Positions 1-64,000 of a stretch of DNA of 64,000 nt are shown piece by piece. A program made the position numbers and the translations under genes. The stretch spans positions 1,798,001 through 1,862,000 of the forward strand of contig NZ_CP027236.1 in NCBI RefSeq assembly GCF_002999235.1, read 5' to 3'. The notes under the pieces were generated by a model. The model made no database searches, was not told the DNA's origin, and worked only from the letters and a program-made list of their open reading frames with translations. The DNA comes from Actinomyces sp. oral taxon 897 (GTDB lineage: Bacteria > Actinomycetota > Actinomycetes > Actinomycetales > Actinomycetaceae). The first letter of the stretch is position 1. Each line of letters starts with the position of its first letter.

Positions 1-5
1 CGGCC

Positions 6-1679
6 TCACTGGTCGACGTAGCCGATGTCCTGCGCCCGGAAGCTCGCCAGCCCCATGGCACCGAAGTTCACCAGGCCCTTGGGGACGGCGGTGAGCTGCA
101 TGCGCTCGTACAGGGGGTAGTTGTAGACGTTCTCCCAGATGAGCGCGTCCACCTTGTTGGTCAGCTCAATGCGCTTGGTCTGGTCCATCTCGACGTCGAT
201 CTGGGCGATGAGCGCGTCCACCTCCGGGATGTCGGCGTCGGAGTAGTTGGACTCCGAGCCCTTGCCGTAGATCTGGCCGACGTTGTTCATGGGGTACGGG
301 GTCCCCTGCCAGGTCATGGCCGAGATCTCGTAGTTCCCCGGGACGAGGTACTCGCTGAAGAACTTATTGGTGTCCACCGTGACCGGCTCCAGGGTGATGC
401 CGACCTCGGCCAGCTGGGACTGGAGGAGACCCTGCTCGTTCTCAGTGGTGGACGTGTTCTGCGGGATGGTGAAGTTGATCTTGAGGGGCTGGCCGGCCTT
501 CTCGCGGGTCCCGTTGGCACCTACCGTCCAGCCCGCCTCGTCCAGGAGCTTCTTGGCGGCCTCGGGGTCGTAGGACCAGGGGCCGGAGTTGTCCTGGTAG
601 CCCGCCTGGCTGGGCATGAAGAAGCGATTGCCCAGCAGGACCTTGGAGACGTCCACCGGGAGCCCGGCCAGGTCCGACTTGGCAATGGCCTCGCGGTTGG
701 TGGCGCGCATGAGGGCCTGGCGGACCTTGACGTCGGCCAGGATCCCGTTGGCCGCGTTAATGGTGAAGCAGCGCCACTGGAGGCCGAAGTTGCCTCGGAT
801 AACGGCGTCGGAGCGGGTCAGGGCCTGCTTGTAGACGTCGGAGGAGATAATGTAGTCAATGACGTCGATCTCCTTGTTGGCGAAGGCGGTGGCCTCCCCG
901 GAGGAGTCCAGGACCCGGAAGGTCACCTTGTCCAGCTTGGGGGCCGCACCCCACCACCTCTCGTTGGGGACCAGGGTCGCGATCTGGGCGGCGTCGTCCC
1001 AGGAGTCGACCTTGAACGGGCCGGAGAAGTAGTCGTTGTTGAAGGTGGAGACCATGGCGGTGTTAAAGGTCGCCGCGTCCTTCATCAGCTCGGCCGGCTG
1101 GCAGCCGGAAACGACGTTGCTCCAGTCGGGATAGGTGCTCTCGAAGACGACCTTGAACTTGGCGTCGGTCTCCTTCTCGACCTTCTCCACCAGCTTAATG
1201 CCGTCCGTGGAGGCGAAGCGGTAGTTGGTGTCCTTGGCGGCGGCGTAGGAGGCTGCGAAGTCGTCCGCGCTGATCTGGCGGCCCGAGCCCCACACGGCCT
1301 TCTCATTGAGCACCACGTCCACGACGGTCTTGCCGTCCACCTCGCTGGCCTTCGCCGAGACAATGAAGTCGGGGTTGGGGGTGGGGGTCCCGTCATCGGC
1401 GTACTCAAAGAAGAACGGGCTGACGAAGTGCATGAGCATACGCAGGTCGACACCGTTGCCGTCCACGTGGGAGGCGTTCCAGTTGGTGATCTTGGAGGTC
1501 ATGCCGAACCGGAGCTCACCACCCTGCTTGACCTGGTCGTGCTCCACCTTCTGCATGGCGGCGGCGGCGGTGGGGACGGCGTCCCCCGCCGTAGAGGTCT
1601 CCTTGGCGCAGGCGGCCAGGGCGAGGAGGGCGGCGGTGGAGGCAGCTCCACCGAGGAAGAGACGGCGGTTAATCATCAT
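6..1679 (-). CDS. Oligopeptide ABC transporter substrate-binding lipoprotein (SBP family 5)
   Basis: A 557-residue extracytoplasmic binding protein that would capture peptides for an oligopeptide ABC importer. The N-terminus has a twin-arginine-like NRRLFLGG segment, a hydrophobic stretch and a lipobox ending in Cys24, so it is predicted to be exported and lipid-anchored. The rest has the length and layout of SBP family 5, with the usual C-terminal NYPLYERMQL-type segment. The ATG pair at 1674-1679 is chosen because a GGAG lies 5-8 nt upstream and the signal peptide starts there; the open frame runs further upstream without a plausible signal sequence. It is separated from the transporter genes by a decayed paralogue and a strong hairpin, so it probably has its own promoter. 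The ligand cannot be told from sequence. Confidence 0.93.
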   Translation of the reverse strand: MMINRRLFLGGAASTAALLALAACAKETSTAGDAVPTAAAAMQKVEHDQVKQGGELRFGMTSKITNWNASHVDGNGVDLRMLMHFVSPFFFEYADDGTPTPNPDFIVSAKASEVDGKTVVDVVLNEKAVWGSGRQISADDFAASYAAAKDTNYRFASTDGIKLVEKVEKETDAKFKVVFESTYPDWSNVVSGCQPAELMKDAATFNTAMVSTFNNDYFSGPFKVDSWDDAAQIATLVPNERWWGAAPKLDKVTFRVLDSSGEATAFANKEIDVIDYIISSDVYKQALTRSDAVIRGNFGLQWRCFTINAANGILADVKVRQALMRATNREAIAKSDLAGLPVDVSKVLLGNRFFMPSQAGYQDNSGPWSYDPEAAKKLLDEAGWTVGANGTREKAGQPLKINFTIPQNTSTTENEQGLLQSQLAEVGITLEPVTVDTNKFFSEYLVPGNYEISAMTWQGTPYPMNNVGQIYGKGSESNYSDADIPEVDALIAQIDVEMDQTKRIELTNKVDALIWENVYNYPLYERMQLTAVPKGLVNFGAMGLASFRAQDIGYVDQ

Positions 1680-1723
1680 GGGGTCTCCGACTTTCCGGGA
1701 TTCTGTAAAGAGGGACACAACCC

Positions 1724-1760
1724 ATAATACATATTTATACGTTACATGCGGGAAATATTT
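1724..1760 (-). promoter_or_regulatory. AT-rich promoter-like segment upstream of the binding protein
   Basis: This short AT-rich island is exceptional in such GC-rich DNA. On the minus strand it contains TATTAT about 45 nt before the start codon, in a sensible place for a -10 box. No good -35 match is visible, so this is only a candidate. Confidence 0.35.
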
Positions 1761-1765
1761 CACAT

Positions 1766-1786
1766 GCTGGACACAGGCCGTCCAGC
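1766..1786. promoter_or_regulatory. Inverted repeat upstream of the promoter-like segment
   Basis: GCTGGAC and GTCCAGC form perfect 7-bp arms around a 7-nt centre, just upstream of the AT-rich promoter-like segment. It could be an operator or a small hairpin. No regulator can be named. Confidence 0.3.
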
Positions 1787-1812
1787 TAGTAGACCGGGGT
1801 CACACAGAGGGC

Positions 1813-1851
1813 GGCGATGTGGTAGCGCATGAGGCGCGCTACCACATCGCC
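1813..1851 (-). terminator. Strong hairpin terminator of the first oligopeptide operon
   Basis: A perfect 16-bp stem (GGCGATGTGGTAGCGC and its complement) with a 7-nt loop lies 44 nt past the stop of the decayed binding-protein gene. There is no T-run, which is common for actinobacterial hairpin terminators. It would separate the permease/ATPase transcript from the downstream binding-protein gene. Confidence 0.65.
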
Positions 1852-1894
1852 TACAGCCCGGCGCGGTCGTCCTGCCGCAGCTCGGCCCACCGGC

Positions 1895-2200
1895 TCACTC
1901 GGAGAGGTAGCCGACGTCCTCCGGCCGGAAGGAGCCCAGGCCCACCGCGCCGAAGTTGGCCAGCTTCTTGGGCACCGCGGTGAGCTGGACCCGGTTGTAG
2001 ATCGGGATGTTGAAGACGTTCTCCCACACCAGGACGTCGATCTGGGTGGTGAGCTTGAGCCGCTCCTCATTGGTCTGGGCGGTATTGGCCTGCGTGACGA
2101 GCGAGTCGATCTCATGATCACTGGGGTAGAGGTAGGGGCAGCTGGTCCAGGCCTGCCAGCCTCCAGGATAGGTCCTGCCCGGACCCTCCTGGACGCCGGC
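1895..2200 (-). pseudogene. Remnant of a second SBP family 5 binding protein (C-terminal end only)
   Basis: One minus-strand frame reads as the last ~100 residues of a binding protein. It includes LVWENVFNIPIYNRVQLTAV and ends FRPEDVGYLSE-stop, matching the end of the intact protein that follows (IWENVYNYPLYERMQLTAV and FRAQDIGYVDQ). Upstream the similarity fades into text such as YPGGWQAW, typical of the family, and then stops. No start codon, signal peptide or N-terminal lobe remains between it and the ATPase gene. It sits where an operon's own binding protein would be, so the operon probably lost this copy by deletion and may now rely on the intact gene downstream. Confidence 0.8.
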
Positions 2201-2250
2201 GTCGTCCTGACAGGCGGGACCGCGGTGTCCGGGCCAGGACGACGTCGAGC

Positions 2251-4418
<2,168 letters not shown>

Positions 4419-4422
<4 letters not shown>

Positions 4423-5426
4423 GCCTTGCCTCCAGACTTGGACGAGGGGTCGATGGCGTCACGCAGGCCGTCACCCATGAAGTTGACGCACAGCAGCATG
4501 GTGACCAGCACCGTGGCGGGCGCCAGGAAGATCCAGGGCGAGGTGGTGGCGGCACGCTGCCCCTCGGCAATGAGCGTACCCAGGGACGTGTTCGGCGTCT
4601 GCACCCCGAAGCCGAAGTAGGACAGGGTCGTCTCGCTCAGGACCGCGTAGGCCACGTTGAGGGTGGCGTCCACAATGAGCAGGGAGGCGATGTTGGGGAT
4701 AATGTGCCGCCCGATCACGACGGCGCTGGGCACGTTCATGAAACGGGCCGCCTGGACGTAGTCGAGGTTCTTCACGCTCAGGGTCAGGGAGCGCACCACG
4801 CGGGCGGTCAGCATCCAGCCGAACCCCGCCAGCAGGACGATGAACAGGGTGATCGACCCCTTGGAGGCACCCGCCTTCTGGGACAGGATGGCGATAATGA
4901 GGAAGGAGGGAACCACCAGGAGCAGGTCGGTGAACCACAGGGCCACCTTCTCCCACCGGCCGCCGAAGTACGCCGCCGAGCTGCCCACCACCGCCGCGAT
5001 GGAGGTCTGGAGGAGGGCCACGCAGATGCCGATGAGCATGGACTTGCGGGTGCCCTCCACGGTCATGGCGAACACGTCGCGCCCGCCCTGGGTGGTGCCG
5101 AGCCAGTGGGCGGCGCTGGGGGGCTGGAGGAACTCGCTGGAGACGTCGCGGTACCCCCAGGGGCTGATACTGGCGCCGAAGACCGCGAAGCACAGGACCA
5201 GGACCAGGCCGACGGCGCCGGCCACGGCGGAGCGGTTGCGCAGGAAGCGTCGCAGGATGATCTGGGCACGGCCCAGGCGCTTGGACTCCTTGGGGTTGGA
5301 GGTCAGCGGCTCGGAGGTGTCACGGGTCTCGGCGGGGGCGTTGCCGAGCTGCTCGGCGCTGGCCGAGGCGACGGCGTTGGCACCCGAGCGCGACAGGACA
5401 CTGCGGTCAGGGGTCTTGCTCGCCAT
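4419..5426 (-). CDS. Oligopeptide ABC transporter permease (DppC type)
   Basis: A 335-residue inner-membrane permease. After a hydrophilic N-terminal region of about 75 residues there are six predicted membrane segments. The family loop near the end of the domain has the form seen in DppC/OppC proteins, followed by the typical C-terminal FMGDGLRDAIDPS. It would pair with the neighbouring DppB-type permease to form the channel. Three bases separate it from that upstream gene, and its stop overlaps the ATPase start, so all three are one transcription unit. Confidence 0.93.
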
Positions 5427-5429
5427 GGG

Positions 5430-6389
5430 TCAGCTCACTCTCACTCGGGGGTCGACCACCGCCACGAAGACGTCCGACAGCAGCGCCCCGGTGAGGGTGC
5501 ACAGCCCGGAGAAGGCCACCACGGCGGCGGTCCCGTTGATGTCGTACTGGGAGATGGCGTTGACGGAGTACTCCCCGATACCGTGCCAGCCGTAGACACG
5601 CTCGGTAATGGTGGCCCCGGTGAACAGGCCGGCCAGGGCGAAGGCGAAGTAGGTGGCCATGGGGATCAGGGCGGTGCGCAGGGCGTGCCGGGTCACCGCC
5701 CGGCGCTTGACCAGCCCCTTGGCCCGGGCGGTACGCACGTAGTCCGCCCCCAGGGTGTCCAGCATGAGGTTGCGCTGGTAGCGCGAGTAGCTCGCGAGCA
5801 TCCCCAGGGACATGGAGATGGTGGGCAGCAGCAGGTGCTGGGCGCGCCCGGCGAACCCCGAGCCCTCGCCGGAGAACTCGAAGATGTGGTAGCCGGTACC
5901 GTTGTTGACGCGCACCGCGATGACCTGCAGGAGGATCGCGATGACCATGGCGGGGGTGGAGATAATGAGCATCGAGACCAGGGAGACCACCCGGTCCGTG
6001 ACGGTGTACTGTTTGGTGGCGGTCCAGGCCCCCAGGGCGACGCCGCCCAGCAGGCCGATGGTGGCCCCCAGGACCACCAGGCGCAGCGACACGAAGGCCC
6101 GTACGGCGATGACGTCGTTAATGACCTCGCCCTTGGGGGAGTACCCCCAGTCCCAGTGCAGGAAGACGTTCTGGAGCCAGGTGACGTAGCGGTCCCAGAC
6201 CGGCATGTCGTGGGCGATGTTGTAGCTCACGAGGTTGTCGTGGATGGCAGCCCAGTTGAGCTTGGGGTCCTGGATGTTCCACAGGTTGGACGGATCCATG
6301 GAGTACGAGGCCATGATGTAGGCCATAGAGGTCGCTATGAACAGCAGTATCGCGTAGTTCGCGATCCGCCTGGCTAGGTAGGGGAGCAT
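5430..6389 (-). CDS. Oligopeptide ABC transporter permease (DppB type)
   Basis: A 319-residue membrane permease that begins MLPYLARRIANY, the usual N-terminal style of DppB/OppB proteins, with about six membrane segments and the coupling helix region ADYVRTARAKGL. The frame is open about 30 codons upstream, but those codons look non-coding; the ATG at 6387-6389 gives the family start and has a purine-rich GGAAGAGAAG before it. First gene of the operon permease-permease-ATPase-(decayed binding protein). Confidence 0.92.
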   Translation of the reverse strand: MLPYLARRIANYAILLFIATSMAYIMASYSMDPSNLWNIQDPKLNWAAIHDNLVSYNIAHDMPVWDRYVTWLQNVFLHWDWGYSPKGEVINDVIAVRAFVSLRLVVLGATIGLLGGVALGAWTATKQYTVTDRVVSLVSMLIISTPAMVIAILLQVIAVRVNNGTGYHIFEFSGEGSGFAGRAQHLLLPTISMSLGMLASYSRYQRNLMLDTLGADYVRTARAKGLVKRRAVTRHALRTALIPMATYFAFALAGLFTGATITERVYGWHGIGEYSVNAISQYDINGTAAVVAFSGLCTLTGALLSDVFVAVVDPRVRVS

Positions 6390-6718
6390 AGGTCTTCTCT
6401 TCCGGTTCTCCCGCCTGACGTCGCCGTCGGCAACGAGGCGACCGGGCGGGTGCGGACACCTCCGTCCCGACCAGCCCCACACAGGGCAGACCAGGTACAG
6501 GACTGAGGTGAGAATACCCGGAGACGGGCACCAGGCCGTAACATGAGCGGCCGGTCATGTCACAGCGGGGTCGCGAACGGTGGGCACAGCCCCGCAGCGA
6601 CCCGCATACGGCACCCCGTACGTGACCGAAAACACGGCGTCATTATCCTGCGGAGGGCCCCGGCACCCGCACGGGCAGGCCCGGCTGGCAGCTGCGGCTG
6701 ACCGGCCCTGCGCGGGCC
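6390..6718. other. Intergenic region between the two oligopeptide operons
   Basis: About 330 bp without a credible gene. It must hold the end of the upstream operon and the promoter of the downstream permease operon. A minus-strand GATAAT lies near 6640, but no paired -35 box, terminator hairpin or repeat was seen. Confidence 0.5.
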
Positions 6719-8440
6719 CTAGGCGGCGTCGCGGTAGAGGTCGATACCGGCACCGGGCACGGCGGCAATGAGCCGCTGGGTGTACTCCTGGCGCGGGTTG
6801 GCGAACAGCTCGTCGCTGGGCCCGGACTCCACGACCTTCCCCTTCTCCATGACCACGACGTCGTCGGCCAGCAGCCGTACCACCGCCAGGTCGTGGGTAA
6901 TGAACAGGTAGCTCAGCCCCAGCCCGGACTGCAGGTTGGACAGCAGCGTGAGGATCTGGGACTGCACCAGCACGTCCAGGGCGGAGACGGCCTCGTCCAG
7001 GACCACCACCTCGGGGCGCAGGGCCAGGGCTCGGGCCACGGCCACGCGCTGGCGCTGGCCCCCGGAGAGCTCCCCGGGGTAGCGGCGCATGGCCGAGCGG
7101 GGCAGGGCCACCATGTCCAGCAGCTCGGCCACCCGGGCCTCACGCTCCTTGCGCGAGCCCACCTGGTGCACCCGCAGGGGCTCCTCGACCGAGCTGAACA
7201 CCGAGCGCATGGGGTCCAGGGAGCCGTAGGGGTTCTGGAACACCGGCTGGAGGCGACGGCGCAGCGCGAAGAGATCGGCCTTTCCCAGCGTGGACAGGTC
7301 GGTGCCGTGGTGGTAGACCTTGCCCGAGGTGGGGTCAATGAGGTTGAGGACAATGTTGGCCACCGTGGACTTCCCGCTGCCGGACTCCCCCACCAGGGCC
7401 AGGGTGGTGCCCTCGCGCAGGGTGAAGGAGACGTCGTCCACGGCCTTGAGCTCCTTGGCCTTCCCCTTGGCGCCGCGCACGCTGAAGACCTTGGTCAGGT
7501 TCTCCACGCGGATGACGGCGTCGGTGGCTGTGGCCCCCAGCCCGGCCCCCAGGAGCTCGTCCTCGGTGACCTTGATGCCCCGGGCGTGGGCGGCCTCAAT
7601 ACGCTGGGAGGCCAGCGAGGGCGCGGCCTGCACCAGGCGCCTGGTGTAGGGGTGGCGGGGCTCCTGGAGGATCTCCAGGCTGGGCCCGGACTCCACCACC
7701 CGCCCGCGGTGCATGACCACCAGGTGCTCGGCCCTCTCGGCGGCCAGGCCCAGGTCGTGGGTGATAAAGAGCATGGCGGTGCCCTGCTCGCGGGTCAGGG
7801 ACTGGAGGTGGTCCAGGATGACCCGCTGGACGGTGACGTCCAGGGCGGAGGTGGGCTCGTCGGCAATGAGGAGGCTGGGGTGGGCCGCCATGCCGATGGC
7901 AATGAGGGCCCGCTGGCGCATGCCGCCGGAGAACTCGTGGGGGTACTGCCTGGCGCGGTGGGCGGCGTCGGGCAGTCCGGCCTGCGTGAGCAGGTCCAGG
8001 ACCTTCTGGTCCACCTCCTTGCCGGGCACCACGTTGTTGGCCCGCAGCGCCTCCTTGACCTGGTAGCCGATGGACCACACGGGGTTGAGGTTGCTCATGG
8101 GGTCCTGGGGGACCAGGCCGATACGGGACCCGCGCAGCGCGGTCATCTCCTTGTCCCGCAGGTGGGCGACGTCCCGGCCCTCGAAGAGGATCTGCCCGCC
8201 GGTGACCCGCCCGGTGCCGGGCAGCAGTCCGATGACGGCGTGGGCCATGGTGGACTTGCCGCTGCCGGACTCCCCCACCACGGCCACCGACTGGCCGGGG
8301 TAGATGGTCAGGTTGGCGCCCCTGACCGCGGGGACCATGCCGGTGGAGGAGCGGAAGGCGACGTCCAGGTCGCGGATCTGGAGCAGGGGGGCCGTATCGG
8401 GGGCGGGCCGGGCGGCGCGGGAGTCAGGCGTGGTGCTCAT
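6719..8440 (-). CDS. Oligopeptide ABC transporter, fused double ATP-binding protein (second operon)
   Basis: A 573-residue protein with two ABC ATPase domains. Each half has GESGSGKST, a signature (SGGMRQR in the first, SGGQRQR in the second) and a Walker B ([21 protein letters not shown]). Compared with the double ATPase of the first operon it is 150 residues shorter because the Cys-rich oligopeptide extension after each half is reduced or absent. Its start overlaps the stop of the upstream permease (ATGA). It is the last gene of the second operon. Confidence 0.94.
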
Positions 8441-9411
8441 TGCTTCCTCGTCTTGGGGTCCAGGGCGTCGCGTACGGCGTCGCCCATCATAATGAAGCCC
8501 AGGACCGTCAGCGCCAGGGCCCCGGCCGGGTAGAACAGGATGTGGGGGGCGGTGCGCATTGAGTCCTTGGCCGCCGAGATGTCAGCACCCCAGGAGACGA
8601 CGCTGGCGGGCAGGCCGATTCCCAGGAAGGACATGGTGGCCTCGGCCACGATGTAGGAGCCCAGGGAGACGGTGGCGGTGACAATGATCGGGGCGGCGGC
8701 GTTGGGGACGATGTGGCGCGCCAGGGTCGCCCAGCGACCGGCCCCCAGGGCGATGGAGGCGGTGACGAACTCGTCGTTCTTGATCCCCATGACGGCGCCC
8801 CGGGCAATGCGTGCGATCTGGGGCCAGCCGAATATCCCCAGGACCAGCACCACGGTGAAGATGGAGCGGTGGGTCTTGAACATGCTCATCACCACGATGG
8901 CCGCCAGCATAAAGGGGATGGCGAAGAAGATGTCGGTCATGCGTGACAGGAGCGAGTCGAACCAGCCCCCGAAGTACCCGGCGATCGTGCCCACGAGGGA
9001 GCCCAGGACCACCACCAGGAAGGTGGTGAGGATGCCCACGCTCACCGAGGCGCGCGCCCCGTGGACGGTGCGGGCGAAGATGTCGCAGCCCTGCAGGTCG
9101 AAGCCGAAGGGGTGCCCGGAGCGGGGTGGGGCCAGGGAGTCGTCCAGGATGCAGGATGTCGGGTCCGTACGGGCCAGCAGGCCGGGGACGAGCGCCAGGA
9201 CCACGGCCCCGGTAATGAGCAGGGCGGCGACCCAGAACAGGGGCCGACGGCGTAGGACCTTCCAGGCCTCGCCCCACATGGAGGAGGGGGCGGACTCGTC
9301 GGCCACGGCGTCCACGGCGCCCAGGCCGGTCTCGTCGGTGTCGGAGACGAAGCGTTCCTGGCCGGGCAGCGGTTCCCGCCCGGCAGGGCGGGTGGTGGGG
9401 GTCTCAGGCAT
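8437..9411 (-). CDS. Oligopeptide ABC transporter permease (DppC type, second operon)
   Basis: A 324-residue permease with a hydrophilic N-terminus of about 60 residues, six predicted membrane helices and the C-terminal FIMMGDAVRDALDPKTRK typical of DppC/OppC. The start overlaps the end of the upstream permease by 8 nt and the stop overlaps the ATPase start, so it is translationally coupled on both sides. Confidence 0.93.
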   Translation of the reverse strand: MPETPTTRPAGREPLPGQERFVSDTDETGLGAVDAVADESAPSSMWGEAWKVLRRRPLFWVAALLITGAVVLALVPGLLARTDPTSCILDDSLAPPRSGHPFGFDLQGCDIFARTVHGARASVSVGILTTFLVVVLGSLVGTIAGYFGGWFDSLLSRMTDIFFAIPFMLAAIVVMSMFKTHRSIFTVVLVLGIFGWPQIARIARGAVMGIKNDEFVTASIALGAGRWATLARHIVPNAAAPIIVTATVSLGSYIVAEATMSFLGIGLPASVVSWGADISAAKDSMRTAPHILFYPAGALALTVLGFIMMGDAVRDALDPKTRKQ

Positions 9412-10330
9412 AGCGGATCCTCGGGTCGAGGGCGGCGTAGAGCAGGTCTACGAGCAGGTTGGAGACGATAAAGACGAGGATGAGGACGGTGGTGAAGGAG
9501 ACCACCGTGGATCCCTGCCCCTGGGTGATCGCCTTGTAGAGGGTGCCACCCACGCCGTGGATGTTGAAGATGCCCTCGGTGACAATGGCCCCGCCCATGA
9601 GGGCCCCCAGGTCGGCCCCCAGGAAGGTGACCACCGGGATGAGGGAGTTGCGCAGGACGTGGTGGGTGGCCACGCGGGTGCGCCCCAGGCCCTTGGCGCG
9701 GGCGGTGCGCACGTGGTCGGCCCCCAGGTTCTCACTGACCTCCGTGCGCGTCAGGCGCAGCACGTAGGCGAAGGACACGGCCGAGAGCACGATCGCGGGC
9801 ATGAGCAGGTCCGTGACGCCGGGGCTGGAGCCCGCCGTCACCGGCAGCCACCCCGCCTTGATGCCGACGAGGAACTGCATGACGAAGCCGGTGACGAAGG
9901 TCGGCACGGCGATCACGGTCAGGGAGACCACCAGCACGGTGGCGTCAAAGAACCCGCCACGGCGCAGGCCCGCCAGGGTCCCCACCACGACGCCCAGGAC
10001 GCCCTCGATGACCAGGGCCATGAGGGAGAGCTTGATGGTCACCGGGAAGGCCTGGGCCATGACCTGGGTGACGGGCTGGTGGGAGAAGGTGGTGCCGAAG
10101 TCGCCCACCAGGATGCCCTTGAGGTAGAGCAGGTACTGGGTGAGGAAGGGCTGGTCGAGGTGGTACTGGGCGCGAAGCTGGGCGATGACGGCCGGTGACA
10201 GGTTGCGTTCCCCGGCCAGGGCCGCCACGGGGTCCCCGGGCATGGCGAAGACCATGGCGTAGATCAGGAAGGTCGCGCCGAGGAAGACGGGAATGACCTG
10301 GAGGAGTCTGCGCCCGATATAGCGGAGCAT
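9404..10330 (-). CDS. Oligopeptide ABC transporter permease (DppB type, second operon)
   Basis: A 308-residue permease beginning MLRYIGRRLLQVIPVF, a classic DppB/OppB N-terminus. It has the family segment ADHVRTARAKGLGR and ends LLYAALDPRIRYA. An AGGA lies about 7 nt before the ATG. A strong hairpin separates it from the upstream binding-protein gene. Confidence 0.94.
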   Translation of the reverse strand: MLRYIGRRLLQVIPVFLGATFLIYAMVFAMPGDPVAALAGERNLSPAVIAQLRAQYHLDQPFLTQYLLYLKGILVGDFGTTFSHQPVTQVMAQAFPVTIKLSLMALVIEGVLGVVVGTLAGLRRGGFFDATVLVVSLTVIAVPTFVTGFVMQFLVGIKAGWLPVTAGSSPGVTDLLMPAIVLSAVSFAYVLRLTRTEVSENLGADHVRTARAKGLGRTRVATHHVLRNSLIPVVTFLGADLGALMGGAIVTEGIFNIHGVGGTLYKAITQGQGSTVVSFTTVLILVFIVSNLLVDLLYAALDPRIRYA

Positions 10331-10362
10331 GAGGGTTCCTTCTGGTGGTGGTGACGCGGACC

Positions 10363-10392
10363 GGGGGCGGTGGCCCGTGTGCCACCGCCCCC
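10363..10392 (-). terminator. Intercistronic hairpin between binding protein and permease
   Basis: GGGGGCGGTGGC and its exact complement form a 12-bp stem with a 6-nt loop, 8 nt past the binding-protein stop and about 30 nt before the permease start. In binding-protein operons such hairpins commonly stabilise the upstream mRNA or stop part of the transcription, giving more binding protein than permease. Confidence 0.6.
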
Positions 10393-10399
10393 GTAGGCG

Positions 10400-12004
10400 T
10401 CAGTCCTTGGTGACGGCGTGGTACAGCGGGGCGGAGTTCCAGCCGAACTCCACGTTGCTGACCTTGGTGGAGTGCCCGCCGAAGCCGTTCTGGTACCACA
10501 GCGGGATGGCCGGCAGGTCCGCGAACAGGAGCGTCTGGGCCTTCTGGTACAGGGTGGTGGCCTGGGTCTGGTCGGCGGTCTGGGCCGCCTGGTCCAGGAG
10601 GGCGTCGAACTCGGGGTTGGAGTACTGGGCGTCGTTGGAGCCGGCACCGGTGCGGTAGACCATATTGAGGAAGTTGCCCATGGACGGGTAGTCGCCCTGC
10701 CACCCGGCGCGGAAGCCCGAGGTGAGGGTGTGGGCGGTGACGTCGGCGCGAAGCTCCTTGAAGGTGGGGTAGGGGTTGCCGGCGGCCTCGATACCCAGAA
10801 CCGTCTTGATGGAGTTGCACACGGCGTCGACCCAGGTCTTGTGCGGGCCGTCGGCGTTGTAGGCGATGCTGAAGGAGCCGGTGAAGGGGCTGATGGCCTC
10901 GGCCTGGGCCCAGGCCTCCTTGGCTGCGGTCGCGTCGAAGGTGAGGACCTCGTTGCCCGGCACCTTGTCGCTCCAGCCGCTAATGACCGGGGAGGTGAAG
11001 TCGGAGGCGGGGGTGCGCGTGGAGTAGTAGAGGGTGTCGCAGATCTTCTTGCGGTCGATCGCCAGGGACAGGGCCTTGCGGCGCAGGCGCCCCTCCTCGT
11101 CCATCTTGAAGTGCTCCGAGCCCACGTCGATGGTGAAGCACTGGATGACGGCGCCGGGCTGGTTAATGGCCCGGTCCCCCAGGTCGTCCTTAAAGGTGGC
11201 CAGGGCCGAGTCCGGGATGGCGTCAATGACGTCGAGGGAGTCGGACTGGAGGTCCGCGTAACCGGACTCGTAGGTGGTGTAGAACACGAAGCTGACGCCC
11301 TTGTTGGCGGCCTTGCGCGGGCCGGAGTACTTCTCGTTGGGAACCAGCTCACAGCGTTCGTTGTGGGTCCAGGAGGACAGGGAGTAGGGGCCGTTGCCCA
11401 CCGGCTTCTGGCCGAAGGCCTCCATGTCCGCGTAGGCGGACTCCGGCAGCGGGTAGAAGGCGGAGTAGCCCAGGCTGAGCAGGAAGTCGGACTGGGGCGC
11501 CTTGAGGGTGATGGTGAACTCTGTGTCGGAGACCTTCTTCAGGCCGGTGAGCTCGGAGTCGGTGTCGTAGGAGAAGCCCTCGATGGGCTCGAAGAAGGCG
11601 CTGGACAGGTGGGCGTGGGACTTCAGGGCGCCGTAGTTCCAGGCCTTGATGAAGGAGTCGGAGGTCACCGGGGTGCCGTCGGAGAAGGTCCAGCCCTCGT
11701 TGAGGGTGACGGTGAAGGTCTGGCTGTCCTGGGTGGTGACGTCCTTGGCGACCTCGTTGACCAGGGCCCCGTGGACGTCGTAGGAGTACAGGCCGGCGAA
11801 GATCAGGTCGATAATGCGCCCGCCCCCGACCTCGTTGGTGTTGGTGGGGATCAGGGGGTTCTGGGGCTCGGTGTCGTAGGCGGTGACAATGCCGTCACCT
11901 CCCTTGGAGGTGGTGTCGGAGGAGCAGGCGGCGAGCGCTGCGAGGGCGGCCGTCGAGATGACGCCGGCTCCGAAGGCCCGACGGGACAGGATGAGTCTGT
12001 TCAT
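10400..12004 (-). CDS. Oligopeptide ABC transporter substrate-binding lipoprotein (SBP family 5)
   Basis: A 534-residue binding protein and first gene of the second operon. The signal sequence has SRRAFGAG (Tat-like) and a lipobox ending in Cys27, predicting a lipid-anchored extracellular protein. The body matches SBP family 5, including a C-terminal DLPAIPLWYQNGF segment. The ATG at 12002-12004 is preceded by GGGAG six bases away; an upstream in-frame start adds 17 residues with no such site. It is only distantly similar to the binding protein at the left edge, so the two importers probably take different peptides. Confidence 0.94.
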   Translation of the reverse strand: MNRLILSRRAFGAGVISTAALAALAACSSDTTSKGGDGIVTAYDTEPQNPLIPTNTNEVGGGRIIDLIFAGLYSYDVHGALVNEVAKDVTTQDSQTFTVTLNEGWTFSDGTPVTSDSFIKAWNYGALKSHAHLSSAFFEPIEGFSYDTDSELTGLKKVSDTEFTITLKAPQSDFLLSLGYSAFYPLPESAYADMEAFGQKPVGNGPYSLSSWTHNERCELVPNEKYSGPRKAANKGVSFVFYTTYESGYADLQSDSLDVIDAIPDSALATFKDDLGDRAINQPGAVIQCFTIDVGSEHFKMDEEGRLRRKALSLAIDRKKICDTLYYSTRTPASDFTSPVISGWSDKVPGNEVLTFDATAAKEAWAQAEAISPFTGSFSIAYNADGPHKTWVDAVCNSIKTVLGIEAAGNPYPTFKELRADVTAHTLTSGFRAGWQGDYPSMGNFLNMVYRTGAGSNDAQYSNPEFDALLDQAAQTADQTQATTLYQKAQTLLFADLPAIPLWYQNGFGGHSTKVSNVEFGWNSAPLYHAVTKD

Positions 12005-12329
12005 GAGGAACTCCCACGGGAAGGGGCGTTGACGCCCGGAGGACGGGGCGCCCATCGCAGGAGGTGGTCAGTGGCACACCAACGCATACACATACACTCA
12101 TGCGAATGGACGTCTGGCACTGTACCCCATGGAGCCGCCGGACGCGCGCACCGTCTTACCCTGTGGTCACACGGTTCCCCGCCAGCCCGGCGACGCACAG
12201 CGTTTACGCAGGTCAGAATACTTTCATTAGCTGCTGTGAAGAGAGCGGTCCGAACCCTAAGGTCCCGGTGACAGGTGTGGAGGGAGGCTTCCTGGGCGTG
12301 GTGGTGGACTGTGTTCCAGGTAGCGGGCT
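12005..12329. other. Upstream region of the second oligopeptide operon
   Basis: No gene is visible. It should carry the operon promoter; the stretch around 12215-12235 is relatively AT-rich, but no convincing -35/-10 pair was found. A CA-rich run (ACGCATACACATACACTCATG) lies near 12080. Confidence 0.4.
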
Positions 12330-12430
12330 GGGTTTTAAGTGGTAAATTTATTTTTAGGTAATGGGTCTGGGTTTTAGATAGTAGGTTGTGCTTTAGATGA
12401 TAGACTGGGTTTTAGACGGCAGCGTCCTGG
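12330..12430. repeat. Tandem array, five copies, 19-20 bp period
   Basis: Five degenerate copies of a unit like GGTTTTAGATAGTAGG start their TTTTA core at 12333, 12352, 12372, 12391 and 12410. The array is strikingly T-rich and lies between the 3' end of the monooxygenase gene and the upstream region of the peptide operon. The spacing of about two helical turns would place all copies on one face of DNA. Confidence 0.7.
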
Positions 12431-12472
12431 GCCTTACCAGGCGCCCTGGGCCCCAGGCGGTGAGCCCAGGTC

Positions 12473-13663
12473 TTACCAGGCGGCGGCCAGCAGCTCGTAG
12501 GAGCGACGTCGTAGCAGCGGGTCGTGCACGGTGGTCACCACGAGGAGCTCGTCCAGGTCCCAGCGACGCACCAGGGCCCGCAGCCGGGGAACCACCTCCT
12601 GGGGAGCGCCCACGAAGGACAACGCCATGGAGGACTCCACCGCGCGCTCCCGCCCCGGCACCAGGGCGCGCCACGCCTCCAGGTCCGACGTCGGCGGGTC
12701 CAGGGGTCCGGGACGCCCACCGACGACCCGCGCCGCGGCGGTCATGGCGGTCGTGAAAAGACGCTGCGCCTCCTGGCACGTGGGGGCCAGGACGACATTG
12801 ACGGCCGCGGCGACCCGGGGCCGGACCGGCTGGGGGGCGTCGGCCAGGACCGAGCGGTAGGTGGTCATGGCGGCCTCGGCCTGGGAGGGGGCGAAGTGCG
12901 AGGCGACGGCAAAGGGCAGCCGCATCTCACCGGCCACCCGCGCCCCGGTCACCGAGGATCCCAGGATCCAGGTCTGGGGGCTGGTGCCCTCCCCGGGGAG
13001 GGCGCGTACCACGGTCGGCTCCGGACAGGCCGGGGGCAGAGAGGAGGTCTGCGGTTTGTCCTGCTTGTCTGCCTGTGGGTCGATTTGCTGGTTGGACGGC
13101 GCATTAGCCCGTAAATGGGTCCGTCTGTCTACCTGTGGATTGGTTTGTGAGCCCTTCTGCTCCCCACCGGCTGACGGGGCAGGTCGCGCGGGTCGGAGGG
13201 AGCCGGGGACGGCGGCGTCGGCGTCGGGCCCGGGGCCGAGGTAGCCCAGGATCTCACGGACCTCGTCGGCGAAACGACGGGGGTCGGCGGACCGCCGCCG
13301 CAGGGCGCGGGCGGTGACGGCGTCGGTGCCGGGGGCGCGCCCCAGGCCCAGGGCAACGCGGCCCGGGTAGAGCAGGGCCAGGGTCCCCACCTGCTCGGCG
13401 ACGACCAGGGGGGCGTGGTTAGGGAGCATAATGCCGCCGCTGGCGACGCCGATCCGCTCGGTGGCGGCCAGGACCTGCCCCATGAGGATGGTCGTGGCAC
13501 TGGCCAGGTAGGTGGTGGAGCCGTGGTGCTCGCCGAGCCAGTAGCGCGTGTACCCCGCGGCGTCGGCGGTGCGTGCCAGGGCGACCATGTCACCCAGGGC
13601 CTGGGCGCGGCTGCGACCGGCGGGGACAGGGACGAGGTCCATGACGGACAGGGCGACGCTCAT
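12473..13663 (-). CDS. Luciferase-like (LLM class) flavin-dependent oxidoreductase with an inserted repeat segment
   Basis: A 396-residue LLM-class protein of the MsnO8-like group: LSVMDLVPV at the start, WLGEHHG near residue 43, SGGIMLPNHAPLVVAEQ near 75 and PGRVALGLGRAPGTD near 100 are the usual family signatures of an FMNH2-dependent monooxygenase or oxidoreductase. The substrate is unknown. Residues ~146-216 are a polar Gln/Pro/Asp-rich segment absent from normal family members, which are about 330 residues. The DNA below it contains a 60-bp-spaced direct repeat and is less GC-rich than the flanks, pointing to a repeat that entered the gene in frame. It probably loops out of the barrel. 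The neighbours do not suggest an operon. Confidence 0.88.
   Translation of the reverse strand: MSVALSVMDLVPVPAGRSRAQALGDMVALARTADAAGYTRYWLGEHHGSTTYLASATTILMGQVLAATERIGVASGGIMLPNHAPLVVAEQVGTLALLYPGRVALGLGRAPGTDAVTARALRRRSADPRRFADEVREILGYLGPGPDADAAVPGSLRPARPAPSAGGEQKGSQTNPQVDRRTHLRANAPSNQQIDPQADKQDKPQTSSLPPACPEPTVVRALPGEGTSPQTWILGSSVTGARVAGEMRLPFAVASHFAPSQAEAAMTTYRSVLADAPQPVRPRVAAAVNVVLAPTCQEAQRLFTTAMTAAARVVGGRPGPLDPPTSDLEAWRALVPGRERAVESSMALSFVGAPQEVVPRLRALVRRWDLDELLVVTTVHDPLLRRRSYELLAAAW
13067..13148. repeat. 60-bp-spaced direct repeat inside the monooxygenase gene
   Basis: TGTCTGCCTGTGGGTCGATT at 13067 recurs as TGTCTACCTGTGGATTGGTT at 13127, exactly 60 bp on. The pair lies in the in-frame insertion and keeps the frame open. 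Confidence 0.65.
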
Positions 13664-13708
13664 GGTCGCAGCCTACGGCTCCCGCAGGATCACCGGTGCC
13701 AGTACCGA

Positions 13709-14025
13709 CGTAACAGTTCCAACCGCCCTTACGCGGACGGCCCGGACTGTCCTACACCACCAGGGGCTTGCTGCCGAAACCACCTTTGCGCGGAGGGCCC
13801 GGACGAGCGCCCCCGACCTCGTCAGGCCCGTCTCCTGGCCGCTCCGTGGGACGGCCCGGACGAGGAGCAGCCGCCGGCCACCGTCGCGAGTCCCGGCCGT
13901 CCCGGCGCGGAGAGCCCTGGCAGCGCGGAGGGACGGCTCGAACCCACCTTGTGCGGACAAGCCTGGTGTGTGCGCACACCCTCAGGGGCGGCAGGACTCG
14001 AACCCACCTTGTTCGGACGAGCCCT
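13709..14025. repeat. Degenerate tandem array, about six copies, 57-60 bp period
   Basis: This fills most of the 578-bp gap between the monooxygenase and bioY genes, where no gene is seen. A core like CGGACGGCCCGGACGAG recurs near 13733, 13790 and 13847, with weaker forms near 13907. Two well-preserved copies, CGAACCCACCTTGTGCGGAC at 13939 and CGAACCCACCTTGTTCGGAC at 13999, are exactly 60 bp apart. Each good copy can form a small hairpin (CTTGT/ACAAG). Confidence 0.6.
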
Positions 14026-14241
14026 CACAGGAGTGCTGCCGCGTCACCCGGGTAGATGACACGGCAGCGTCGGGGAGCGGGGACCGGGATGGGGCGGGGT
14101 CTTGGGACCGGCACCGTGGGTGCCCCGGAGCCTCAGCGGGTGCGGGCCACAGGCCGACGGGACGTCGGAGGACCGGTGGGGTCGGTGCGTCCGGGCGGTC
14201 CTGACCTCCTGGAGCTGAGGCGGGCGCGACCGCGCGGGGGC

Positions 14242-14802
14242 CTAGGCATGACGGGAGGGCAGGATCGTGGCGGCCAGGGACTTGCAGATGTCGCCCACCA
14301 GGAAGGGGACGGCACCCAGGGTGAAGGCCGCGCCCAGGGTCAGGCCCTTGGCGTAGGCGAGCCACAGGACGCCGGGCACGTAGACGGCCACGGAGGCCAG
14401 GAGCATGAGCCCCAGGCGGACGGGCAGGCGGCGGCCCGGGGCGGTAGCGGTCCCCGCCACGACGGCGACCAGGACGTAGCCCAGGACGTAGCCGAAGGTG
14501 GCGGTCACCCCGCTGGTCCAGCCGTGGAGCACCGGGGCGCCAGCGGCGGCCAGTCCCGCCAGGAGCAGGGCGGAGGCCGCTCCGCGCCGGGAGCCCAGAA
14601 GGCCGCCGACGCCGAGGACCGCGAGGGTTCCCAGGGTGACCGGGACAGGCGTAAAGGGCAGGGGGACCGCGAGCTGGCCCAGGAGGGCGATCGCAGCGGT
14701 TCCGGCTGCCACCAGGACGGCGTCGCGCCCCAGAGCTCGGACGCGCAGGGCGGCGCGAGAAGGAGCGGCCGCAGCGACCTCGTTGAGGGGATGTGTCGTC
14801 AT
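14242..14802 (-). CDS. bioY: BioY biotin transporter S-component
   Basis: A 186-residue integral membrane protein with about six hydrophobic segments. The hallmark QLAVPLPFTPVPVTLGTLAV and GGLLGSRRGA near residues 45-75 identify BioY, the substrate-binding subunit of the ECF biotin transporter. No EcfA/EcfT genes are adjacent, so it either uses a shared energising module encoded elsewhere or works alone, as some BioY proteins do. The start ATG at 14800-14802 gives the standard length. A perfect palindrome lies 30 nt upstream and may control it. Confidence 0.93.
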   Translation of the reverse strand: MTTHPLNEVAAAAPSRAALRVRALGRDAVLVAAGTAAIALLGQLAVPLPFTPVPVTLGTLAVLGVGGLLGSRRGAASALLLAGLAAAGAPVLHGWTSGVTATFGYVLGYVLVAVVAGTATAPGRRLPVRLGLMLLASVAVYVPGVLWLAYAKGLTLGAAFTLGAVPFLVGDICKSLAATILPSRHA

Positions 14803-14831
14803 GCACTCACCATAGACAGACAGCGTGCGTT

Positions 14832-14845
14832 ACCGGAACTCCGGT
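14832..14845. promoter_or_regulatory. Palindromic operator candidate upstream of bioY
   Basis: ACCGGA-AC-TCCGGT is a perfect inverted repeat with a 2-bp centre, 30 bp upstream of the bioY start and within the divergent bioY/Nudix promoter region. A biotin-responsive repressor site is a reasonable guess, but the motif matches no operator I can name. Confidence 0.4.
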
Positions 14846-14862
14846 TCTCCCCCGTGATAAGG

Positions 14863-14910
14863 GCGTTATTTTGTGCCTTTCCTCTAACCTATAGGGTTCT
14901 TTCACGAGAA
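14863..14910 (+). promoter_or_regulatory. Plus-strand promoter-like segment
   Basis: An AT-richer stretch with TTATTT, then 18 bp, then TATAGG lies about 20 bp before the small gene at 14921. The spacing is right for a sigma-70-type promoter, but the boxes are imperfect. Confidence 0.35.
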
Positions 14911-14920
14911 CCAGGAGACT

Positions 14921-15208
14921 ATGAGGCGCGGCCTCAGGGCGGACGCCTGTGCCGCATACGGCCCGGACACCAGGACGTCCCGGACCGGGTCCTGGCTCCC
15001 ATGGCGGGCGGGCCTGGCCACAGCCTGGACTACCGTCAGACCCTCACCGGCTGGCTCCCCCGTACCGGGCGAGGCTGGCCCTCGGGACCCGGTCGAGACC
15101 CAGCTGGTGCGGGGCTCCCCCGTACCGGGCGGGGCCAGGCGCCCCGGACTGCAGAGGGTAACCGCCGAGGCGGATGTGCAGGGGCGCGGGCTAGAGTCGG
15201 CCTCGTGA
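14921..15208 (+). CDS. Small hypothetical protein translationally coupled to the Nudix gene
   Basis: A 95-residue frame with an AGGAG five bases before its ATG and a promoter-like segment upstream. Its TGA overlaps the GTG start of the Nudix gene (GTGA). The protein is rich in Pro, Gly and Arg and resembles no family I recognise; residues ~45-75 are encoded by a 60-bp-spaced direct repeat that gives GSPVPG twice. It may be a genuine small protein or a leader peptide whose translation feeds ribosomes into the Nudix gene. The repeat-derived content makes a real function doubtful. Confidence 0.4.
   Translation: MRRGLRADACAAYGPDTRTSRTGSWLPWRAGLATAWTTVRPSPAGSPVPGEAGPRDPVETQLVRGSPVPGGARRPGLQRVTAEADVQGRGLESAS
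15053..15140. repeat. 60-bp-spaced direct repeat
   Basis: GGCTCCCCCGTACCGGGCG occurs at 15053 and again at 15113, exactly 60 bp apart. The core CCCG-TAC-CGGG can fold back on itself. Confidence 0.7.
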
Positions 15209-15900
15209 GCGTGCACTCCTTCTCCCTGGTCCCCGCCGCCTACGTCCTCCTGCTGCGCCAGGCACCTGGCAGGGCCAGCGACCCGGCACCTGCTACAGCT
15301 GCCATCGCGCTCGCAGGCACCTCCCGACCCAGGCCCGGCGTCCCGGCGCCCACCGCTGGCACGGTCCCGGCGCCCTCTGCCGGTACGGTCCCGCCCGGTA
15401 CCGCCGCGCCCCGCTCCCCCGGCTCCTCGGCCGCGGGCACCGAGGTCCTCCTCCAGCTGCGCCGGAACACGGGGTACATGGACGGCTACTGGGCCACAGG
15501 GGCGGCCGGGCACGTCGAGAGCGGTGAGTCCGTGCTCCAGGCCGCCTGCCGGGAGGCCCGCGAGGAGGTCGGCGTCGTCCTGACCCCGGAGGACCTGTCT
15601 ACGCTGACGGCTATGCACCGCTCCAACGACGTCGGCGGCGCCGCCGTCGAGCAGCGGGTCGACTTCTTCTTCACCGCCCGCACCTGGCAGGGGACCCCCA
15701 CCGTCCAGGAGCACGAGAAGGACGCCGGGCTCGGCTGGTTCTCCCTCACCGACCTGCCCGCCCTCGTCCCGGCGCACGAGCGCGCGGTCCTGACCTGGCT
15801 GGCCAGGGCGCTCGACGGCGGGGAGGCGGTCCCGGCAATCACCACCTTCGGCTTCACCCCGGGCCAGGACGTCGCCCACTACGGGGTGGCCCGGCACTGA
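15205..15900 (+). CDS. Nudix hydrolase with a Pro/Ala-rich insertion
   Basis: A 231-residue Nudix-fold hydrolase. The Nudix box G-x5-E-x7-REAREEVGV spans residues 102-124 and supplies the metal-binding Glu residues. The first strand (PAAYVLLLRQ, residues 10-19) is separated from its normal continuation (VLLQLRRNTGYMDGYW, from 81) by about 60 low-complexity residues such as AGTVPAPSAGTVPPG; in relatives these strands are nearly contiguous. The GTG at 15205 is preferred because it overlaps the stop of the preceding small gene and gives the expected first strand. The substrate is uncertain; the family hydrolyses nucleoside diphosphate derivatives. Confidence 0.85.
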   Translation: MSVHSFSLVPAAYVLLLRQAPGRASDPAPATAAIALAGTSRPRPGVPAPTAGTVPAPSAGTVPPGTAAPRSPGSSAAGTEVLLQLRRNTGYMDGYWATGAAGHVESGESVLQAACREAREEVGVVLTPEDLSTLTAMHRSNDVGGAAVEQRVDFFFTARTWQGTPTVQEHEKDAGLGWFSLTDLPALVPAHERAVLTWLARALDGGEAVPAITTFGFTPGQDVAHYGVARH

Positions 15901-16063
15901 GCGTCCGCAGCGTCCTGGGCCGGGTCGGCGCTTCCGGCGGGCCTGACCCACGCCCCGCCCCACTGCGCGCCAGCGTCCGCCGCGCCACGCAGCTCTAGCC
16001 CCCACCCGTCCTGTGGGCGCCCCTTCTGGTCCTCCTCGTGGTAGCCGCTGGCTTCGTCGGCCC

Positions 16064-16160
16064 CATCGGCTCCGCGAGCGCCCCGGGACTGGGTGACGTG
16101 CCCGTCAGAGTGGGTGATGGCCGTCTCATCGGCTCCGCGAGCGCCCCGGGACTGGGTGGT
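16064..16160. repeat. Perfect 32-bp direct repeat, 63 bp apart
   Basis: A 32-bp sequence beginning CATCGGCTCCGCGAGCG is present identically at 16064 and 16127. It lies in the 830-bp gap between the Nudix and patatin-like genes. That gap holds no recognisable gene and also contains the MITE-like element and the 22-bp array listed next. Confidence 0.85.
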
Positions 16161-16376
16161 CGGCCCAGCTCGTAATTCACAAGGTCGCTCCGGCACCCTG
16201 AGGCCGGGCGGGAACGCCTGGCCCACACGAACGGTCACGCAGCCCACTCCCCAGGCACCCCGGGGCCGGGCGCCATCGTGGGACCCGTCCCTGGGCACCA
16301 TGCCCCGCCGCCAGCCCGCCCCGCAGGGCCCGCAGGAAGAGTTATCTAGGGATCTGGCCAGTCGAACGCCTGGTTT

Positions 16377-16508
16377 TGTCGCAATCTGAGGATCAGAGAC
16401 GGAGCCACCCCGACCGCAGCTTTGTCTGCTTAATGTCTGCGCAGGTCAGGAGCTTGGTTGCTGGCGTCGGGGAGGATGCCACCGTCTCTGATCCTCAAGA
16501 TTGCGACA
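16377..16508. mobile_element. MITE-like element, copy 1
   Basis: Starts TGTCGCAATCTGAGGATCAG and ends with its reverse complement (one extra A in the right arm), giving terminal inverted repeats of about 21 bp around a 90-bp non-coding core. The core contains TGTCTGCGCAGGTCA, shared with the other copies at 29.2, 52.8 and 61.0 kb. It encodes no transposase. Similarity to the other copies continues about 50 bp beyond the right arm (GCAGCAGACGGACG). Confidence 0.75.
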
Positions 16509-16607
16509 CGAGCAGGATCCAGGGCAGCAGACGGACGAAAAATTAGTCACACAATCGCATAATCCGCACGCTTTGTGCCGGGAGTCCTCGTGGACGTCAG
16601 ACATCCC

Positions 16608-16681
16608 CGTTCTCACGGCAAACAAGTACCGTTCTCACGGCAAATAAGTACCGTTCTCGCGAAGAATAAGTACCGTTCTCG
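16608..16681. repeat. 22-bp tandem array, four copies (GTGAGAACGGTACTT family)
   Basis: CGTTCTC starts at 16608, 16630, 16652 and 16674, an exact 22-bp period. The unit reads CCGTTCTCACGGCAAACAAGTA with small changes. The same family occurs at 24.7, 62.2 and 63.6 kb. It lies about 50 bp past the 3' end of the patatin-like gene. Confidence 0.85.
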
Positions 16682-16733
16682 CGGAAGAGGGGCGGACACG
16701 CGCAGCGGACGGCGCCGCACGGCCAGACCTGCC

Positions 16734-17738
16734 TCACCCCTCCAGGAACCCCAGGATCCGGGGCAGCTCACGACGCGCCTGGACCATCCCGGCCTCATAG
16801 GCGGACACGAGCCGGTCATAGCGCAGCTCACCGTTCTCAATCCCCATGCGGTCAGGCTGGAAGAGGTAGACGCTGCCTGAGCGGACGCGGTCCTCCAGCT
16901 CCTGCATGGTGGCGTTGTAGCGGGCGGGGCGGGCGATAATCGCGTCGGCCACCAGGGGCTGACGACGGAACGCCTGACGGTACAGGAGTGAACGCACCTC
17001 CTCCTTGTGGTACCCGGGCGGCCTCGTGGTGACCACGAGCATGCGCTCAAAACCATCAGCCTGCGCCGCGTCAGTGGCGAACCCCCCGGTGGGCCCCAGG
17101 GCGCCGTCGTAGTACCGGGCACCGTCAATGGTCACCGGGGGCATGAGCAGCGGCATGGACGCCGAGGCCTGGGCGCGCGGCAGCAGCTTCTCCAGGGTGT
17201 CCAGATCCGACTTGCCCCAGTAGACCTCCTGGCCGGTGTCACCGCAGAAGGCCCCAATGCGGACCTGGGCGGGCGAGGCGGCAAAGACCTCGATATTGAG
17301 GGGGAAGGGCTGACCGGGGTCGGTGGTCTCCTTGTAGAGGTGGTCGGAGTTGAAGTAGCCCCGCCCCTGCACAAAGCTCCCCCAGCCGCCTGCCTGCGGG
17401 TCCAGCGGCATGGACAGGAAGGCCTCACGGGCACGCCACCTGTCCCGGGCGACGAAGTTGACGGTGTGGGTGCCACCAGCACTGATACCGCCGACCCACC
17501 CGAAGTCCAGACCCTCCTCCAGCAGGAGCCGCACCAGGGCCGCGGTGTAGGTGGCGCGCATGCCGCCTCCCTCGAAGACGAGGGCGACGTCGTCAAAACG
17601 CCGTGTCACCGGCGCCGGGACGTGACCAGGGTGCCCGTAGGGGAAGGGGCCGGTGGCGGGCAGGGCCGTTACGGCCGCGTCGGCGGGAGGCGGAGGAGGC
17701 AGGATGGGCTCGACGTCGGGGACTGCGTCACTGGTCAT
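16734..17738 (-). CDS. Patatin-like phospholipase family protein
   Basis: A 334-residue predicted lipid acyl hydrolase. The oxyanion-hole motif GGGMRA is at 57-62, the nucleophile elbow GISAGG puts the catalytic Ser at 86, and the dyad Asp is in YYDGALG at about 211. This spacing fits bacterial RssA/YlaK-like patatin proteins. The first 45 residues are Pro/Ala-rich and disordered-looking, with no signal peptide, so it is probably cytoplasmic or membrane-peripheral. An ATG is chosen at 17736-17738; a GTG three codons upstream is also possible, and neither has a strong ribosome site. Confidence 0.9.
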   Translation of the reverse strand: MTSDAVPDVEPILPPPPPADAAVTALPATGPFPYGHPGHVPAPVTRRFDDVALVFEGGGMRATYTAALVRLLLEEGLDFGWVGGISAGGTHTVNFVARDRWRAREAFLSMPLDPQAGGWGSFVQGRGYFNSDHLYKETTDPGQPFPLNIEVFAASPAQVRIGAFCGDTGQEVYWGKSDLDTLEKLLPRAQASASMPLLMPPVTIDGARYYDGALGPTGGFATDAAQADGFERMLVVTTRPPGYHKEEVRSLLYRQAFRRQPLVADAIIARPARYNATMQELEDRVRSGSVYLFQPDRMGIENGELRYDRLVSAYEAGMVQARRELPRILGFLEG

Positions 17739-17971
17739 GCCACGCACCCTAACGCGCTACCCCTGCATGACGGGGAGTGCGCTTCACTGTACGGGAAACT
17801 TGCGCCCGGCTCGCCGCCGCCGACTAGCCCGCGGGCCACCCCGCCATGCCGACTAGCCCGGCCCGCCCGCCGACCGGCCCAGCCTGCCGGTCGGGCCCTG
17901 GCGCTCACTGGCGGTGAAAGGCCCTCGTCCTCCCCTACCCTCACCGCGCCCTGCGGCGTAGCGTGCCGGAC

Positions 17972-19066
17972 ATGGTCACCCCACGTCTTCTTGAGTCCCT
18001 TCCCCTGCGCGAGCGCATCGCGCGTAACCGCCTGTGGCTGCCGCCCATGTGCACCTACAGCGCCGCCGAGGACGGCGTGGTCACGCCCTGGCACGTCGTC
18101 CACTACGGTGCCCGCGCCGCTGGCGGCTTCGGGACGGTGGTTGTGGAGGCGACGGCGGTGAGCCCGCGGGGACGGCTCTCCCCGCGGGACCTGGGCCTGT
18201 GGGAGGACGCGCAGGTCGCGGGGCATTCCCGCCTGGTCGAGGCGATCCACGCCAGCGGCTCCCTGGCCGGGGTCCAGCTGGGGCACGGGGGCCGCAAGGC
18301 CGGTACTCCCCCGTGGCGCCCGGACGCCGTCGGGGCCCGTCAGGGTACTCTGGCTGGCTGGGACCTGGTGGCGCCCAGCGCCCTGGCCTACCCCGGCCAC
18401 GCCACCCCGCGCGAGCTCGACCTCACCGAGGTGCGGGCCCTGGTGGAGACCTTCGCCCAGGCTGCCGGCCGGGCCGTGGCGGCCGGTTACGACCTGGTCG
18501 AGCTCCACGGCGCCCACGGCTACCTTCTCCACGAGTTCCTCTCACCCCTGTCCAACCACCGTACGGACGCCTACGGTGGGACCACGGCCGGGCGCCGGCG
18601 CCTGGTCCTGGAGGTGGTGGAGGCCGTGCGCGAGGCGGTCGGGGACGCCGTGCTGGGTATCCGCCTGTCCGCCACCGACTGGACCGCGGGCGGGCTCACC
18701 GGGGAGCAGACCGCCGAGCTGGCGCCGCTGCTGGTGGAGGCCGGTGCCGACGTCCTCCACGTCTCCACGGGCGGCAACGTGCCCGCAAAGGTCCCGGTGG
18801 CCCCGGGCTACCAGGTCCCCTTCGCCGCCCGGGTGCGCGACGCCGTCGCCGCCACCGCGACGCCGGTGGTGACGGTCGGGGTCATTAGGAGCGCCACCCA
18901 GGCCGAGCAGATCCTGGTCACTGGGCAGGCCGACGCCGTGGCAGTGGGGCGCCCCGCGCTCCTGGACCCGAGCCTGCCCCTGCGCTGGGCCCGCGACCTC
19001 GGGACGGAGGGCTGGCAGGCCCAGGGGGTGCCGGTCCCCTACTGGCGCGGGGTCTGGGCGTCGTAG
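17972..19066 (+). CDS. NADH:flavin oxidoreductase / old yellow enzyme (YqjM-like)
   Basis: A 364-residue FMN-dependent ene-reductase of the YqjM class. PPMCTYS contains the redox-tuning Cys27 characteristic of that class, and HGAHGYLLHEFLSPLSN near residue 179 supplies the paired His residues that bind substrate. GVIRS near 290 and VGRPALLDP near 320 form the phosphate-binding end of the barrel. A GTG nine bases upstream is an alternative start. The last codons (YWRGVWAS) coincide with the first copy of a repeat array that continues beyond the stop. It is divergent from the patatin-like gene, with a GACCGGC/GCCGGTC hairpin at 17872-17892 in the shared upstream region. Confidence 0.92.
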   Translation: MVTPRLLESLPLRERIARNRLWLPPMCTYSAAEDGVVTPWHVVHYGARAAGGFGTVVVEATAVSPRGRLSPRDLGLWEDAQVAGHSRLVEAIHASGSLAGVQLGHGGRKAGTPPWRPDAVGARQGTLAGWDLVAPSALAYPGHATPRELDLTEVRALVETFAQAAGRAVAAGYDLVELHGAHGYLLHEFLSPLSNHRTDAYGGTTAGRRRLVLEVVEAVREAVGDAVLGIRLSATDWTAGGLTGEQTAELAPLLVEAGADVLHVSTGGNVPAKVPVAPGYQVPFAARVRDAVAATATPVVTVGVIRSATQAEQILVTGQADAVAVGRPALLDPSLPLRWARDLGTEGWQAQGVPVPYWRGVWAS

Positions 19067-19300
19067 GCGATCAGCAGGCCGCCAGCGCTGGCCGGACCGG
19101 CACGGGATCTGGGCGCAGGCGCGCCCCGAACCTAGGTCCTGGCCAGCGGCCACTCCCCTACTGGCATGGGGTCTGGCAGGCAGGGCACGTGCGGCGCCTA
19201 GTCACCCAGCTGGCTCCCTGCTGGCGCAGGGTCTAGCTCACCTGGGCGCCGTCGAGGTCGCGGAGGCGCGCCAATCTCCTACCGGCACGGGATCTGGGCG
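19039..19300. repeat. Degenerate tandem array, five copies, 55-64 bp period
   Basis: Copies of a motif like CTACTGGCGCGGGGTCTGGG begin near 19039, 19094, 19158, 19218 and 19279. The first is the end of the old yellow enzyme gene; the others fill the 363-bp gap to the aminopeptidase gene, which has no other feature. The fourth copy (CCCTGC-TGGC-GCAGGG) makes a perfect 6-bp hairpin. Copies 2 and 5 also share CACGGGATCTGGGCGCAGGC. Confidence 0.7.
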
Positions 19301-19429
19301 CAGGCGCGCCCCAGCGCCCCGCACCTGTCGTCCGGCCCCGGCACGCGCGCCTCAACGCCAGGAGACCAGCGCCCTCCCGGCCAGCGCACGCCGTCTTCCT
19401 AGGCAGGCGCTGGCGCACCTTGTACGGCC

Positions 19430-20962
19430 TCAGGCACCGAGCCAGTAGGCGGCCAGGGCGCGCGACATCCACATCCCGTCCCAGATCCCGCACATCTCCC
19501 GCTGGGAGTGCATGGACAGCAGGGGGACGCCGACGTCCACCGTGGTGACCCCCAGACGGGTGGCCGTGAGCGGGCCGATCGTGGTGCCGCACGGCACGGC
19601 GTTGTTGGAGACGAAGTCCTGGCTGGGGACCTGCGCGGCGGCGCAGGCGCGCGCCCAGAGGGCCTGGCCGGGCGCGTCGGTGGCGTAGCGCTGGCGCGCG
19701 TTGATCTTCAGCAGCGGGCCGTGGTTGACCAGGGGGCGGACGGCTGGGTCGTGGAGCCCGGCGTAGTTGGGGTGGACGGAGTGCCCGGCGTCGGCCGAGA
19801 CGCAGCTGGAGCGGGCCAGGAGCGCGGCATAGGCGTCCCCCGTGTACCCCATGGCCGCGCCCAGGCGCTCCAGGAGGGTGGCCAGGAAGGGGCCGGCCGC
19901 GCCGGAGCGGGTCTCGCTGCCCACCTCCTCGTGGTCGAACGCCACCAGGACGACGGCGTCGCGCGGGCTGACAGGCAGGACGGCACCCGGGCGGGCGGTC
20001 CCGCCACCGGCTGGCACACCGGCCAGGGCCTCCAGGGCAACCAGGGCGGCGTGCACGGAGGAGAGGTTGTCCAGGCGAGCCGAGGCCAGGAACTCGCCCC
20101 GGCGACCGAAGCGCGCGGGGGCCTCGGTGGGGTAGGTCAGGACGTCGTGCCCGGCCAGGTCGGCGAAGTCGATCCCGGCGACCTCGCACAGGTACCGCTC
20201 GACCGCGTCAGGGCCGAGCTCGGCACCCTCGTCCTGGGCCAGGGACCACAGGGGCAGCAGGTGGGCCTGCCGGTCCAGGCGCAGGGCGTCGTGGACGGAG
20301 TGGTCCAGGTGCGGGGCAACCTGGGCCACGCGGGCGAGGGGGCCGGTACGCACCAGGTGGGTAGCACCGTCGCGCGTGGTCAGGCGCCCGGCCAGGCCGA
20401 GCTCACGGTCCAGGAAGGAGTTCTCCAGGGGGCCGCCGTAGACCTCGGCGTTGACCAGCTGCCAGCCGGCGCGGTTGAGCGCCGCCCGCGGCTTGAGCTT
20501 GAGGGCCGGGGAGTCGGTGTGGGCGCCGACAATGCGGAAGGCGACGTCGGTGGCGCTGGCACCCGGGGCCTGTGTAGGCGCGCTGCTGGTGGGCGCAGCA
20601 CCGGCGGGTACAGTACCGTCGGCGGGCGCGCTGCCAGCAGGGACGCCCTGGGTAGGCGGTGTGCCAGCCGGAGTGGCGGAGGTGCCCTGGGCGGCAGCGG
20701 CCTGGGTGGGGGCCTCCGGCAGGATCCAGGCGGCGACGGCGCCGTCGCGCACGACGTAGCCGCGACGGGGCAGCCCCGGCCCCCAGGGCCTGGTCTCGCT
20801 GACGGCGGTCAGGCCGACGGCCTCCAGGCGGGCGGCGACCTCGGCGGCGGCGTGGTAGGAGGAGGGGGAGGCGGTCACGAAGGCCGCCAGGGAGTCGGTG
20901 TAGGTGTCCGGGCTGGTCAGGGCTGGCACCGTCAGGGCGGGGGCGAGGGTGGTCTCAGACAT
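19430..20962 (-). CDS. M18 family aspartyl aminopeptidase with a Pro/Ala/Thr-rich insertion
   Basis: A 510-residue metallo-aminopeptidase of family M18, which removes N-terminal acidic residues in the cytosol. Metal and active-site motifs are visible in order: HTDSP at about 148, DNLSS near 305, DHEEVGS near 345 and a final HSQREMCG near 490. Family members are about 430 residues. The excess is a low-complexity segment at residues ~83-138, rich in Ala, Pro, Gly and Thr, placed just before the first metal-binding strand. The ATG at 20960-20962 follows GGAAG at nine bases; a GTG six codons earlier is possible. Confidence 0.92.
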   Translation of the reverse strand: MSETTLAPALTVPALTSPDTYTDSLAAFVTASPSSYHAAAEVAARLEAVGLTAVSETRPWGPGLPRRGYVVRDGAVAAWILPEAPTQAAAAQGTSATPAGTPPTQGVPAGSAPADGTVPAGAAPTSSAPTQAPGASATDVAFRIVGAHTDSPALKLKPRAALNRAGWQLVNAEVYGGPLENSFLDRELGLAGRLTTRDGATHLVRTGPLARVAQVAPHLDHSVHDALRLDRQAHLLPLWSLAQDEGAELGPDAVERYLCEVAGIDFADLAGHDVLTYPTEAPARFGRRGEFLASARLDNLSSVHAALVALEALAGVPAGGGTARPGAVLPVSPRDAVVLVAFDHEEVGSETRSGAAGPFLATLLERLGAAMGYTGDAYAALLARSSCVSADAGHSVHPNYAGLHDPAVRPLVNHGPLLKINARQRYATDAPGQALWARACAAAQVPSQDFVSNNAVPCGTTIGPLTATRLGVTTVDVGVPLLSMHSQREMCGIWDGMWMSRALAAYWLGA

Positions 20963-21000
20963 GGGTGCAGTCTTCCACACGACCAGTTGCGCCTACCGTC

Positions 21001-21155
21001 AGGAACGTACCTTAGCCGTGCGGGACGTACCTTAGTTATTGAGGACGTACCTTAGTCGTCGGGGACGTACCTTAGACGACTTCTAAGGTACGTCTCCAGC
21101 GACTAAGGTACGTCCCTGTCAGACAAGGTACGTCTCCGGCAACTAAGGTACGTCC
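21001..21155. repeat. Mirror-image array, 4 + 4 copies, exact 20-bp period
   Basis: GACGTACCTTAG (first copy AACGTACC) recurs at 20-bp steps from 21004 to 21075. After a centre near 21080 the inverse CTAAGGTACGTCC recurs four times at 20-bp steps to about 21155. It lies 40 bp upstream of the aminopeptidase start, in the 500-bp region between that gene and the divergent GtrA gene. It could be a cooperative binding site for a regulator or a cruciform. Confidence 0.9.
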
Positions 21156-21247
21156 CGCATAAGACAGGTGCGCTCACCTGATCCTGGGAGGCCTCCGCTC
21201 CCCACCAGACCCAGGACCCCACAGGCCCCAGAACCCCGCCGCACCCA

Positions 21248-21293
21248 GGACTCAATGACCAGGACTCAATGACCAGGACTCAATGACCAGGAC
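21248..21293. repeat. 14-bp tandem repeat, three copies
   Basis: ACTCAATGACCAGG is repeated three times head to tail. It lies in the same intergenic region as the mirror-image array, 170 bp before the GtrA gene. Confidence 0.85.
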
Positions 21294-21464
21294 AGGGGCG
21301 CTCCGCTCCCCGCCGCACCCAGGGCCCTGCCCTCCTCCCTGAGGACTAGATCGATCTCCTCCCCGGGAAGGTTGTCGTTCGGACCTCAATCTATAAGACT
21401 CTGTGTTCAGACACAGCCCGGCCACGTACGGGAGCCACGGCACCTGCCTCAGAGAGGAGATCAG

Positions 21465-22037
21465 ATGAGCCAGACCATGATCTGCCTGGTCAAGCCCGCC
21501 TCCCCACCTACGAAGATCCTGATGCCTGATAACACCCCCGACGCCTCGCGCAGCCGCAGCCGGGCCCCGGAAGCCTTCCTGGGACTCATGACCGTCCTCC
21601 ACCGCCTCGTCCCCGCGCCGCTGCGCCCCCGGGTGCCCCTGACCTTCGTCGGCTACGTCCTCATTAACGGCAGCGCCTTCGTGCTCGACATCGTCTGCCT
21701 GTCGGTCTTCTACAACCACCTCCACTGGGTGTACCAGGTGTCGGTGACCATGGGCTACGCGGTAGCGGGGGTCTACTCCCTCCTGCTCAACCGCTGGCTG
21801 AACTTCCAGGTCTCGGGGCACCTGGCGCTCCAGGGCTCACGCTACGCGGTCGGGCTGGTCAGCCAGTACGTCATCTTTATCCTGGGCCTGTCCAGCGTCC
21901 TGCACCTGGCGGGAGTCAACGCCGAGCTCGCCCGGGTCGTCTCGGCCTGCTGCGAGGGGATCTACCTCTACGTCCTCATGCGCCTGTGGGTCTTCAAGGG
22001 CGCGTCGGAGCCCGCGTCCCAGCCCGCCACCTGCTGA
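21465..22037 (+). CDS. GtrA family membrane protein
   Basis: A 190-residue protein with four predicted membrane helices covering residues ~55-175 and the family pattern LLNRWLNFQ between helices 2 and 3. GtrA-like proteins are proposed to flip or carry lipid-linked sugars in cell-envelope glycan synthesis. The ATG has GAGGAG six bases upstream, and the preceding in-frame codons are discarded. No glycosyltransferase gene is adjacent, so the substrate is unknown. It converges on the Pth2-like gene, with a self-complementary CGGACCGGTCCG just past the stop. Confidence 0.88.
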   Translation: MSQTMICLVKPASPPTKILMPDNTPDASRSRSRAPEAFLGLMTVLHRLVPAPLRPRVPLTFVGYVLINGSAFVLDIVCLSVFYNHLHWVYQVSVTMGYAVAGVYSLLLNRWLNFQVSGHLALQGSRYAVGLVSQYVIFILGLSSVLHLAGVNAELARVVSACCEGIYLYVLMRLWVFKGASEPASQPATC

Positions 22038-22095
22038 GACCAGCGGACCGGTCCGGGCCCGGGCCTAGTCCGAGTCCACCTCCGCACCGCCGGGC

Positions 22096-23256
22096 TCACC
22101 ACAGGGCGCGCGTGGTCTCCGTCGGGCCGTCAAGCTCGGTAAAGCCCGCGTCCACCACCGACACGGGGCGCCTGCCCGAGGCCGCCTCCCAGGAGGCCCG
22201 GTCGGGGAAGGTCACGCGCAGACGGTAGCCGTCGCGAGCCCAGGCCCGGCGCAGACGGTCCGGCAGGTCGGGGCTCTGCCAGGCCAGTTGGGCGGCGTGG
22301 GCGACCTGGGCGCACAGCTTTCCGGAGGTCATCTCGTGCAGAGGCGTGACCTCGACGGTGACGAGCGCGTCCGTGCTCGCCGACTCCGCCCCCAGAGTGA
22401 TGTAGCGGGAAACAATGTCCTCCTGCGAGTCGGCGTCACCGCGGGCGACGCCACGGGGGCGGTCTGGTGGGGGCATCGTAGGCGGCGAGTATGACGAGCC
22501 ACGGGCGTCGCCACGGGGGCGGACTCCTGGAGCACCCGGGGGCTGCGTCCCCGGGCCGTGAAGGCGTCCGACGACGTCGGCCCGCTCCTGCGCGAGCGCC
22601 TGCTCGACGACGGCCCTCACGGCGGCCGGGGCAGGCGGGAGCTCCTGGCCGTGAGGGAAGTGCGTGCCCTCCACCTGCGTTTTGGCGATCTCGGGCGGCA
22701 GCGGGCGGACCGGGCCGGGGACGATCGCACGGGCGGCCGCCTGCCCCCAGCCGTGCGGACCGTCCTGGACCACGGTGACACCCGCCAGACGCTGCACCTC
22801 CTCCCAGCGCCTGCCGCGGGCACGTCGCACGAGCTTGCGGATGCGCCGGTCGCGCCAGTGGCTCACGGCGGCATGCCACGAGCCACCGGGGGCGGCCTGC
22901 GGGGAGGCCAGGAGGGCGACGACGGCGCGCCCGACGGCCTCGGCCACGTCAACCCGGCGCGGTGGGTGGACCTTGTCGTAGCGCACCGCGATCTGCATGC
23001 CCCAGGGGACCGTCGGGTCGACGGTGGCGGGGTCCACAACGCCCGGCGCCGGGTCCGGGTCGGTCGGCTGGGAGCCGGGTGCGGGGGCCGCAGGAGCCGG
23101 AGGGGCGGGTGCGGGTGACCCGGTGGCAGCCGCTGGTGCGAGGTCCGGGCGCTGACCCACGGCGGGGGCGTCTGGCGCAGGCGTGTCCGCGGCAAGGGCG
23201 TCCGGAGCAGGGACGGAGCGGACCTGAACGGAGGTGGCGGGCTCGGAGGAGGTCAT
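22096..23256 (-). CDS. Pth2-family peptidyl-tRNA hydrolase domain protein
   Basis: A 386-residue protein whose last ~110 residues match the Pth2 fold: TSGKLCAQVAHAAQLAW near residue 310 and VVDAGFTELDGPTETTRALW at the C-terminus are the conserved strand-loop elements. Pth2 enzymes release peptides from peptidyl-tRNA. A middle domain (WGMQIAVRYDKVHPPRRVDVAEA) is shared with actinobacterial relatives. The first ~80 residues are Ala/Pro-rich, and residues ~240-275 are a second low-complexity linker encoded by a 60-bp-spaced repeat (RPRGDARG and RPRGVARG). Catalysis is plausible but unproven for this architecture. Confidence 0.8.
   Translation of the reverse strand: MTSSEPATSVQVRSVPAPDALAADTPAPDAPAVGQRPDLAPAAATGSPAPAPPAPAAPAPGSQPTDPDPAPGVVDPATVDPTVPWGMQIAVRYDKVHPPRRVDVAEAVGRAVVALLASPQAAPGGSWHAAVSHWRDRRIRKLVRRARGRRWEEVQRLAGVTVVQDGPHGWGQAAARAIVPGPVRPLPPEIAKTQVEGTHFPHGQELPPAPAAVRAVVEQALAQERADVVGRLHGPGTQPPGAPGVRPRGDARGSSYSPPTMPPPDRPRGVARGDADSQEDIVSRYITLGAESASTDALVTVEVTPLHEMTSGKLCAQVAHAAQLAWQSPDLPDRLRRAWARDGYRLRVTFPDRASWEAASGRRPVSVVDAGFTELDGPTETTRALW
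22443..22522. repeat. 60-bp-spaced direct repeat inside the Pth2-like gene
   Basis: GGGCGACGCCACGGGGGCGG at 22443 recurs as GGGCGTCGCCACGGGGGCGG at 22503, exactly 60 bp apart. It encodes the linker before the Pth2 domain. Confidence 0.7.
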
Positions 23257-23307
23257 GGTGGGACCCTACGCGCGATGAGAAGACACTCAGCTCAAGACTG
23301 GCGTCCG

Positions 23308-23326
23308 CCTCAATATTGTTATATCC
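23308..23326 (+). promoter_or_regulatory. Extended -10 promoter candidate
   Basis: CAATATTGTTATATCC is AT-rich for this DNA and contains a TGnTATATC extended -10 form about 53 bp before the small membrane-protein start. No clear -35 box is present. Confidence 0.4.
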
Positions 23327-23378
23327 TCAACGAGAATGCTCGCACTCAAAACACCGCCTCAATCCCTGAAGGGCTACC

Positions 23379-23723
23379 ATGAAACCCAAGTACCTGCACC
23401 TCATTGCCCTTGTTCTCCTCCTGGCCGGAGTCGGCCTCATAATGGTCAGGCACATAGGCGACCCGCCCCAGGTCACCTGCGTGGAGAAGGGCCCCACCTC
23501 GGGGTTCTCCATTGAGAAGGACGGCCAGGAGTGTCCTCTGAACGAGGCGGACTTCCGGGCCTACTGGCACTGGGAGCACAATTCGGCTGTCCCCCTCCAC
23601 CTGGCAGGCCTGGGCTGCGTCGCCCTGAGCCTCGCGACCGAGGTCACCGGCCTGGTGGTCGGGCACAAGCAGAAGAAGCGTAAGCGGGAGGCCGCCGCCC
23701 TGGGCACCTCGGCCCAGGCCTGA
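23379..23723 (+). CDS. Small membrane protein of unknown function
   Basis: A 114-residue protein with an N-terminal hydrophobic segment (residues 7-24, possibly a signal anchor), a ~45-residue outer segment with two Cys residues (VTCVEKG and QECPLN) that could form a disulfide, a second membrane segment near 75-95, and a very basic cytoplasmic tail (HKQKKRKR). GAAGGG lies five bases before the ATG. It is a real gene by start signals and composition but no family is recognised. Confidence 0.75.
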   Translation: MKPKYLHLIALVLLLAGVGLIMVRHIGDPPQVTCVEKGPTSGFSIEKDGQECPLNEADFRAYWHWEHNSAVPLHLAGLGCVALSLATEVTGLVVGHKQKKRKREAAALGTSAQA

Positions 23724-23762
23724 GACGGGTTAGTGCCACCGCCCCCAGAGGGTCCAGAGGGT

Positions 23763-23845
23763 GCTGACCCCCTGAGGAGAAGGAACGCCTGGGCGGCGCC
23801 CAGGGCGCGCACGTCCGCCCGCCGACCCCCTGAGGGCGGAAAGGG
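23763..23845. repeat. 57-bp-spaced direct repeat
   Basis: GACCCCCTGAGG recurs 57 bp apart (23767 and 23824) with similar flanks (GGAACGC and GGGACGC). It lies in the gap between the small membrane protein and the acetyltransferase gene; no gene was seen there. Confidence 0.5.
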
Positions 23846-23941
23846 ACGCACCTCGGTGAGCTGGGCCAGCTGCCCGCGAGCGCGTCGTCGCTCAGAACCG
23901 GGAAGGGCGTAGCCAGGGGCCAGCCCGGGAGCAGCCCTGGG

Positions 23942-24658
23942 CTACGCGGGGTAACGCAGGAGGACGCCCATACCGCCCTCGAAGGTGATCCCTGCCAGCT
24001 CCGGGCCCCGGGCGACCTGCGTGAACCCCAGCACCATATGGAGGGCAATCGAGGCATGGTCGGTGGCACTGACGACGGAGTAGACCGGCGCACCGGGCTC
24101 CAGGACCTCCACGGTACCCAGCACCGCCGCCAGGAGCCGCCGTCCCACGCCCTGACGTCGGGCATCCGGATCCACCACGAGGCCCGAGACCACCCACACA
24201 GGGGCATCTGTCTCCTCCTTCCCGCAGACCTCCAGGGCGGTGGCGGGGAGCTGGAAGGCGCCCGCGAGCGCCACCGGGACGAGCGTCTCGTCCCCGGGCG
24301 GCGGGAGGGCCACATCCCCCGGCGTCATGACGTCCGGGGCCTCGTCCTGAGGAGGCGACGTCGGCTGCGCGCCCCTGACCTGCGAGGGCTCCTGGCGGCG
24401 GCCCGGCGGCTCAAGGACCGGGTGCGCGTCCCTGACCTGCGGAGTCTCCCCTGCCAGGGCGAGCAGCAGGACCGGGACGTTCCCGATGGTGCGGGCGGCC
24501 TGGTCCAGGGCCTCCTCGGCGGTGTGCCCGCGCAGGGCCAGGAGCTGGGCCACCCGTGCCCGGTCACCGGGCAGGGCGGGACGGATGACCAGGTCGTCCT
24601 CGCCAAGGAGAAGGGAACGGACGGCGGGGTCTGGCTCGAGGGGGGCGAAGTCGTTCAC
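23942..24658 (-). CDS. GNAT acetyltransferase with a Pro-rich insertion
   Basis: About 238 residues. The C-terminal half is a GNAT domain: VVSGLVVDPDARRQGVGRRLLAAV around residues 157-180 contains the acetyl-CoA-binding R-x-x-G-x-G/A motif, and IALHMVLGFTQV is the usual late helix-strand. The acceptor is unknown. Residues ~71-124, between the first helices and the domain core, are a Pro/Gln/Asp-rich segment with partial internal repetition (QVRDAHP and QVRGAQP). A GTG at 24656-24658 is preferred; longer starts run into the 22-bp repeat array and look spurious. Confidence 0.8.
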   Translation of the reverse strand: MNDFAPLEPDPAVRSLLLGEDDLVIRPALPGDRARVAQLLALRGHTAEEALDQAARTIGNVPVLLLALAGETPQVRDAHPVLEPPGRRQEPSQVRGAQPTSPPQDEAPDVMTPGDVALPPPGDETLVPVALAGAFQLPATALEVCGKEETDAPVWVVSGLVVDPDARRQGVGRRLLAAVLGTVEVLEPGAPVYSVVSATDHASIALHMVLGFTQVARGPELAGITFEGGMGVLLRYPA

Positions 24659-24718
24659 CGCCCCAGGGTCCCACACGAGGCCTGGCACGCCGCTGGCCCG
24701 TGCGCCGCCACACACCCC

Positions 24719-24772
24719 CGTTCTCACGACGAACAAGTACCGTTCTCACGACGAATAAGTACCGTTCTCGCG
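24719..24772. repeat. 22-bp tandem array, three copies (GTGAGAACGGTACTT family)
   Basis: CGTTCTC starts at 24719, 24741 and 24763 with the same 22-bp unit and orientation as the array at 16.6 kb. It lies about 60 bp upstream of the acetyltransferase start. Confidence 0.85.
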
Positions 24773-24853
24773 AAAGACGGGGCGGGGCAGCGCGGGGCAG
24801 CAGGGGCGCGGGCCCGGTCAACTGCAGAGCCCCGGTCAACTGCAGAGCCCTGG

Positions 24854-25366
24854 TCAGCTGCGGGGGTCGGCGTCAATCGCTCCCTGGACGTCGTTGAAGA
24901 GCAGGTTGGAGATCTCCACCTGCACCATCTCCACCTGGGGGACGTCGTGCAGGAGGAGCGGGTCGTCGGCCGAGGTCTGCAGCGCCAGCGTGCCGCAGCT
25001 GAAGAAGCGGTCGGTAAAGTCCTTGTCCAGCTGGATGTCAGAGATCCGGGTCAGCGGCAGGTCGTGTCCCACGCGCTTGAAGACGCCGGCGCGGGTGATA
25101 ACACGCTTGGTGGTCACCGTGTAGGTGTGCGAGTACCACTGCAGCCACGGCACGATGAGCAGCGGCACGCTCAGGACCAGCACCACGGCCCAGATGCCGA
25201 CCAGGCCCCAGGGCCTCCAGGAGCTGGGGGCCAGTACCGAGCCGACGACGCCGAGCACGACCAGCACGGCCTCGAGGACGATCCTCCACAGGAGGATCTT
25301 CATATGGGTGTGCATGTGCCGTACCACGACCTCGTCGCGACTGAGCAGCTTCTTTGACAGGGCCAT
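24854..25366 (-). CDS. Bacterial PH-domain membrane protein (YdbS-like)
   Basis: A 170-residue protein: a short N-terminus, two membrane helices (about residues 25-75), then a bacterial pleckstrin-homology-like domain with the typical YTVTTKRVITRAGVFKRVGHDLPLTRISDIQ. Such proteins are membrane-anchored and usually of unknown role. The ATG at 25364-25366 gives a standard start; a GTG eight codons earlier is possible. No partner gene is adjacent. Confidence 0.85.
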   Translation of the reverse strand: MALSKKLLSRDEVVVRHMHTHMKILLWRIVLEAVLVVLGVVGSVLAPSSWRPWGLVGIWAVVLVLSVPLLIVPWLQWYSHTYTVTTKRVITRAGVFKRVGHDLPLTRISDIQLDKDFTDRFFSCGTLALQTSADDPLLLHDVPQVEMVQVEISNLLFNDVQGAIDADPRS

Positions 25367-25806
25367 AGGTACATGGTGCCACGACCTCAACCGTCTTCAA
25401 CAGATTTCGTCCCCGGCCCCGCCACCGCCCCGACGACGGGCGCGGCGCACCCAGCACCCCGGCACCCGCACCCAGCACCTAAGCCCCAGGCCAACCCCCC
25501 ACCGGCAGCAGGCGCGGCGCACCCAGCACCCGAGACCCACCCACCGGCAGCAGGCTAGGCTGGCCCCGGCCAGGCGCAGGCGACACCAAGGGCCCCTGGT
25601 CCTGCCTGCCCGGCCCTCCTGGCCGACCGGCCAGGTGAGCAACACCATGCTGGCCACGCTGACCACACGGGCCGTCCGCGTCTACGGCACGATCACCTGG
25701 GCTGGGCCCGGGCTCTCGGCCGTCGAGGGCCGTCCGCGTCCGTAGCACGACCCCCGGGGGACAGGCGGCACAGGCAGGCGCCAGAGAGGATACGGAGGAG
25801 GTCGCC
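25367..25806. repeat. Intergenic region with CCAGCACC-rich repeats
   Basis: About 440 bp with no gene. GCGCGGCGCACCCAGCACCC occurs at 25440 and 25512, and CACCGGCAGCAGGC occurs twice nearby (25500 and 25541). The right end carries the GGAGG ribosome site of the following gene. Confidence 0.55.
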
Positions 25807-26865
25807 ATGAGCACGGACGTGACACGGCTCCTGACAGACACCGGGGGCCTGGCACTGTGGTGCTTCCTGCTAGGGGTGTGCCTGCACCGGGACAACCGTC
25901 AGCTGCGCAACGGCTTCCTGGCCCTGCTGGTGGCCCTGTGGAGCATACGCCTGGTGTCCCGCCTCGCCGACCTGGTACCGGGGCTGGACGTCCCGGTCAC
26001 ACTGGGGAGTGCGGCCCTGATTGTGTTCACGGGGCTCATGCCCTTCCTCCTCGTGCTCAACGGGGTGGTGCTCCTGCGCCGGGAGGGGATCCGCCTGGGG
26101 AACGTGCTCAGCCTCCTGGCCGGGCTGGGACTCGTCGCGGCGCCTGTGGTGGCGGTCGCGCTCGTAGCCACAGCCAACCCGTGGGGGCTCCTGGCCGCCA
26201 TGCTCCTGTTCTGCCTGTGCCTCTACCTGGGGGTCTTCCTGGTCATCCTCCTGGCCCAGACGGCGGTGCAGCGGATCTGGGGAGGACGGCGCGCGGTACC
26301 GCACCCCGACGCCGTCGTGGTCCACGGCTCCGGGCTCATTGACGGCAAGGTGCCGCCGCTGCTGGCCTCACGGGTGCGCCGCGGGATCCGGGCGTGGCGC
26401 GACGAGGACCGCCTGCGTCCGGGGGTGCCGCTGCTGGTGATGAGCGGGGGCCAGGGACCGGACGAGCCGGTCAGCGAGGCGCAGGCGATGGCGGACTACG
26501 CCGTGACCCAGGGGGTGGCACGTGAGCGCATCCTGGTGGAGGGCCGCTCCGCCACGACCCAGGAGAACATCGCCCTCAGCCGTGAGCTGCTGGCACGGCA
26601 GGGCATGCCGCAGGCGCGGGTCCTGCTCGTGACGAGCTCCTTCCACGCGGTGCGCACCGCCGTCCTGGCCTCGGACATGGGGACCACGTGGGCGGTGGCC
26701 TGGGCGCGCACGGCCTGGTACTTCTCGGTCAACGCCTGGCTGCGCGAGTACGTCGCGGTCCTGACCTACCGCAGGACGGCGGCGCTGGTGTGGGCCGGGC
26801 TGACGGCGACGGGGGCGGCGGCCTACACGGCCCTGGTGGTCGCCGGGTACATATCCCTGCGCTGA
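25807..26865 (+). CDS. YdcF/ElyC-type (DUF218) membrane protein, copy 1
   Basis: A 352-residue protein with about five N-terminal membrane segments, a DUF218 domain (from DAVVVHGSGLIDGKVPPLLASRVRRGI near 170 through LVTSSFHAVRTAVLA near 285) and a final hydrophobic segment. DUF218 proteins such as SanA and ElyC act in envelope integrity and lipid-carrier homeostasis; the catalytic role is not established. GGAGG lies upstream of the ATG. The next gene is a paralogue of exactly the same length, so the pair arose by tandem duplication. Confidence 0.88.
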   Translation: MSTDVTRLLTDTGGLALWCFLLGVCLHRDNRQLRNGFLALLVALWSIRLVSRLADLVPGLDVPVTLGSAALIVFTGLMPFLLVLNGVVLLRREGIRLGNVLSLLAGLGLVAAPVVAVALVATANPWGLLAAMLLFCLCLYLGVFLVILLAQTAVQRIWGGRRAVPHPDAVVVHGSGLIDGKVPPLLASRVRRGIRAWRDEDRLRPGVPLLVMSGGQGPDEPVSEAQAMADYAVTQGVARERILVEGRSATTQENIALSRELLARQGMPQARVLLVTSSFHAVRTAVLASDMGTTWAVAWARTAWYFSVNAWLREYVAVLTYRRTAALVWAGLTATGAAAYTALVVAGYISLR

Positions 26866-27103
26866 GGGCGGGCGGAACCAGGGACGAGGCCGTGAGCGGA
26901 ACCGGCAGGCGGAGCCGTAGGCGGGACCGGCAGGCGGAACCGTGGGCGGTGGGCGGGACCGGTAGCCAACAGCGCAGACACACCCCTACGCTGAGGGCGC
27001 CCGGGGCCGGTACCGCGCGCCAGCGCCCCTGGACATCGCCCCACTTTGTATGCTGTCGCACGCATAGTTGAGGAAAAGACGGGAGCGAGGGGGACGAAAC
27101 GGC

Positions 27104-28162
27104 ATGGTTGACAATACCTACCTAGTAGCGAGCGGGGTGCTCCTGTTCCGCGTCGTCGTCCTGGCCACCATACTCGGGGCCCTGACCTGGTCCCTGGGGA
27201 GGGACCGACGTCGGCTACGCTGCGGCGTCCTGGCGACAGCCTCCCTCGTGGTGCTCCTGGACACGGCGGTGGTGGTGGCCCGGTGGCTGGGACTCCCTAC
27301 CGGTCCCGTCACCACCCTCTTCCTGCCTCAGCCGGGGACCGTGTGGCTGCTGTCGTGGATACTGCCTGTCACACTCATGAGCGTGACCAGCGTGGTCGGG
27401 ATGCAGGGCGGGCGCAGGCCGGTCAACCTGGCCGCCATCGTCCTGGGCTGGGTCGGTACCGCGACCCTGGTGGCCTCCACCTTCCTGTGGCAGGGCGACG
27501 GCGTCGTCCTGCCCGCGGTGGCGACCTTGATAATCGCCCTGGCGGCGGCCGGTAGCGTGACGTTCATAACATGGGTCGCCCAGGGGCTCCTGCAGGACAG
27601 CGGGCAGTGGGGGGAGGACGACCTGGGCCCGGAGGTGGTCCTGGTCCTGGGGGCCCGGCTGGTCCGGGGCCAGATGACCCGCCTGCTGGCGGCGCGCGTG
27701 GACGCCGGGCTGCGCGCCTGGGAGCGGGCCGACCGCGAGCGCCCCGGCACCCCCCTGCTGGTCCTGTCCGGTGGGACGGTAGGCAGCCCGGTGGCCGAGG
27801 CCGACGTCATGTCGGCGTACGCCCTGGTCCAGGGCGTGCCGCCGGGCCAGGTCGTGGCCGAGGACCGGTCCCGCAGCACCACGCAGAACCTCCTGTTCAC
27901 CCGCGACCTGCTGGAGGAGCGGGGGATGGCCGAGGCGCGGGTCCTGATTATGACCAGCGCCTTCCACGTGGCGCGCACCGGGATGCTGGCCAGCCGGCTG
28001 GGGCTGCGCTGGCAGGTGACGGGGGCACCCAGCTACTGGTACCAGCTCGTGGGGAACTGCTCGCGCGAGCTCCTGGCCTTTGTCGTCGAGCGGTGGGCGG
28101 GGGTGTCGCTGACGGTCGCGGGCGCCGTCGCCTACGCCGTGATCCTGGTGACCCTGAGCTGA
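27104..28162 (+). CDS. YdcF/ElyC-type (DUF218) membrane protein, copy 2
   Basis: A 352-residue paralogue of the preceding protein with the same plan: N-terminal membrane segments, a DUF218 domain (EVVLVLGARLVRGQMTRLLAARVDAGL, later STTQNLLFTRDLLEERG and MTSAFHVARTGMLA) and a C-terminal hydrophobic helix. The ATG at 27104 follows GAGGGGG at about ten bases. The two copies are diverged (many replacements in the membrane part), so the duplication is old. The 240-bp gap before it contains GGCGGAACCGG repeats (26894-26950). Confidence 0.88.
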   Translation: MVDNTYLVASGVLLFRVVVLATILGALTWSLGRDRRRLRCGVLATASLVVLLDTAVVVARWLGLPTGPVTTLFLPQPGTVWLLSWILPVTLMSVTSVVGMQGGRRPVNLAAIVLGWVGTATLVASTFLWQGDGVVLPAVATLIIALAAAGSVTFITWVAQGLLQDSGQWGEDDLGPEVVLVLGARLVRGQMTRLLAARVDAGLRAWERADRERPGTPLLVLSGGTVGSPVAEADVMSAYALVQGVPPGQVVAEDRSRSTTQNLLFTRDLLEERGMAEARVLIMTSAFHVARTGMLASRLGLRWQVTGAPSYWYQLVGNCSRELLAFVVERWAGVSLTVAGAVAYAVILVTLS

Positions 28163-28434
28163 CGCCGCGTACCGCCGGGCGCGTGTGGCACCCGGCCATC
28201 GGCGTGAACATGAGGCATGATCGTAGGCGACGCCGCCTGACGCCCGATCCGCTGCCCGGCCCGGGACCAGCAGGCGCCCGGCCTGGGACCAGCCACCGGC
28301 CAGCCCGGTCCCAGGTGGCGCCCAACCTGGGACCACCCGGCGCCCGGCACGGCCCCAGGCACAGCCCAGGTCCGGCTACCGACCCGGGCGAGCCCGTCCA
28401 CGTACAAGTCCGCCCTACCCCAGAGGAGCCCTTC

Positions 28435-28725
28435 ATGTCCCGTTCTTCCTCCCCCAGCTTCACCTGGCGGGTCACCGCCGCCCTGACCACCCTGGCCGCG
28501 GGCATGGTGGCCGAGAAGGTCGTGGCGACCACCTGGCGGGCCGTCACCGGCTCACCCGCCCCCAAGCAGGAGGATCTCCTGGACACCCCCCTGGCACAGG
28601 TAGTGCTGTTCGCCATCGTCTCCGGTGCCACGGCAGCCGTGGTGCGCGAGCTGTCCCTGCGCAAGGCCGCAGGCGTCTACGGCCGCTCCGGCAACAACCC
28701 CCTGCGTCCCGCCATTAAGGCCTGA
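28435..28725 (+). CDS. DUF4235 family small membrane protein
   Basis: A 96-residue protein with two hydrophobic segments: TWRVTAALTTLAAGMVAEKV near the start and VVLFAIVSGATAAVVREL later, ending in a basic tail. This matches the actinobacterial DUF4235 pattern; function unknown. GAGGAG lies seven bases before the ATG. The preceding 270 bp after the YdcF-like gene is Pro-codon-rich and repetitive and has no good start, so it is excluded. Confidence 0.82.
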   Translation: MSRSSSPSFTWRVTAALTTLAAGMVAEKVVATTWRAVTGSPAPKQEDLLDTPLAQVVLFAIVSGATAAVVRELSLRKAAGVYGRSGNNPLRPAIKA

Positions 28726-28740
28726 GCGCAGGCCGGCGCC

Positions 28741-29078
28741 GCCCGCCCGACGCACGCGGTGGCCTGCGTCCGCGGTTCCCCGCTCACCCCTGCCAGCGAG
28801 TGCCCGCCGACGCACGCAGCGGCCTACGGTCCCGCCACCCCAGGCCGGACAACGCCCGGCTGCCCGCCCGACGCACGCGGTGGCCTACGGTCCGGCACGC
28901 GCACCAGCCTCCAGGTCTCCGTACCCGCCCCTGCACGCAGCGGCCTACGGGACCACCAGGGCCGCGATACCGGATTAGGGCCCGCCCGCCCTGTACGCAG
29001 CGGCCTACGAGGCCCTGCCCCCGCTGGCTGGCTCGCCCCAGAGCCGCCCCGCACGCGGTGGCCTACGTCCACAGGGCA
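28741..29078. repeat. Six-copy array, ~60-bp period
   Basis: Six copies of a core like CGCACGCAGCGGCCTACGG begin at 28751, 28811, 28872, 28932, 28992 and 29050. Each is preceded by a GCCCGCC-like stretch, so about 28-30 bp are conserved and 30 bp vary per unit. The period of 58-61 bp breaks any reading frame, so it is not a coding repeat. It lies directly after the DUF4235 gene. The repeats are too degenerate for an active CRISPR. Confidence 0.8.
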
Positions 29079-29247
29079 GGCGGGTCAGTAGCTGGCGATG
29101 CGGGTCGCTGGCAGGACCTGGATTCGGCGCCTGACGACCAGCTCGCAGAATCCAGGACACCGGCCGACGCCGCACCCGCACAAACAGGCGCCTCCGCCTC
29201 CAGGACGGAGGTCTATTCACGACCCCGGTGGGACTGGCGCCCGGTTC

Positions 29248-29378
29248 TGTCGCAATCTGAGGATCAGAGCGGAGGGCACCCTCAGGTGTTCCGAGGTCCG
29301 GGCCCCTGACCTGCGTGGACATTGGGTGTACAGAGGCGAGAGCGGGGTGGGATCGGTTCTGATCCTCAGATTGCGACA
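29248..29378. mobile_element. MITE-like element, copy 2
   Basis: A 131-bp element with perfect terminal inverted repeats starting TGTCGCAATCTGAGGATCAG. The core contains CTGACCTGCGTGGACATTGG, in the opposite orientation to the copies at 16.4 and 61.0 kb. It lies between the six-copy array and the YhhN gene and encodes no protein. Confidence 0.8.
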
Positions 29379-29534
29379 CGCACGCCGAACAGGCCAGCAA
29401 GTACTCGGGAAACCATCCAGGGCATCGCATAAAACACAGGTCCAGACGAAGACGACCGGCCCCGGACGGTGTCGGTTGCGCAAACCCCCGGTCCTGCCGC
29501 GGGCCAGCCGGTAGAATCCGCTCAGGAGGACACC

Positions 29535-30575
29535 ATGGTTCGCACGTCGCAGGACCCGACCCCCCGTATGTCCCGGCCCAATGAGGGGCCCGCACACACG
29601 AGACGCGGTCCAGAACAATCCCAGTTAGTGGAAAGCACTGGAACAACGCCCGAAACTACCAGTTCGTCACGGTTCAGGCCCCTGGCCAGGCTGCTCCCTG
29701 CCCGCGGCTCCCTCACACGAATGCTGCGGTCCCGGCAGCGCCCCTCTCCCCCGGCGCCCGCCTCCAGCCTCCCACCAGGCGCCTCCCGTCAGTCGCCGCC
29801 AGCCGCCTCCGACTTCCCGGCGCCCGCCTCCAACCAGCCGCCAGCTCCCCCGTCCCGGCCAGCCCGCCCCCACCCCAGCCGGGTGCTGGCGCTCCTGGCA
29901 GCCCTGGACGCGGGCATCCACCTGGCGGCCTGCTGGTGGGAGCCCACCGAGGGTACTGCGGTGAGGCACCGGCGTGACGTGGTCGTCCGGCTCACCCAGT
30001 CCCTGGCCCTGCCGCTCATGGGCGGGACCTGGGCCACGTGGCCGGACCGGCAGGTGCGGGGAGCCCGGGCGGGCACGGTGTACGGCGCCCTGGCCTGGTC
30101 CTGGCTGGGTGACACGCTCCCGGCCCTGGTGCCGCGTCAGGCGGCCCTGCCGGTCCTCGTGGTCTCCTTCCTGCCCGCTCAGTGGTGCTGGACGGCGGCC
30201 ATGACCCCTGCCCGAGACCGTAACGCGCTGCGGCCGACCTCCCCCGCCTGGCCCCTGCCCCTGTTGGGAGTGGTGGGCGCTGGCGTCGCGGTAGGCAGGC
30301 GGGTCCTGCCGGGCTCGGGGGCCTTGGCCCCGGTCGGGGCCCTCTACGCGGTCTCACTGGCCACCCAGGCCCTGGCCGCCACGGGCACCGGGCCCCTGGG
30401 TGCGGCCGGCGGGTCGCTCTTTACGCTCTCCGACTCCCTCATTGCCGTCCAGGCCCTGGGAGGACGGCGCCTGCCCAAGGGGGAGTGGCTGGTCATGAGC
30501 ACCTACCTGCTGGCCCAGGCCCTCCTCCTGGCCGCCGTCGAGCACGACGCCCGCCGAGGCGGACAGCATCGGTAA
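29535..30575 (+). CDS. YhhN family (lysoplasmalogenase-like) membrane protein
   Basis: A 346-residue protein. The first ~115 residues are Ser/Pro-rich and disordered-looking; the rest has about eight membrane segments and the YhhN signatures SLFTLSDSLIAVQAL and LVMSTYLLAQALL near the C-terminus. Mammalian family members hydrolyse lysoplasmalogens; bacterial activity is inferred only from homology. The ATG has AGGAGGA seven bases upstream. The disordered N-terminal extension is unusual for the family. Confidence 0.82.
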   Translation: MVRTSQDPTPRMSRPNEGPAHTRRGPEQSQLVESTGTTPETTSSSRFRPLARLLPARGSLTRMLRSRQRPSPPAPASSLPPGASRQSPPAASDFPAPASNQPPAPPSRPARPHPSRVLALLAALDAGIHLAACWWEPTEGTAVRHRRDVVVRLTQSLALPLMGGTWATWPDRQVRGARAGTVYGALAWSWLGDTLPALVPRQAALPVLVVSFLPAQWCWTAAMTPARDRNALRPTSPAWPLPLLGVVGAGVAVGRRVLPGSGALAPVGALYAVSLATQALAATGTGPLGAAGGSLFTLSDSLIAVQALGGRRLPKGEWLVMSTYLLAQALLLAAVEHDARRGGQHR

Positions 30576-30583
30576 GTCCCCGG

Positions 30584-30657
30584 CCAGGGCGCCCGGACCG
30601 CAGGCCGGCAACCACCCGGCCCGCCGCCCGCCCCCGGGTGCCAGGGCGCCCGGACCG
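30584..30657. repeat. 57-bp-spaced direct repeat
   Basis: CCAGGGCGCCCGGACCG occurs at 30584 and 30641 in the short gap between the convergent YhhN and HerA-like genes. Confidence 0.65.
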
Positions 30658-30694
30658 CCCCGGTTTCACGTGGAACTCACAGGGCCCCTCGTCC

Positions 30695-33196
30695 TCACTC
30701 GTCCTCCTCAGAGACTGTCTGGTGCGACTTGAGGAGCTCGTCCAGGAAGGACCGGCCGGTGGAGGCCGCAGGCCCGGGACCGTCCTGGCCCAGGGCGCCG
30801 CACAGCCGCCGCACCGCCCGGTCGACGTCCGCCGACCCCAGCGGGCTGAGACCGCCCTGGGAGCTGCTGGTCAGACGTCGCCGGGCCTCGGTGACCGCCG
30901 TCGCCCGCTCCGCCCAGTCCGGGTGCCGCATCCTCTGGCGCTCAGCGCGTTCATTGTGGTCAATGGTCAGGGTGAAGGCCTGCGTCTGCCCCTTAGGGGT
31001 GGCCAGGGTGGTGGCCGCCCGCATGTTCGGCAGGCGGCTGAGCGACCCGCCGCTCCACGTGCCGATCCGCTCCTCCACCCGGGGTGCGTCCCGGATGGAG
31101 GAGCGCAGCCCCACCACCGTGGAGGCGTTGGCCTCCACGGCACCGCCCAGGGAGGCACTGAGCTGGCCCATGTGCTGGTGGGCGATGACCACGCCGACGC
31201 CGAACTTGCGCCCCTCCGCCAGGAGCTCGGACAGCCCCCCGGCCTGGAAGAGGTGGGCCTCGTCGACCACGACGAGGTGGGGCCGCTCCCAGGACCCGCG
31301 GGCTCCCATGGCCAGGGCGTGCTCCATGAGCCAGACCATGCCGGTGAAGGCGGCCTGGTCGGCGCCGATCCGAGGGGCGGCGAGGTCAATGAGCAGGACC
31401 TCACCGCGCTCCACCACCTGGGCCACGTCAATGGCCCGGTACCCGGAGCCGAACACGGCCCGCATGGCCGAGGAGCGCACCAGCCTGTCGAACTTGGAGG
31501 AGACCCAGGCCAGGATGTCGGAGAAGTCCGAGGACCTGTTGTCGACCAGCTCACTACGCAGCTCCCGGGCGAGCTCCTCGTCCCGGGTGGCGACGGCGTC
31601 GGCCACGTCCTTGAGCCGCTGCCGGCTGGCCAGGACCTGGGGCACCAGGGTCAGGGTGGCGCGGTCCTCCAGCAGGATCCGCAGCGCCGCCATGGTCTGG
31701 CGGAACAGCCGCTCAAAGCGCGGCCCGATAATCCCCTCGTGCCTAGGGTCGAAGATCGCGTACAGGATCTCCAGGACCTCCCCCACCATGTCCTCACAGT
31801 CGCGCCCGGCAAAGGGGTTCAGGGGGGTGGGGTGCTCCAGGTCGGCGGTACGCACCACGTGGACCCGGTGGGCGCTGCCGGGCGTCAGCTCAGTGGCCAC
31901 CCGGCTGACCAGGGTGCCGTGGGGGTCGATGAGCGTCACCCCGATCCGGGCCTCCAGGGCCGAGGCGATCAGCCCCGCCGCCAGCGTGGACTTGCCCGCC
32001 CCGCTGGCCCCCAGGACCTGGACGTGCTGGCAGGCCTGGGTGACGCCCAGGCGCACCGTGACCGGGCGGCCGGAGGCGTCGGGGGCGGTCCCCAGGCGCA
32101 GGCCCGTGGCCGGGAGCTCCTGGGCCACCGGGACGTCGGGGATGGTGGGCAGGAGGCAGGGGACCCCGACGACGTCGGAGCGGATCCCGGCGGCAGGGAC
32201 CTTGACCAGGCCGCGGGCCATGCCCTGGGGGACCGCGTGGCCCTGGAGGGCGTCCTCGCCCCCGCCCCACACGGCGTCGGGCTCCTCCTCGTCACCCAGG
32301 GGGCGGTAGAGCATGTCGCTGGCCAGGCCGTCCACGGCGACCTCCAGGCGGGCGGGCACGTCCTCGCCCTCGTCCACTCCCAGGAGCATCCTCATGCGTA
32401 CCGGGGTCCCCATGTAACCCATCATGGCCTCCACCGAGGCCCGCCCCTCCGTGGTCAGGACCTGGTCCTGGAGCATGAGGCGCTCGACGGCGGTCGCGGG
32501 GGCCAGGTGGATGCGCAGCACTCCCCCGGTGCTGCGCAGGGTGCGCAGCAGGTCCATGCCGGAGCAGGCGAGGGGGTTGGGCCAGGTCCCCAGGGCGCGG
32601 GGGCGGAGGCCCCCGGTCCCGGGCACCTCCGAGGTGTCGGTCAGGACGAGGGCGTGCCCCTCGGGGGTGAGGTCGGCCCGGGTCAGGCTCAGGAAGAGCG
32701 GCTGCTCCCTGACGGCGGGAACAGCCTCACGCAGGACGGCAGGACGGGGGCGGTCCACCACCGGGTCGACCTCCTCCCACACGTGGGTGTGCTCACCGCA
32801 CCACACGAGATCCCCGCCAAAGGGCTCGCCCACGCCCCAGGCAGCCAGGGTGACGTTCACCTGCCCATTGCGCTCGGCCTCCATGGTCAGCGTCAGGCGC
32901 GAGCCCAGGGGCTGCTTGGCCAGGACGTTGAGCAGGCGGTTGGTGAAGAGCTGCGCGGCGGCGGGGGCGTCGGCCTGGCGCAGGAGGTGGTCCAGGCGGA
33001 AGAGGCGTTCAGGCAGGGGCCCGGACGGGGCCGGGCGCGGGTCGAGGGCCTGCGTGGCCACCGGCCCGGACGGGAGGGCCCCGGGGGCGGGAGACGGCGC
33101 CCCGGGGGCGGGAGGCGGGACCTCCGGTCCGGGGCCTGAGGCGGCAGGCCCGGAGTCAGGATCCGGGTCGGGGGCAGGACAGGAGTCGGTGGTCAT
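30695..33196 (-). CDS. HerA/VirB4-like ATPase, copy 1
   Basis: An 833-residue P-loop ATPase. An N-terminal region (60-380) with no assigned fold is preceded by ~50 Pro-rich residues. The motor domain has Walker A GASGAGKST at 396-404, the following VTLIDPHGTLV, Walker B HLVVVDEAHLF near 620 and a sensor segment VVIAHQHMGQLS. This layout is that of HerA-FtsK superfamily proteins that act as hexameric DNA or protein pumps (HerA, VirB4, TraC). It is closely related along its whole length to the ATPase at 41.9-44.4 kb. It is the last gene of a minus-strand set after the E2-like, JAB-E1 and membrane proteins, though a 443-bp repeat-bearing gap precedes it. Confidence 0.88.
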   Translation of the reverse strand: MTTDSCPAPDPDPDSGPAASGPGPEVPPPAPGAPSPAPGALPSGPVATQALDPRPAPSGPLPERLFRLDHLLRQADAPAAAQLFTNRLLNVLAKQPLGSRLTLTMEAERNGQVNVTLAAWGVGEPFGGDLVWCGEHTHVWEEVDPVVDRPRPAVLREAVPAVREQPLFLSLTRADLTPEGHALVLTDTSEVPGTGGLRPRALGTWPNPLACSGMDLLRTLRSTGGVLRIHLAPATAVERLMLQDQVLTTEGRASVEAMMGYMGTPVRMRMLLGVDEGEDVPARLEVAVDGLASDMLYRPLGDEEEPDAVWGGGEDALQGHAVPQGMARGLVKVPAAGIRSDVVGVPCLLPTIPDVPVAQELPATGLRLGTAPDASGRPVTVRLGVTQACQHVQVLGASGAGKSTLAAGLIASALEARIGVTLIDPHGTLVSRVATELTPGSAHRVHVVRTADLEHPTPLNPFAGRDCEDMVGEVLEILYAIFDPRHEGIIGPRFERLFRQTMAALRILLEDRATLTLVPQVLASRQRLKDVADAVATRDEELARELRSELVDNRSSDFSDILAWVSSKFDRLVRSSAMRAVFGSGYRAIDVAQVVERGEVLLIDLAAPRIGADQAAFTGMVWLMEHALAMGARGSWERPHLVVVDEAHLFQAGGLSELLAEGRKFGVGVVIAHQHMGQLSASLGGAVEANASTVVGLRSSIRDAPRVEERIGTWSGGSLSRLPNMRAATTLATPKGQTQAFTLTIDHNERAERQRMRHPDWAERATAVTEARRRLTSSSQGGLSPLGSADVDRAVRRLCGALGQDGPGPAASTGRSFLDELLKSHQTVSEEDE

Positions 33197-33297
33197 ACCA
33201 GGCCTTTCCGGAGGTGCGACTGAGAAGACTGAGAAGGAGGCACCCCGCCGCACGCCGTGCATCCTAGGAGGACAGAGACCAGGACACGCCGCAGGCC

Positions 33298-33387
33298 ACC
33301 AGCCCAGTTCCTGCCACCTGGGACACAGGGCGGCAGGCGCACCATGAGCTCCCCGTTCTCAGCCCAGTTCCTGCCACCTGGGACACA
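33298..33387. repeat. 27-bp direct repeat, exactly 60 bp apart
   Basis: A perfect repeat starting AGCCCAGTTCCTGCCACCTG occurs at 33301 and 33361. The core CCCAG...CTGGG can form a hairpin. It lies in the 443-bp gap between the ATPase and the small membrane-protein gene; nothing else was seen there. Confidence 0.85.
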
Positions 33388-33639
33388 TGCCCTGGCCGAG
33401 GAGGTCCGGGCTGCTGGCCCGACCGCCCCCGGGCTGCCAGCTCGCACGAGCGCCGTGCCCGGGGCGTCCTGCGCGGCCCCGGGCAGGCGCAGGACGAGCG
33501 CGGGAGCGCCACGTCCACGGGTGAGCAGCTGGGTGCGGCCCCGGGCAGGTGCGACGAGCTCGGTGCCGGGCACGGGCAGCAACTGCGCCCGCACCCCGCA
33601 CCCTGCACCGAGCTGGCCTCCTGCCCAGGGCGTGTCCCC

Positions 33640-34137
33640 TCACTCGTCGAGAACAGCTATGAGCACCCACACCAGGAACGTCACCGTGAGGGCTACGAGC
33701 ACCGCCATGACCGCCAGCACCAGCGCCGTCGGCGCGCCTGCCACGATCCCGCCCCAGCGTGCCGCCGTCAGAGCCGTCCGCTGGTCCGCGCTCACCCGGG
33801 ACAGGCCCCGGGCCGTCAGGGCGATGCCGGCGATGCAGACGCTGCTCAGCCCCATCACCACGGACTGGGACCAGGCGGACGGGAAGGTGAGCAGGGTGCG
33901 CGCGGCCCCGACCAGCCCGCCCTGGCCGGAGCACCCGTCGACCAGCAGCGGGTTGGCCACAGCCAGGACCACGCACACGACCATGAGCCCGTACAGAAGG
34001 ATCCGCTCATCACGCCCCATCCGGAACGTGCTGGCCGCACTCTCCCGGGCGTGCTGGCCGCCTTGGACCAGGGCGCCGTAGGAGGGGGCGGCGTCCTCAC
34101 CCAGCCGCCGCCTGACGTCGTCAGTGAACGAGCTCAT
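33640..34137 (-). CDS. Four-helix membrane protein of unknown function in the JAB-E1 cluster
   Basis: A 165-residue protein with a hydrophilic N-terminal ~45 residues and four predicted membrane helices. No family is recognised. Its start overlaps the end of the JAB-E1 gene by 17 nt, so the two are translationally coupled and presumably act together, perhaps with this protein tethering the system to the membrane. Confidence 0.75.
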   Translation of the reverse strand: MSSFTDDVRRRLGEDAAPSYGALVQGGQHARESAASTFRMGRDERILLYGLMVVCVVLAVANPLLVDGCSGQGGLVGAARTLLTFPSAWSQSVVMGLSSVCIAGIALTARGLSRVSADQRTALTAARWGGIVAGAPTALVLAVMAVLVALTVTFLVWVLIAVLDE

Positions 34138-35809
34138 CCGCCCGGCCCCCGGCCTCAGGCCCGGGCGTCTGCTCCAGGTCACGCCAGCTCGTGTCAGGGC
34201 ACTCAGCCCCCTCGATCAGCTCGTGCGCGATCGCCTCAAGGACGCTGCCGCCCGCCGCCCCGCTGGCGGTACCCGTCACAGTAGCGGTACCCATCACGGC
34301 GGCCGTCTCCAGGTCTTCACCGGGCCCGGAGACGGTGTCCGCGTCCTCAGGGACGGACCGGCGCGCCCCGGGCCCGCAGACGGGGCAGGACCCACCCCGC
34401 CGGACGACCGGCCACAGGCTCCGCGGGTGCGACTGGTGCGGTGCGCCCGGGAGCACCCGGTCCAGGACGGGCCAGTGAGGCACGGTCGTCACGATCCCGA
34501 AGGTGCGGCCCTGGGTGAGCAGGTGCACGAGCTCGCGCCCGTGGACGCTCCCCGGCCCGGCCAGGACCGCGAGGGCGGCCTGGGAGGCGACCGAGGCGAC
34601 CAGGTTGACCGACGCACCGAGCCCGGACTCAGCCACGAGACGGGTGTCGACGCCGTAGTTCGTGGCCGGGCGCTCGCTGGCGGACAGCTGGTTGGCGCCG
34701 ACGGCGCAGCCCCAGCAGGGCGTGCCCAGCACCGGCATGACGACGCACACCTCACCAGCCGCCGCCTTGCGGTACAGGGCGCAGCTGACCTGGGGGACGC
34801 CGCGCGTATAGGCGCGGGCGGCGAGGTCACCCTGCTCGACCATGTCGTCGGTGGCCAGGACGAGAAGATCCGGTGCGGCGGCCAGGGCGGTCCCGCTGTG
34901 CTCCCGGAGCGGGCCCATGAGGCAGGTGACGGCCGTATGCGGGCTGATGTCACGCAGGCGCCTCGCCAGCGCCCAGACCTTCGGCACGCCGATGTCGGCA
35001 CGGGTGTAGACGCTGCGGGCCATGTTGGCCTCGCTGACCTCGTCGGGGTCAATGAGGACCACCCGGCCCACGCCCGACCGCACCAGGTCCTCGGCGACCC
35101 GGCTGCCGACGGATCCGCAGCCGGCGACGACGACGCCCCTGTCCTGCAGGGAGCCGACGAGGCCACGGACCCGGGAGAGCGCGTCGTCGCCCTCAGGAGG
35201 CAGGAAGCCGTCGTCCTGCCCGGGCCGCGCCCCCTGCCCCTGGCCGTCGTCAGCGGCGCCGTCGACGAGGACCTCGCCGCGCCCGCGCTCCAGGACGGGC
35301 GCCCCGTCGGCCGTCCGGCTCAGGACGTGGATGCTCATCCGGTGCCGCTGGCCGATCGGCAGGTCGGTGTCACGGGGCACCCCGCGCGTGACCACGCAGA
35401 TGAGCAGCGAGTCGAGATGAGGGTTCTGCTCGAGGGCGTGGGTGGTGGTGCACACGTCCGTCGCCGAGGGGTCGGGGAGGCCGTCGGGGTGGGAGTGGAC
35501 CGTACCGGCCAGGACGCCCAGCCCCGCCCTCTCCGCCCTGCCCACCAGCTCGGTGAGCTCAGGGGAGATGTCCCAGCTGACGGGCGAGTACCGACCAGCG
35601 TGGTCCTCAATGAGCTCACGGACGACGCCGTGGTCGGCAAGGAGGGCGCCCCCTCGCTCGGGCTCAAAGGACGCGATGTGCTCCTGGACGCGCTCCACGA
35701 GGTCGGGAGAGAACCGGAGGACGACCTCGCCGGGATCCCTGGTCGTGGAGCGGGACGCCGTGCGGCGTGCCCGGAACCTGCGTCCCAGGAGGCTGGTGAC
35801 GTGCGGCAT
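34121..35809 (-). CDS. JAB/MPN peptidase - ThiF/E1 adenylase fusion protein
   Basis: A 562-residue two-domain protein. The N-terminal JAB domain has a complete JAMM zinc-peptidase motif: Glu51 in PERGGALL, H105-S-H107, then Ser115 and Asp118 in HSHPDGLPDPSATD. The C-terminal domain is a ThiF/E1 adenylating enzyme: GCGSVGS (230-236) binds ATP, LIDPDEV supplies the Asp, and CWGC (365-368) with a later CPVC look like a zinc site. In known prokaryotic ubiquitin-like systems the JAB domain trims or removes the modifier and the E1 activates its C-terminus. The ATG at 35807-35809 follows GAAGGG. It sits after the E2-like gene and overlaps the membrane-protein gene. The ~60 C-terminal residues are low-complexity. 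Confidence 0.9.
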   Translation of the reverse strand: MPHVTSLLGRRFRARRTASRSTTRDPGEVVLRFSPDLVERVQEHIASFEPERGGALLADHGVVRELIEDHAGRYSPVSWDISPELTELVGRAERAGLGVLAGTVHSHPDGLPDPSATDVCTTTHALEQNPHLDSLLICVVTRGVPRDTDLPIGQRHRMSIHVLSRTADGAPVLERGRGEVLVDGAADDGQGQGARPGQDDGFLPPEGDDALSRVRGLVGSLQDRGVVVAGCGSVGSRVAEDLVRSGVGRVVLIDPDEVSEANMARSVYTRADIGVPKVWALARRLRDISPHTAVTCLMGPLREHSGTALAAAPDLLVLATDDMVEQGDLAARAYTRGVPQVSCALYRKAAAGEVCVVMPVLGTPCWGCAVGANQLSASERPATNYGVDTRLVAESGLGASVNLVASVASQAALAVLAGPGSVHGRELVHLLTQGRTFGIVTTVPHWPVLDRVLPGAPHQSHPRSLWPVVRRGGSCPVCGPGARRSVPEDADTVSGPGEDLETAAVMGTATVTGTASGAAGGSVLEAIAHELIEGAECPDTSWRDLEQTPGPEAGGRADELVH

Positions 35810-35838
35810 GACATTCCCTTCTGGTTGGTTGTTCCTGC

Positions 35839-36648
35839 TCAGGCGGACAGGAGGACGTCCTGGCCCCACATACGGCGCTGGGTGTAGAGCGCCCACTTGC
35901 CGGCGTTGGCCCGGGCCTCCGTCAGGGTGGGGTGGGCCCGGCCGCCCGCGCCGCAGATGACGGGAACACGCTCCCCGTTGACGTAGGTCTCGATCATGTG
36001 GGGCTTGTGGCCGAACTGTTCGTCCGCGTTGGGGCGCAGCACCCAGATCCGCCAGAACCCCCCGTCGTTCGGGGAGCGGAAGACGAGGAAGACGAAGCGG
36101 AAGCCCATCGGGGCCACCTGGAGGCTGAAACGCCAGCCGTCGAGCACGGGGGTGTGCACCGGGGTCCACCCCTCGACGTTGTAGGGGTCGATACGGCGGA
36201 TCTGCGCGACGTCGTCCATGGAGATGGTGGGTGCGGGGGCCGCCATGCGCTCGGTGGGCAGGACCGAGAACGGGGCCGCGGAGCTGGCGCCAGGGCCCGT
36301 CACGGTCAGCGTGCCACCGGGTCCCATGACGACGTCGCCGCTCCTGTCACCGTTCTCAAGGGAACGCATGAGCCTGGCGACCTCCTCCCAGCTGGCCGCG
36401 CCGGTCCCCTTGTCCACCGGGCCCCGGCCCCCCGCCATGCGCTCGGTGGGGAGCGTGCTGCCCCAGGGCGCGGCCACGAGGCCACCTGCGTCGTCGGCGT
36501 GGGCGAGCGGCTGCAGGACGCCGTCAGCCAGGGCGACGTCGCCCGGCCCCGCCTCCTCAGGGGCCGTCCAGACCGCCCGCCCGTCGGGTCCGATCGTGGG
36601 GACGAAGTCAATGACAGTGGTGTCGGCGGATGTGGTCAGGTTTCCCAT
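35839..36648 (-). CDS. Possible E2-like (ubiquitin-conjugating fold) protein with disordered N-terminus
   Basis: A 269-residue protein. The first ~140 residues are flexible-looking and contain LPTERMA twice. The C-terminal ~115 residues show alternating strands (WRFSLQVAPMGFRFVFLVF, then FWRIWVL), HKPHMIETYVNGERVPVICG, and a final helix with WALYTQRRMWG. This resembles prokaryotic E2-like domains, where a Cys after a P-x-V-C-type turn carries the modifier; Cys232 in VPVICGAGG would be that residue. The assignment is by pattern and by the adjacent JAB-E1 gene, 29 bp downstream, and needs structure prediction. GGAG lies six bases before the ATG. Confidence 0.5.
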   Translation of the reverse strand: MGNLTTSADTTVIDFVPTIGPDGRAVWTAPEEAGPGDVALADGVLQPLAHADDAGGLVAAPWGSTLPTERMAGGRGPVDKGTGAASWEEVARLMRSLENGDRSGDVVMGPGGTLTVTGPGASSAAPFSVLPTERMAAPAPTISMDDVAQIRRIDPYNVEGWTPVHTPVLDGWRFSLQVAPMGFRFVFLVFRSPNDGGFWRIWVLRPNADEQFGHKPHMIETYVNGERVPVICGAGGRAHPTLTEARANAGKWALYTQRRMWGQDVLLSA

Positions 36649-36935
36649 GACGGGCTCCTTCGGTTACGTACGACGCCGCCCCGGCGCTTAATGCCTGTGA
36701 CGGACGGTGTCGCCTCGGTGGATCACCCAAAATGAGTTATACGTCACATGTGGGGTACCAAGCGGGCCCGGGGCGGGCTCCGGGAGCCGCCGGGCGGCGG
36801 GACTCGGTCGCTGGGCGGGCCTTGGGCAGGCCCAGGGCGTCGCCGGGTGGGCCCGGAGACGGCAATAACAACCGCGCTTCAGGGGTGTACCCCCGCGCGC
36901 CCGGCCTGCGCGGGGCCGACCCGAGAGGACCCGTC
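36649..36935. promoter_or_regulatory. Divergent promoter region between the E2-like and NYN genes
   Basis: 287 bp separate the two divergent gene sets. The segment AAAATGAGTTATACGTCACA near 36730 is AT-rich and likely holds promoter elements; ACGTCAC and TACGTAAC-like words occur on both sides. No operator can be named. Confidence 0.4.
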
Positions 36936-37778
36936 ATGAGCGCCGACGCCGTTGCCTTCCAGATCCGCCCGACCTGCCCGACCCCAGCCCCCAGGCTGAC
37001 CCTCGTCCCCGCCCTCGCCCCCGAGGTCCCCGTGGCCGGGGGCGTCTCACGCACCCGTCGTGACAACCGCACCGCCGCCGAGCGCACCGCCCCCGTCAGC
37101 GGCCGGGGCGTGCGACGCCGGGGGCGCACCGTCTTCGTCCTGGACCTGGAGAACCTCAGCGGGGGCGGCACCACCACGCCGCAGGACCTGGCCCGCACCC
37201 TCAACATCCTGCTCGACGTCATGCCGATCGGGGCCATGGACGTCGTCTACAGCGGCATGTCCCACCACTTCGCCGCCCAGAACCTGCCGGTCCTGGCAGC
37301 CGTGAGCCTGCACCCCGCCCTGCGCTCGGGCCCCGACGGCGGGGAGAACGCGGTCCTGGACCAGATCGACGTCAACCGTCTGGCCCGGCGCTTCGACAAC
37401 CTCGTGATCGGCTCGGGCGACCACGCCTTCGTGCCGCTGGCCCGCCAGGCCGCGAGGCTGGGCATGACCGTCTGGCAGGTCACCGGGCGCGGCGGCGTCT
37501 CCCGGGACCTGTGGCGGGCCTGCTCCCTGCACACCCGTCTCAACCTCGGCGACATGCCCGAGGCCCTCCCCCAGCCGCCTGCACGCGGCCGGTCGGCGGG
37601 GGACCTCGGCGGTCACACGCCCCAGCCGGAGCCGGTGGGTGAGCCGGTGGCTGACGGGTGGGAGCGCCACGGGAAGGCACGCCGTCATCACTGCCGACGC
37701 GACCACCTGCCTGCCGCGGCCCGACGTCGTACGGCCGCCGCCCGCCACCGCAACCAGCGCGTGCGGCGGGCCGCCTGA
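36936..37778 (+). CDS. NYN/PIN-like RNase domain protein
   Basis: A 280-residue protein. VFVLDLENLSGGG (Asp70, Glu72, Asn73) starts a NYN domain, and LVIGSGDHAFVPLARQAARLGMTVWQVTG near 165-190 holds the later acidic residue. NYN domains are PIN-like metal-dependent RNases. The ~60 N-terminal residues are Pro/Arg-rich, and the last ~50 are strongly basic (HHCRRDHLP, AARRRTAAARHRNQRVRRAA), suiting RNA binding. AGAGGA lies upstream of the ATG. It is the first gene of the plus-strand set that continues with the 521-residue protein and the AAA+ protein. Confidence 0.82.
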   Translation: MSADAVAFQIRPTCPTPAPRLTLVPALAPEVPVAGGVSRTRRDNRTAAERTAPVSGRGVRRRGRTVFVLDLENLSGGGTTTPQDLARTLNILLDVMPIGAMDVVYSGMSHHFAAQNLPVLAAVSLHPALRSGPDGGENAVLDQIDVNRLARRFDNLVIGSGDHAFVPLARQAARLGMTVWQVTGRGGVSRDLWRACSLHTRLNLGDMPEALPQPPARGRSAGDLGGHTPQPEPVGEPVADGWERHGKARRHHCRRDHLPAAARRRTAAARHRNQRVRRAA

Positions 37779-37789
37779 GGCCCAGGACC

Positions 37790-37930
37790 AGCGAAAGCGG
37801 CGCCGGCACCCGCGCCCCGCCCGGGGCGTGCGCGCGCCCCGGGCGGGCTGCACCAGGTCGTCGCGCGCAACCACGGCAAGGCCGAGTCCGGCACCCGTAC
37901 CCCGCCCAGGGTACGCGCGCCTTACCCGCG
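37790..37930 (+). repeat. 85-bp-spaced duplicated hairpin in the leader of the 521-residue gene
   Basis: CCGGCACCCG-N-CCCCGCCC-N-GGG at 37803 is repeated at 37888. In each copy the flanking arms pair: CGCCCC/GGGGCG in the first, CGTACCC/GGGTACG in the second. Both sides of the stem changed together, which is the mark of a structure kept by selection. It lies in the 340-bp gap before the 521-residue gene. Confidence 0.55.
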
Positions 37931-38023
37931 CCCCACCTGAGCCCGTCCTCGTATGCATCTGCCTCTGGCGAGAGGACTCCACAGCCGCGCTCGCCCAGAA
38001 GACGCACTCACCACCTGCCTCAA

Positions 38024-38054
38024 GGGCCCGGAGGAGCACCGCTCCTCCGGGCCC
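38024..38054 (+). terminator. Perfect 14-bp hairpin after the NYN gene
   Basis: GGGCCCGGAGGAGC, a 3-nt loop and the exact complement form a very stable stem-loop 64 bp before the next start. No T-run follows, so it could end most NYN transcripts or act as an attenuator for the genes downstream. Confidence 0.6.
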
Positions 38055-38118
38055 TCGTCGTCCTCATCCAGGCAACAACCGCATCTCACCACACATTCAC
38101 AACAGAAAGAACATCATT

Positions 38119-39684
38119 ATGACTACCAACACCACCAAGCGGCCTTACACCGTCGAGGAGATCCACAGCGCCCAGCGCATCCTCCCCGACCCGTTCACCG
38201 GCCAGTGGCTCATTGCGGGCGACCCCGACAACCCGGTGCCCTCCTACCGGGGCACGGAGCCGCTGACCGTGACGACCGACGAGATCGACATCGTCACCTC
38301 CAAGATCCTCCACCTGTCCTGGGGCTGCAGCACCGTCCGCCGGATGCGCGACGCCCTCCACCCCGGCGGCTCCTGCTGGGGCCGCAACCCGTTCGTCGTG
38401 AAGGCGGTGACGCCGCCCGTCTCCACCAGCGCCTCCACGTACGACCCCGACCTCGACGCCGTGGACGACGCCGGTGAGACCGCCTCCGCCACCGGGGGCG
38501 CCGGGCGGGACGTGACGCTCAGGGCGGTCATCGACCCCGACCCCAACTGCGAGGGCTGCGCCCAGTTGGTCCTGGATATCGTCCGCGGCACCACGCAGGA
38601 GGAGAAGCCCTTCAAGGGTGTGCTGGCCGTCATGGCCCGCGAGGCCCGCAAGCTGGGTCCCAGGCCCCTGATCGCGCCCCAGATCCGCGCCCGCGTCAAG
38701 AACGTCGCCGAGGACTACATGCGCGCCAAGGCCTCCCAGGACGGCGGGCTGTCGCGCCCGAAGGAGTCCGTCGCAGAGCTCAGCAAGCGCATTGGCCTCG
38801 ACGAGCGGCACGAGGCCGTGCTCGTGGACATCCTCTTCGGCATCCGCTTCAACAAGCCGCTCGAGGACGACATCCCCATGGACTACGTCATTGACCGGGA
38901 GACCCAGCGCCACCACACGGGCCCGCGGGAGGCCCGCGTCCTCGTCCTGGGCGTGGTGAGGACCGTCAAGAAGAAGCTGTCCGGCCTCAAGGGGCGCGAC
39001 CGCACGTGGTGGGAGCGCAATGTCACCAGGCCCGCCGACGCCTCACGGGTCGCTACGGCGCTCTCCCTCAACGCCGCGCTGTCGGACGGCCCCGACTCCG
39101 ACTCGTTCGAGGAGCTGCTGGAGGACCAGGTCGATATCGCCGAGAGGATGGAGACCGAGGTCATGAACCTGCTCGGTACCGGTATCAGGGACCTGTTCAC
39201 GACCCGCTACCTCACCGTGGGCGGCGGGCGCACCGAGGTCCTGTGGGACGCCGTCACCGACTACTTCACCGACCACCTCGGCCAGAGCCCGCTGGGGCTC
39301 GGCGGTGAGCGCATCGACCTTGACACGCTCCAGCGCGCCAGGGCCAAGGCCGAGCTCGTCAAGGAGGTCCGGGACATCGCCCGGATCTGGGAGCGCGAGC
39401 TCTACTCGGACCTCAGGTACCGCCTCCTGACGGAGATCCTGGACTTCCTGGGGGTCACCCCCGGCCCGGGACACCGTACGGACACGCTCAAGGGCCTTCT
39501 CGAGGCCCTGCCCCGTAGCCTCTACGCGTCTGTGGAGGACCTGCTGCGCACCGACATGCACAGGCCCGACGCCGAGGCCAGGTTCCTGCGCGGTGTCAGG
39601 CCGGAGCTCCGCACCGAGATCGAGCGCTGGCTCTACGACACGCTCAAGGGCCGGGCGAGCAGGAAGGCGCCGGCCGGGGTGTGA
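38119..39684 (+). CDS. Unrecognised 521-residue protein between NYN and AAA+ genes
   Basis: A soluble, mostly helical-looking protein of 521 residues that I cannot place. It begins with YTVEEIHSAQRILPDPFTGQWLIAG, has a Cys pair in DPNCEGCAQL near 150, a charged middle with RTVKKKLSGLKGRDRTWWERN near 290, and a helix-rich C-terminal third ending in a basic tail. No signal peptide or membrane segment is present. It is three bases upstream of the AAA+ gene, so the two are co-translated and it is a likely partner or substrate adaptor. The preceding frame extends upstream but crosses the hairpin region and is rejected. Confidence 0.78.
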   Translation: MTTNTTKRPYTVEEIHSAQRILPDPFTGQWLIAGDPDNPVPSYRGTEPLTVTTDEIDIVTSKILHLSWGCSTVRRMRDALHPGGSCWGRNPFVVKAVTPPVSTSASTYDPDLDAVDDAGETASATGGAGRDVTLRAVIDPDPNCEGCAQLVLDIVRGTTQEEKPFKGVLAVMAREARKLGPRPLIAPQIRARVKNVAEDYMRAKASQDGGLSRPKESVAELSKRIGLDERHEAVLVDILFGIRFNKPLEDDIPMDYVIDRETQRHHTGPREARVLVLGVVRTVKKKLSGLKGRDRTWWERNVTRPADASRVATALSLNAALSDGPDSDSFEELLEDQVDIAERMETEVMNLLGTGIRDLFTTRYLTVGGGRTEVLWDAVTDYFTDHLGQSPLGLGGERIDLDTLQRARAKAELVKEVRDIARIWERELYSDLRYRLLTEILDFLGVTPGPGHRTDTLKGLLEALPRSLYASVEDLLRTDMHRPDAEARFLRGVRPELRTEIERWLYDTLKGRASRKAPAGV

Positions 39685-39687
39685 GCC

Positions 39688-41577
39688 GTGCTCCTCCTGG
39701 CGTCCGTCATGGGGGGTATGCACACGCAACTGTCTTTTCCTGCCGGGTGTGGGGCCGTGGTGGTCCCGCGCCCGGTGCCGGCCTGGGCCCGCCGGGCCCT
39801 GTGCCACCTGCTCGCGCTCGAGCCCCAGCACGTGGTCCTCGTCACTGAGGACGACGACGTCGGGCGGGCCGGGGAGGCCCTGACCGCCGCGCTGCGCGGT
39901 CTGCCCGTGCCCGGGGGCCCTGCCGGGGTCGTGACCTGCTGCGGGGCCCGTGAGCTCTGCGCGCTGCGCGGCGGCGTGGACGAGGAGGACGGCGGGGCCT
40001 GCGCGGCGGTCAGGGCCGCGCTGTACGGCGTGCCGGTCGGCGCGCCCGGGGGCGGGGCCGGGGGTGGGATGGCTGGGTGCGAGGCGCCGCGGCCGGGTGG
40101 CGGCGTCCCTGTCGGCGCACCCGGTGGTGTGGCTGGTGGGGTGGTGGTCCCGGGGCGTCGTGTCCTGGTGGCCACCGACCCCGTCGACCCCATGGGGGCC
40201 GAGGCGTTCCTGCTGGCACGGCACACCGCCCGCCGCCTGTCCATGTCCCTGGCCTGGGTGGTCCCGGGCAGCCAGTGGGACCAGGCCGACGGCCTGGAGC
40301 GCCGCGCCCTGGTCCCCGGCGGCGCCACGGTCATCGACTCCCGGCCCGCCCCGGGCACGGCCGAGCTGCGTCGGGAGCTGGCCGGCCTGGCCCCACGGCT
40401 CGAGGCCTTCCACCGGGTCCGGATCCCGCCGGGGACGGTCGCGGCCGCGGCCCGGGCGGTACCCGGGGCGGGCGAGCCCGCCCAGCCCGAGCACGGCCGA
40501 CGCCTCCTGGACCTGTGGGCCTGCGACGCGGCGCTGCGCGGGGAGGACCACGCCCTGCCCCCCGGCCCCGCCCGCCCGGACGAGGACCGGCAGGCCCGCC
40601 GGTGGGACGTCCGCGCCCTGGAGCGGGCGCTGCGCAGCCGGGTCCTGGGCCAGGACGAGGCCTGCCACGCCCTGGCCCGGCAGGTCGCCCTGGGCCACCG
40701 CGGGCTGCGCCTGACCGACCGGCGCCCCCGCTCCGCGGTCCTGCTGACCGGGGGGACCGGGACGGGCAAGACGCTCCTGGCCACCACCCTGGCCGACCAC
40801 CTGGCGGCCGCCCGCCAGGAGGCCGGCGAGGCCCTGATCCGGGTGGACACGGCCATGCTGACCTCCGAGCACCTGGGCTCGACCCTCCTGGGCGCCCCGC
40901 CCGGCTACGTCGGCTCGGACAGGCGGGAGGGGTGGCTGACCTCCCGGATCGCCGCCAGCCCCCACGCGGTCCTCCTCCTGGACGAGATCGACAAGGCCTC
41001 CCCCCTCATACGCGACAACCTGCTCCTGGAGCTCCTGGGCAACGGGACCGTCACCGACTACTCGGGCCGGACCGTGGACGCCAGCGGCCTGGACGTCGTC
41101 CTGACCGCCAACACCGGGGCCCGGGCCCTGACCCGCCAGGCCCCGGGCCTGGGACCCGGCGAGGACCCCCGCGCCGTGGCCCGCAGGCAGGTCAGGCAGC
41201 TACTGGCCCCCGAGGTCCTGGGCCGCCTCGACGCCGTCGTCCTCATGGAGCCCCTGGACCGGGACCGCATGAGCCGGGTCCTGGACCAGGTCCTGGTCAC
41301 CCTCGCTCGGGTGTGCGCACGCAGCGGCTACACGGTGGAGGTCACCCACCAGGCCCGCGAGATCCTGCTCACCCAGGCCCTGGCCCGTCCCGACGGCGCC
41401 CGCCGCCTCCACCGGGAGGTGGAGCGGGCACTGGCCGCCCCGCTGCTGGACCAGGACGCGGGAACCTACCGCACCCACGTGGACGACCACGGACACATCA
41501 CACTCACCAGAACCACACCAAAAGACGCCTTGAACCAGGACAAGACACCCACCGCAGACGAACACACTCCTCTATAG
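39688..41577 (+). CDS. ClpA/ClpB-like AAA+ ATPase
   Basis: A 629-residue protein. Residues ~315-590 form one AAA+ module of the Clp C-terminal type: Walker A GGTGTGKT (355-362), the pore loop GAPPGYVGSD (403-411), Walker B VLLLDEID (428-435) and a small C-terminal lid domain. There is a single ATPase ring rather than two, and the ~300-residue N-terminal region is not a Clp N-domain; it has a Cys/Gly-rich part with GVPVGAPGG twice. Such motors unfold or remodel proteins. No ClpP-binding loop was identified. The GTG start has GGGGTG seven bases upstream; ATGs at 39709 and 39718 are alternatives. Confidence 0.85.
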   Translation: MLLLASVMGGMHTQLSFPAGCGAVVVPRPVPAWARRALCHLLALEPQHVVLVTEDDDVGRAGEALTAALRGLPVPGGPAGVVTCCGARELCALRGGVDEEDGGACAAVRAALYGVPVGAPGGGAGGGMAGCEAPRPGGGVPVGAPGGVAGGVVVPGRRVLVATDPVDPMGAEAFLLARHTARRLSMSLAWVVPGSQWDQADGLERRALVPGGATVIDSRPAPGTAELRRELAGLAPRLEAFHRVRIPPGTVAAAARAVPGAGEPAQPEHGRRLLDLWACDAALRGEDHALPPGPARPDEDRQARRWDVRALERALRSRVLGQDEACHALARQVALGHRGLRLTDRRPRSAVLLTGGTGTGKTLLATTLADHLAAARQEAGEALIRVDTAMLTSEHLGSTLLGAPPGYVGSDRREGWLTSRIAASPHAVLLLDEIDKASPLIRDNLLLELLGNGTVTDYSGRTVDASGLDVVLTANTGARALTRQAPGLGPGEDPRAVARRQVRQLLAPEVLGRLDAVVLMEPLDRDRMSRVLDQVLVTLARVCARSGYTVEVTHQAREILLTQALARPDGARRLHREVERALAAPLLDQDAGTYRTHVDDHGHITLTRTTPKDALNQDKTPTADEHTPL

Positions 41578-41632
41578 ACAGACGCCTCCCTACATAGGTG
41601 AGTATCCTCCGGCTGCGGGCACACCCTACGCC

Positions 41633-41722
41633 GGTGAACGCCTTTCCCCGTGGATGAACGCCTTCCTTCGTAGATGAACGCGCCTTCAGGTATATGAACG
41701 CCGTTTAGGATGGCGTTCATAT
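41633..41722. repeat. 20-bp tandem array, four copies plus one inverted copy
   Basis: TGAACGCC recurs with an exact 20-bp period (GAACG at 41636, 41656, 41676 and 41696), then GGCGTTCAT appears in reverse at 41712. The last direct and the inverted copy form a hairpin. It lies between the convergent AAA+ and HerA-like genes. Confidence 0.85.
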
Positions 41723-41730
41723 GGCCTTAA

Positions 41731-41790
41731 GCGCGTCCATCCCCAGGACAGCACGCCCATCCGCAGTACAGCGCGTCCACCCAAGAGGAA
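41731..41790. repeat. 20-bp tandem array, three copies
   Basis: GCGCGTCCAT-like units begin at 41731, 41751 and 41771, again exactly 20 bp apart, immediately after the TGAACGCC array but with an unrelated sequence. The rest of the 320-bp gap holds nothing recognisable. Confidence 0.65.
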
Positions 41791-41897
41791 GGGCGCGACG
41801 TCGGGCCGGGGCCACCCAGCAGGCCTCAGCCCACCGAGCCAACCCCACACCTCCGAGCCAGCCTCACCTCGCCGAGAAGCCCAGGAGGGGCCCGGCC

Positions 41898-44372
41898 TCA
41901 GTCCTCTGAGCCAGACAGGAGGGTGTCGACGTCAGCCGAGCCGGAAACCGGCTCCCCCATGCCCAGGGAGGTGAGACACTCCTCCAGGAGGGAGCCGAAG
42001 TCGTCGTCCTGGGGACCGTCCTGGGGCCGCGAAGCCCCACCGTCATGCTCGCAGGGCTCCAGGTGGGGGAGAGCAGTGAGGCGGGCGAGGTCGAGGGCCT
42101 CGCACTGACGGATGGCGGCCTCGACGTCGTCGCTGGTCAGGGCCTTGAGGCTGCCCAGCTCCTGGCACCGCCGCAGGACGCGGGACCGGGTGATCTGGCG
42201 GTTGCGCTCGACCGCCCCGGGGCGCTCGCGGCGCAGGGCGTCGGCGCGCTCGTTGTGGTCCACGACGAGGGTGAAGGCCTGCGTCTGCCCGGCGGGGGTG
42301 GCCAGGGTGGTGGCGGCGTGCATATTGGGCAGGCGACTGAGGGAGCCGCCGCTCCAGGTGCCGATGCGCGCCGCGACGCGCGGGGCGTCCTGGATGGAGG
42401 AGCGCATCCCCATGACGGTGGAGGCGTTGGCCTCCAGGGAGCTGGCGAGCTCCGCCGACAGCTGGCCCATGTGCTGGTGGGCCAGCAGGACGCCGATGCC
42501 GAACTTGCGGCCCTCGGCCAGGAGCTCGGGCAGGCCCCCGACCTGGAAGAGCTGCGCCTCGTCGATAACGAGGAGGTGGGGACGGTGGCGCTGCGCGCGG
42601 GAGGCCATGGCCAGGGCGTGCTCCATGACCCAGATCATGCCGATGAAGGCGGCCTGGTCCTGGCCGATGCGGGGCGCGGCCAGGTCAATGAGAAGCACCT
42701 CGCCGCGGTCCATGACGCCCTGGACGTCGATCGCCTCGCGGCCGGAGCCGAAGACGGCCCTCATGGCGGACGAGCGCAGGACGCGGTCGAACTTGGAGTT
42801 GACCCAGGCGAGCATATCGGCGAACTCGCTGGAGTGGTTGCCAGCCAGCTCGCTCTCGAGCTCGCGCGCCAGGCGCGGGTTGATGTGGTGGACCGCGCAG
42901 GCGACGTCGGTGATGCGCTCCCTGTCCGCCAGCAGCTCCGGTACCAGGCTGATGGTGGCACGGTCCCCAAACAGGGCACTGGCGGCCCCCATGGCCTGGT
43001 GGAAGATCCGCTCGAAGCGAGGGCCGATAATACCGGTGTGCTTGGGATCGAAGACGGCGTAGAGGATCTCAATGACCTCCCCGACCATGGTCTCGAAGTC
43101 CCGCCCCGCGAAGGGGTTGAGAGGGGTGGGCCGCTCCAGGTCGGCGGTGCGCACCAGGTGGGTGCGGGCGGCGGCCCCGTCGGGCAGCTCGTCCACGCAG
43201 CGGCTCACCAGGGTGCCGTGGGGGTCGATGACAGTCACCCCCAGACCGTGCTCGACGGCCCAGGCGACGACGCCGGCCTGGAGGGTGGACTTGCCGGCGC
43301 CGGAGGCCCCGAGCACGTGGACGTGCTGGCACAGCTGCTCCAGGCCGATGCGCACCTCGGTGCGTCCGCCGGTGGAGTCAAGGGCGGTGCCCAGGCGCAG
43401 TCCCTCGGTGGGGACGGCGTCGGTAAGGGGGACCTCAGGGGTCGTCGGCATGGCGCAGCGGATGCCGATGACGCCGGTGCGCTCGCCGGGCACGGGGATG
43501 CGGACCAGGCCGCGGGCCATGCCGCGCGGGACGGCCCGGCCCTGCAGGGTGCGGCTGGCGCCCGCCCACACCTCCTTAGCGTCCTCGTCGGCGCCCAGGG
43601 GGACGACCTCGAGGTCGCTGGCCCAGTCCTCGAGGGCGACGACGACGCGCGCGGGGATCTCCTCATCGAGGTCGGTGCCCAGCAGGAGGCGCATGCGCAC
43701 GGGGACGCCGACGTAGCCCATCACGGTCTCGGTGCTCGCCCGCCCCTCGGTGGCCAGGACGGTCTCCTGAAGCATCCAGGTCTCGGCGGAGCCGGCCGGG
43801 GCGAGGTGGACGCGCAGGGTCGCGCCGGCGCTGCGCAGGACGCGGGTCATGGTAAGCGCCGAGTTCGTCATCACGGTATTGGGCCAGGTGCCCAGGGGGC
43901 GTCGGAAGGCGTCCTGGTCGGCGCCGGGCAGGAGTCGGGTGAGGGTGCGCGCGCCGGTGTCGTCCGGCGCGCCGGGCACCACGGGCTCCGGCGTGAGGCG
44001 GGGCGACTGCCGGGTGACGGCGGCGACGACCTCACGCAGGACCCTGGGGGCGGGCCGCCCCGCGCCCGGGACGACCTCCTCCCACTCGTGGACGCCCTCG
44101 GAGCACCAGGCGAGGTCCTGGGGGAAGGTGGGGGTGACCCCGACGGCGTCCACGCTGACCCGGACCTCGCTGTCTCGTTCGGTGCCTAGGGTCAGGGTGA
44201 CGCGGGCGTCGGGCCCCTGGCTGGCGACGACGCCCAGGAGGCGGTCGGTGAGGATTCGGCCCGCCAGGCCGGGGTCGGTGTTGCGCAGGGCCCGGCTGAG
44301 GACGAGGCTGGTACGCTCAGGGGCTGAGGGGGCGTGCCAGCGGGTCTCGGGTCGGTTGTTGACGACGCTCAT
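41898..44372 (-). CDS. HerA/VirB4-like ATPase, copy 2
   Basis: An 824-residue paralogue of the ATPase at 30.7-33.2 kb with the same order of motifs: Walker A GASGAGKST (355-363), VIDPHGTLVS, Walker B HLLVIDEAQLF and the sensor HQHMGQLS. The Walker B ends in Gln rather than His, and the Pro-rich N-terminal extension of copy 1 is missing. The C-terminal ~100 residues differ most. AGGAGA lies just before the ATG. It is divergent from the TPR genes and convergent with the AAA+ gene, so it marks the right edge of the JAB-E1 module. Confidence 0.88.
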   Translation of the reverse strand: MSVVNNRPETRWHAPSAPERTSLVLSRALRNTDPGLAGRILTDRLLGVVASQGPDARVTLTLGTERDSEVRVSVDAVGVTPTFPQDLAWCSEGVHEWEEVVPGAGRPAPRVLREVVAAVTRQSPRLTPEPVVPGAPDDTGARTLTRLLPGADQDAFRRPLGTWPNTVMTNSALTMTRVLRSAGATLRVHLAPAGSAETWMLQETVLATEGRASTETVMGYVGVPVRMRLLLGTDLDEEIPARVVVALEDWASDLEVVPLGADEDAKEVWAGASRTLQGRAVPRGMARGLVRIPVPGERTGVIGIRCAMPTTPEVPLTDAVPTEGLRLGTALDSTGGRTEVRIGLEQLCQHVHVLGASGAGKSTLQAGVVAWAVEHGLGVTVIDPHGTLVSRCVDELPDGAAARTHLVRTADLERPTPLNPFAGRDFETMVGEVIEILYAVFDPKHTGIIGPRFERIFHQAMGAASALFGDRATISLVPELLADRERITDVACAVHHINPRLARELESELAGNHSSEFADMLAWVNSKFDRVLRSSAMRAVFGSGREAIDVQGVMDRGEVLLIDLAAPRIGQDQAAFIGMIWVMEHALAMASRAQRHRPHLLVIDEAQLFQVGGLPELLAEGRKFGIGVLLAHQHMGQLSAELASSLEANASTVMGMRSSIQDAPRVAARIGTWSGGSLSRLPNMHAATTLATPAGQTQAFTLVVDHNERADALRRERPGAVERNRQITRSRVLRRCQELGSLKALTSDDVEAAIRQCEALDLARLTALPHLEPCEHDGGASRPQDGPQDDDFGSLLEECLTSLGMGEPVSGSADVDTLLSGSED

Positions 44373-44778
44373 GGTGGTTCTCCTTGTGCGACTGCGGGCG
44401 CGGTGCGCGCCGCGTTACCCAAGGAGCGCGGTTGTTATTCGCGGGCGACCCCAGGCTCGGAGAGGATGCAGATCAGGAGGCTGCGCAGGCCCCAGGGCCG
44501 AGCTCCTGGAGGACCGCGGCGGGGAGCTGGCGGGTGAGCTCCGCACCAGGTGCAGGGGATGTGGCGGCGCGGGAGCGGCCGTCGTGCGCCGCGAGGGGTT
44601 GTAGTGGTCTGGCCTGGGCGGGGCCTGCTGAGCCTTGCCTGGGTCCTGGGCCCTACGGCGCCCGACCCTCAAAGGGGACTGACGGGGGCGGCACGACGGC
44701 TCAGATCCGGGGTGTCAGACCCGTCAACACCCCGGTGTGTGGTGCAATACGTCTGCCCGCGACGGACAGGAGGCAGCC
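44373..44778. other. Divergent intergenic region between HerA-like copy 2 and the TPR genes
   Basis: 406 bp without a credible gene. It must hold promoters for both directions. Its right end, GCGACGGACAGGAGGCAGCC, resembles the leader of the next TPR gene (CACGACGGACAGGAG), showing that leader and gene were duplicated together. No strong promoter box was found. Confidence 0.5.
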
Positions 44779-47718
44779 ATGGCGGACCCAGACGACGAGG
44801 ACCTCTCCCCGGAGGAGATCCTGAGGAAGGCCGAGGAGGCCTTTGACATGGGATGGCAGTTATTTAAAGCCAGGCAGCTGCCAGAGGCGATCGCAGCCTT
44901 TATGAAGGCGTTGGAACTCTATCGGCAGATTAAGGGCGCCAAGCATATGCAAGCCACCTGCCTGGCTCTCATCGGCTCGATTTTGAGCAGCACAAAACGA
45001 TACCAGGATTCCTTAACCATTTATGAGATGGCCTTGGAACTCTGGAATGATCTGCCAGGCACCGAGCTCCAGCAGGCCGCCTGCCTGTTCAATACCGGCA
45101 ACACCCTAGACGAGGTGGGCAGGTACGAGGAAGCCCTGACCACCTACCAGCAGGCCGCAGACTTCTTCCACACCCTGCCGGGCACCCAGAAGGAACAAGC
45201 CAGCTGCCTGTTTAACACCGGCAACACCTTACGCAGGGTGGGCAGGTACGAGGAGGCCCTGACCGCCTTCCAGCAGGCCCTGGCCGTCTATCGCACCCTG
45301 CCAGACACCGAGCGCCAGCAGGCCACCTGCCTGAACAACACCGGCAACACCCTGCGCAGGGTGGGCAGGTACGAGGAGGCCCTCACCTCCCACCGGGACG
45401 CCCTGGACCTCTACCGCACCCTGCCAGACACCGAGCGCCAGCAGGCCAACTGCCTGTTCAACACCGGTAACGCCCTGCACGAGACGGGTCGGTACGAGGA
45501 GGCCCTCACCTCCTACCGGGACGCCCTGGACACCTACCGCGCCCTGCCAGGCACCCAGCGCCAGCAGGCCAACTGCCTGTTCAACACCGGTAACGCCCTG
45601 CGCGAGGTAGAGCGGTACGAGGAGGCCCTCTCCTTCTACCGGGACGCCCTGGGCCTCTACCAGCAGGTTGACGGCGCCCAGAAGGACCAGGCCGACTGCC
45701 TGGTCAACACCGGCGCCACCCTGGTCGAGATGGGTCGGTACGAGGAGGCCCTCACCTCCTACCGGGACGCCCTGGACACCTACCGCGCCCTGCCAGGCAC
45801 CCAGCTCCAGCAGGCCAACTGCCTGTTCAACACCGGTAACGCCCTGCGCGAGGTAGAGCGGTACGAGGAGGCCCTCTCCTTCTACCGGGACGCCCTGGGC
45901 CTCTACCAGCAGGTTGACGGCGCCCAGAAGGACCAGGCCGACTGCCTGCTCAACACCGGCATCACCCTGGACGAGGTGGGCAGGTACGAGGAGGCCCTGA
46001 CCGTCTACCGGGACGCCCTGGACACCTACCGCGCCCTGCCAGGCACCCAGCGCCAGCAGGCCGACTGCCTGTTCAACACCGGTAACGCCCTGCGCGAGGT
46101 AGAGCGGTACGAGGAGGCCCTGGCCGCCCACCGGGACGCCCTGGACACCTACCGCGCCCTGCCAGGCACCCAGCGCCAGCAGGCCAACTGCCTGTTCAAC
46201 ACCGGTAACGCCCTGCACGAGACGGGTCGGTACGAGGAGGCCCTCACCTCCTACCGGGACGCCCTGGACACCTACCGCGCCCTGCCAGGCACCCAGCGCC
46301 AGCAGGCCAACTGCCTGAACAGCATCGGCACCGCCCTGCGCAAGACGGACCGGTACGAGGAGGCCCTCACCGCCTACCAGGACGCCCTGGGCCTCTACCA
46401 GCAGGTTGACGGCGCCCAGAAGGACCAGGCCGACTGCCTGGTCAACACCGGCATCACCCTGGACGAGGTGGGCAGGTACGAGGAGGCCCTCACCTCCTAC
46501 CGGGACGCCCTGGACACCTACCGCGCCCTGCCAGGCACCCAGCTCCAGCAGGCCAACTGCCTGAACAGCATCGGCACCGCCCTGCGCAAGACGGACCGGT
46601 ACGAGGAGGCCCTCACCGCCTACCAGGACGCCCTGGACCTCTACCAGCGGGTTGACGACACCCAGAAGGACCAGGCCGCCTGCCTGCTCGGCACCGGCAC
46701 CACCCTGCGCGAGGTGGGGCGGTACGAGGAGGCCCTGACCGTCTACCGGGACGCCCTGGACACCTACCGCGCCCTGCCAGGCACCCAGCGCCAGCAGGCC
46801 GACTGCCTGAACAACACCGGCATCACCCTGGCCGAGGCGGGCCGGTATGAGGAGGCTCTGGCTGCCTTCCAGCAGGCCCTGGCCGCCTATCGCACCCTGC
46901 CAGGCACCCAGCGCCAGCAGGCCAACTGCCTGGGCAACACCGGCCTCGCCCTAGGCGAGATAGGTCGGTACGAGGAGGCCCTCTCCTCCTACCGGGACGC
47001 CCTGGCCGCCTATCGCACCTTGCCAGGCACCCAGCGCCAGCAGGCCAACTGCCTGTTCAACACCGGCACCACCCTGTACGAGGTGGGCAGGTACGAGGAG
47101 GCCCTGACCGCCTACCGGGACGCCCTGGCCGCCTATCGCACCCTGCCAGGCACCGAGCGCCAGCAGGCCCTCTGCCTAGGCAACACCGGCACCGCCTTGG
47201 CTGAGGTGGGCCGGTACGAGGAGGCCCTCATCTCATGCAGGCAAGCTCTCACACCGGCAATTATCAACGCCCTGGACTCTAATGCTACTCGCTTCCAGTT
47301 CCCCACCGAGCACGACCGTCTCACCTGGATCACGGAAAGAGCAGAACCATCCCTGGCCCTCGCACTGAGCCTCGCCGACATCAATGGCCAGCCCGCCCTC
47401 ATCTCAGATCTCATTGCCACCTTCCGCACCGGCGGCAGCATTGATACCACCAGGCTGACGACACAGGGCAGGACAACCACGCCGGGGCTCATCACGCCCG
47501 ACCTCGCCATACATCCTGAACCCGACCCCCATCCCGTAGCCCCCGTGCCCACCGGCCTGGCCCTGACTGCCAGCCCACCCCTAGGGACCGACGCCGTCCT
47601 CTCCGCCAATATCCCCCGACGCCCCGGACCCGTCCTCCACATGCCCTACCACCGCACCGCCCTGGCCGACTACCGACAAGACGACGACACCACACGCCCC
47701 CACGCCCACTACCGGTGA
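44779..47718 (+). CDS. Large TPR protein with twenty tandem 40-residue repeats
   Basis: A 979-residue cytoplasmic protein: about 20 consecutive 40-residue TPR-type units (residues ~20-840, pattern A-x-CL-x-NTG-x(7)-GRYEEAL-x-x-Y-x-x-AL-x-x-YR-x-LPGT), then a ~130-residue C-terminal domain starting FPTEHDRLTWITERAE. TPR stacks form protein-binding superhelices. The middle units are nearly identical at DNA level over whole 120-bp steps, so copy number can change by recombination or slippage. The ATG follows ACAGGAGG. The C-terminal domain is shared with the TPR gene at 48.8 kb and recalls the region preceding effector domains in TPR-CHAT-like proteins, but no protease domain is present. Confidence 0.88.
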   Translation: MADPDDEDLSPEEILRKAEEAFDMGWQLFKARQLPEAIAAFMKALELYRQIKGAKHMQATCLALIGSILSSTKRYQDSLTIYEMALELWNDLPGTELQQAACLFNTGNTLDEVGRYEEALTTYQQAADFFHTLPGTQKEQASCLFNTGNTLRRVGRYEEALTAFQQALAVYRTLPDTERQQATCLNNTGNTLRRVGRYEEALTSHRDALDLYRTLPDTERQQANCLFNTGNALHETGRYEEALTSYRDALDTYRALPGTQRQQANCLFNTGNALREVERYEEALSFYRDALGLYQQVDGAQKDQADCLVNTGATLVEMGRYEEALTSYRDALDTYRALPGTQLQQANCLFNTGNALREVERYEEALSFYRDALGLYQQVDGAQKDQADCLLNTGITLDEVGRYEEALTVYRDALDTYRALPGTQRQQADCLFNTGNALREVERYEEALAAHRDALDTYRALPGTQRQQANCLFNTGNALHETGRYEEALTSYRDALDTYRALPGTQRQQANCLNSIGTALRKTDRYEEALTAYQDALGLYQQVDGAQKDQADCLVNTGITLDEVGRYEEALTSYRDALDTYRALPGTQLQQANCLNSIGTALRKTDRYEEALTAYQDALDLYQRVDDTQKDQAACLLGTGTTLREVGRYEEALTVYRDALDTYRALPGTQRQQADCLNNTGITLAEAGRYEEALAAFQQALAAYRTLPGTQRQQANCLGNTGLALGEIGRYEEALSSYRDALAAYRTLPGTQRQQANCLFNTGTTLYEVGRYEEALTAYRDALAAYRTLPGTERQQALCLGNTGTALAEVGRYEEALISCRQALTPAIINALDSNATRFQFPTEHDRLTWITERAEPSLALALSLADINGQPALISDLIATFRTGGSIDTTRLTTQGRTTTPGLITPDLAIHPEPDPHPVAPVPTGLALTASPPLGTDAVLSANIPRRPGPVLHMPYHRTALADYRQDDDTTRPHAHYR

Positions 47719-47860
47719 CCTGTGTGCAGGGTGAGACTTCCACACGCCCGTCCGGCAGGTCGTAGCGCCCGCCTCAGTGCCGTTAGCTATTGCCATGGTC
47801 ACAGCGCACGCCTCTTGACGGATGCGTCTGTGGCCGCGGCAGGGACGTCGGGCTCGCCTG

Positions 47861-47879
47861 GCAGCACAATATGTGCTGC
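47861..47879. promoter_or_regulatory. 19-bp palindrome upstream of the second TPR gene
   Basis: GCAGCACAATATGTGCTGC has perfect 8-bp arms around ATA and ends 32 bp before the start. It could be an operator or a leader hairpin. It is AT-richer at its centre than the surroundings. Confidence 0.45.
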
Positions 47880-47911
47880 AATGGGGCACACACGACGGAC
47901 AGGAGATGACC

Positions 47912-48693
47912 ATGACGGACCCGGACGAGGCTGACCTCTCCCCAGAGGAGATCCTGAGGGAAGCTGAAACCGCTTTTAGCAAAGCGGCCCGATTGTTCGC
48001 CACCGGGCACCAGGAGAAGTCGATCATAGCTTTCACGGAGGCTCTCGAGCTCTACAGTCAGGTGGAGGGCACCGAGCGCCAGCAGGCCGACTGTCTTGCC
48101 AATATTGGCGACGCCCTGAATGCAACGAAGTGTTACGAGCCTTCTCTAACAGCTTACTCGGTCGCCCTGGACTTCTACCGCGGCCTGCCTGGCACGGAAC
48201 GTCGACAAGCCGAATGCCTGTACAACGCGGGTGTCACCTTGAATGAGCTGGGGCGTCACGAGGAGTCCCTGACCCTCTACAGGAAGTCTCTGAGTCTCTG
48301 CCAGCACCTACCCGGCACAGAGCGCCGACAGGCGAGCTGCCTTATCAATATCGGGGTCATCTTGTGCAGGCTGGAGCGCTATGAGGAGGCGCTGACCGTA
48401 TACGAGGTAGCCCTGAGGCTCTACCGCGCTCTACCCGACGCCGAGCGGGAGCGGGCCGACTGCCTGAACAATACCGGCATCGTTATGTACGCGCTAGGGC
48501 GCCGCGAAGAGGCCCTCGACTACTACCGGCAGGCCCTCGACCTTTCCGCGACCTGCCCGGTAGCGAGCGGGACCGGGCCGCCTGCTCATACAATATCAGC
48601 ACTGCACTGCACAAGACAGGCCGCCACGAGGAGGCGCTCGCCTTCTACCAGCAGACCCAGGAGGTCTACCCCCAGCCTGACGGGGGCCGGTAG
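47912..48693 (+). pseudogene. Frameshifted TPR gene (six units)
   Basis: Reads from an ATG with AGGAG seven bases upstream through about five 40-residue TPR units, then loses frame near 48545. There CTTTCCGCGACCTG stands where relatives have CTTTACCGCGACCTG; one base is missing. In the +1 frame the text resumes perfectly (RDLPGSERDRAACSYNIS, TGRHEEALAFYQQTQEVYPQ) to a TAG at 48691-48693. This is the same ending as the TPR gene at 50.3-51.5 kb. Unrepaired, the frame would run to 48757 with a meaningless tail. Either the gene is inactivated or the base was lost in sequencing; a C/T-rich context makes both possible. Confidence 0.8.
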
Positions 48694-48809
48694 CCAGGAG
48701 GAAGTGGTACACAGAAAAACGAAGCAACGCCTACCCGAGACACCAACCAGCCGCTGAGCCGGCGTTTATTATAGAACGTTTACGAACAGGCAGTCAGGAG
48801 CCGAGAACA

Positions 48810-50252
48810 TTGAACCACCTGACAGAAGAGTATCAGCACACGGCAGACAAATTATTTGACACGGGTATTGACCTGACTGACGCAAAGCGTTATCCCGAGG
48901 CGCTGACGGCGTTCCGTCGCGCCCTGGACCTCTACCGTCAAACGGGTGATACCCACGAAGATCTTGCCGACTGCCTGACCAATATTGGCGTCACCCTGCG
49001 CCGGGTGGGACAGCACGAAGAGGCACTGACCTCCTACAGGCAGGCCCTGGACATTTACCGACGCATTGACGGCACCGAACATGATAGAGCTCGTTGCCTC
49101 GTCAATACAGGAAACACCCTGCGTTACGTGGAACGCTACCAGGAGGCAGTTGACGCTTACCAGCAGGCCCTGAGCCTCTATCAGCACAAAAAGAATACCG
49201 GATTCCAGAAGGCTGAATGCCTGCACAACATCGGCCTCACTCTGAGTGACACGGGACGGTACGAGGAGGCTCTCACTGCTTACCGGCAGGCCCTGGCACT
49301 GTACCGCGACCTGCCGGACACCAAGCAGAATCAGGCCAACTGCCTGACCAATATCGGCGCCACCCTGCATGAGAATGGACGCTACGAGGAAGCTCTCGCC
49401 TCTTACCAAGATGCTCTTAACATCTACCGAGATCTTCCAGGCGCCGAACAGCTTCAGGCTATCGTCCTGTACGACACCGGCGTCACCCTAGACAAAGCAG
49501 GACAACAGGAAGATGCTCTGGACGCCTACCGTGACGCCCTGGAAATTTACCGTGATCAGCCTGACTCCGAGCAGGATCAGGCCAACTGCCTGATCAACAT
49601 GGGTGTCATCCTGGACGACGTCGACTGTTATGAGAGGGCGCTGACCACCTACCATGACGCCCTGGTCCTCTACCGGAAGGTGGACGGGACCGAACTTCAG
49701 CAGGCTCACTGTCTGAACAATACTGGTGATACTCTAGACAGTATAGGGCAGCACAAGGAGGCTCTGCCCTTCTACGAGCAGGCACTCGCCCCGGTGCTCA
49801 TCGGCGCCCTGGAGTCCGACGCCGCCCGTTTCCAGTTCCCCACCGAGCGCGACCGCCTCACCTGGCTCACCGAGCGAGCGGTACCAGCCCTGGCGCTCGC
49901 CCTGGAGCTTGCTTCCAGGAACGACCGGCCCGACCTTGTCTCAGACCTCATTGCCACATCCCGCACCGGCGGCAGCGTGGACACTGCCGCGCTGACGGCG
50001 TCGGGCCATGGCGTCCGTACAGGACGCGGCGAACCGAACGTCGCCGCCGGTCTTGGACCCAGCACGCCTCCCACAAACCTCGTACCCACTAGCCTGGCCC
50101 TGACCGCCGGTCCACCTCTGGGGACCGCCGCCACACCGTCCGCCAACCTCCCCCGACGCCCCGGCCCCGTCCTCCACATGCCCTACCACCGCACCGCCCT
50201 GGCTGGCTACCGTCCCGACGGGCCGCAGCGCGCCCACGCCCGCTACCGGTGA
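48810..50252 (+). CDS. TPR protein with eight repeats and the shared C-terminal domain
   Basis: A 480-residue protein starting at a TTG, with AGGAG ten bases upstream and no better start. Eight 40-residue TPR units cover residues ~10-325, more diverged from each other than in the 979-residue paralogue. The C-terminal domain (FPTERDRLTWLTERAVPAL through RRPGPVLHMPYHRTALAGYRP) matches that paralogue closely. The function is unknown; the shared end suggests both bind the same partner while the TPR parts differ in length. Confidence 0.85.
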   Translation: MNHLTEEYQHTADKLFDTGIDLTDAKRYPEALTAFRRALDLYRQTGDTHEDLADCLTNIGVTLRRVGQHEEALTSYRQALDIYRRIDGTEHDRARCLVNTGNTLRYVERYQEAVDAYQQALSLYQHKKNTGFQKAECLHNIGLTLSDTGRYEEALTAYRQALALYRDLPDTKQNQANCLTNIGATLHENGRYEEALASYQDALNIYRDLPGAEQLQAIVLYDTGVTLDKAGQQEDALDAYRDALEIYRDQPDSEQDQANCLINMGVILDDVDCYERALTTYHDALVLYRKVDGTELQQAHCLNNTGDTLDSIGQHKEALPFYEQALAPVLIGALESDAARFQFPTERDRLTWLTERAVPALALALELASRNDRPDLVSDLIATSRTGGSVDTAALTASGHGVRTGRGEPNVAAGLGPSTPPTNLVPTSLALTAGPPLGTAATPSANLPRRPGPVLHMPYHRTALAGYRPDGPQRAHARYR

Positions 50253-50320
50253 CCGGAGCTCGCACGGACCAACACTCCCCGCGACAAGACACGACCGCCA
50301 ACGACAGACAGGAAACGATA

Positions 50321-51472
50321 ATGACGAAACCAAGTGCACCAGAACCCTCCCAGGAGGAGGTACTCAGGAAAGCTCAAAAGGCTTTTCATGACGCGGATCT
50401 TCTGTCTGAGACCGGGCACGCGGAGGATGCGGTCGAGGCCCTCACGCAGGCCCTGGACCTTTACCGCAGACTTCCCGACACAGAACAGGACCAGGCCGAC
50501 TGCCTGTATAACACCGCCGTCATCCTGGAGGAGGCAGGACAGTTCGACAGGTCCCTCACCACCTACCAGCAGACCCTGGACCTCTACCGTGGTCTGCCCG
50601 GCACCGAACAGAATCAGGCCCTCTGCCTGGGCAGTACCGGATTCAACCTGTATGAGATGGGTCGTTACACGGATGCCTTCAACTTCTACGTCGACGCCCT
50701 GGAGATCTACCACACCCTGCCCGACGCCGAGCAGGACCGGGCTGTCTGCCTGGACCGCATTGGCCTCACCTTGAGTGAGCTGGGACGTAACGAGAACGCC
50801 CTCAACTTCTACCGCGGCGCCCTGGAGGCCTACCGCACCTTACCGGACACCCACCACCAGCAGGCTGACTGCCTGCACAACCTCGCCCAGAGCCTGCGCG
50901 AGGTAGGGCAGTTCGAGCAGGCCCTGGACTCCTACCGGCAGGCCCTGGAGATCTACCGCCAGATGGGAAACACCCTCCCCCAGCAGGCCAACTGTCTGCA
51001 CTGCATTGGCTCCACCCTGGGTAGCCTGGGGCAGGCTGACCAGGCCGTGGAGCCCTACCGGCAGGCCCTGGAAACCTACCGTCAGATGGGAAACACCCTC
51101 CCCCAGCAGGCTGACTGCCTGCACGACCTCGGCCGGGCCCTGCGCAAGACCGGGCAGTTCGAGCAGTCCGCGGACTCCTACCGACAGGCCCTGGATATCT
51201 GCATCCAGATAGAGGGAGGCAAGCACTATCAGGCCGTTTGTCTGTATAATATCGGCATCTCCCTGCACCTGGCGGATCACTTCGAGGAGGCCCTGGACTC
51301 CTACCGGCAGGCCCTGAGACTGTACCGCCAGGTGGACGGAACCGAGTCTCAGCAGGCCAGGTGCCTGACCAATACCGGTGTCGTCCTGGACGACATGGGC
51401 CGCCACGAGGAGGCGCTCGCCTTCTACCAGCAGGCCCAGGAGATCTACCCCCAACCTGACGGGGGCCGGTAG
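50321..51472 (+). CDS. TPR protein with nine repeats lacking the C-terminal domain
   Basis: A 383-residue protein with about nine 40-residue TPR units and an abrupt end, EIYPQPDGGR. The shared C-terminal domain of its neighbours is missing, but a decayed copy of that domain's coding sequence follows directly after the stop. It is therefore probably a shortened descendant of a full-length TPR gene. AGGAAA lies before the ATG. Units 5 and 6 both carry IYRQMGNTLPQQ-like text, a recent internal duplication. Confidence 0.85.
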   Translation: MTKPSAPEPSQEEVLRKAQKAFHDADLLSETGHAEDAVEALTQALDLYRRLPDTEQDQADCLYNTAVILEEAGQFDRSLTTYQQTLDLYRGLPGTEQNQALCLGSTGFNLYEMGRYTDAFNFYVDALEIYHTLPDAEQDRAVCLDRIGLTLSELGRNENALNFYRGALEAYRTLPDTHHQQADCLHNLAQSLREVGQFEQALDSYRQALEIYRQMGNTLPQQANCLHCIGSTLGSLGQADQAVEPYRQALETYRQMGNTLPQQADCLHDLGRALRKTGQFEQSADSYRQALDICIQIEGGKHYQAVCLYNIGISLHLADHFEEALDSYRQALRLYRQVDGTESQQARCLTNTGVVLDDMGRHEEALAFYQQAQEIYPQPDGGR

Positions 51473-51477
51473 CAGGA

Positions 51478-51665
51478 GGCGCGCCCCGGACCCGTCTTCC
51501 ACATGCCCCACCACCGCACCGCCCTGGCTGGCTACCGTCCCGGCGGGCCACTCGGTGCGGGGCGCTCCCGATCATGGGGCCCGTGAGGGCGAGAGCTTCC
51601 GCAACGGGCCACTCGGTGCGGGGTTCTCCCTGGCGGGCCGCAGCGCGCCCACGCCCGCTACCGGT
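51478..51665 (+). pseudogene. Decayed end of a TPR gene interrupted by a repeat pair
   Basis: The DNA matches the last codons of the neighbouring TPR genes (RRPGPVLHMPYHRTALAGYRP and then GPQRAHARYR-stop) but is split after CCCGGCGGGCC by about 80 bp. The intruding DNA contains CGGGCCACTCGGTGCGGGG twice, 61 bp apart (51544 and 51605), and ends with another GGCGGGCC, after which the TPR text resumes. This captures a repeat insertion with a before-and-after comparison. Confidence 0.75.
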
Positions 51666-51733
51666 GACCCCGGGGGCTTCTCCTGGGACGGTGCTCCACC
51701 CTCCGGAGACGGTAGCCTGGGCCCTGCGGCGGA

Positions 51734-52585
51734 TCATCCCTTACGTGTGGTGGTCCCGTCCCCGAAGAAGTCGTCACGCGTGTGGTAGACGGAGCCGTCC
51801 GACCCCCGGGTCGTGTAACCGTCCCCAAGGAAGTCCTTGGTCGTGTGGTAGACGGTCCCGTCCGAGCCCCGGGTGGTCGTGCCGCCACCAAGGAAGTCGC
51901 TGGTCGTGTGGAAAGTGACCCCGTTCGACCCCCGGGTGGTGGTCCCGTCGCCAAGGAAGTCCCTGGTCGTGTGGAAAGTGGTCCCGTCAGATCCCCGGGT
52001 CGTGTAACCGTCCCCGAAGAAGTCCCTGGTGGTATGGAAGGTGTCCGACCCTCCGAACCCGCCGGCAGGCGTCGCGCCAATGGCGCCCCCGCCCACCGAG
52101 CCCACACCGGAGTAGCCTCCCCTGTAGGAATAGGTGACCGACGACGACCCGCCATCCTTGGAGGTCAGGACGGCGAGAACGGCGACCGCGGATATCACCC
52201 ACACACCCGTGACAATAATCGTCCCCTGGTACTGGAACCAACGGAAGCCGAAGAGAGAGACGACAAACAGCGCCAATGAGACAGCGACGGCGAACAGCAG
52301 CGAGCCTATGAACGCACCGACAGGGAAGAGGACCGCTGAGACAACAGTCAGGTCCTTTCCTCGGCTACCGGAGAGGCGGCTTATCACGACCCCGATGGCG
52401 CAGCCGACAACCCCTCCCATCACGGCATAGTTCTGCGCCGCCGCAATAAGCGTGTCGTTCGTCGCGGAAGAGGCTCCGGTTGAGAAGCTCATACTTGAGA
52501 AGCCCAGAACCAGCAGCCCGGTGGACACCCACATAAGGGCGCCGAAGATGGCATAGGAGAAACCTAATCTCAGTGTCGTAAGCAC
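51734..52585 (-). CDS. Membrane protein with C-terminal 20-residue repeats
   Basis: A 283-residue protein: four predicted membrane helices in the first ~150 residues, a Gly/Ser-rich linker, then five or so repeats of about 20 residues (FLGDGTTTRGSDGTTFHTT and variants) to the end. The repeats alternate charged, Gly and aromatic residues and resemble short beta-hairpin repeats; no family is recognised. The DNA repeats at 60-bp steps in frame, unlike the non-coding 57-64-bp arrays elsewhere. The start is GTG (52583-52585). It is convergent with the TPR cluster. Confidence 0.78.
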   Translation of the reverse strand: MLTTLRLGFSYAIFGALMWVSTGLLVLGFSSMSFSTGASSATNDTLIAAAQNYAVMGGVVGCAIGVVISRLSGSRGKDLTVVSAVLFPVGAFIGSLLFAVAVSLALFVVSLFGFRWFQYQGTIIVTGVWVISAVAVLAVLTSKDGGSSSVTYSYRGGYSGVGSVGGGAIGATPAGGFGGSDTFHTTRDFFGDGYTTRGSDGTTFHTTRDFLGDGTTTRGSNGVTFHTTSDFLGGGTTTRGSDGTVYHTTKDFLGDGYTTRGSDGSVYHTRDDFFGDGTTTRKG

Positions 52586-52737
52586 GAGGCGATCGTAGCG
52601 ACCCCGTCAACGTCCTGACAAGTACCAGAACTTGTACTCCCGCCCCTCGCCAGCGGGCGGCCCCACGCCAGGAGCAGGAGCGCGGACGCCCGTGGTGTCT
52701 CCTGGTGCGGATCCGGGTGGTGGGGGTGTCTGTCGAG

Positions 52738-52905
52738 CTCTCCCGGCGCAAATCAAGGCGGATTTATCCGACAAACCGGATAATCTGTCGTCTGTCTGCT
52801 GGCCCGGTTCGTGTGCGTGTCGCAATCTGAGGATCAGAACGAGGGTCACTCTTGACCGCGTCGGGGCCCGGGCTCCTGACCTGCGTGGACATTGGGTGTA
52901 CAACA
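52738..52905. mobile_element. MITE-like element, truncated copy 3
   Basis: One intact terminal repeat (TGTCGCAATCTGAGGATCAG, from 52818) and half the core up to GGACATTGGGTGTACA, then the similarity stops just before the 3' end of the neighbouring gene; the second terminal repeat is gone. The ~75 bp outside the intact end match, in reverse, the DNA outside the copy at 61.0 kb (GCACACGAACCGGG, AGCAGACAGACG), so the real repeat unit is longer than the inverted-repeat part. Confidence 0.75.
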
Positions 52906-52911
52906 TGGCAC

Positions 52912-53706
52912 TCACCTCCTTCCACCAAGGACACGCCTGCCCCAGCCAAGAAGCAGGTGGGCCAGGACGAATGCCAGCCCGTACCCGAGGACGACGCCCA
53001 GGTTCGTCCCCGGCAGCAGGCAGCTACCGGAGGACACGCTCGCCGACCCCGACACCGGCACCGCGGCCCCCGCACCCGCCCCGTAGCCTCCCCACAGGAC
53101 CAGCGGCGTGGCCAGGAGCACCGCCTCCAGCCCCGCGAGGGCCACGGCCGCCAGCGGCAGCAGGGCGATGACCGCCCCCAGGGCCAGCCCCAGCAGGCCC
53201 ATGAGCGGCGCCGCGGCGGCCCCGTGCCGCAGCGCCTCCGGTCCCCACCCCGCCGACACCGACCCGATCGCCAGGACCCCGCCGAACCAGCCCAGACCCG
53301 TCGTCTCCACCCCCGCGCCCGCGCCCTCCGGGAGTCTTCCGCGCACACCGGGCAGCAGGAGCGTCCCGGCGGCGGCCCCCATAGCGATGAGCCCCACCGA
53401 GCGCACCGGGGTGACGACGTCGAAGCCGCACCCGGTGCCCGCTCCCAGGAGCGCCAGCACGAAGGGCGTCGAAGCCACCAGCCCCAGTACCGAGGCCGAC
53501 CAGGCCAGCGGCTGCCAGAGGGGGTCCAGGAGCACGGCCGCCGCGGTGAACACCGCAATGAGCACGCCGGTGCCCCAGCCCGCCGACTCCCAGCCGAGCC
53601 AGCCCGTGGACGTGGACGCCGCCACCGTGGTGACGGCCCCCGCCAGCAGCGCCACCGGGGCACGCCCCGCCCTCCCCGGCCGCGGGGCTCCCAGGAGCGC
53701 GCTCAC
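52912..53706 (-). CDS. Polytopic membrane protein, last gene of the ATPase-nuclease operon
   Basis: A 264-residue protein with about eight hydrophobic segments and Gly/Ala-rich loops; no family recognised. The GTG start overlaps the stop of the nuclease-like gene (GTGA), so production is tied to it. That tight coupling would fit an immunity or anchoring partner, but membrane immunity to a nuclease would be unusual. The truncated MITE-like element abuts its stop codon. Confidence 0.72.
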   Translation of the reverse strand: MSALLGAPRPGRAGRAPVALLAGAVTTVAASTSTGWLGWESAGWGTGVLIAVFTAAAVLLDPLWQPLAWSASVLGLVASTPFVLALLGAGTGCGFDVVTPVRSVGLIAMGAAAGTLLLPGVRGRLPEGAGAGVETTGLGWFGGVLAIGSVSAGWGPEALRHGAAAAPLMGLLGLALGAVIALLPLAAVALAGLEAVLLATPLVLWGGYGAGAGAAVPVSGSASVSSGSCLLPGTNLGVVLGYGLAFVLAHLLLGWGRRVLGGRR

Positions 53707-54422
53707 CGGCCCGCCCTCTGAACGTCCCGGACGTCGGCCAGGCTGTAGACCCGGTCAGGCCCCCCGGAGGTGTCGAGCCGGCCGTCGTCACCCACGTGCT
53801 CCCACACGCTCACCGTCCCGCCGCGCTCGTCGACCTGGATGACGCTGCGTCCCACCTGGTCAGGCCCCTCACCGACGGCGTCGACTCCCTCCAGGTGGGT
53901 CTGCCCGTCCCGGTTGAGGGTGCTGACGACCCACTCCCGGCTCATCTGCGTCCCGCCCACGTTCCGGGTCATGCGCGGCGGCCGGTAGTCGCGAGCGGCC
54001 GTGCCCTTGACCTCAATGACGTGGACGCGCCCGTCGGGCCCGAGGGTCTCCAGATCCAGGCCCTGGGGGCGGCTGCCCTCGGTGTGGATGGTGAGCAGCT
54101 CGTGGCCCTCCACGTCCCGGACGAAGGAGGCGGCCAGGTCCTCGGAGCGCTGTCCGAGCTCCTGACGGGCCAGCCCCGCGCCCGGGGCGTGACCGGTGTC
54201 CCCGGTGTGACCGGTGTCCGCGGCGTCACCGGCGCCCCTGCCCGTCTCCGTCCCCGTGCCCGCGCCCGTCTCCGCACCAGGGCTGGTCTCGGGGCCGCTC
54301 CAGCTGGTGTCCCACACGGCACCTGCCGTGTCCGCGCCCCCGGCCGCTGTGTCCACGACCGCCGTGTCCGCGCCCCCGGCTGTACCGGCACCGCTACCGG
54401 TATCTGCTGCAAAGTCCTTCAT
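53703..54422 (-). CDS. Restriction-endonuclease-fold protein resembling a polymorphic toxin nuclease
   Basis: A 239-residue protein. The first ~85 residues are low-complexity (Asp/Thr/Ala/Gly). The rest has a PD-(D/E)XK-type core: GLDLE (Asp123), IEVKG (Glu137, Lys139), then GGTQMSREWVVSTL (159-169), whose Q-M-S-x-x-W is typical of restriction-fold toxin domains in contact-dependent and other polymorphic toxins. It is predicted to cut nucleic acid. GGAGGGAAT precedes the ATG. The adjacent upstream gene is a HerA-like ATPase; HerA-nuclease pairs are known in DNA repair (HerA-NurA) and defence. No secretion signal is visible. Confidence 0.65.
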   Translation of the reverse strand: MKDFAADTGSGAGTAGGADTAVVDTAAGGADTAGAVWDTSWSGPETSPGAETGAGTGTETGRGAGDAADTGHTGDTGHAPGAGLARQELGQRSEDLAASFVRDVEGHELLTIHTEGSRPQGLDLETLGPDGRVHVIEVKGTAARDYRPPRMTRNVGGTQMSREWVVSTLNRDGQTHLEGVDAVGEGPDQVGRSVIQVDERGGTVSVWEHVGDDGRLDTSGGPDRVYSLADVRDVQRAGR

Positions 54423-54489
54423 ATTCCCTCCTGGTACTCGGACCTACTGCCCTTGACGGACGCCCGGGGACGTCTGGTCCACACGACCG

Positions 54490-56877
54490 TCACCCCCGTT
54501 GAAGACGCCTCAGGGCGTCGTCGTCCAGGGTCCGCCCGGTGTCCACACCAGGTGCCGGTTCCAGATCCACCAGCGGCACGACGCCGGAGCCCGCCACCCG
54601 CACAAAGGCCAGCCCCCGCCCCAGGCCCGCCGCGACCCGCTCCGCCTCACCCGACAGGCCCAGGTCGGCCAGGGCGGCCCGACGGTCGTCGTCGTTCATC
54701 AGGCCCATGACGACGCGGTTCGCCGTCGAGGAGCGGGCCTGCGGCGCCAGCTCACCGGGTGACTGGGTGGCCAGGACGAAGCCCTCCCCGTACCCGCGCA
54801 GTGTGGCAATGTCCGTGGACAGTGCCCGCACGGCCTCGGAGCGCAGCCTCTCCCCCGTCTGCGCGCCACTGTGGCGGTCCCCGGCGTCCAGGAAGAGGTG
54901 GGCCTCCTCCAGGACGGTGAGGTGGGCCAGGCCCCGCCGCACGCCGCGGGCGCGGGCGGCGGCGCGCACCTGCTGGAGGACCACAGCCGTGACAAGGCGG
55001 ACGTCGTCGTGCTCTACCAGCTCATGCAGCTCGATGACGAGGGGGCCACCGAGCCTGGGCGTGAGCGTGTCCTGCCCTGCGGCGAGCGTGTGGGCCAGGT
55101 CCCCGTCCCCGCCCAGGCGCCTGAGCCGGGTCTCCATGGCACCGAGCATATTGAGGGCCTCACCTGTGTAATGACGCTCACTGACAATCTGCCGGAACCC
55201 GGCCAGCACGTCCCCGACACCCGGCGTCCTCACCCCACGGCGCCCCGCCTGCCAGCCGTGGTGCCTGTAGGCACGGGCCAGGGACTCCTCCAGCAGCACG
55301 TCGAGCGGGGAGGGCATGGGGGCGCTGAGGAGGAGGGCCTGCTTGACCGCCGCCAGGTGCTGGTTCAGACGCACCCCCTCGGGGACGGTGAGCAGGTCCG
55401 TGCGCAGAGGCACCAGGTCCTCACGGCACGCCGTCAGGACGGTCACCTCCTCCCCCAGGACCGACTTAAGGGCCCGGTACTCGTTGCGTACCGGCTCAAT
55501 GACGAGGAAGGGGACGCGCTCACGACGCCACAGGCGCACGAGGAGGGACTGGATCGCGGTGGTCTTACCGCGCCCGGAGGAGCCGACGACGAGCGTGTGC
55601 TCGGTGAGGTCGCGGGCAGGCAGCCCCATGGCGCCAGCCGAGCCGTGGACCCTGCCCAGGTGGATACGGTCACCGTCCTGCTCGACGACGGGACCCCGAT
55701 AGGCCTGGGAGGCGTCCGACTGGGGCAGGCCGGGGCAGCCGGCCTGGGTGGGCAGGGGCATGAGGAGGCGCCCGGCCAGGTCCGTGACACCGTAGAGGAA
55801 GGGCAGACGCGCGAGCCCCGCGGGCAGGAGGCCACGGGACCACAGGGGTCCGGGCCCCCAGGGGATCACGCTGAGGTGGTCGAAGGAGTAGGCGGCGGCA
55901 CGCAGCTCCTCCTCGCTGGTGGGGGCCGCCACCCGCATATGGGGAGCCACCCCGCGGCGGCGCCCGGCGACGGCGGCCCCGACCTCCGGGGCCAGACGGG
56001 CCAGGTCCCCGGCCGGGCCCCGCAGGCCGATCCGGGCCAGGACGGGACGATCGAGCTCCTCGCGCAGCTCCGCCCAGGACAGTGCCGCGTCCCGGGCGGC
56101 GACGTCACCCGGGACCCGTACCAGCCGACGCAGGACGTCGACGTCATCGTGCTCGGCGCCCAGGTTCTCCAGACCAGCCCTGTAGGCGTCCAGGAGGGCC
56201 CGCTCGCCGGGGGTCAGCTCGGCGACCTGCACCAGGACCGAGACGGCGCCCTCACGCACGCCCAGGAGCGCCCGGGCGACACGGTTCCAGGCGGAGGCGT
56301 CACCGGGCCGGTCGGCCAGGTGCCACAGGACGTCCGGGCCGTCCGGGCCGGGCCACGTGGGCCGCCCACCGACCTCGGTGCGTCGCAGGTCCAGGTAGCT
56401 GCCGCCTCTCGGCCCCAGGGCCCTAGCTGGGGCCGGGCCGGTAGCGAACCCCGCGGGCAGGTGCCCACGCAGGGCCGCCAGTGCTCCGAGGGCCGTGGTC
56501 GCGCCCCGGGTGGAGCGGGCGGCCAGGTACAGGTGCAGGCGGTCCTCGCCGTCGTCCTTGACCCAGCGCAGCTCGACGGCGTCACAGCCGGGCTGTGTGC
56601 GGGCCGCCAGGACGAGGCTGGCCGCTGCCCCGCGCAGTGTCCGAGTGGCCGCGGCCTCGTCCTCCGTGCCGGGGCCGCCGAGGGCCGGCGCGGCAGTGAC
56701 CTCCAGGACGGCGGTCCAGGAGGTGGTGGGGGTGAGCTGGCCACCGGCAGGGGGCCAGCAGAAGGTGGGGCCGGTGGTCACGACGGTCCCCGTGGCAGGG
56801 GCGGGCACGGGGGCACAGGGCCGCAGCCGACTCATAGGCGCGACGCTCCCGGTGGCAGGGGCAGGCAGGCTGGTCAT
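54490..56877 (-). CDS. HerA-like (DUF87) ATPase, third type
   Basis: A 795-residue ATPase. Walker A VVGSSGRGKTT is at 431-440, followed by FLVIEPVRNEYRALK, a hallmark of the DUF87 branch; Walker B TVLEEAHLF is near 660 and is followed by ATQSPGELA. The N-terminal ~420 residues are of unknown fold. It is not a close relative of the two HerA-like proteins of the JAB-E1 module. It probably forms a hexameric motor for DNA or protein. Its ATG overlaps the stop of the preceding membrane-protein gene, and the nuclease-like gene follows after 67 bp. Confidence 0.85.
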   Translation of the reverse strand: MTSLPAPATGSVAPMSRLRPCAPVPAPATGTVVTTGPTFCWPPAGGQLTPTTSWTAVLEVTAAPALGGPGTEDEAAATRTLRGAAASLVLAARTQPGCDAVELRWVKDDGEDRLHLYLAARSTRGATTALGALAALRGHLPAGFATGPAPARALGPRGGSYLDLRRTEVGGRPTWPGPDGPDVLWHLADRPGDASAWNRVARALLGVREGAVSVLVQVAELTPGERALLDAYRAGLENLGAEHDDVDVLRRLVRVPGDVAARDAALSWAELREELDRPVLARIGLRGPAGDLARLAPEVGAAVAGRRRGVAPHMRVAAPTSEEELRAAAYSFDHLSVIPWGPGPLWSRGLLPAGLARLPFLYGVTDLAGRLLMPLPTQAGCPGLPQSDASQAYRGPVVEQDGDRIHLGRVHGSAGAMGLPARDLTEHTLVVGSSGRGKTTAIQSLLVRLWRRERVPFLVIEPVRNEYRALKSVLGEEVTVLTACREDLVPLRTDLLTVPEGVRLNQHLAAVKQALLLSAPMPSPLDVLLEESLARAYRHHGWQAGRRGVRTPGVGDVLAGFRQIVSERHYTGEALNMLGAMETRLRRLGGDGDLAHTLAAGQDTLTPRLGGPLVIELHELVEHDDVRLVTAVVLQQVRAAARARGVRRGLAHLTVLEEAHLFLDAGDRHSGAQTGERLRSEAVRALSTDIATLRGYGEGFVLATQSPGELAPQARSSTANRVVMGLMNDDDRRAALADLGLSGEAERVAAGLGRGLAFVRVAGSGVVPLVDLEPAPGVDTGRTLDDDALRRLQRG

Positions 56878-57449
56878 ACTCGGTCTCCCGGGGTCGGGGC
56901 GGACAGGACGTGCTCAGCTGGCAGGCCCGGGATCGGCAGCCCGCCGCCCGGGCCTAGCAGTACCGGCAGGCCGAGGGGGTTAGGGCCCGGGCCCGTCGCG
57001 GGGAGCACCGGGAGGGTGCTGCCGCGGTCGGCGGGGTCCGCGAGAGCGGGCGGGGCCAGCAGGTCCGGGTCAGGCAGGGTCACCAGGGCCTGCGGGTCAG
57101 GCAGTGCCGGCAGGTCCGGGACGCGCCCAGCCAGCAGGTCCGGGTCAGGCAGCCCGCTGCCTGGGTACCCGCCGGGCCGCAGCGGAGAGGCGGTGAGCCG
57201 CGAGCGCGCCGCGCGGGCGTCGTCGTTGGCCCGTCGGCGCAGGAGGGTCAGGGCCGCCAGGGCGGTGGCCCCCAGGAGCAGCCCCGGACCTGGTACCGGC
57301 AGGACGGCGACGAGGACGGCCGTCCCCCGGACCCGTCTGAGGGTGTCGTGGCGTGGGGCGCGCTCGAGCCGGAGCACGGCCAGGAGCAGGGCGAGGAGCA
57401 GCTGGGCGGAGTACAGCCCCGCCCAGCAGGGCACGGGGAGGTCGGTCAC
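56874..57449 (-). CDS. Membrane-anchored Pro/Leu-rich protein
   Basis: A 191-residue protein with two membrane helices in the first ~75 residues and a Pro/Gly/Leu-rich remainder with repeated DPDLLA, PDLPALPDPQ and LPDPDLLAPP text. No family is recognised. The GTG start overlaps the preceding stop and the stop overlaps the ATPase start, so it is coupled on both sides and may anchor the ATPase to the membrane. Confidence 0.72.
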   Translation of the reverse strand: MTDLPVPCWAGLYSAQLLLALLLAVLRLERAPRHDTLRRVRGTAVLVAVLPVPGPGLLLGATALAALTLLRRRANDDARAARSRLTASPLRPGGYPGSGLPDPDLLAGRVPDLPALPDPQALVTLPDPDLLAPPALADPADRGSTLPVLPATGPGPNPLGLPVLLGPGGGLPIPGLPAEHVLSAPTPGDRV

Positions 57450-57910
57450 CGGGGCCTCCTGCGCACCGGCCTGCCCTCGACCTCGGCGACGAGGACGTCC
57501 ACGGCAGGCAGGAGGACCAGGTCGTGGAAGGAGCGGGTCAGGGTCAGGCGGGCCCGGGTGGCCTGCGCCCCGGCGTCGGCCCGCTCAGCCAGCTCCCGGC
57601 CCGGACCCGGGCCGCCCAGGAGGGAGCGGAGAAGGCCCTGGTCCTCCACCGCGAGCATCCAGCCCACGTCAAGTCCCGTCCCTACGGGGTCGGCACGGAC
57701 CTCCAGGAGGTGGGGAAGACCCCGCCACCAGCCGTTCCTGAACCGGACGGGGGCCTGGAGGCGCAGCCGCCCGCCCGAGTGGACGACGGTGAGCGGCAGG
57801 CCGAGCCCGCTGCGGCGGTGGAACTCCAGGACGGTGCCGAGGAAGGGCTCCGCGAGGTGGCCCGCCCCGGGGACAATGAGGCCCTCCTCGTCAACGGGGA
57901 CTCTGTACAT
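57446..57910 (-). CDS. Hypothetical protein of the ATPase operon
   Basis: A 154-residue soluble protein beginning MYRVPVDEEGLIVPG, with alternating strands (LGLPLTVVHSGGRLRLQAPVRF; HLLEVRADPVGTGLDVGWMLAV) followed by helices (RELAERADAGAQATRARLTL). No family is recognised. The ATG is chosen because it follows a purine-rich GGAGCCGCC and starts the protein-like composition; upstream in-frame codons cross a large hairpin. The stop overlaps the next start. Confidence 0.68.
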   Translation of the reverse strand: MYRVPVDEEGLIVPGAGHLAEPFLGTVLEFHRRSGLGLPLTVVHSGGRLRLQAPVRFRNGWWRGLPHLLEVRADPVGTGLDVGWMLAVEDQGLLRSLLGGPGPGRELAERADAGAQATRARLTLTRSFHDLVLLPAVDVLVAEVEGRPVRRRPR

Positions 57911-58004
57911 GGCGGCTCCTTCACTGGTGACGGCTCGCCCTGGCGGCGGGCCACACCGCACCTGACGGAGGCCAGGAGGTGGCCGGGCCACTGGCCCCGG
58001 CGCC

Positions 58005-58060
58005 GGGAGCCCCGCGACCGGCACCGTGCAGCACCGCGCGGCACGGTGCGCGGGGCTCCC
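58005..58060 (-). promoter_or_regulatory. Large two-part hairpin in the middle of the ATPase operon
   Basis: GGGAGCCCCGCG pairs exactly with CGCGGGGCTCCC, and inside it CACCGTG pairs with CACGGTG, making a 56-nt stem-loop. It lies in the only sizeable gap of the operon (259 bp), after the zinc-ribbon gene. It could be an attenuator, an internal terminator or an mRNA-stability element. AGGCTGCCAGGC repeats lie between it and the zinc-ribbon stop. Confidence 0.55.
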
Positions 58061-58169
58061 AGGCGGTCGGCTGCCCTGACAGGCTGCCAGGCGGGGTCCG
58101 GCTTCGCCGACGAGGCTGCCAGGCAGGCCCGGCCTCACCAACAGGCCTCCCAGGCGGCCAGCTGTCCTC

Positions 58170-58367
58170 TCAGACGAGCCAGTAGCGCCCGTGGTCGGGG
58201 CAGACGAGCCCGCCCCCGCAAGCCGTGCAGCGCCTCTCGCGCCAGTCCCCCTCACACACGGGGCAGGTGGTGAGGTCCTGAGGGCAGTGGCGGCACGTCC
58301 CCGGCTCGCCGGGGGCCCACCAGCCCTGTCGCGTCCACACATAGACCAGGAGGTTGGGGCGGCTCAT
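58170..58367 (-). CDS. Small zinc-ribbon protein
   Basis: A 65-residue protein with four Cys pairs or Cys/His pairs in a row: CRHCPQDLTTCPVC, then CTACGGGLVCPDHG. This spacing fits two treble-clef or ribbon zinc sites. No other domain is present. Its ATG overlaps the stop of the preceding gene by one base, supporting the start. It could be an adaptor that holds operon proteins together or binds nucleic acid. Confidence 0.75.
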   Translation of the reverse strand: MSRPNLLVYVWTRQGWWAPGEPGTCRHCPQDLTTCPVCEGDWRERRCTACGGGLVCPDHGRYWLV

Positions 58368-59599
58368 CAGGCCACCGCCAGGGAGGGCGTGCCGTCCTCG
58401 CCGTAGCGCCCGTCAGCGGCGGCGCCTCCGGGGGTCCTGGCCCGCTCGGCGCGGGCGTCCGCGGCCGCACGACGCTGGTCCAGCGCGGTCGTCATCTCCG
58501 GGTCGCCGTAGGAGGTCTGGAGAGCCACGTAGTAGGTGTCAATCATCTCGGTACCCAGGCAGGTCACGACGGCGACCTCCTTCTCCCGGAGGTGGGCGAA
58601 CTCCTCCTTGAGCCGCCTGGCGTGCTCGATCTGCTCAGGGAGGTCGGCATTCTGACGCCGGTAGGCGTCCAGGGCGCGGGTGGCACGCCTGAGGTCGCGG
58701 TCCGCGCGGCCCAGGGTGGCGCCGAAGAAGAGCCCATACTCAAGGGCCCCGCAGACCAGCGGCATAAGGACGCTGACCACGCCGAGCGCCACGGCAGTCC
58801 ACCAGGTCGAGGAGGTCGCCTGGGAGGTCAGGCCTGCCTGGCTGTCCATAATGCGCACGTAGTCCTCCCGCATCACGGCCATCGACACCGCGATCATGAG
58901 TCCCGCCAGGGAGAAGGGGATCCCCATCCAGAGGGCGGCGGCGCGCCGGCCCGCGGCCAGCTGGTTCGCGGTGAAGCTCGCCCCCACCAGGAGGGACAGG
59001 GAGATCCCGCAGCCGGCCATGAGGGCGACCTGGAAGGAGAAGCCCGCCACCAGCAGGGCGGTCGCGTTGAAGACCACCTCTGACACTATGATCATGATCA
59101 GGAAGATCCACTGCATGACCCGGCTCCAGAAGCCTACGGAGCGGGTCGCCTCCACCGCGCCGGGCCCGCGGCTGTCACGGAGCTCCTGCTCGGCACTGTC
59201 GACCGCGGCCTGGGCCTCGGTCACCTTCCTCTCAAGCAGGTCGCCCTCGGACTGGCGGCCGAGAAGACCCGAGAGGATACCGTCCTGCTCGTTGACGAGC
59301 TGCTGGTACCTGTAGTGGACGGCGGCCACCTCCCGGTGCGTCCGTGAGCGGATCTGCTGCTCCACGGCCAGGCGCTGGTCGCTGACGGCCAGGGAGTCGG
59401 CGTTGTCGACCCCGGCGGCAGCCTGCCTTACGGCCTGCTGCTCGCTCGAGGCGACGGCGGCAGCTGGCACCACCGGGGCGAGGACGATCTGCGGGCGGAC
59501 GTCCTCAGCGCTGTTGCGGTGGTACTCAATGGGGCGCGTCCGGGTGGGGGACTTAGTGTCGTCACGGAAGAGCGTCGTGACTTTCCTGAGGATCTTCAT
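58367..59599 (-). CDS. Coiled-coil protein with four membrane helices
   Basis: A 410-residue protein. Residues ~60-150 are heptad-rich (EQQIRSRTHREVAAVHYRYQ; LLERKVTEAQAAVDSAEQEL), followed by four membrane helices between ~165 and 320, then a second coiled coil (ALDAYRRQNADLPEQIEHARRL). Both ends are cytoplasmic if the helix count is right. GAGGGG precedes the ATG at 59597-59599; about 70 open codons upstream are rejected as Arg/Pro-rich antisense-like text. No family is recognised; the shape suggests a membrane scaffold for the operon's ATPase. Confidence 0.8.
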   Translation of the reverse strand: MKILRKVTTLFRDDTKSPTRTRPIEYHRNSAEDVRPQIVLAPVVPAAAVASSEQQAVRQAAAGVDNADSLAVSDQRLAVEQQIRSRTHREVAAVHYRYQQLVNEQDGILSGLLGRQSEGDLLERKVTEAQAAVDSAEQELRDSRGPGAVEATRSVGFWSRVMQWIFLIMIIVSEVVFNATALLVAGFSFQVALMAGCGISLSLLVGASFTANQLAAGRRAAALWMGIPFSLAGLMIAVSMAVMREDYVRIMDSQAGLTSQATSSTWWTAVALGVVSVLMPLVCGALEYGLFFGATLGRADRDLRRATRALDAYRRQNADLPEQIEHARRLKEEFAHLREKEVAVVTCLGTEMIDTYYVALQTSYGDPEMTTALDQRRAAADARAERARTPGGAAADGRYGEDGTPSLAVA

Positions 59600-59679
59600 G
59601 ACCCCTCTGACGGATACCACGAGGGTCCTGGGCCACGGGGCGCGGACCAGGACCCTGTGCCGGGGCGCGTCCGCCGCCC

Positions 59680-60003
59680 TCAGGGTCTCCCGCCCGTCAC
59701 GGGGGAGGCCGAGGCGGCGGTGGCGCCCCCGGGGCCACCGGGCACCGGGGAGGCCGTGGCGCCGTCGGACGAGGGGCCGGCCTGGCGGGAGCCCAGGACG
59801 TACCCCGCGCACGCCGCCGCGAGGACGAGGAGCAGCAGGGCCAGGACCGTGGTGGCCACGCCGGGTCCCCGGCCCCGGTAGGTGCCTCGATCCGCGTCCC
59901 GGCCCTGGGCCCCGGCCCTGGGAGCGCTGCCGGAGCCGGAGCTGAAGCCGGAGCCGGGGTAGCCGAGGACGGCCGCCAGGTGCGCCTCACGCGAGGGTGC
60001 CAC
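59680..60003 (-). CDS. Single-pass membrane protein, small
   Basis: A 107-residue protein: a Gly/Ser/Arg-rich cytoplasmic half, one membrane helix (about 50-70), and a Pro/Gly/Ser-rich outer tail. The GTG start overlaps the end of the preceding gene by 17 nt. Low complexity makes family assignment impossible. Confidence 0.62.
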   Translation of the reverse strand: MAPSREAHLAAVLGYPGSGFSSGSGSAPRAGAQGRDADRGTYRGRGPGVATTVLALLLLVLAAACAGYVLGSRQAGPSSDGATASPVPGGPGGATAASASPVTGGRP

Positions 60004-60796
60004 GGCCGCTCACCCCGCCCTGGGTTCCACCGAGCCACGCACCCTGGGCGGCACCGTCCCGCTCGAGGGCACCGTCCCGCTCGGGGTCACGGAAGTCCTC
60101 CCACGTCCACTCCAGCCGCGGATCCTGGGCGGGCCCCAGGGTCGAGCGCATGACGGGCAGGTCGTCAACGAACCAGGGGGCGTCGGGGGCGATGGGCCGC
60201 GGGCGGGTGGGGGCGCTGGTGCCCGCGCCCCAGAACCGCCACCAGGGGCCACGCTCCCTGCCGAGGCAGTAGTGGGCGACCCGGTTGTTGGCCAGGGCGG
60301 CAGCCTGACGCAGCATCTCACGGCCCTGTTCGTGAAGGTGGCGTCGCATCTGCACGTTGGCGTGGAGGCGGTCGCGGGCAGCCTCGACCTGGGCGCGGCG
60401 CTGCTCCCCGGCCGCCTTGGCCGCACGCGCCGACTGACGGGCCCGGTAGGCCTCGATGCTGCTGGCGTACCCCTGGTCGGGGACGGGTGAGAGCGCGCTG
60501 GCCCCCTCCCCCTCACGGCGCAGGAGGTCGGAGTCGCTGGCTATCTGGGCGTCCAAGAGCGCGACGCGGTCGTGAAGCTCCTCGGAGAGAACGGCCTGCC
60601 CCTCGCGGAAGGCCTGCTCCTGCCCGTGGATCCAGGGGGTGCGCCCGTCGGGGTCAGGCGTCAGGGCGTAGTCCTGCCGCCCCTGGCGCTCGGCGTCCCT
60701 CAGGTCGCCGCTCACGCCTACGTGGGCACCGATACTGGACATGCCCAGGCCGGTACGGGACACGGAGGGTACCTCAGGAGGTGACGATACTTTCAT
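59987..60796 (-). CDS. Coiled-coil protein, first gene of the ATPase operon
   Basis: A 269-residue soluble protein. Residues ~60-175 are strongly helical with heptads (EAYRARQSARAAKAAGEQRR; VEAARDRLHANVQMRRHLHE), followed by a Trp/Pro-rich segment (RGPWWRFWGAG, PDAPWFVDDLP) and an acidic stretch. GGAGGGGC directly precedes the ATG, a strong ribosome site suited to the first gene. It resembles no family I know. Confidence 0.76.
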   Translation of the reverse strand: MKVSSPPEVPSVSRTGLGMSSIGAHVGVSGDLRDAERQGRQDYALTPDPDGRTPWIHGQEQAFREGQAVLSEELHDRVALLDAQIASDSDLLRREGEGASALSPVPDQGYASSIEAYRARQSARAAKAAGEQRRAQVEAARDRLHANVQMRRHLHEQGREMLRQAAALANNRVAHYCLGRERGPWWRFWGAGTSAPTRPRPIAPDAPWFVDDLPVMRSTLGPAQDPRLEWTWEDFRDPERDGALERDGAAQGAWLGGTQGGVSGRGTLA

Positions 60797-61044
60797 GCCC
60801 CTCCTGACGGAGCGCAGCAGGCAGGTGGCTCATTGTCCCAGGGCCGGGCGGGACGGGACCACTGGCAGGCCCGGGGTCGCCGTCCCAGGCCCACTCACCT
60901 CGGGCTGCTGGCCCGGGCTCTTGCCAGCACGACCGAGAATCCCCCGGGACGGGTAGCAGGCCGCCTCACCGTCTAGTCCGAGATCTGGCCTGAGGTGAGG
61001 ACAGGGGGCTATGCACGGCCCCGGCGGTGGTGGGTGGACGATTC

Positions 61045-61250
61045 TGTCGCAATCTGAGGATCAGAGCCGACCCCACCCCGTTCGCACCTTTGTACACCCA
61101 ATGTCCGCGCAGGTCAGAGGCCTGGGCCCCGGCGCGGCAGAGAGTGCCAGTCGTTCTGATCCTCAGATTGCGACACGCACACGAACCGGGTCAGCAGACA
61201 GACGGCAGATTATCCGACGTACCACATAAAAGCATTCGGATTCGCGCCAC
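61045..61250. mobile_element. MITE-like element, copy 4 with extended flank
   Basis: 131 bp (to 61175) between perfect terminal inverted repeats starting TGTCGCAATCTGAGGATCAG, with the core ACACCCAATGTCCGCGCAGG. The next ~75 bp (GCACACGAACCGGGTCAGC onward) match the outside flank of copy 3, so the mobile or repeated unit probably extends to about 61250. Confidence 0.8.
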
Positions 61251-61325
61251 GAAAGGCGGGAGAGCCCGCCTCACAGTCAATCTCGCCCCGCCCACGCACG
61301 AATTACCCGTAGCGCGAACGGGATA

Positions 61326-61508
61326 AACCTGTGCCATAGGGGAGCAGGGCGCTCCCCGACCCGCTGGCCGCACAGATGCAGACGGAATCGGGGTGGGAGC
61401 TTTAATGCACCTAGCGGTGCGAGGTGCTCCCTGACACGCTGTCTGGGTAGACAGCTCTGCGGCGAGGAAGTGCTTTAATGCACCTAGCGGTGCGAGGTGC
61501 TCCCTGAC
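61326..61508 (-). CRISPR. CRISPR-like mini-array without cas genes
   Basis: Two identical 37-bp repeats (61399-61435 and 61472-61508, starting GCTTTAATGCACCTAGCGGT) flank a 36-bp spacer. A degenerate third copy, best conserved at its GCTCCCCGAC end, lies one period upstream (about 61326-61362). Read on the minus strand the repeat has a GCACC-GCTA-GGTGC hairpin followed by ATTAAAGC, like the ATTGAAAC-type handle of 36-37-bp type I repeats, and the degenerate copy sits at the far end as terminal repeats usually do. No cas gene is in the window. Confidence 0.55.
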
Positions 61509-62160
61509 CCCTGCTCCTGGGAGCCGCGTGGTTGCAACGTTTCCAGGGGCTGGATCGCCACCGGCCCTCTGGGGCCCTTCCGGAGGTGGCCGGAACGGGT
61601 CCATTTCTACCACCTTTCGTTGGTATGACGCCACTCGCCACCGACGGTCCTGGGAGCGGATCCGGCGCCGGCTTTGGACGAGACCATGCGGAAAAGTGGC
61701 AGTCGAGAGGAGTGTCCCACACCACAGTAGCGGTGACCAAGACCACAAGCTCGGTCGACCTCAACCCCGCGGACACCCGCACGTGCACCCCCTCCCCTCA
61801 CCAGATCCCCTCCAGCACAGGTCCCCGTCGTCGAGCGCGAGCACCGCCCACTCCCTCCCACACAGGACGCGCACAATAAGACGGACCACGTCATTGGACT
61901 CCTCAACACAGCACCCGAACAAGCCCTCATTGTGGACCCATTTGCCTGGGGCAGACCAGACAACAGGAGAAACCCCTCCGAATATGGCTCAAAGGCGACC
62001 TCCTGACCACTGCCCTGTGCCGCCCTTAGCCCTGCCCCACGAACAAAACAATAGCACACGTCCCCCACCCACACCAGCACAATCAGGAGACACCCTGTTC
62101 CCCACGACTAGATCGCGTTCCGTTCACGCTGTACATGATCGCGTCCCTGCGGGAGCCAGC
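61509..62160. other. Gene-poor region next to the mini-array
   Basis: About 650 bp with no convincing gene on either strand; it is less GC-rich than the surroundings, with A/C-rich stretches around 61880-62100. It could contain the leader of the mini-array (on the minus strand, upstream of 61508) or decayed foreign DNA. Confidence 0.5.
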
Positions 62161-62170
62161 CACGGACACC

Positions 62171-62224
62171 CGTTCTCACGGCGAACAAGTACCGTTCTCA
62201 CGAGCAATAAGTACCGTTCTCGCG
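62171..62224. repeat. 22-bp tandem array, three copies (GTGAGAACGGTACTT family)
   Basis: CGTTCTC starts at 62171, 62193 and 62215 with an exact 22-bp period, in the same orientation as the arrays at 16.6 and 24.7 kb. It lies about 95 bp before the OmpA-domain gene. Confidence 0.85.
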
Positions 62225-62318
62225 AGCGGGGAGCGTGGGCGGGAGGGAGAGACTCCCCACGGGCCCACGCCACTGGGAGGCCAGGGCCAGGTGAGCCGCC
62301 AGCCGCCTGGGCTCCGTC

Positions 62319-63509
62319 ATGGGGGTCATGACACAGCACCAGCGCCTCAGGCGCACCACCCGTCTTCTGCTCCTCCTGGTCGCGGCAGCCCTGGGCCTGA
62401 CGACCCTGACGGCCTGCGAGCTCAAGCAGGGCGAGGACGTCGTGACCTCCACCAGGGCCACGGCCATTGTCTACTCGGCCCGGCAGAACTCGCCCACGAT
62501 CGACCTCACGGCCTCCAGCCCCGGCGTTGACGCGGTGATCGACGACGCCGTGGACGGGCACGGCACCCTCTACGTGGTCAGCGCCGACGGCGCCCCGGCC
62601 GTGCGGACAAGCCTCACCCTCGCCTCGAGGCAGGCGAGCGAGGTCGCCTCCAAGCGCTCCCGCACCGCCAACGTGAGCCGGGTGCGCCAGGCCCTGGCCG
62701 CCTCGGTCGCCACGACGCCCGAGGCCGACACGCTGGGCGCCATCGGTGTGGCCGCCGACCAGGTGAGGGGCTCCACCAGCCCGACCGTCGTGGTCATTGA
62801 CTCCGGTTTGGCCACCACGGGCGCCGTCCCCTTCCAGAACGGCGTCCTGAGCCCGGGCACTGACATCCAGGCCACCGCCCAGTCGCTCAAGGCCGCCCGG
62901 CTCCTGCCCGACCTCCAGGGCATAACGGTCCACTGGGTGGGCATGGGGGACACCACCGCCCCCCAGGGCGCCCTGGACCAGGCCGCCCGGGCCCGCCTCG
63001 AGGAGCTGTGGCGGTCCGTCGTCGAGACCGCGGGCGGCACGCTCACCACCGACTCCCGAGACGCCGTCACCACCACCGCACCCGAGCAGCTGCCCGCGGT
63101 GACGCCGGTCAATGTGGCCGCCACCTCGGTGTCCGCGGCCCGGATCTCGGTGACCCTGCCGGAGACGCAGCTGGCGTTCGTGGGCGACGAGGCCACCTTC
63201 CTCCACCCCGACCAGGCCTCCGCCACCATTGCCGAGCTGGCCCGCTCCCTGACCGGCAGCGGGGTCTCGCGCGTGACCGTCACCGGCTGCACCGCCACCG
63301 CCGGCACGCCTGAGAGCCGTGCCACCCTGTCCCAGGCCCGGGCGGAGGCCGTGAGGACTGAGCTCCAGGCGCACCTGGGCAGCGTGCCGGTCACGGCCCG
63401 GGGCCTGGGGGCCGAGTGCCCGGGGCACGTGCCCGACGTCGGCCCTGACGGCCGCCTCACTGAGCCCCAGGCCCAGCAGAACCGAGTCACCGTGGTGACC
63501 GCCGAGTAG
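62319..63509 (+). CDS. OmpA-domain lipoprotein
   Basis: A 396-residue predicted lipoprotein: basic N-terminus, hydrophobic stretch and a lipobox TLTAC with Cys33 (counting from the ATG at 62319; an ATG three codons later is also possible). Residues ~135-290 look like a von Willebrand-A-type or similar alpha/beta domain (PTVVVIDSGLATTG; GITVHWVGMGDT). The C-terminal ~110 residues are an OmpA-like peptidoglycan-binding domain (RVTVTGCTATAGTPESRATL, then SQARAEAVRTEL). In Gram-positive cells it would tether the membrane to the wall. It diverges from the ATPase operon and is bracketed by inverted copies of the 22-bp array. Confidence 0.85.
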   Translation: MGVMTQHQRLRRTTRLLLLLVAAALGLTTLTACELKQGEDVVTSTRATAIVYSARQNSPTIDLTASSPGVDAVIDDAVDGHGTLYVVSADGAPAVRTSLTLASRQASEVASKRSRTANVSRVRQALAASVATTPEADTLGAIGVAADQVRGSTSPTVVVIDSGLATTGAVPFQNGVLSPGTDIQATAQSLKAARLLPDLQGITVHWVGMGDTTAPQGALDQAARARLEELWRSVVETAGGTLTTDSRDAVTTTAPEQLPAVTPVNVAATSVSAARISVTLPETQLAFVGDEATFLHPDQASATIAELARSLTGSGVSRVTVTGCTATAGTPESRATLSQARAEAVRTELQAHLGSVPVTARGLGAECPGHVPDVGPDGRLTEPQAQQNRVTVVTAE

Positions 63510-63589
63510 GGCGCCCACCGCCCGGACCCGCCGGACCCGCCAGGGCCAGCTCTCACCGGGGCCACCGGGCCCGCCGCCCCGCCCAGACG

Positions 63590-63643
63590 CGAGAACGGTA
63601 CTTGTTCGCCGTGAGAACGGTACTTATTGCTCGTGAGAACGGA
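63590..63643. repeat. 22-bp tandem array, three copies, inverted orientation
   Basis: GAGAACGG starts at 63591, 63613 and 63635, the reverse complement of the array before the OmpA-domain gene, 80 bp past its stop. Unit details (GCTCGTGAGAACGG, GTTCGCCGTGAG) match that partner array more closely than the others. Confidence 0.85.
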
Positions 63644-63719
63644 CCAGGCGGAGCTGGGCGGGCCCGCTGGCCCCGGCGCTCAGGCGACCACGGCCCAGAC
63701 ACCCCCAGCCCCACTATCA

Positions 63720-63806
63720 GCGGCCCCGGCATTGGCACCCCCAGCATTAGGAGTACCCCCGGCCCGGCGCTCAAGCAACCCCGGCCCCGGCATTGGCGCC
63801 CCCACC
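63720..63806. repeat. 61-bp-spaced direct repeat
   Basis: CGGCCCCGGCATTGGCACCC at 63721 recurs with one change at 63782. The second copy lies in the 3' end of the partial gene at the window edge. Confidence 0.65.
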
Positions 63807-64000
63807 CTCACCCCCATCCTCGTCCCCGCCGGCGTCAGGGACAAAGCTGCGGTCGGGCGCCCAGTAGGCGTTGAGACCGGCCCAGGTCAGGGGCGAGGTG
63901 ACAATACCGGGGCGCTCCCGCCACGCGGCCAGGCACCCCCGCTTCCACTCGTTCATTGCCAGCACCGCGTCCGGGGCACGCAGGCAGTCGTCCATCGCGA
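63771..64000 (-). CDS. C-terminal part of a gene running off the window
   Basis: The minus-strand frame is open to the right edge. The visible ~76 residues include LAMNEWKRGCLAAWRERPG and LTWAGLNAYWAPDRSFVPD, then an acidic Gly-rich tail. The sequence looks protein-like but no family is recognised. An ATG at 63993-63995 could be the start, but the frame continues beyond it, so this is more likely the end of a longer protein. Confidence 0.5.
   Translation of the reverse strand, partial: AMDDCLRAPDAVLAMNEWKRGCLAAWRERPGIVTSPLTWAGLNAYWAPDRSFVPDAGGDEDGGEGGGANAGAGVA

Follow-up and report, generated by a model that had tools for sequence, protein, structure and literature searches.

A modular actinobacterial island that brings HerA, TPR and NYN genes together with a candidate ubiquitin-like conjugation cassette

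Several described bacterial systems combine JAB, E1 and E2 activities, among them Bil, whose gene set is BilABCD. In the 2006 survey by Iyer, Burroughs and Aravind (PMC1779556), the type 6e neighbourhoods are sporadic, certain actinobacteria included, and have a JAB domain fused N-terminally to an E1-like domain and a separate or fused UBC-fold partner; the E2/RWD domain has no Cys, and all neighbourhoods include a gene with 1-3 Ub-like repeats. Type II CBASS (Cap2/Cap3; PMC10097602) likewise has E1, E2 and JAB, in an operon without a beta-grasp modifier gene, and the FtsH ternary conflict systems, in an extract of Kaur et al. (2020; PMC7159879), join JAB/E1/E2 to AAA+ and caspase-like effectors, together with a Ubl-E2 protein, a RING E3, vWA and FtsH. 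The sole mention of HerA in that extract is a reference-list entry, and NYN is not mentioned; in passages of PMC8195603, HerA likewise appears just among the references, and NYN is confined to animal proteins and one reference. Among the papers listed in searches of the open-access literature, none describes the gene combination found here, in a 64,000-nucleotide stretch of the Actinomyces sp. oral taxon 897 genome (the window).

Composition of the island

The island consists of three separable modules: A, with HerA, TPR and NYN genes; B, with the genes for an E2-like protein (E2L) and a JAB-E1 fusion, plus a membrane protein; and C, with the genes AAA and P521 (Table 1). Each gene named in an earlier note on this DNA is present at the coordinates in Table 1 as a long frame with high third-position GC. 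Dispersed repeats of ~130 bp flank the island on either side, at 29.25 and 52.8 kb. The TPR genes at 44737-51472, which adjoin HerA2, were missing from the earlier list.

Table 1. Genes of the island, with positions in the window
Gene	Position	Strand	Product
HerA1	30695..33262	-	HerA/TrwB-type ATPase, 855 aa; Pfam DUF87 2.1e-8, TrwB_AAD_bind 6.7e-6
TM165	33640..34137	-	small membrane protein, 165 aa; 17-base overlap with the end of JAB-E1
JAB-E1	34121..35809	-	562 aa; JAMM isopeptidase domain and ThiF/MoeB-type adenylating domain
E2L	35839..36648	-	269 aa; two SxLPxERMA repeats, then UBC-like domain with H214, H217, C232
NYN	36936..37778	+	NYN-domain protein, 280 aa; possible earlier start at ATG 36732
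P521	38119..39684	+	fold unassigned, probably mostly helical
AAA	39688..41577	+	AAA+ ATPase; one ClpA/ClpB D2-type domain, long N-terminal region
HerA2	41898..44372	-	HerA/TrwB-type ATPase, 824 aa; Pfam DUF87/TrwB
T1	44737..47718	+	TPR protein (TPR families); C-terminal region (residues 837-993) as in other HerA-linked TPR proteins
T2	47822..48757	+	TPR protein; 54% identity to part of T1
T3	48810..50252	+	TPR protein; 56% identity to T1; C-terminal region as in T1, 63% identical
T4	50249..51472	+	TPR protein; 44% identity to part of T1

HerA1 and HerA2 are, as had been noted, a closely related pair (58% identity over 747 aa), and both have a P-loop with Walker A and B and the HerA/TrwB core; among PADLOC models they match mad8 (1.4e-17 and 1.6e-13) and, weakly, the HerA defence models. 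TPR genes are the best-supported partners of HerA genes within the genus: the C-terminal region of T1 recurs in TPR proteins encoded directly downstream of HerA in the congeners G005 and G033 (~35%, 7e-17). On Rhodococcus plasmids this region is weaker than in the genus, with blastp values of 2e-6 to 2e-5 on pNSL1 and 0.001 to 0.02 on pYYL1.1 (98 proteins), and values of 2.9e-11 and 9e-9 (98 proteins) for a four-sequence profile that also hits T1 within its TPR repeats. HerA2 relatives occur in eight plasmid records, and in the five neighbourhoods read, CHAT and TPR genes lie nearby on pYYL1.1 and a Bradyrhizobium plasmid and are absent on the other three; a HerA2 search of viral contigs found none.

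The NYN gene product is a predicted, divergent RNase, as the earlier reading had it: its Pfam NYN match (3e-4, 21.7 bits) falls under the cut-off of 24.2 bits, and hhalign pairs it with the NYN protein of a Rhodococcus plasmid at 97.6% (E 3.3e-12). Relatives are found in twelve plasmid records, five of which were read (pYYL1.1, pNSL1, pLW2, Herbiconiux and pZXY24). pNSL1 also carries CHAT and TPR genes, the loci of Rhodococcus pLW2 and Herbiconiux contain PP2C genes and no annotated HerA, CHAT or TPR, and the relative on Arthrobacter pZXY24 is accompanied by neither PP2C, HerA, CHAT nor TPR, so the NYN family is not restricted to the HerA-TPR set.

JAB-E1 matches Pfam ThiF (3.9e-29) and Prok-JAB (1.9e-6) in a scan of the longer frame 34121-36169, and is 45% identical to its counterpart in Streptomyces sp. 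LUP30. The JAMM motif, HxH(x7)SxxD with its upstream Glu, is intact in all three sequences compared, as claimed before for this protein, and the residues that we take to matter for E1 adenylation (G230, G232, G235, D254, N262, R265, K277 and D321) are invariant in the same three. The only cysteines common to them are C365, C368, C475 and C478, arranged as CxxC...CxxC (C343 occurs in two of the three), and the ThiF stretch that contains its presumably catalytic Cys aligns with Cys-free residues of JAB-E1; beyond the CxxC pairs, the three sequences thus have no conserved catalytic cysteine for an E1 thioester. Solved structures most related to JAB-E1 are MoeB (1jw9, 1.9e-16), ThiF, TcdA-type dehydratases, UBA5 and MccB. 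TM165 had been described as a four-helix membrane protein; it is a membrane protein in which a simple scan shows three hydrophobic stretches and not clearly four. Its last 60 residues are 33% identical to a membrane protein of the same gene run in L070, a weak similarity (blastp E 0.43; for the single pair, hhalign gives a probability of 22% at E 0.001).

E2L has no Pfam, PADLOC or NCBIfam family match. Its predicted structure has a UBC-like fold, with E2s as top structural matches and a CBASS CdnG-E2 complex as the closest, which upholds the earlier guess that the neighbour of JAB-E1 is E2-like; a Foldseek search with the model gave no match at E<=0.001. Among its relatives (alignments exclude P0001, 97% identical to the window protein) His-x-x-His (H214, H217) is invariant and the Cys is conserved, C232 being aligned in 10 of 11 rows and shifted by one column in the eleventh, and in 11/11 the chain stops one residue past an invariant Ser. 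As shown by sequence or model, the His and Cys occupy an E2-like position, and C232 is a candidate thioester carrier for a modifier. SxLPxERMA was considered as a genome-wide target motif and rejected: a DNA pattern for LPxERMA occurs twice in the genome, both times within E2L (backward-read control, 0). Release of a Ubl from the E2L N-terminus by JAB processing at 'PGG' was also dropped, because other copies read ADG or AGS, the number of units varies, and PGG seems to form part of the turn in a beta-hairpin that is repeated; these points were assessed by eye and with a part of the model that has low confidence.

Scans of genes from the window, from LUP30 and from G620 (a genome of the same phylum and another class) brought no recognisable Ubl modifier to light, in agreement with the earlier note, and of the 33 listed gap frames of at least 40 aa, the 10 scanned against Pfam matched no Ubl family. 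CD-NTase families were found neither in nine locus genes nor in 20 further window genes scanned with Pfam. None of the eight proteins compared with NCBIfam reached a cut-off among the matches listed (the best 25 of 28 for JAB-E1 and 25 of 39 for AAA), where the best defence-type match was 6A-MBL cap2_3, at 84 bits with a cut-off of 320; PADLOC, which gives no cut-offs here, matched locus proteins partially.

Module C encodes a ClpA/B-type motor, as had been proposed, with Pfam AAA_2 (8e-28) and ClpB_D2-small (1.7e-6) matches and a TIGR02639 match of 1.7e-50, though far beneath the cut-off of that family; its relatives in G005, G013 and G033 are 53-58% identical. P521, the 521-residue protein earlier left without a family, has no Pfam, PADLOC or NCBIfam match either, and its AF2 model is poor (pLDDT 47). 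Distant relatives adjoin AAA in G033 (1.2e-10), G005 (1.4e-7) and G013 (2.8e-4); P0010 (98% identical) and P0011 (95%, partial) were excluded from the P521 alignment, A2. A sigma-factor-like nature of P521, suspected by eye, was rejected, P521 and two relatives having no Pfam match at E<=1. A 440-aa protein of G620 was not counted as P521 (for the A2 profile, hhalign gave a probability of 13.7% at E 0.002, and for single sequences 1.2%), and a relationship of U1 and U2, two uncharacterised genes beside AAA-P521 in G013 and G033, to Rhodococcus and G620 unknowns was rejected, as hhalign did not rise above the level of the reversed-sequence controls.

Recurrence of the modules

In G620, genes for E2L, JAB, E1, a membrane protein, NYN and HerA lie within ~15 kb, and A-like and B genes therefore recur together. 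JAB and E1 are separate genes there and fused in the window and LUP30, the membrane protein is only weakly similar to TM165, the two NYN proteins belong to different subfamilies, and the gene run of E2L, JAB and E1 includes an MvdD-type ATP-grasp gene. No AAA relative was found in the 55 kb read around this locus; the two loci with A and B parts share neither AAA nor, beyond a weak hint, P521. This single independent recurrence supports a pairing of HerA/NYN with ubiquitin-like genes within a modular island, and with a comparable set in so distant a relative, the genes may work together, perhaps in defence.

Elsewhere the modules are found apart. E2L and JAB-E1 are present in LUP30 with no HerA, NYN, AAA, P521 or TPR match within 10 kb, and a Pfam scan of nine neighbouring frames found none of these domains; HerA and TPR occur without E2L/JAB-E1 in G005 and G033; a 33-kb stretch of a Rhodococcus plasmid has HerA, NYN, CHAT and TPR without them; and AAA with P521 occurs in G005, G013 and G033 with neither nearby. 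Because these genomes and the plasmid carry modules separately, we regard the locus as a modular island and not as a fixed eight-gene set; the earlier suggestion of one system is partly supported, for the pairing seen in G620 and not for a fixed set. The HerA, TPR and NYN (plus CHAT) association also occurs on the Rhodococcus plasmid and seems by itself a candidate defence system that can be tested. Within the genus, the three HerA-TPR genomes, the present one included, all have AAA-P521 too (hypergeometric 2e-4, relatedness not controlled; G006, with a HerA of only 32% identity and without a TPR gene of this kind close by, was excluded).

E2L was not found in the other 212 Actinomycetaceae genomes, and of four genomes of the family to which G620 belongs, G620 alone matched the E2L profile. 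With the JAB-E1 profile, 4 of 396 phylum genomes matched at E<=1e-22 (the present one, G620, G736 and G746), and the matching stretches of G736 and G746 had no E2L match. The window JAB-E1 as single query retrieved nothing from genome contigs, plasmids or phages, the E2L and JAB-E1 alignments nothing from viral contigs, and the LUP30 E2L nothing from plasmids. ThiF matches on plasmids amounted to 481 and 838 records; the two neighbourhoods read adjoin SAVED genes, are CBASS-like and were rejected as members of this family.

Proposed function and competing readings

Our preferred reading, to which we assign a probability of roughly 0.45, is a modular, sporadic conflict system, perhaps directed against phages or plasmids, for which we infer conjugation, a defence role and a modifier. 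In the proposed model, the E1 domain would adenylate the C-terminus of a modifier not recognisable nearby and, because it has no conserved catalytic cysteine, transfer the activated carboxylate directly onto Cys232 of E2L, which would join the modifier to a target, while the JAB domain would trim or reverse the conjugate. TM165 may serve as membrane anchor of the complex, the HerA-TPR pair would form a sensing or DNA-handling chassis, and NYN would act as effector RNase; conjugation could activate chassis or effector, by analogy with CBASS, where Cap2 conjugation of cGAS raises cGAMP production. AAA and P521 would be a third separable module, maybe an unfoldase arm. We consider it rather unlikely that the island represents an undescribed actinobacterial conflict class, in which a cassette of Cys-less E1 and repeat-bearing E2 sits on a HerA-TPR-NYN (often CHAT) chassis, the modifier is not recognisable as a beta-grasp protein and is perhaps the C-terminus of a partner or even of E2L itself, with its fixed chain end, and conjugation licenses the motor or nuclease.

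It is quite conceivable that a hot spot gathered E2L/JAB-E1/TM, HerA-TPR-NYN and AAA-P521 as independent units without coupling, as the separate occurrences of the modules and the repeats on both flanks would have it; against this stand the repetition of HerA and NYN alongside E2L, JAB and E1 in another class, the presence of AAA-P521 in every HerA-TPR genome of the genus, and an E2L relative (P0003) and a P521 relative (P0013) for both of which the longest contig is 12,506 bp. That the substrate activated by the E1-like domain is instead a small peptide or a sulfur carrier (as in MccB, MoeB or RiPP-like pathways), with E2L as a scaffold or inactive UBC-fold partner, would fit its solved relatives, the lack of a conserved Cys in E1 beyond the CxxC pairs, the lack of a recognised Ubl nearby and the ATP-grasp gene of G620, but appears improbable, since a UBC-like His/Cys protein and a JAMM domain adjoin E1 in 3/3 loci and make up an E1-E2-JAB conjugation set. 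Most improbable of all is the earlier suggestion of housekeeping quality control, with tagging feeding the ClpA/B-type AAA+: that gene lies ~3 kb from E2L, but three congeners have AAA-P521 without tagging genes nearby, no AAA relative was found in the 55 kb read around the G620 locus, and E2L was not found in the other 212 genomes of the family, which does not resemble a housekeeping gene.

If the pairing on which the conflict-system reading builds is functional, HerA pumps, TPR/CHAT proteins and an NYN RNase would join the possible targets of bacterial ubiquitin-like conjugation control, and two questions would be posed: how an E1 without catalytic cysteine loads its E2, and what moiety is conjugated where no Ubl is recognisable nearby.

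Comparison with described systems

The PADLOC HerA and mad8 models match both HerA proteins, but partially and with low scores, and no MADS gene set is present among the genes scanned. The FtsH ternary systems resemble the island as conflict systems with JAB, E1, E2 and AAA+ components and differ in their Ubl-E2, RING E3, vWA and FtsH proteins. Bil/Bub also has JAB and E1 activities next to an E2, and the PDB entry 'Citrobacter BubCD' may, judging from aligned range and name, be a single-chain JAB-E1 protein; only part of the E1 domain aligns, however (E 0.004), and no Ubl gene is recognised among the genes scanned here. A literature search for BubCD gave no paper. Type II CBASS, in contrast, has its E1 fused to E2, whereas here E1 is fused to JAB and has no conserved Cys beyond the CxxC pairs; no CD-NTase or SAVED gene is found among the genes scanned, yet the E1, E2 and JAB set is shared and a CBASS E2 complex is the best structural match of E2L. 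With type 6e the island shares the order and fusion of JAB and E1, the UBC-fold partner and a sporadic distribution that includes actinobacteria; it differs in having no recognised Ubl among the genes scanned, and in an E2L with conserved His-x-x-His, a conserved Cys and SxLPxERMA repeats.

Layout of the locus

The window lies at C1:1798001-1862000 of a 3.25 Mb source genome in 2 contigs. The genes named in the earlier note all proved to be long frames with high third-position GC, and its list lacked the four TPR genes that follow HerA2. NYN, P521 and AAA diverge from E2L (a protein with a UBC-like predicted fold), JAB-E1 and TM165. The latter three look like a single transcription unit, because 29 bases separate the end of E2L from the start of JAB-E1, and TM165 and the end of JAB-E1 overlap by 17 bases.

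Features of the locus, in gene order from left to right, with related loci below (window coordinates unless another stretch is named)
Feature	Position	Strand	Remarks
Dispersed repeat	16374-16545, 29248-29378, 52777-52903, 61042-61216		~130-170 bases, 4 copies, 2 of them flanking the island, one on each side
HerA1		-	
HerA1/TM165 gap	33300-33387		28-base repeat, two identical copies, 60 bases apart
TM165		-	membrane protein, 165 aa
JAB-E1		-	562 aa
E2L	35839-36648	-	269 aa
NYN		+	
P521		+	
AAA		+	
AAA/HerA2 gap	41600-41800		convergent; repeats at 20-base spacing (TGAACGCC... and AGCGCGTCCATCC...) with inverted repeats between them; could be a bidirectional terminator or binding array
HerA2		-	
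Four TPR genes (T1-T4)	44737-51472	+	tandem run, partly 44-56% identical to T1
Third HerA-type ATPase	54490-56877		among small genes (52912-57449); no blastp match to HerA1 or HerA2 at 1e-5
E1-like and JAB-like genes of G736	L072 8567-10857		E1-like gene separate, 32% identical to the window E1 domain
Divergent gene pair, G013	L059 3850-7583		59-62% identical to the G033 pair
Divergent gene pair, G033	L061 15205-18640		

Distribution of the conjugation cassette

The E2L profile found only the source genome, both among 213 genomes of its family and among 394 sampled genomes of its class, and when 84,980 species genomes were scanned with two patterns, which may overlook divergent members, a single relative emerged, in Streptomyces sp. 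LUP30. There, E2L and JAB-E1 are directly consecutive (the JAB-E1 start codon is ambiguous), with 49% and 48% identity to the window in the JAB and E1 regions, respectively. No match to the window HerA, NYN, P521, AAA, TM or TPR proteins occurs within 10 kb, and by Pfam the nine neighbouring frames hold no domain of these types; they include an SbcC/SbcD pair, ankyrin repeats, a helicase and HTH proteins. All E2L relatives in the alignment (11/11) end exactly 1 residue past an invariant Ser.

At E<=1e-22 the JAB-E1 profile matched 4 genomes in a phylum sample of 396, and E2L adjoins JAB-E1 in two of these, the source genome and G620. The E1-like gene of another phylum genome, G736, lies directly 3' of a gene that encodes a JAB-like HxHP...SxxD stretch, with no E2L near the pair, which is another prokaryotic E1/JAB type.

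G620 belongs to the same phylum as the window and to another class. Its minus strand carries a run of genes for NYN (Pfam 9.5e-18), an MvdD-type ATP-grasp, a 171-aa membrane protein, a 185-aa protein, E2L, JAB and E1, the last three being 30%, 32% and 39% identical to the window. The same 20 kb contain a HerA gene (33% to HerA2, 1.9e-45) adjoined by a CHAT gene, a Suv3-type helicase and further genes with no assigned family. Over its last 60 residues the membrane protein shows weak similarity to TM165 (blastp E 0.43; hhalign 22%), and the two NYN proteins are of different subfamilies (hhalign 8.6%). In 55 kb, AAA and TPR gave no match and P521 a weak hint only; E2L is absent from three other genomes of the G620 family (72-79% complete).

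The HerA-TPR-NYN and AAA-P521 parts

Of the 213 genomes of the family, 4 (the source genome, G005, G006 and G033) have a HerA2 relative at E<=1e-20. In G005 and G033 the gene next to HerA encodes a TPR protein whose C-terminal region is that of T1 and T3 (35% over ~145 residues, 7e-17), and the 18.7 kb around the G006 HerA (32%) contain no such protein. Weaker matches to this region occur in TPR proteins of two plasmids: for Rhodococcus pNSL1 blastp gives 2e-6 to 2e-5, and for R. ruber pYYL1.1 it gives 0.001 to 0.02, with 9e-9 by a profile. On pYYL1.1, HerA, CHAT, TPR and an NYN that belongs to the same subfamily as the window NYN (32%, 1.9e-13; hhalign 97.6%) lie within 15 kb; pNSL1 has NYN, CHAT and TPR, with no HerA in 14 kb, and a Bradyrhizobium plasmid combines CHAT and TPR genes with a HerA of lower similarity (25%). 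Combinations of HerA with TPR or CHAT, and of NYN with both, thus turn up repeatedly in the absence of ubiquitin-like genes. Counting against this association, annotated TPR and CHAT were missing from 3 of the 5 plasmid HerA neighbourhoods examined and from 3 of 5 for NYN. HerA and/or NYN with CHAT and TPR on the three plasmids form a candidate defence set independent of such genes.

In the genus (49 genomes), strong AAA relatives (53-58%) adjoin weak P521 relatives in G005 (on a contig of only 5.8 kb), G013 and G033. In G013 and G033 two more genes of unassigned family, with no informative Pfam match, lie divergently beside them, and these loci gave no E2L or JAB-E1 match. All three HerA-TPR genomes (source, G005, G033) also carry AAA-P521 (hypergeometric 2e-4, leaving out G006 and uncorrected for relatedness), ~33 kb apart in G033 and on separate contigs in G005. 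In metagenomes, the longest contig measures 12,506 bases for both the E2L and P521 clusters (P0003, P0013); HerA1 and E2L clusters share no longest-contig size.

A modular reading and known systems

The earlier note had proposed one system. Its pairing of HerA and NYN with a ubiquitin-like cassette recurs at one independent locus, G620, in another class, which counts in its favour, chance being unlikely at the HerA rate of the window's family; the fixed eight-gene set did not hold, being a composite. To judge from LUP30, the cassette can stand alone, and so can the HerA-TPR-NYN chassis. Since each does so, and their combination recurs once, at G620, we chose a modular conflict island, in which some lineages would have added a conjugation cassette to the chassis and transfer would pass directly from E1 to E2 (probability about 0.45). 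Gene content, motifs, predicted fold, conservation and co-occurrence are supported directly. Direct transfer is proposed because the E1 lacks a conserved cysteine: the E1 would adenylate a protein C-terminus, a thioester would form on E2L Cys232, and conjugation to a target would exert a regulatory effect, the island possibly acting in defence.

Among the matches listed in the open-access literature, we found no description of HerA and NYN with E2/JAB/E1. Nearest in architecture are the type 6e operons, which, in the cited passages, have a Ubl gene and an E2 without Cys (Iyer et al. 2006, PMC1779556); the window locus is not classed as 6e because its E2L is not Cys-less and no Ubl gene was recognised among the genes scanned. 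FtsH ternary systems, in the portion cited, couple Ubl conjugation to AAA+ proteins, together with caspase-like effectors, but their component parts differ from those of the window (Kaur et al. 2020, PMC7159879). No CD-NTase occurs among the window genes scanned; the best mechanistic model for the cassette is nevertheless type II CBASS, which, as described in the cited section, shares the lack of a separate Ubl, Cap2 using the cGAS C-terminus (PMC10097602).
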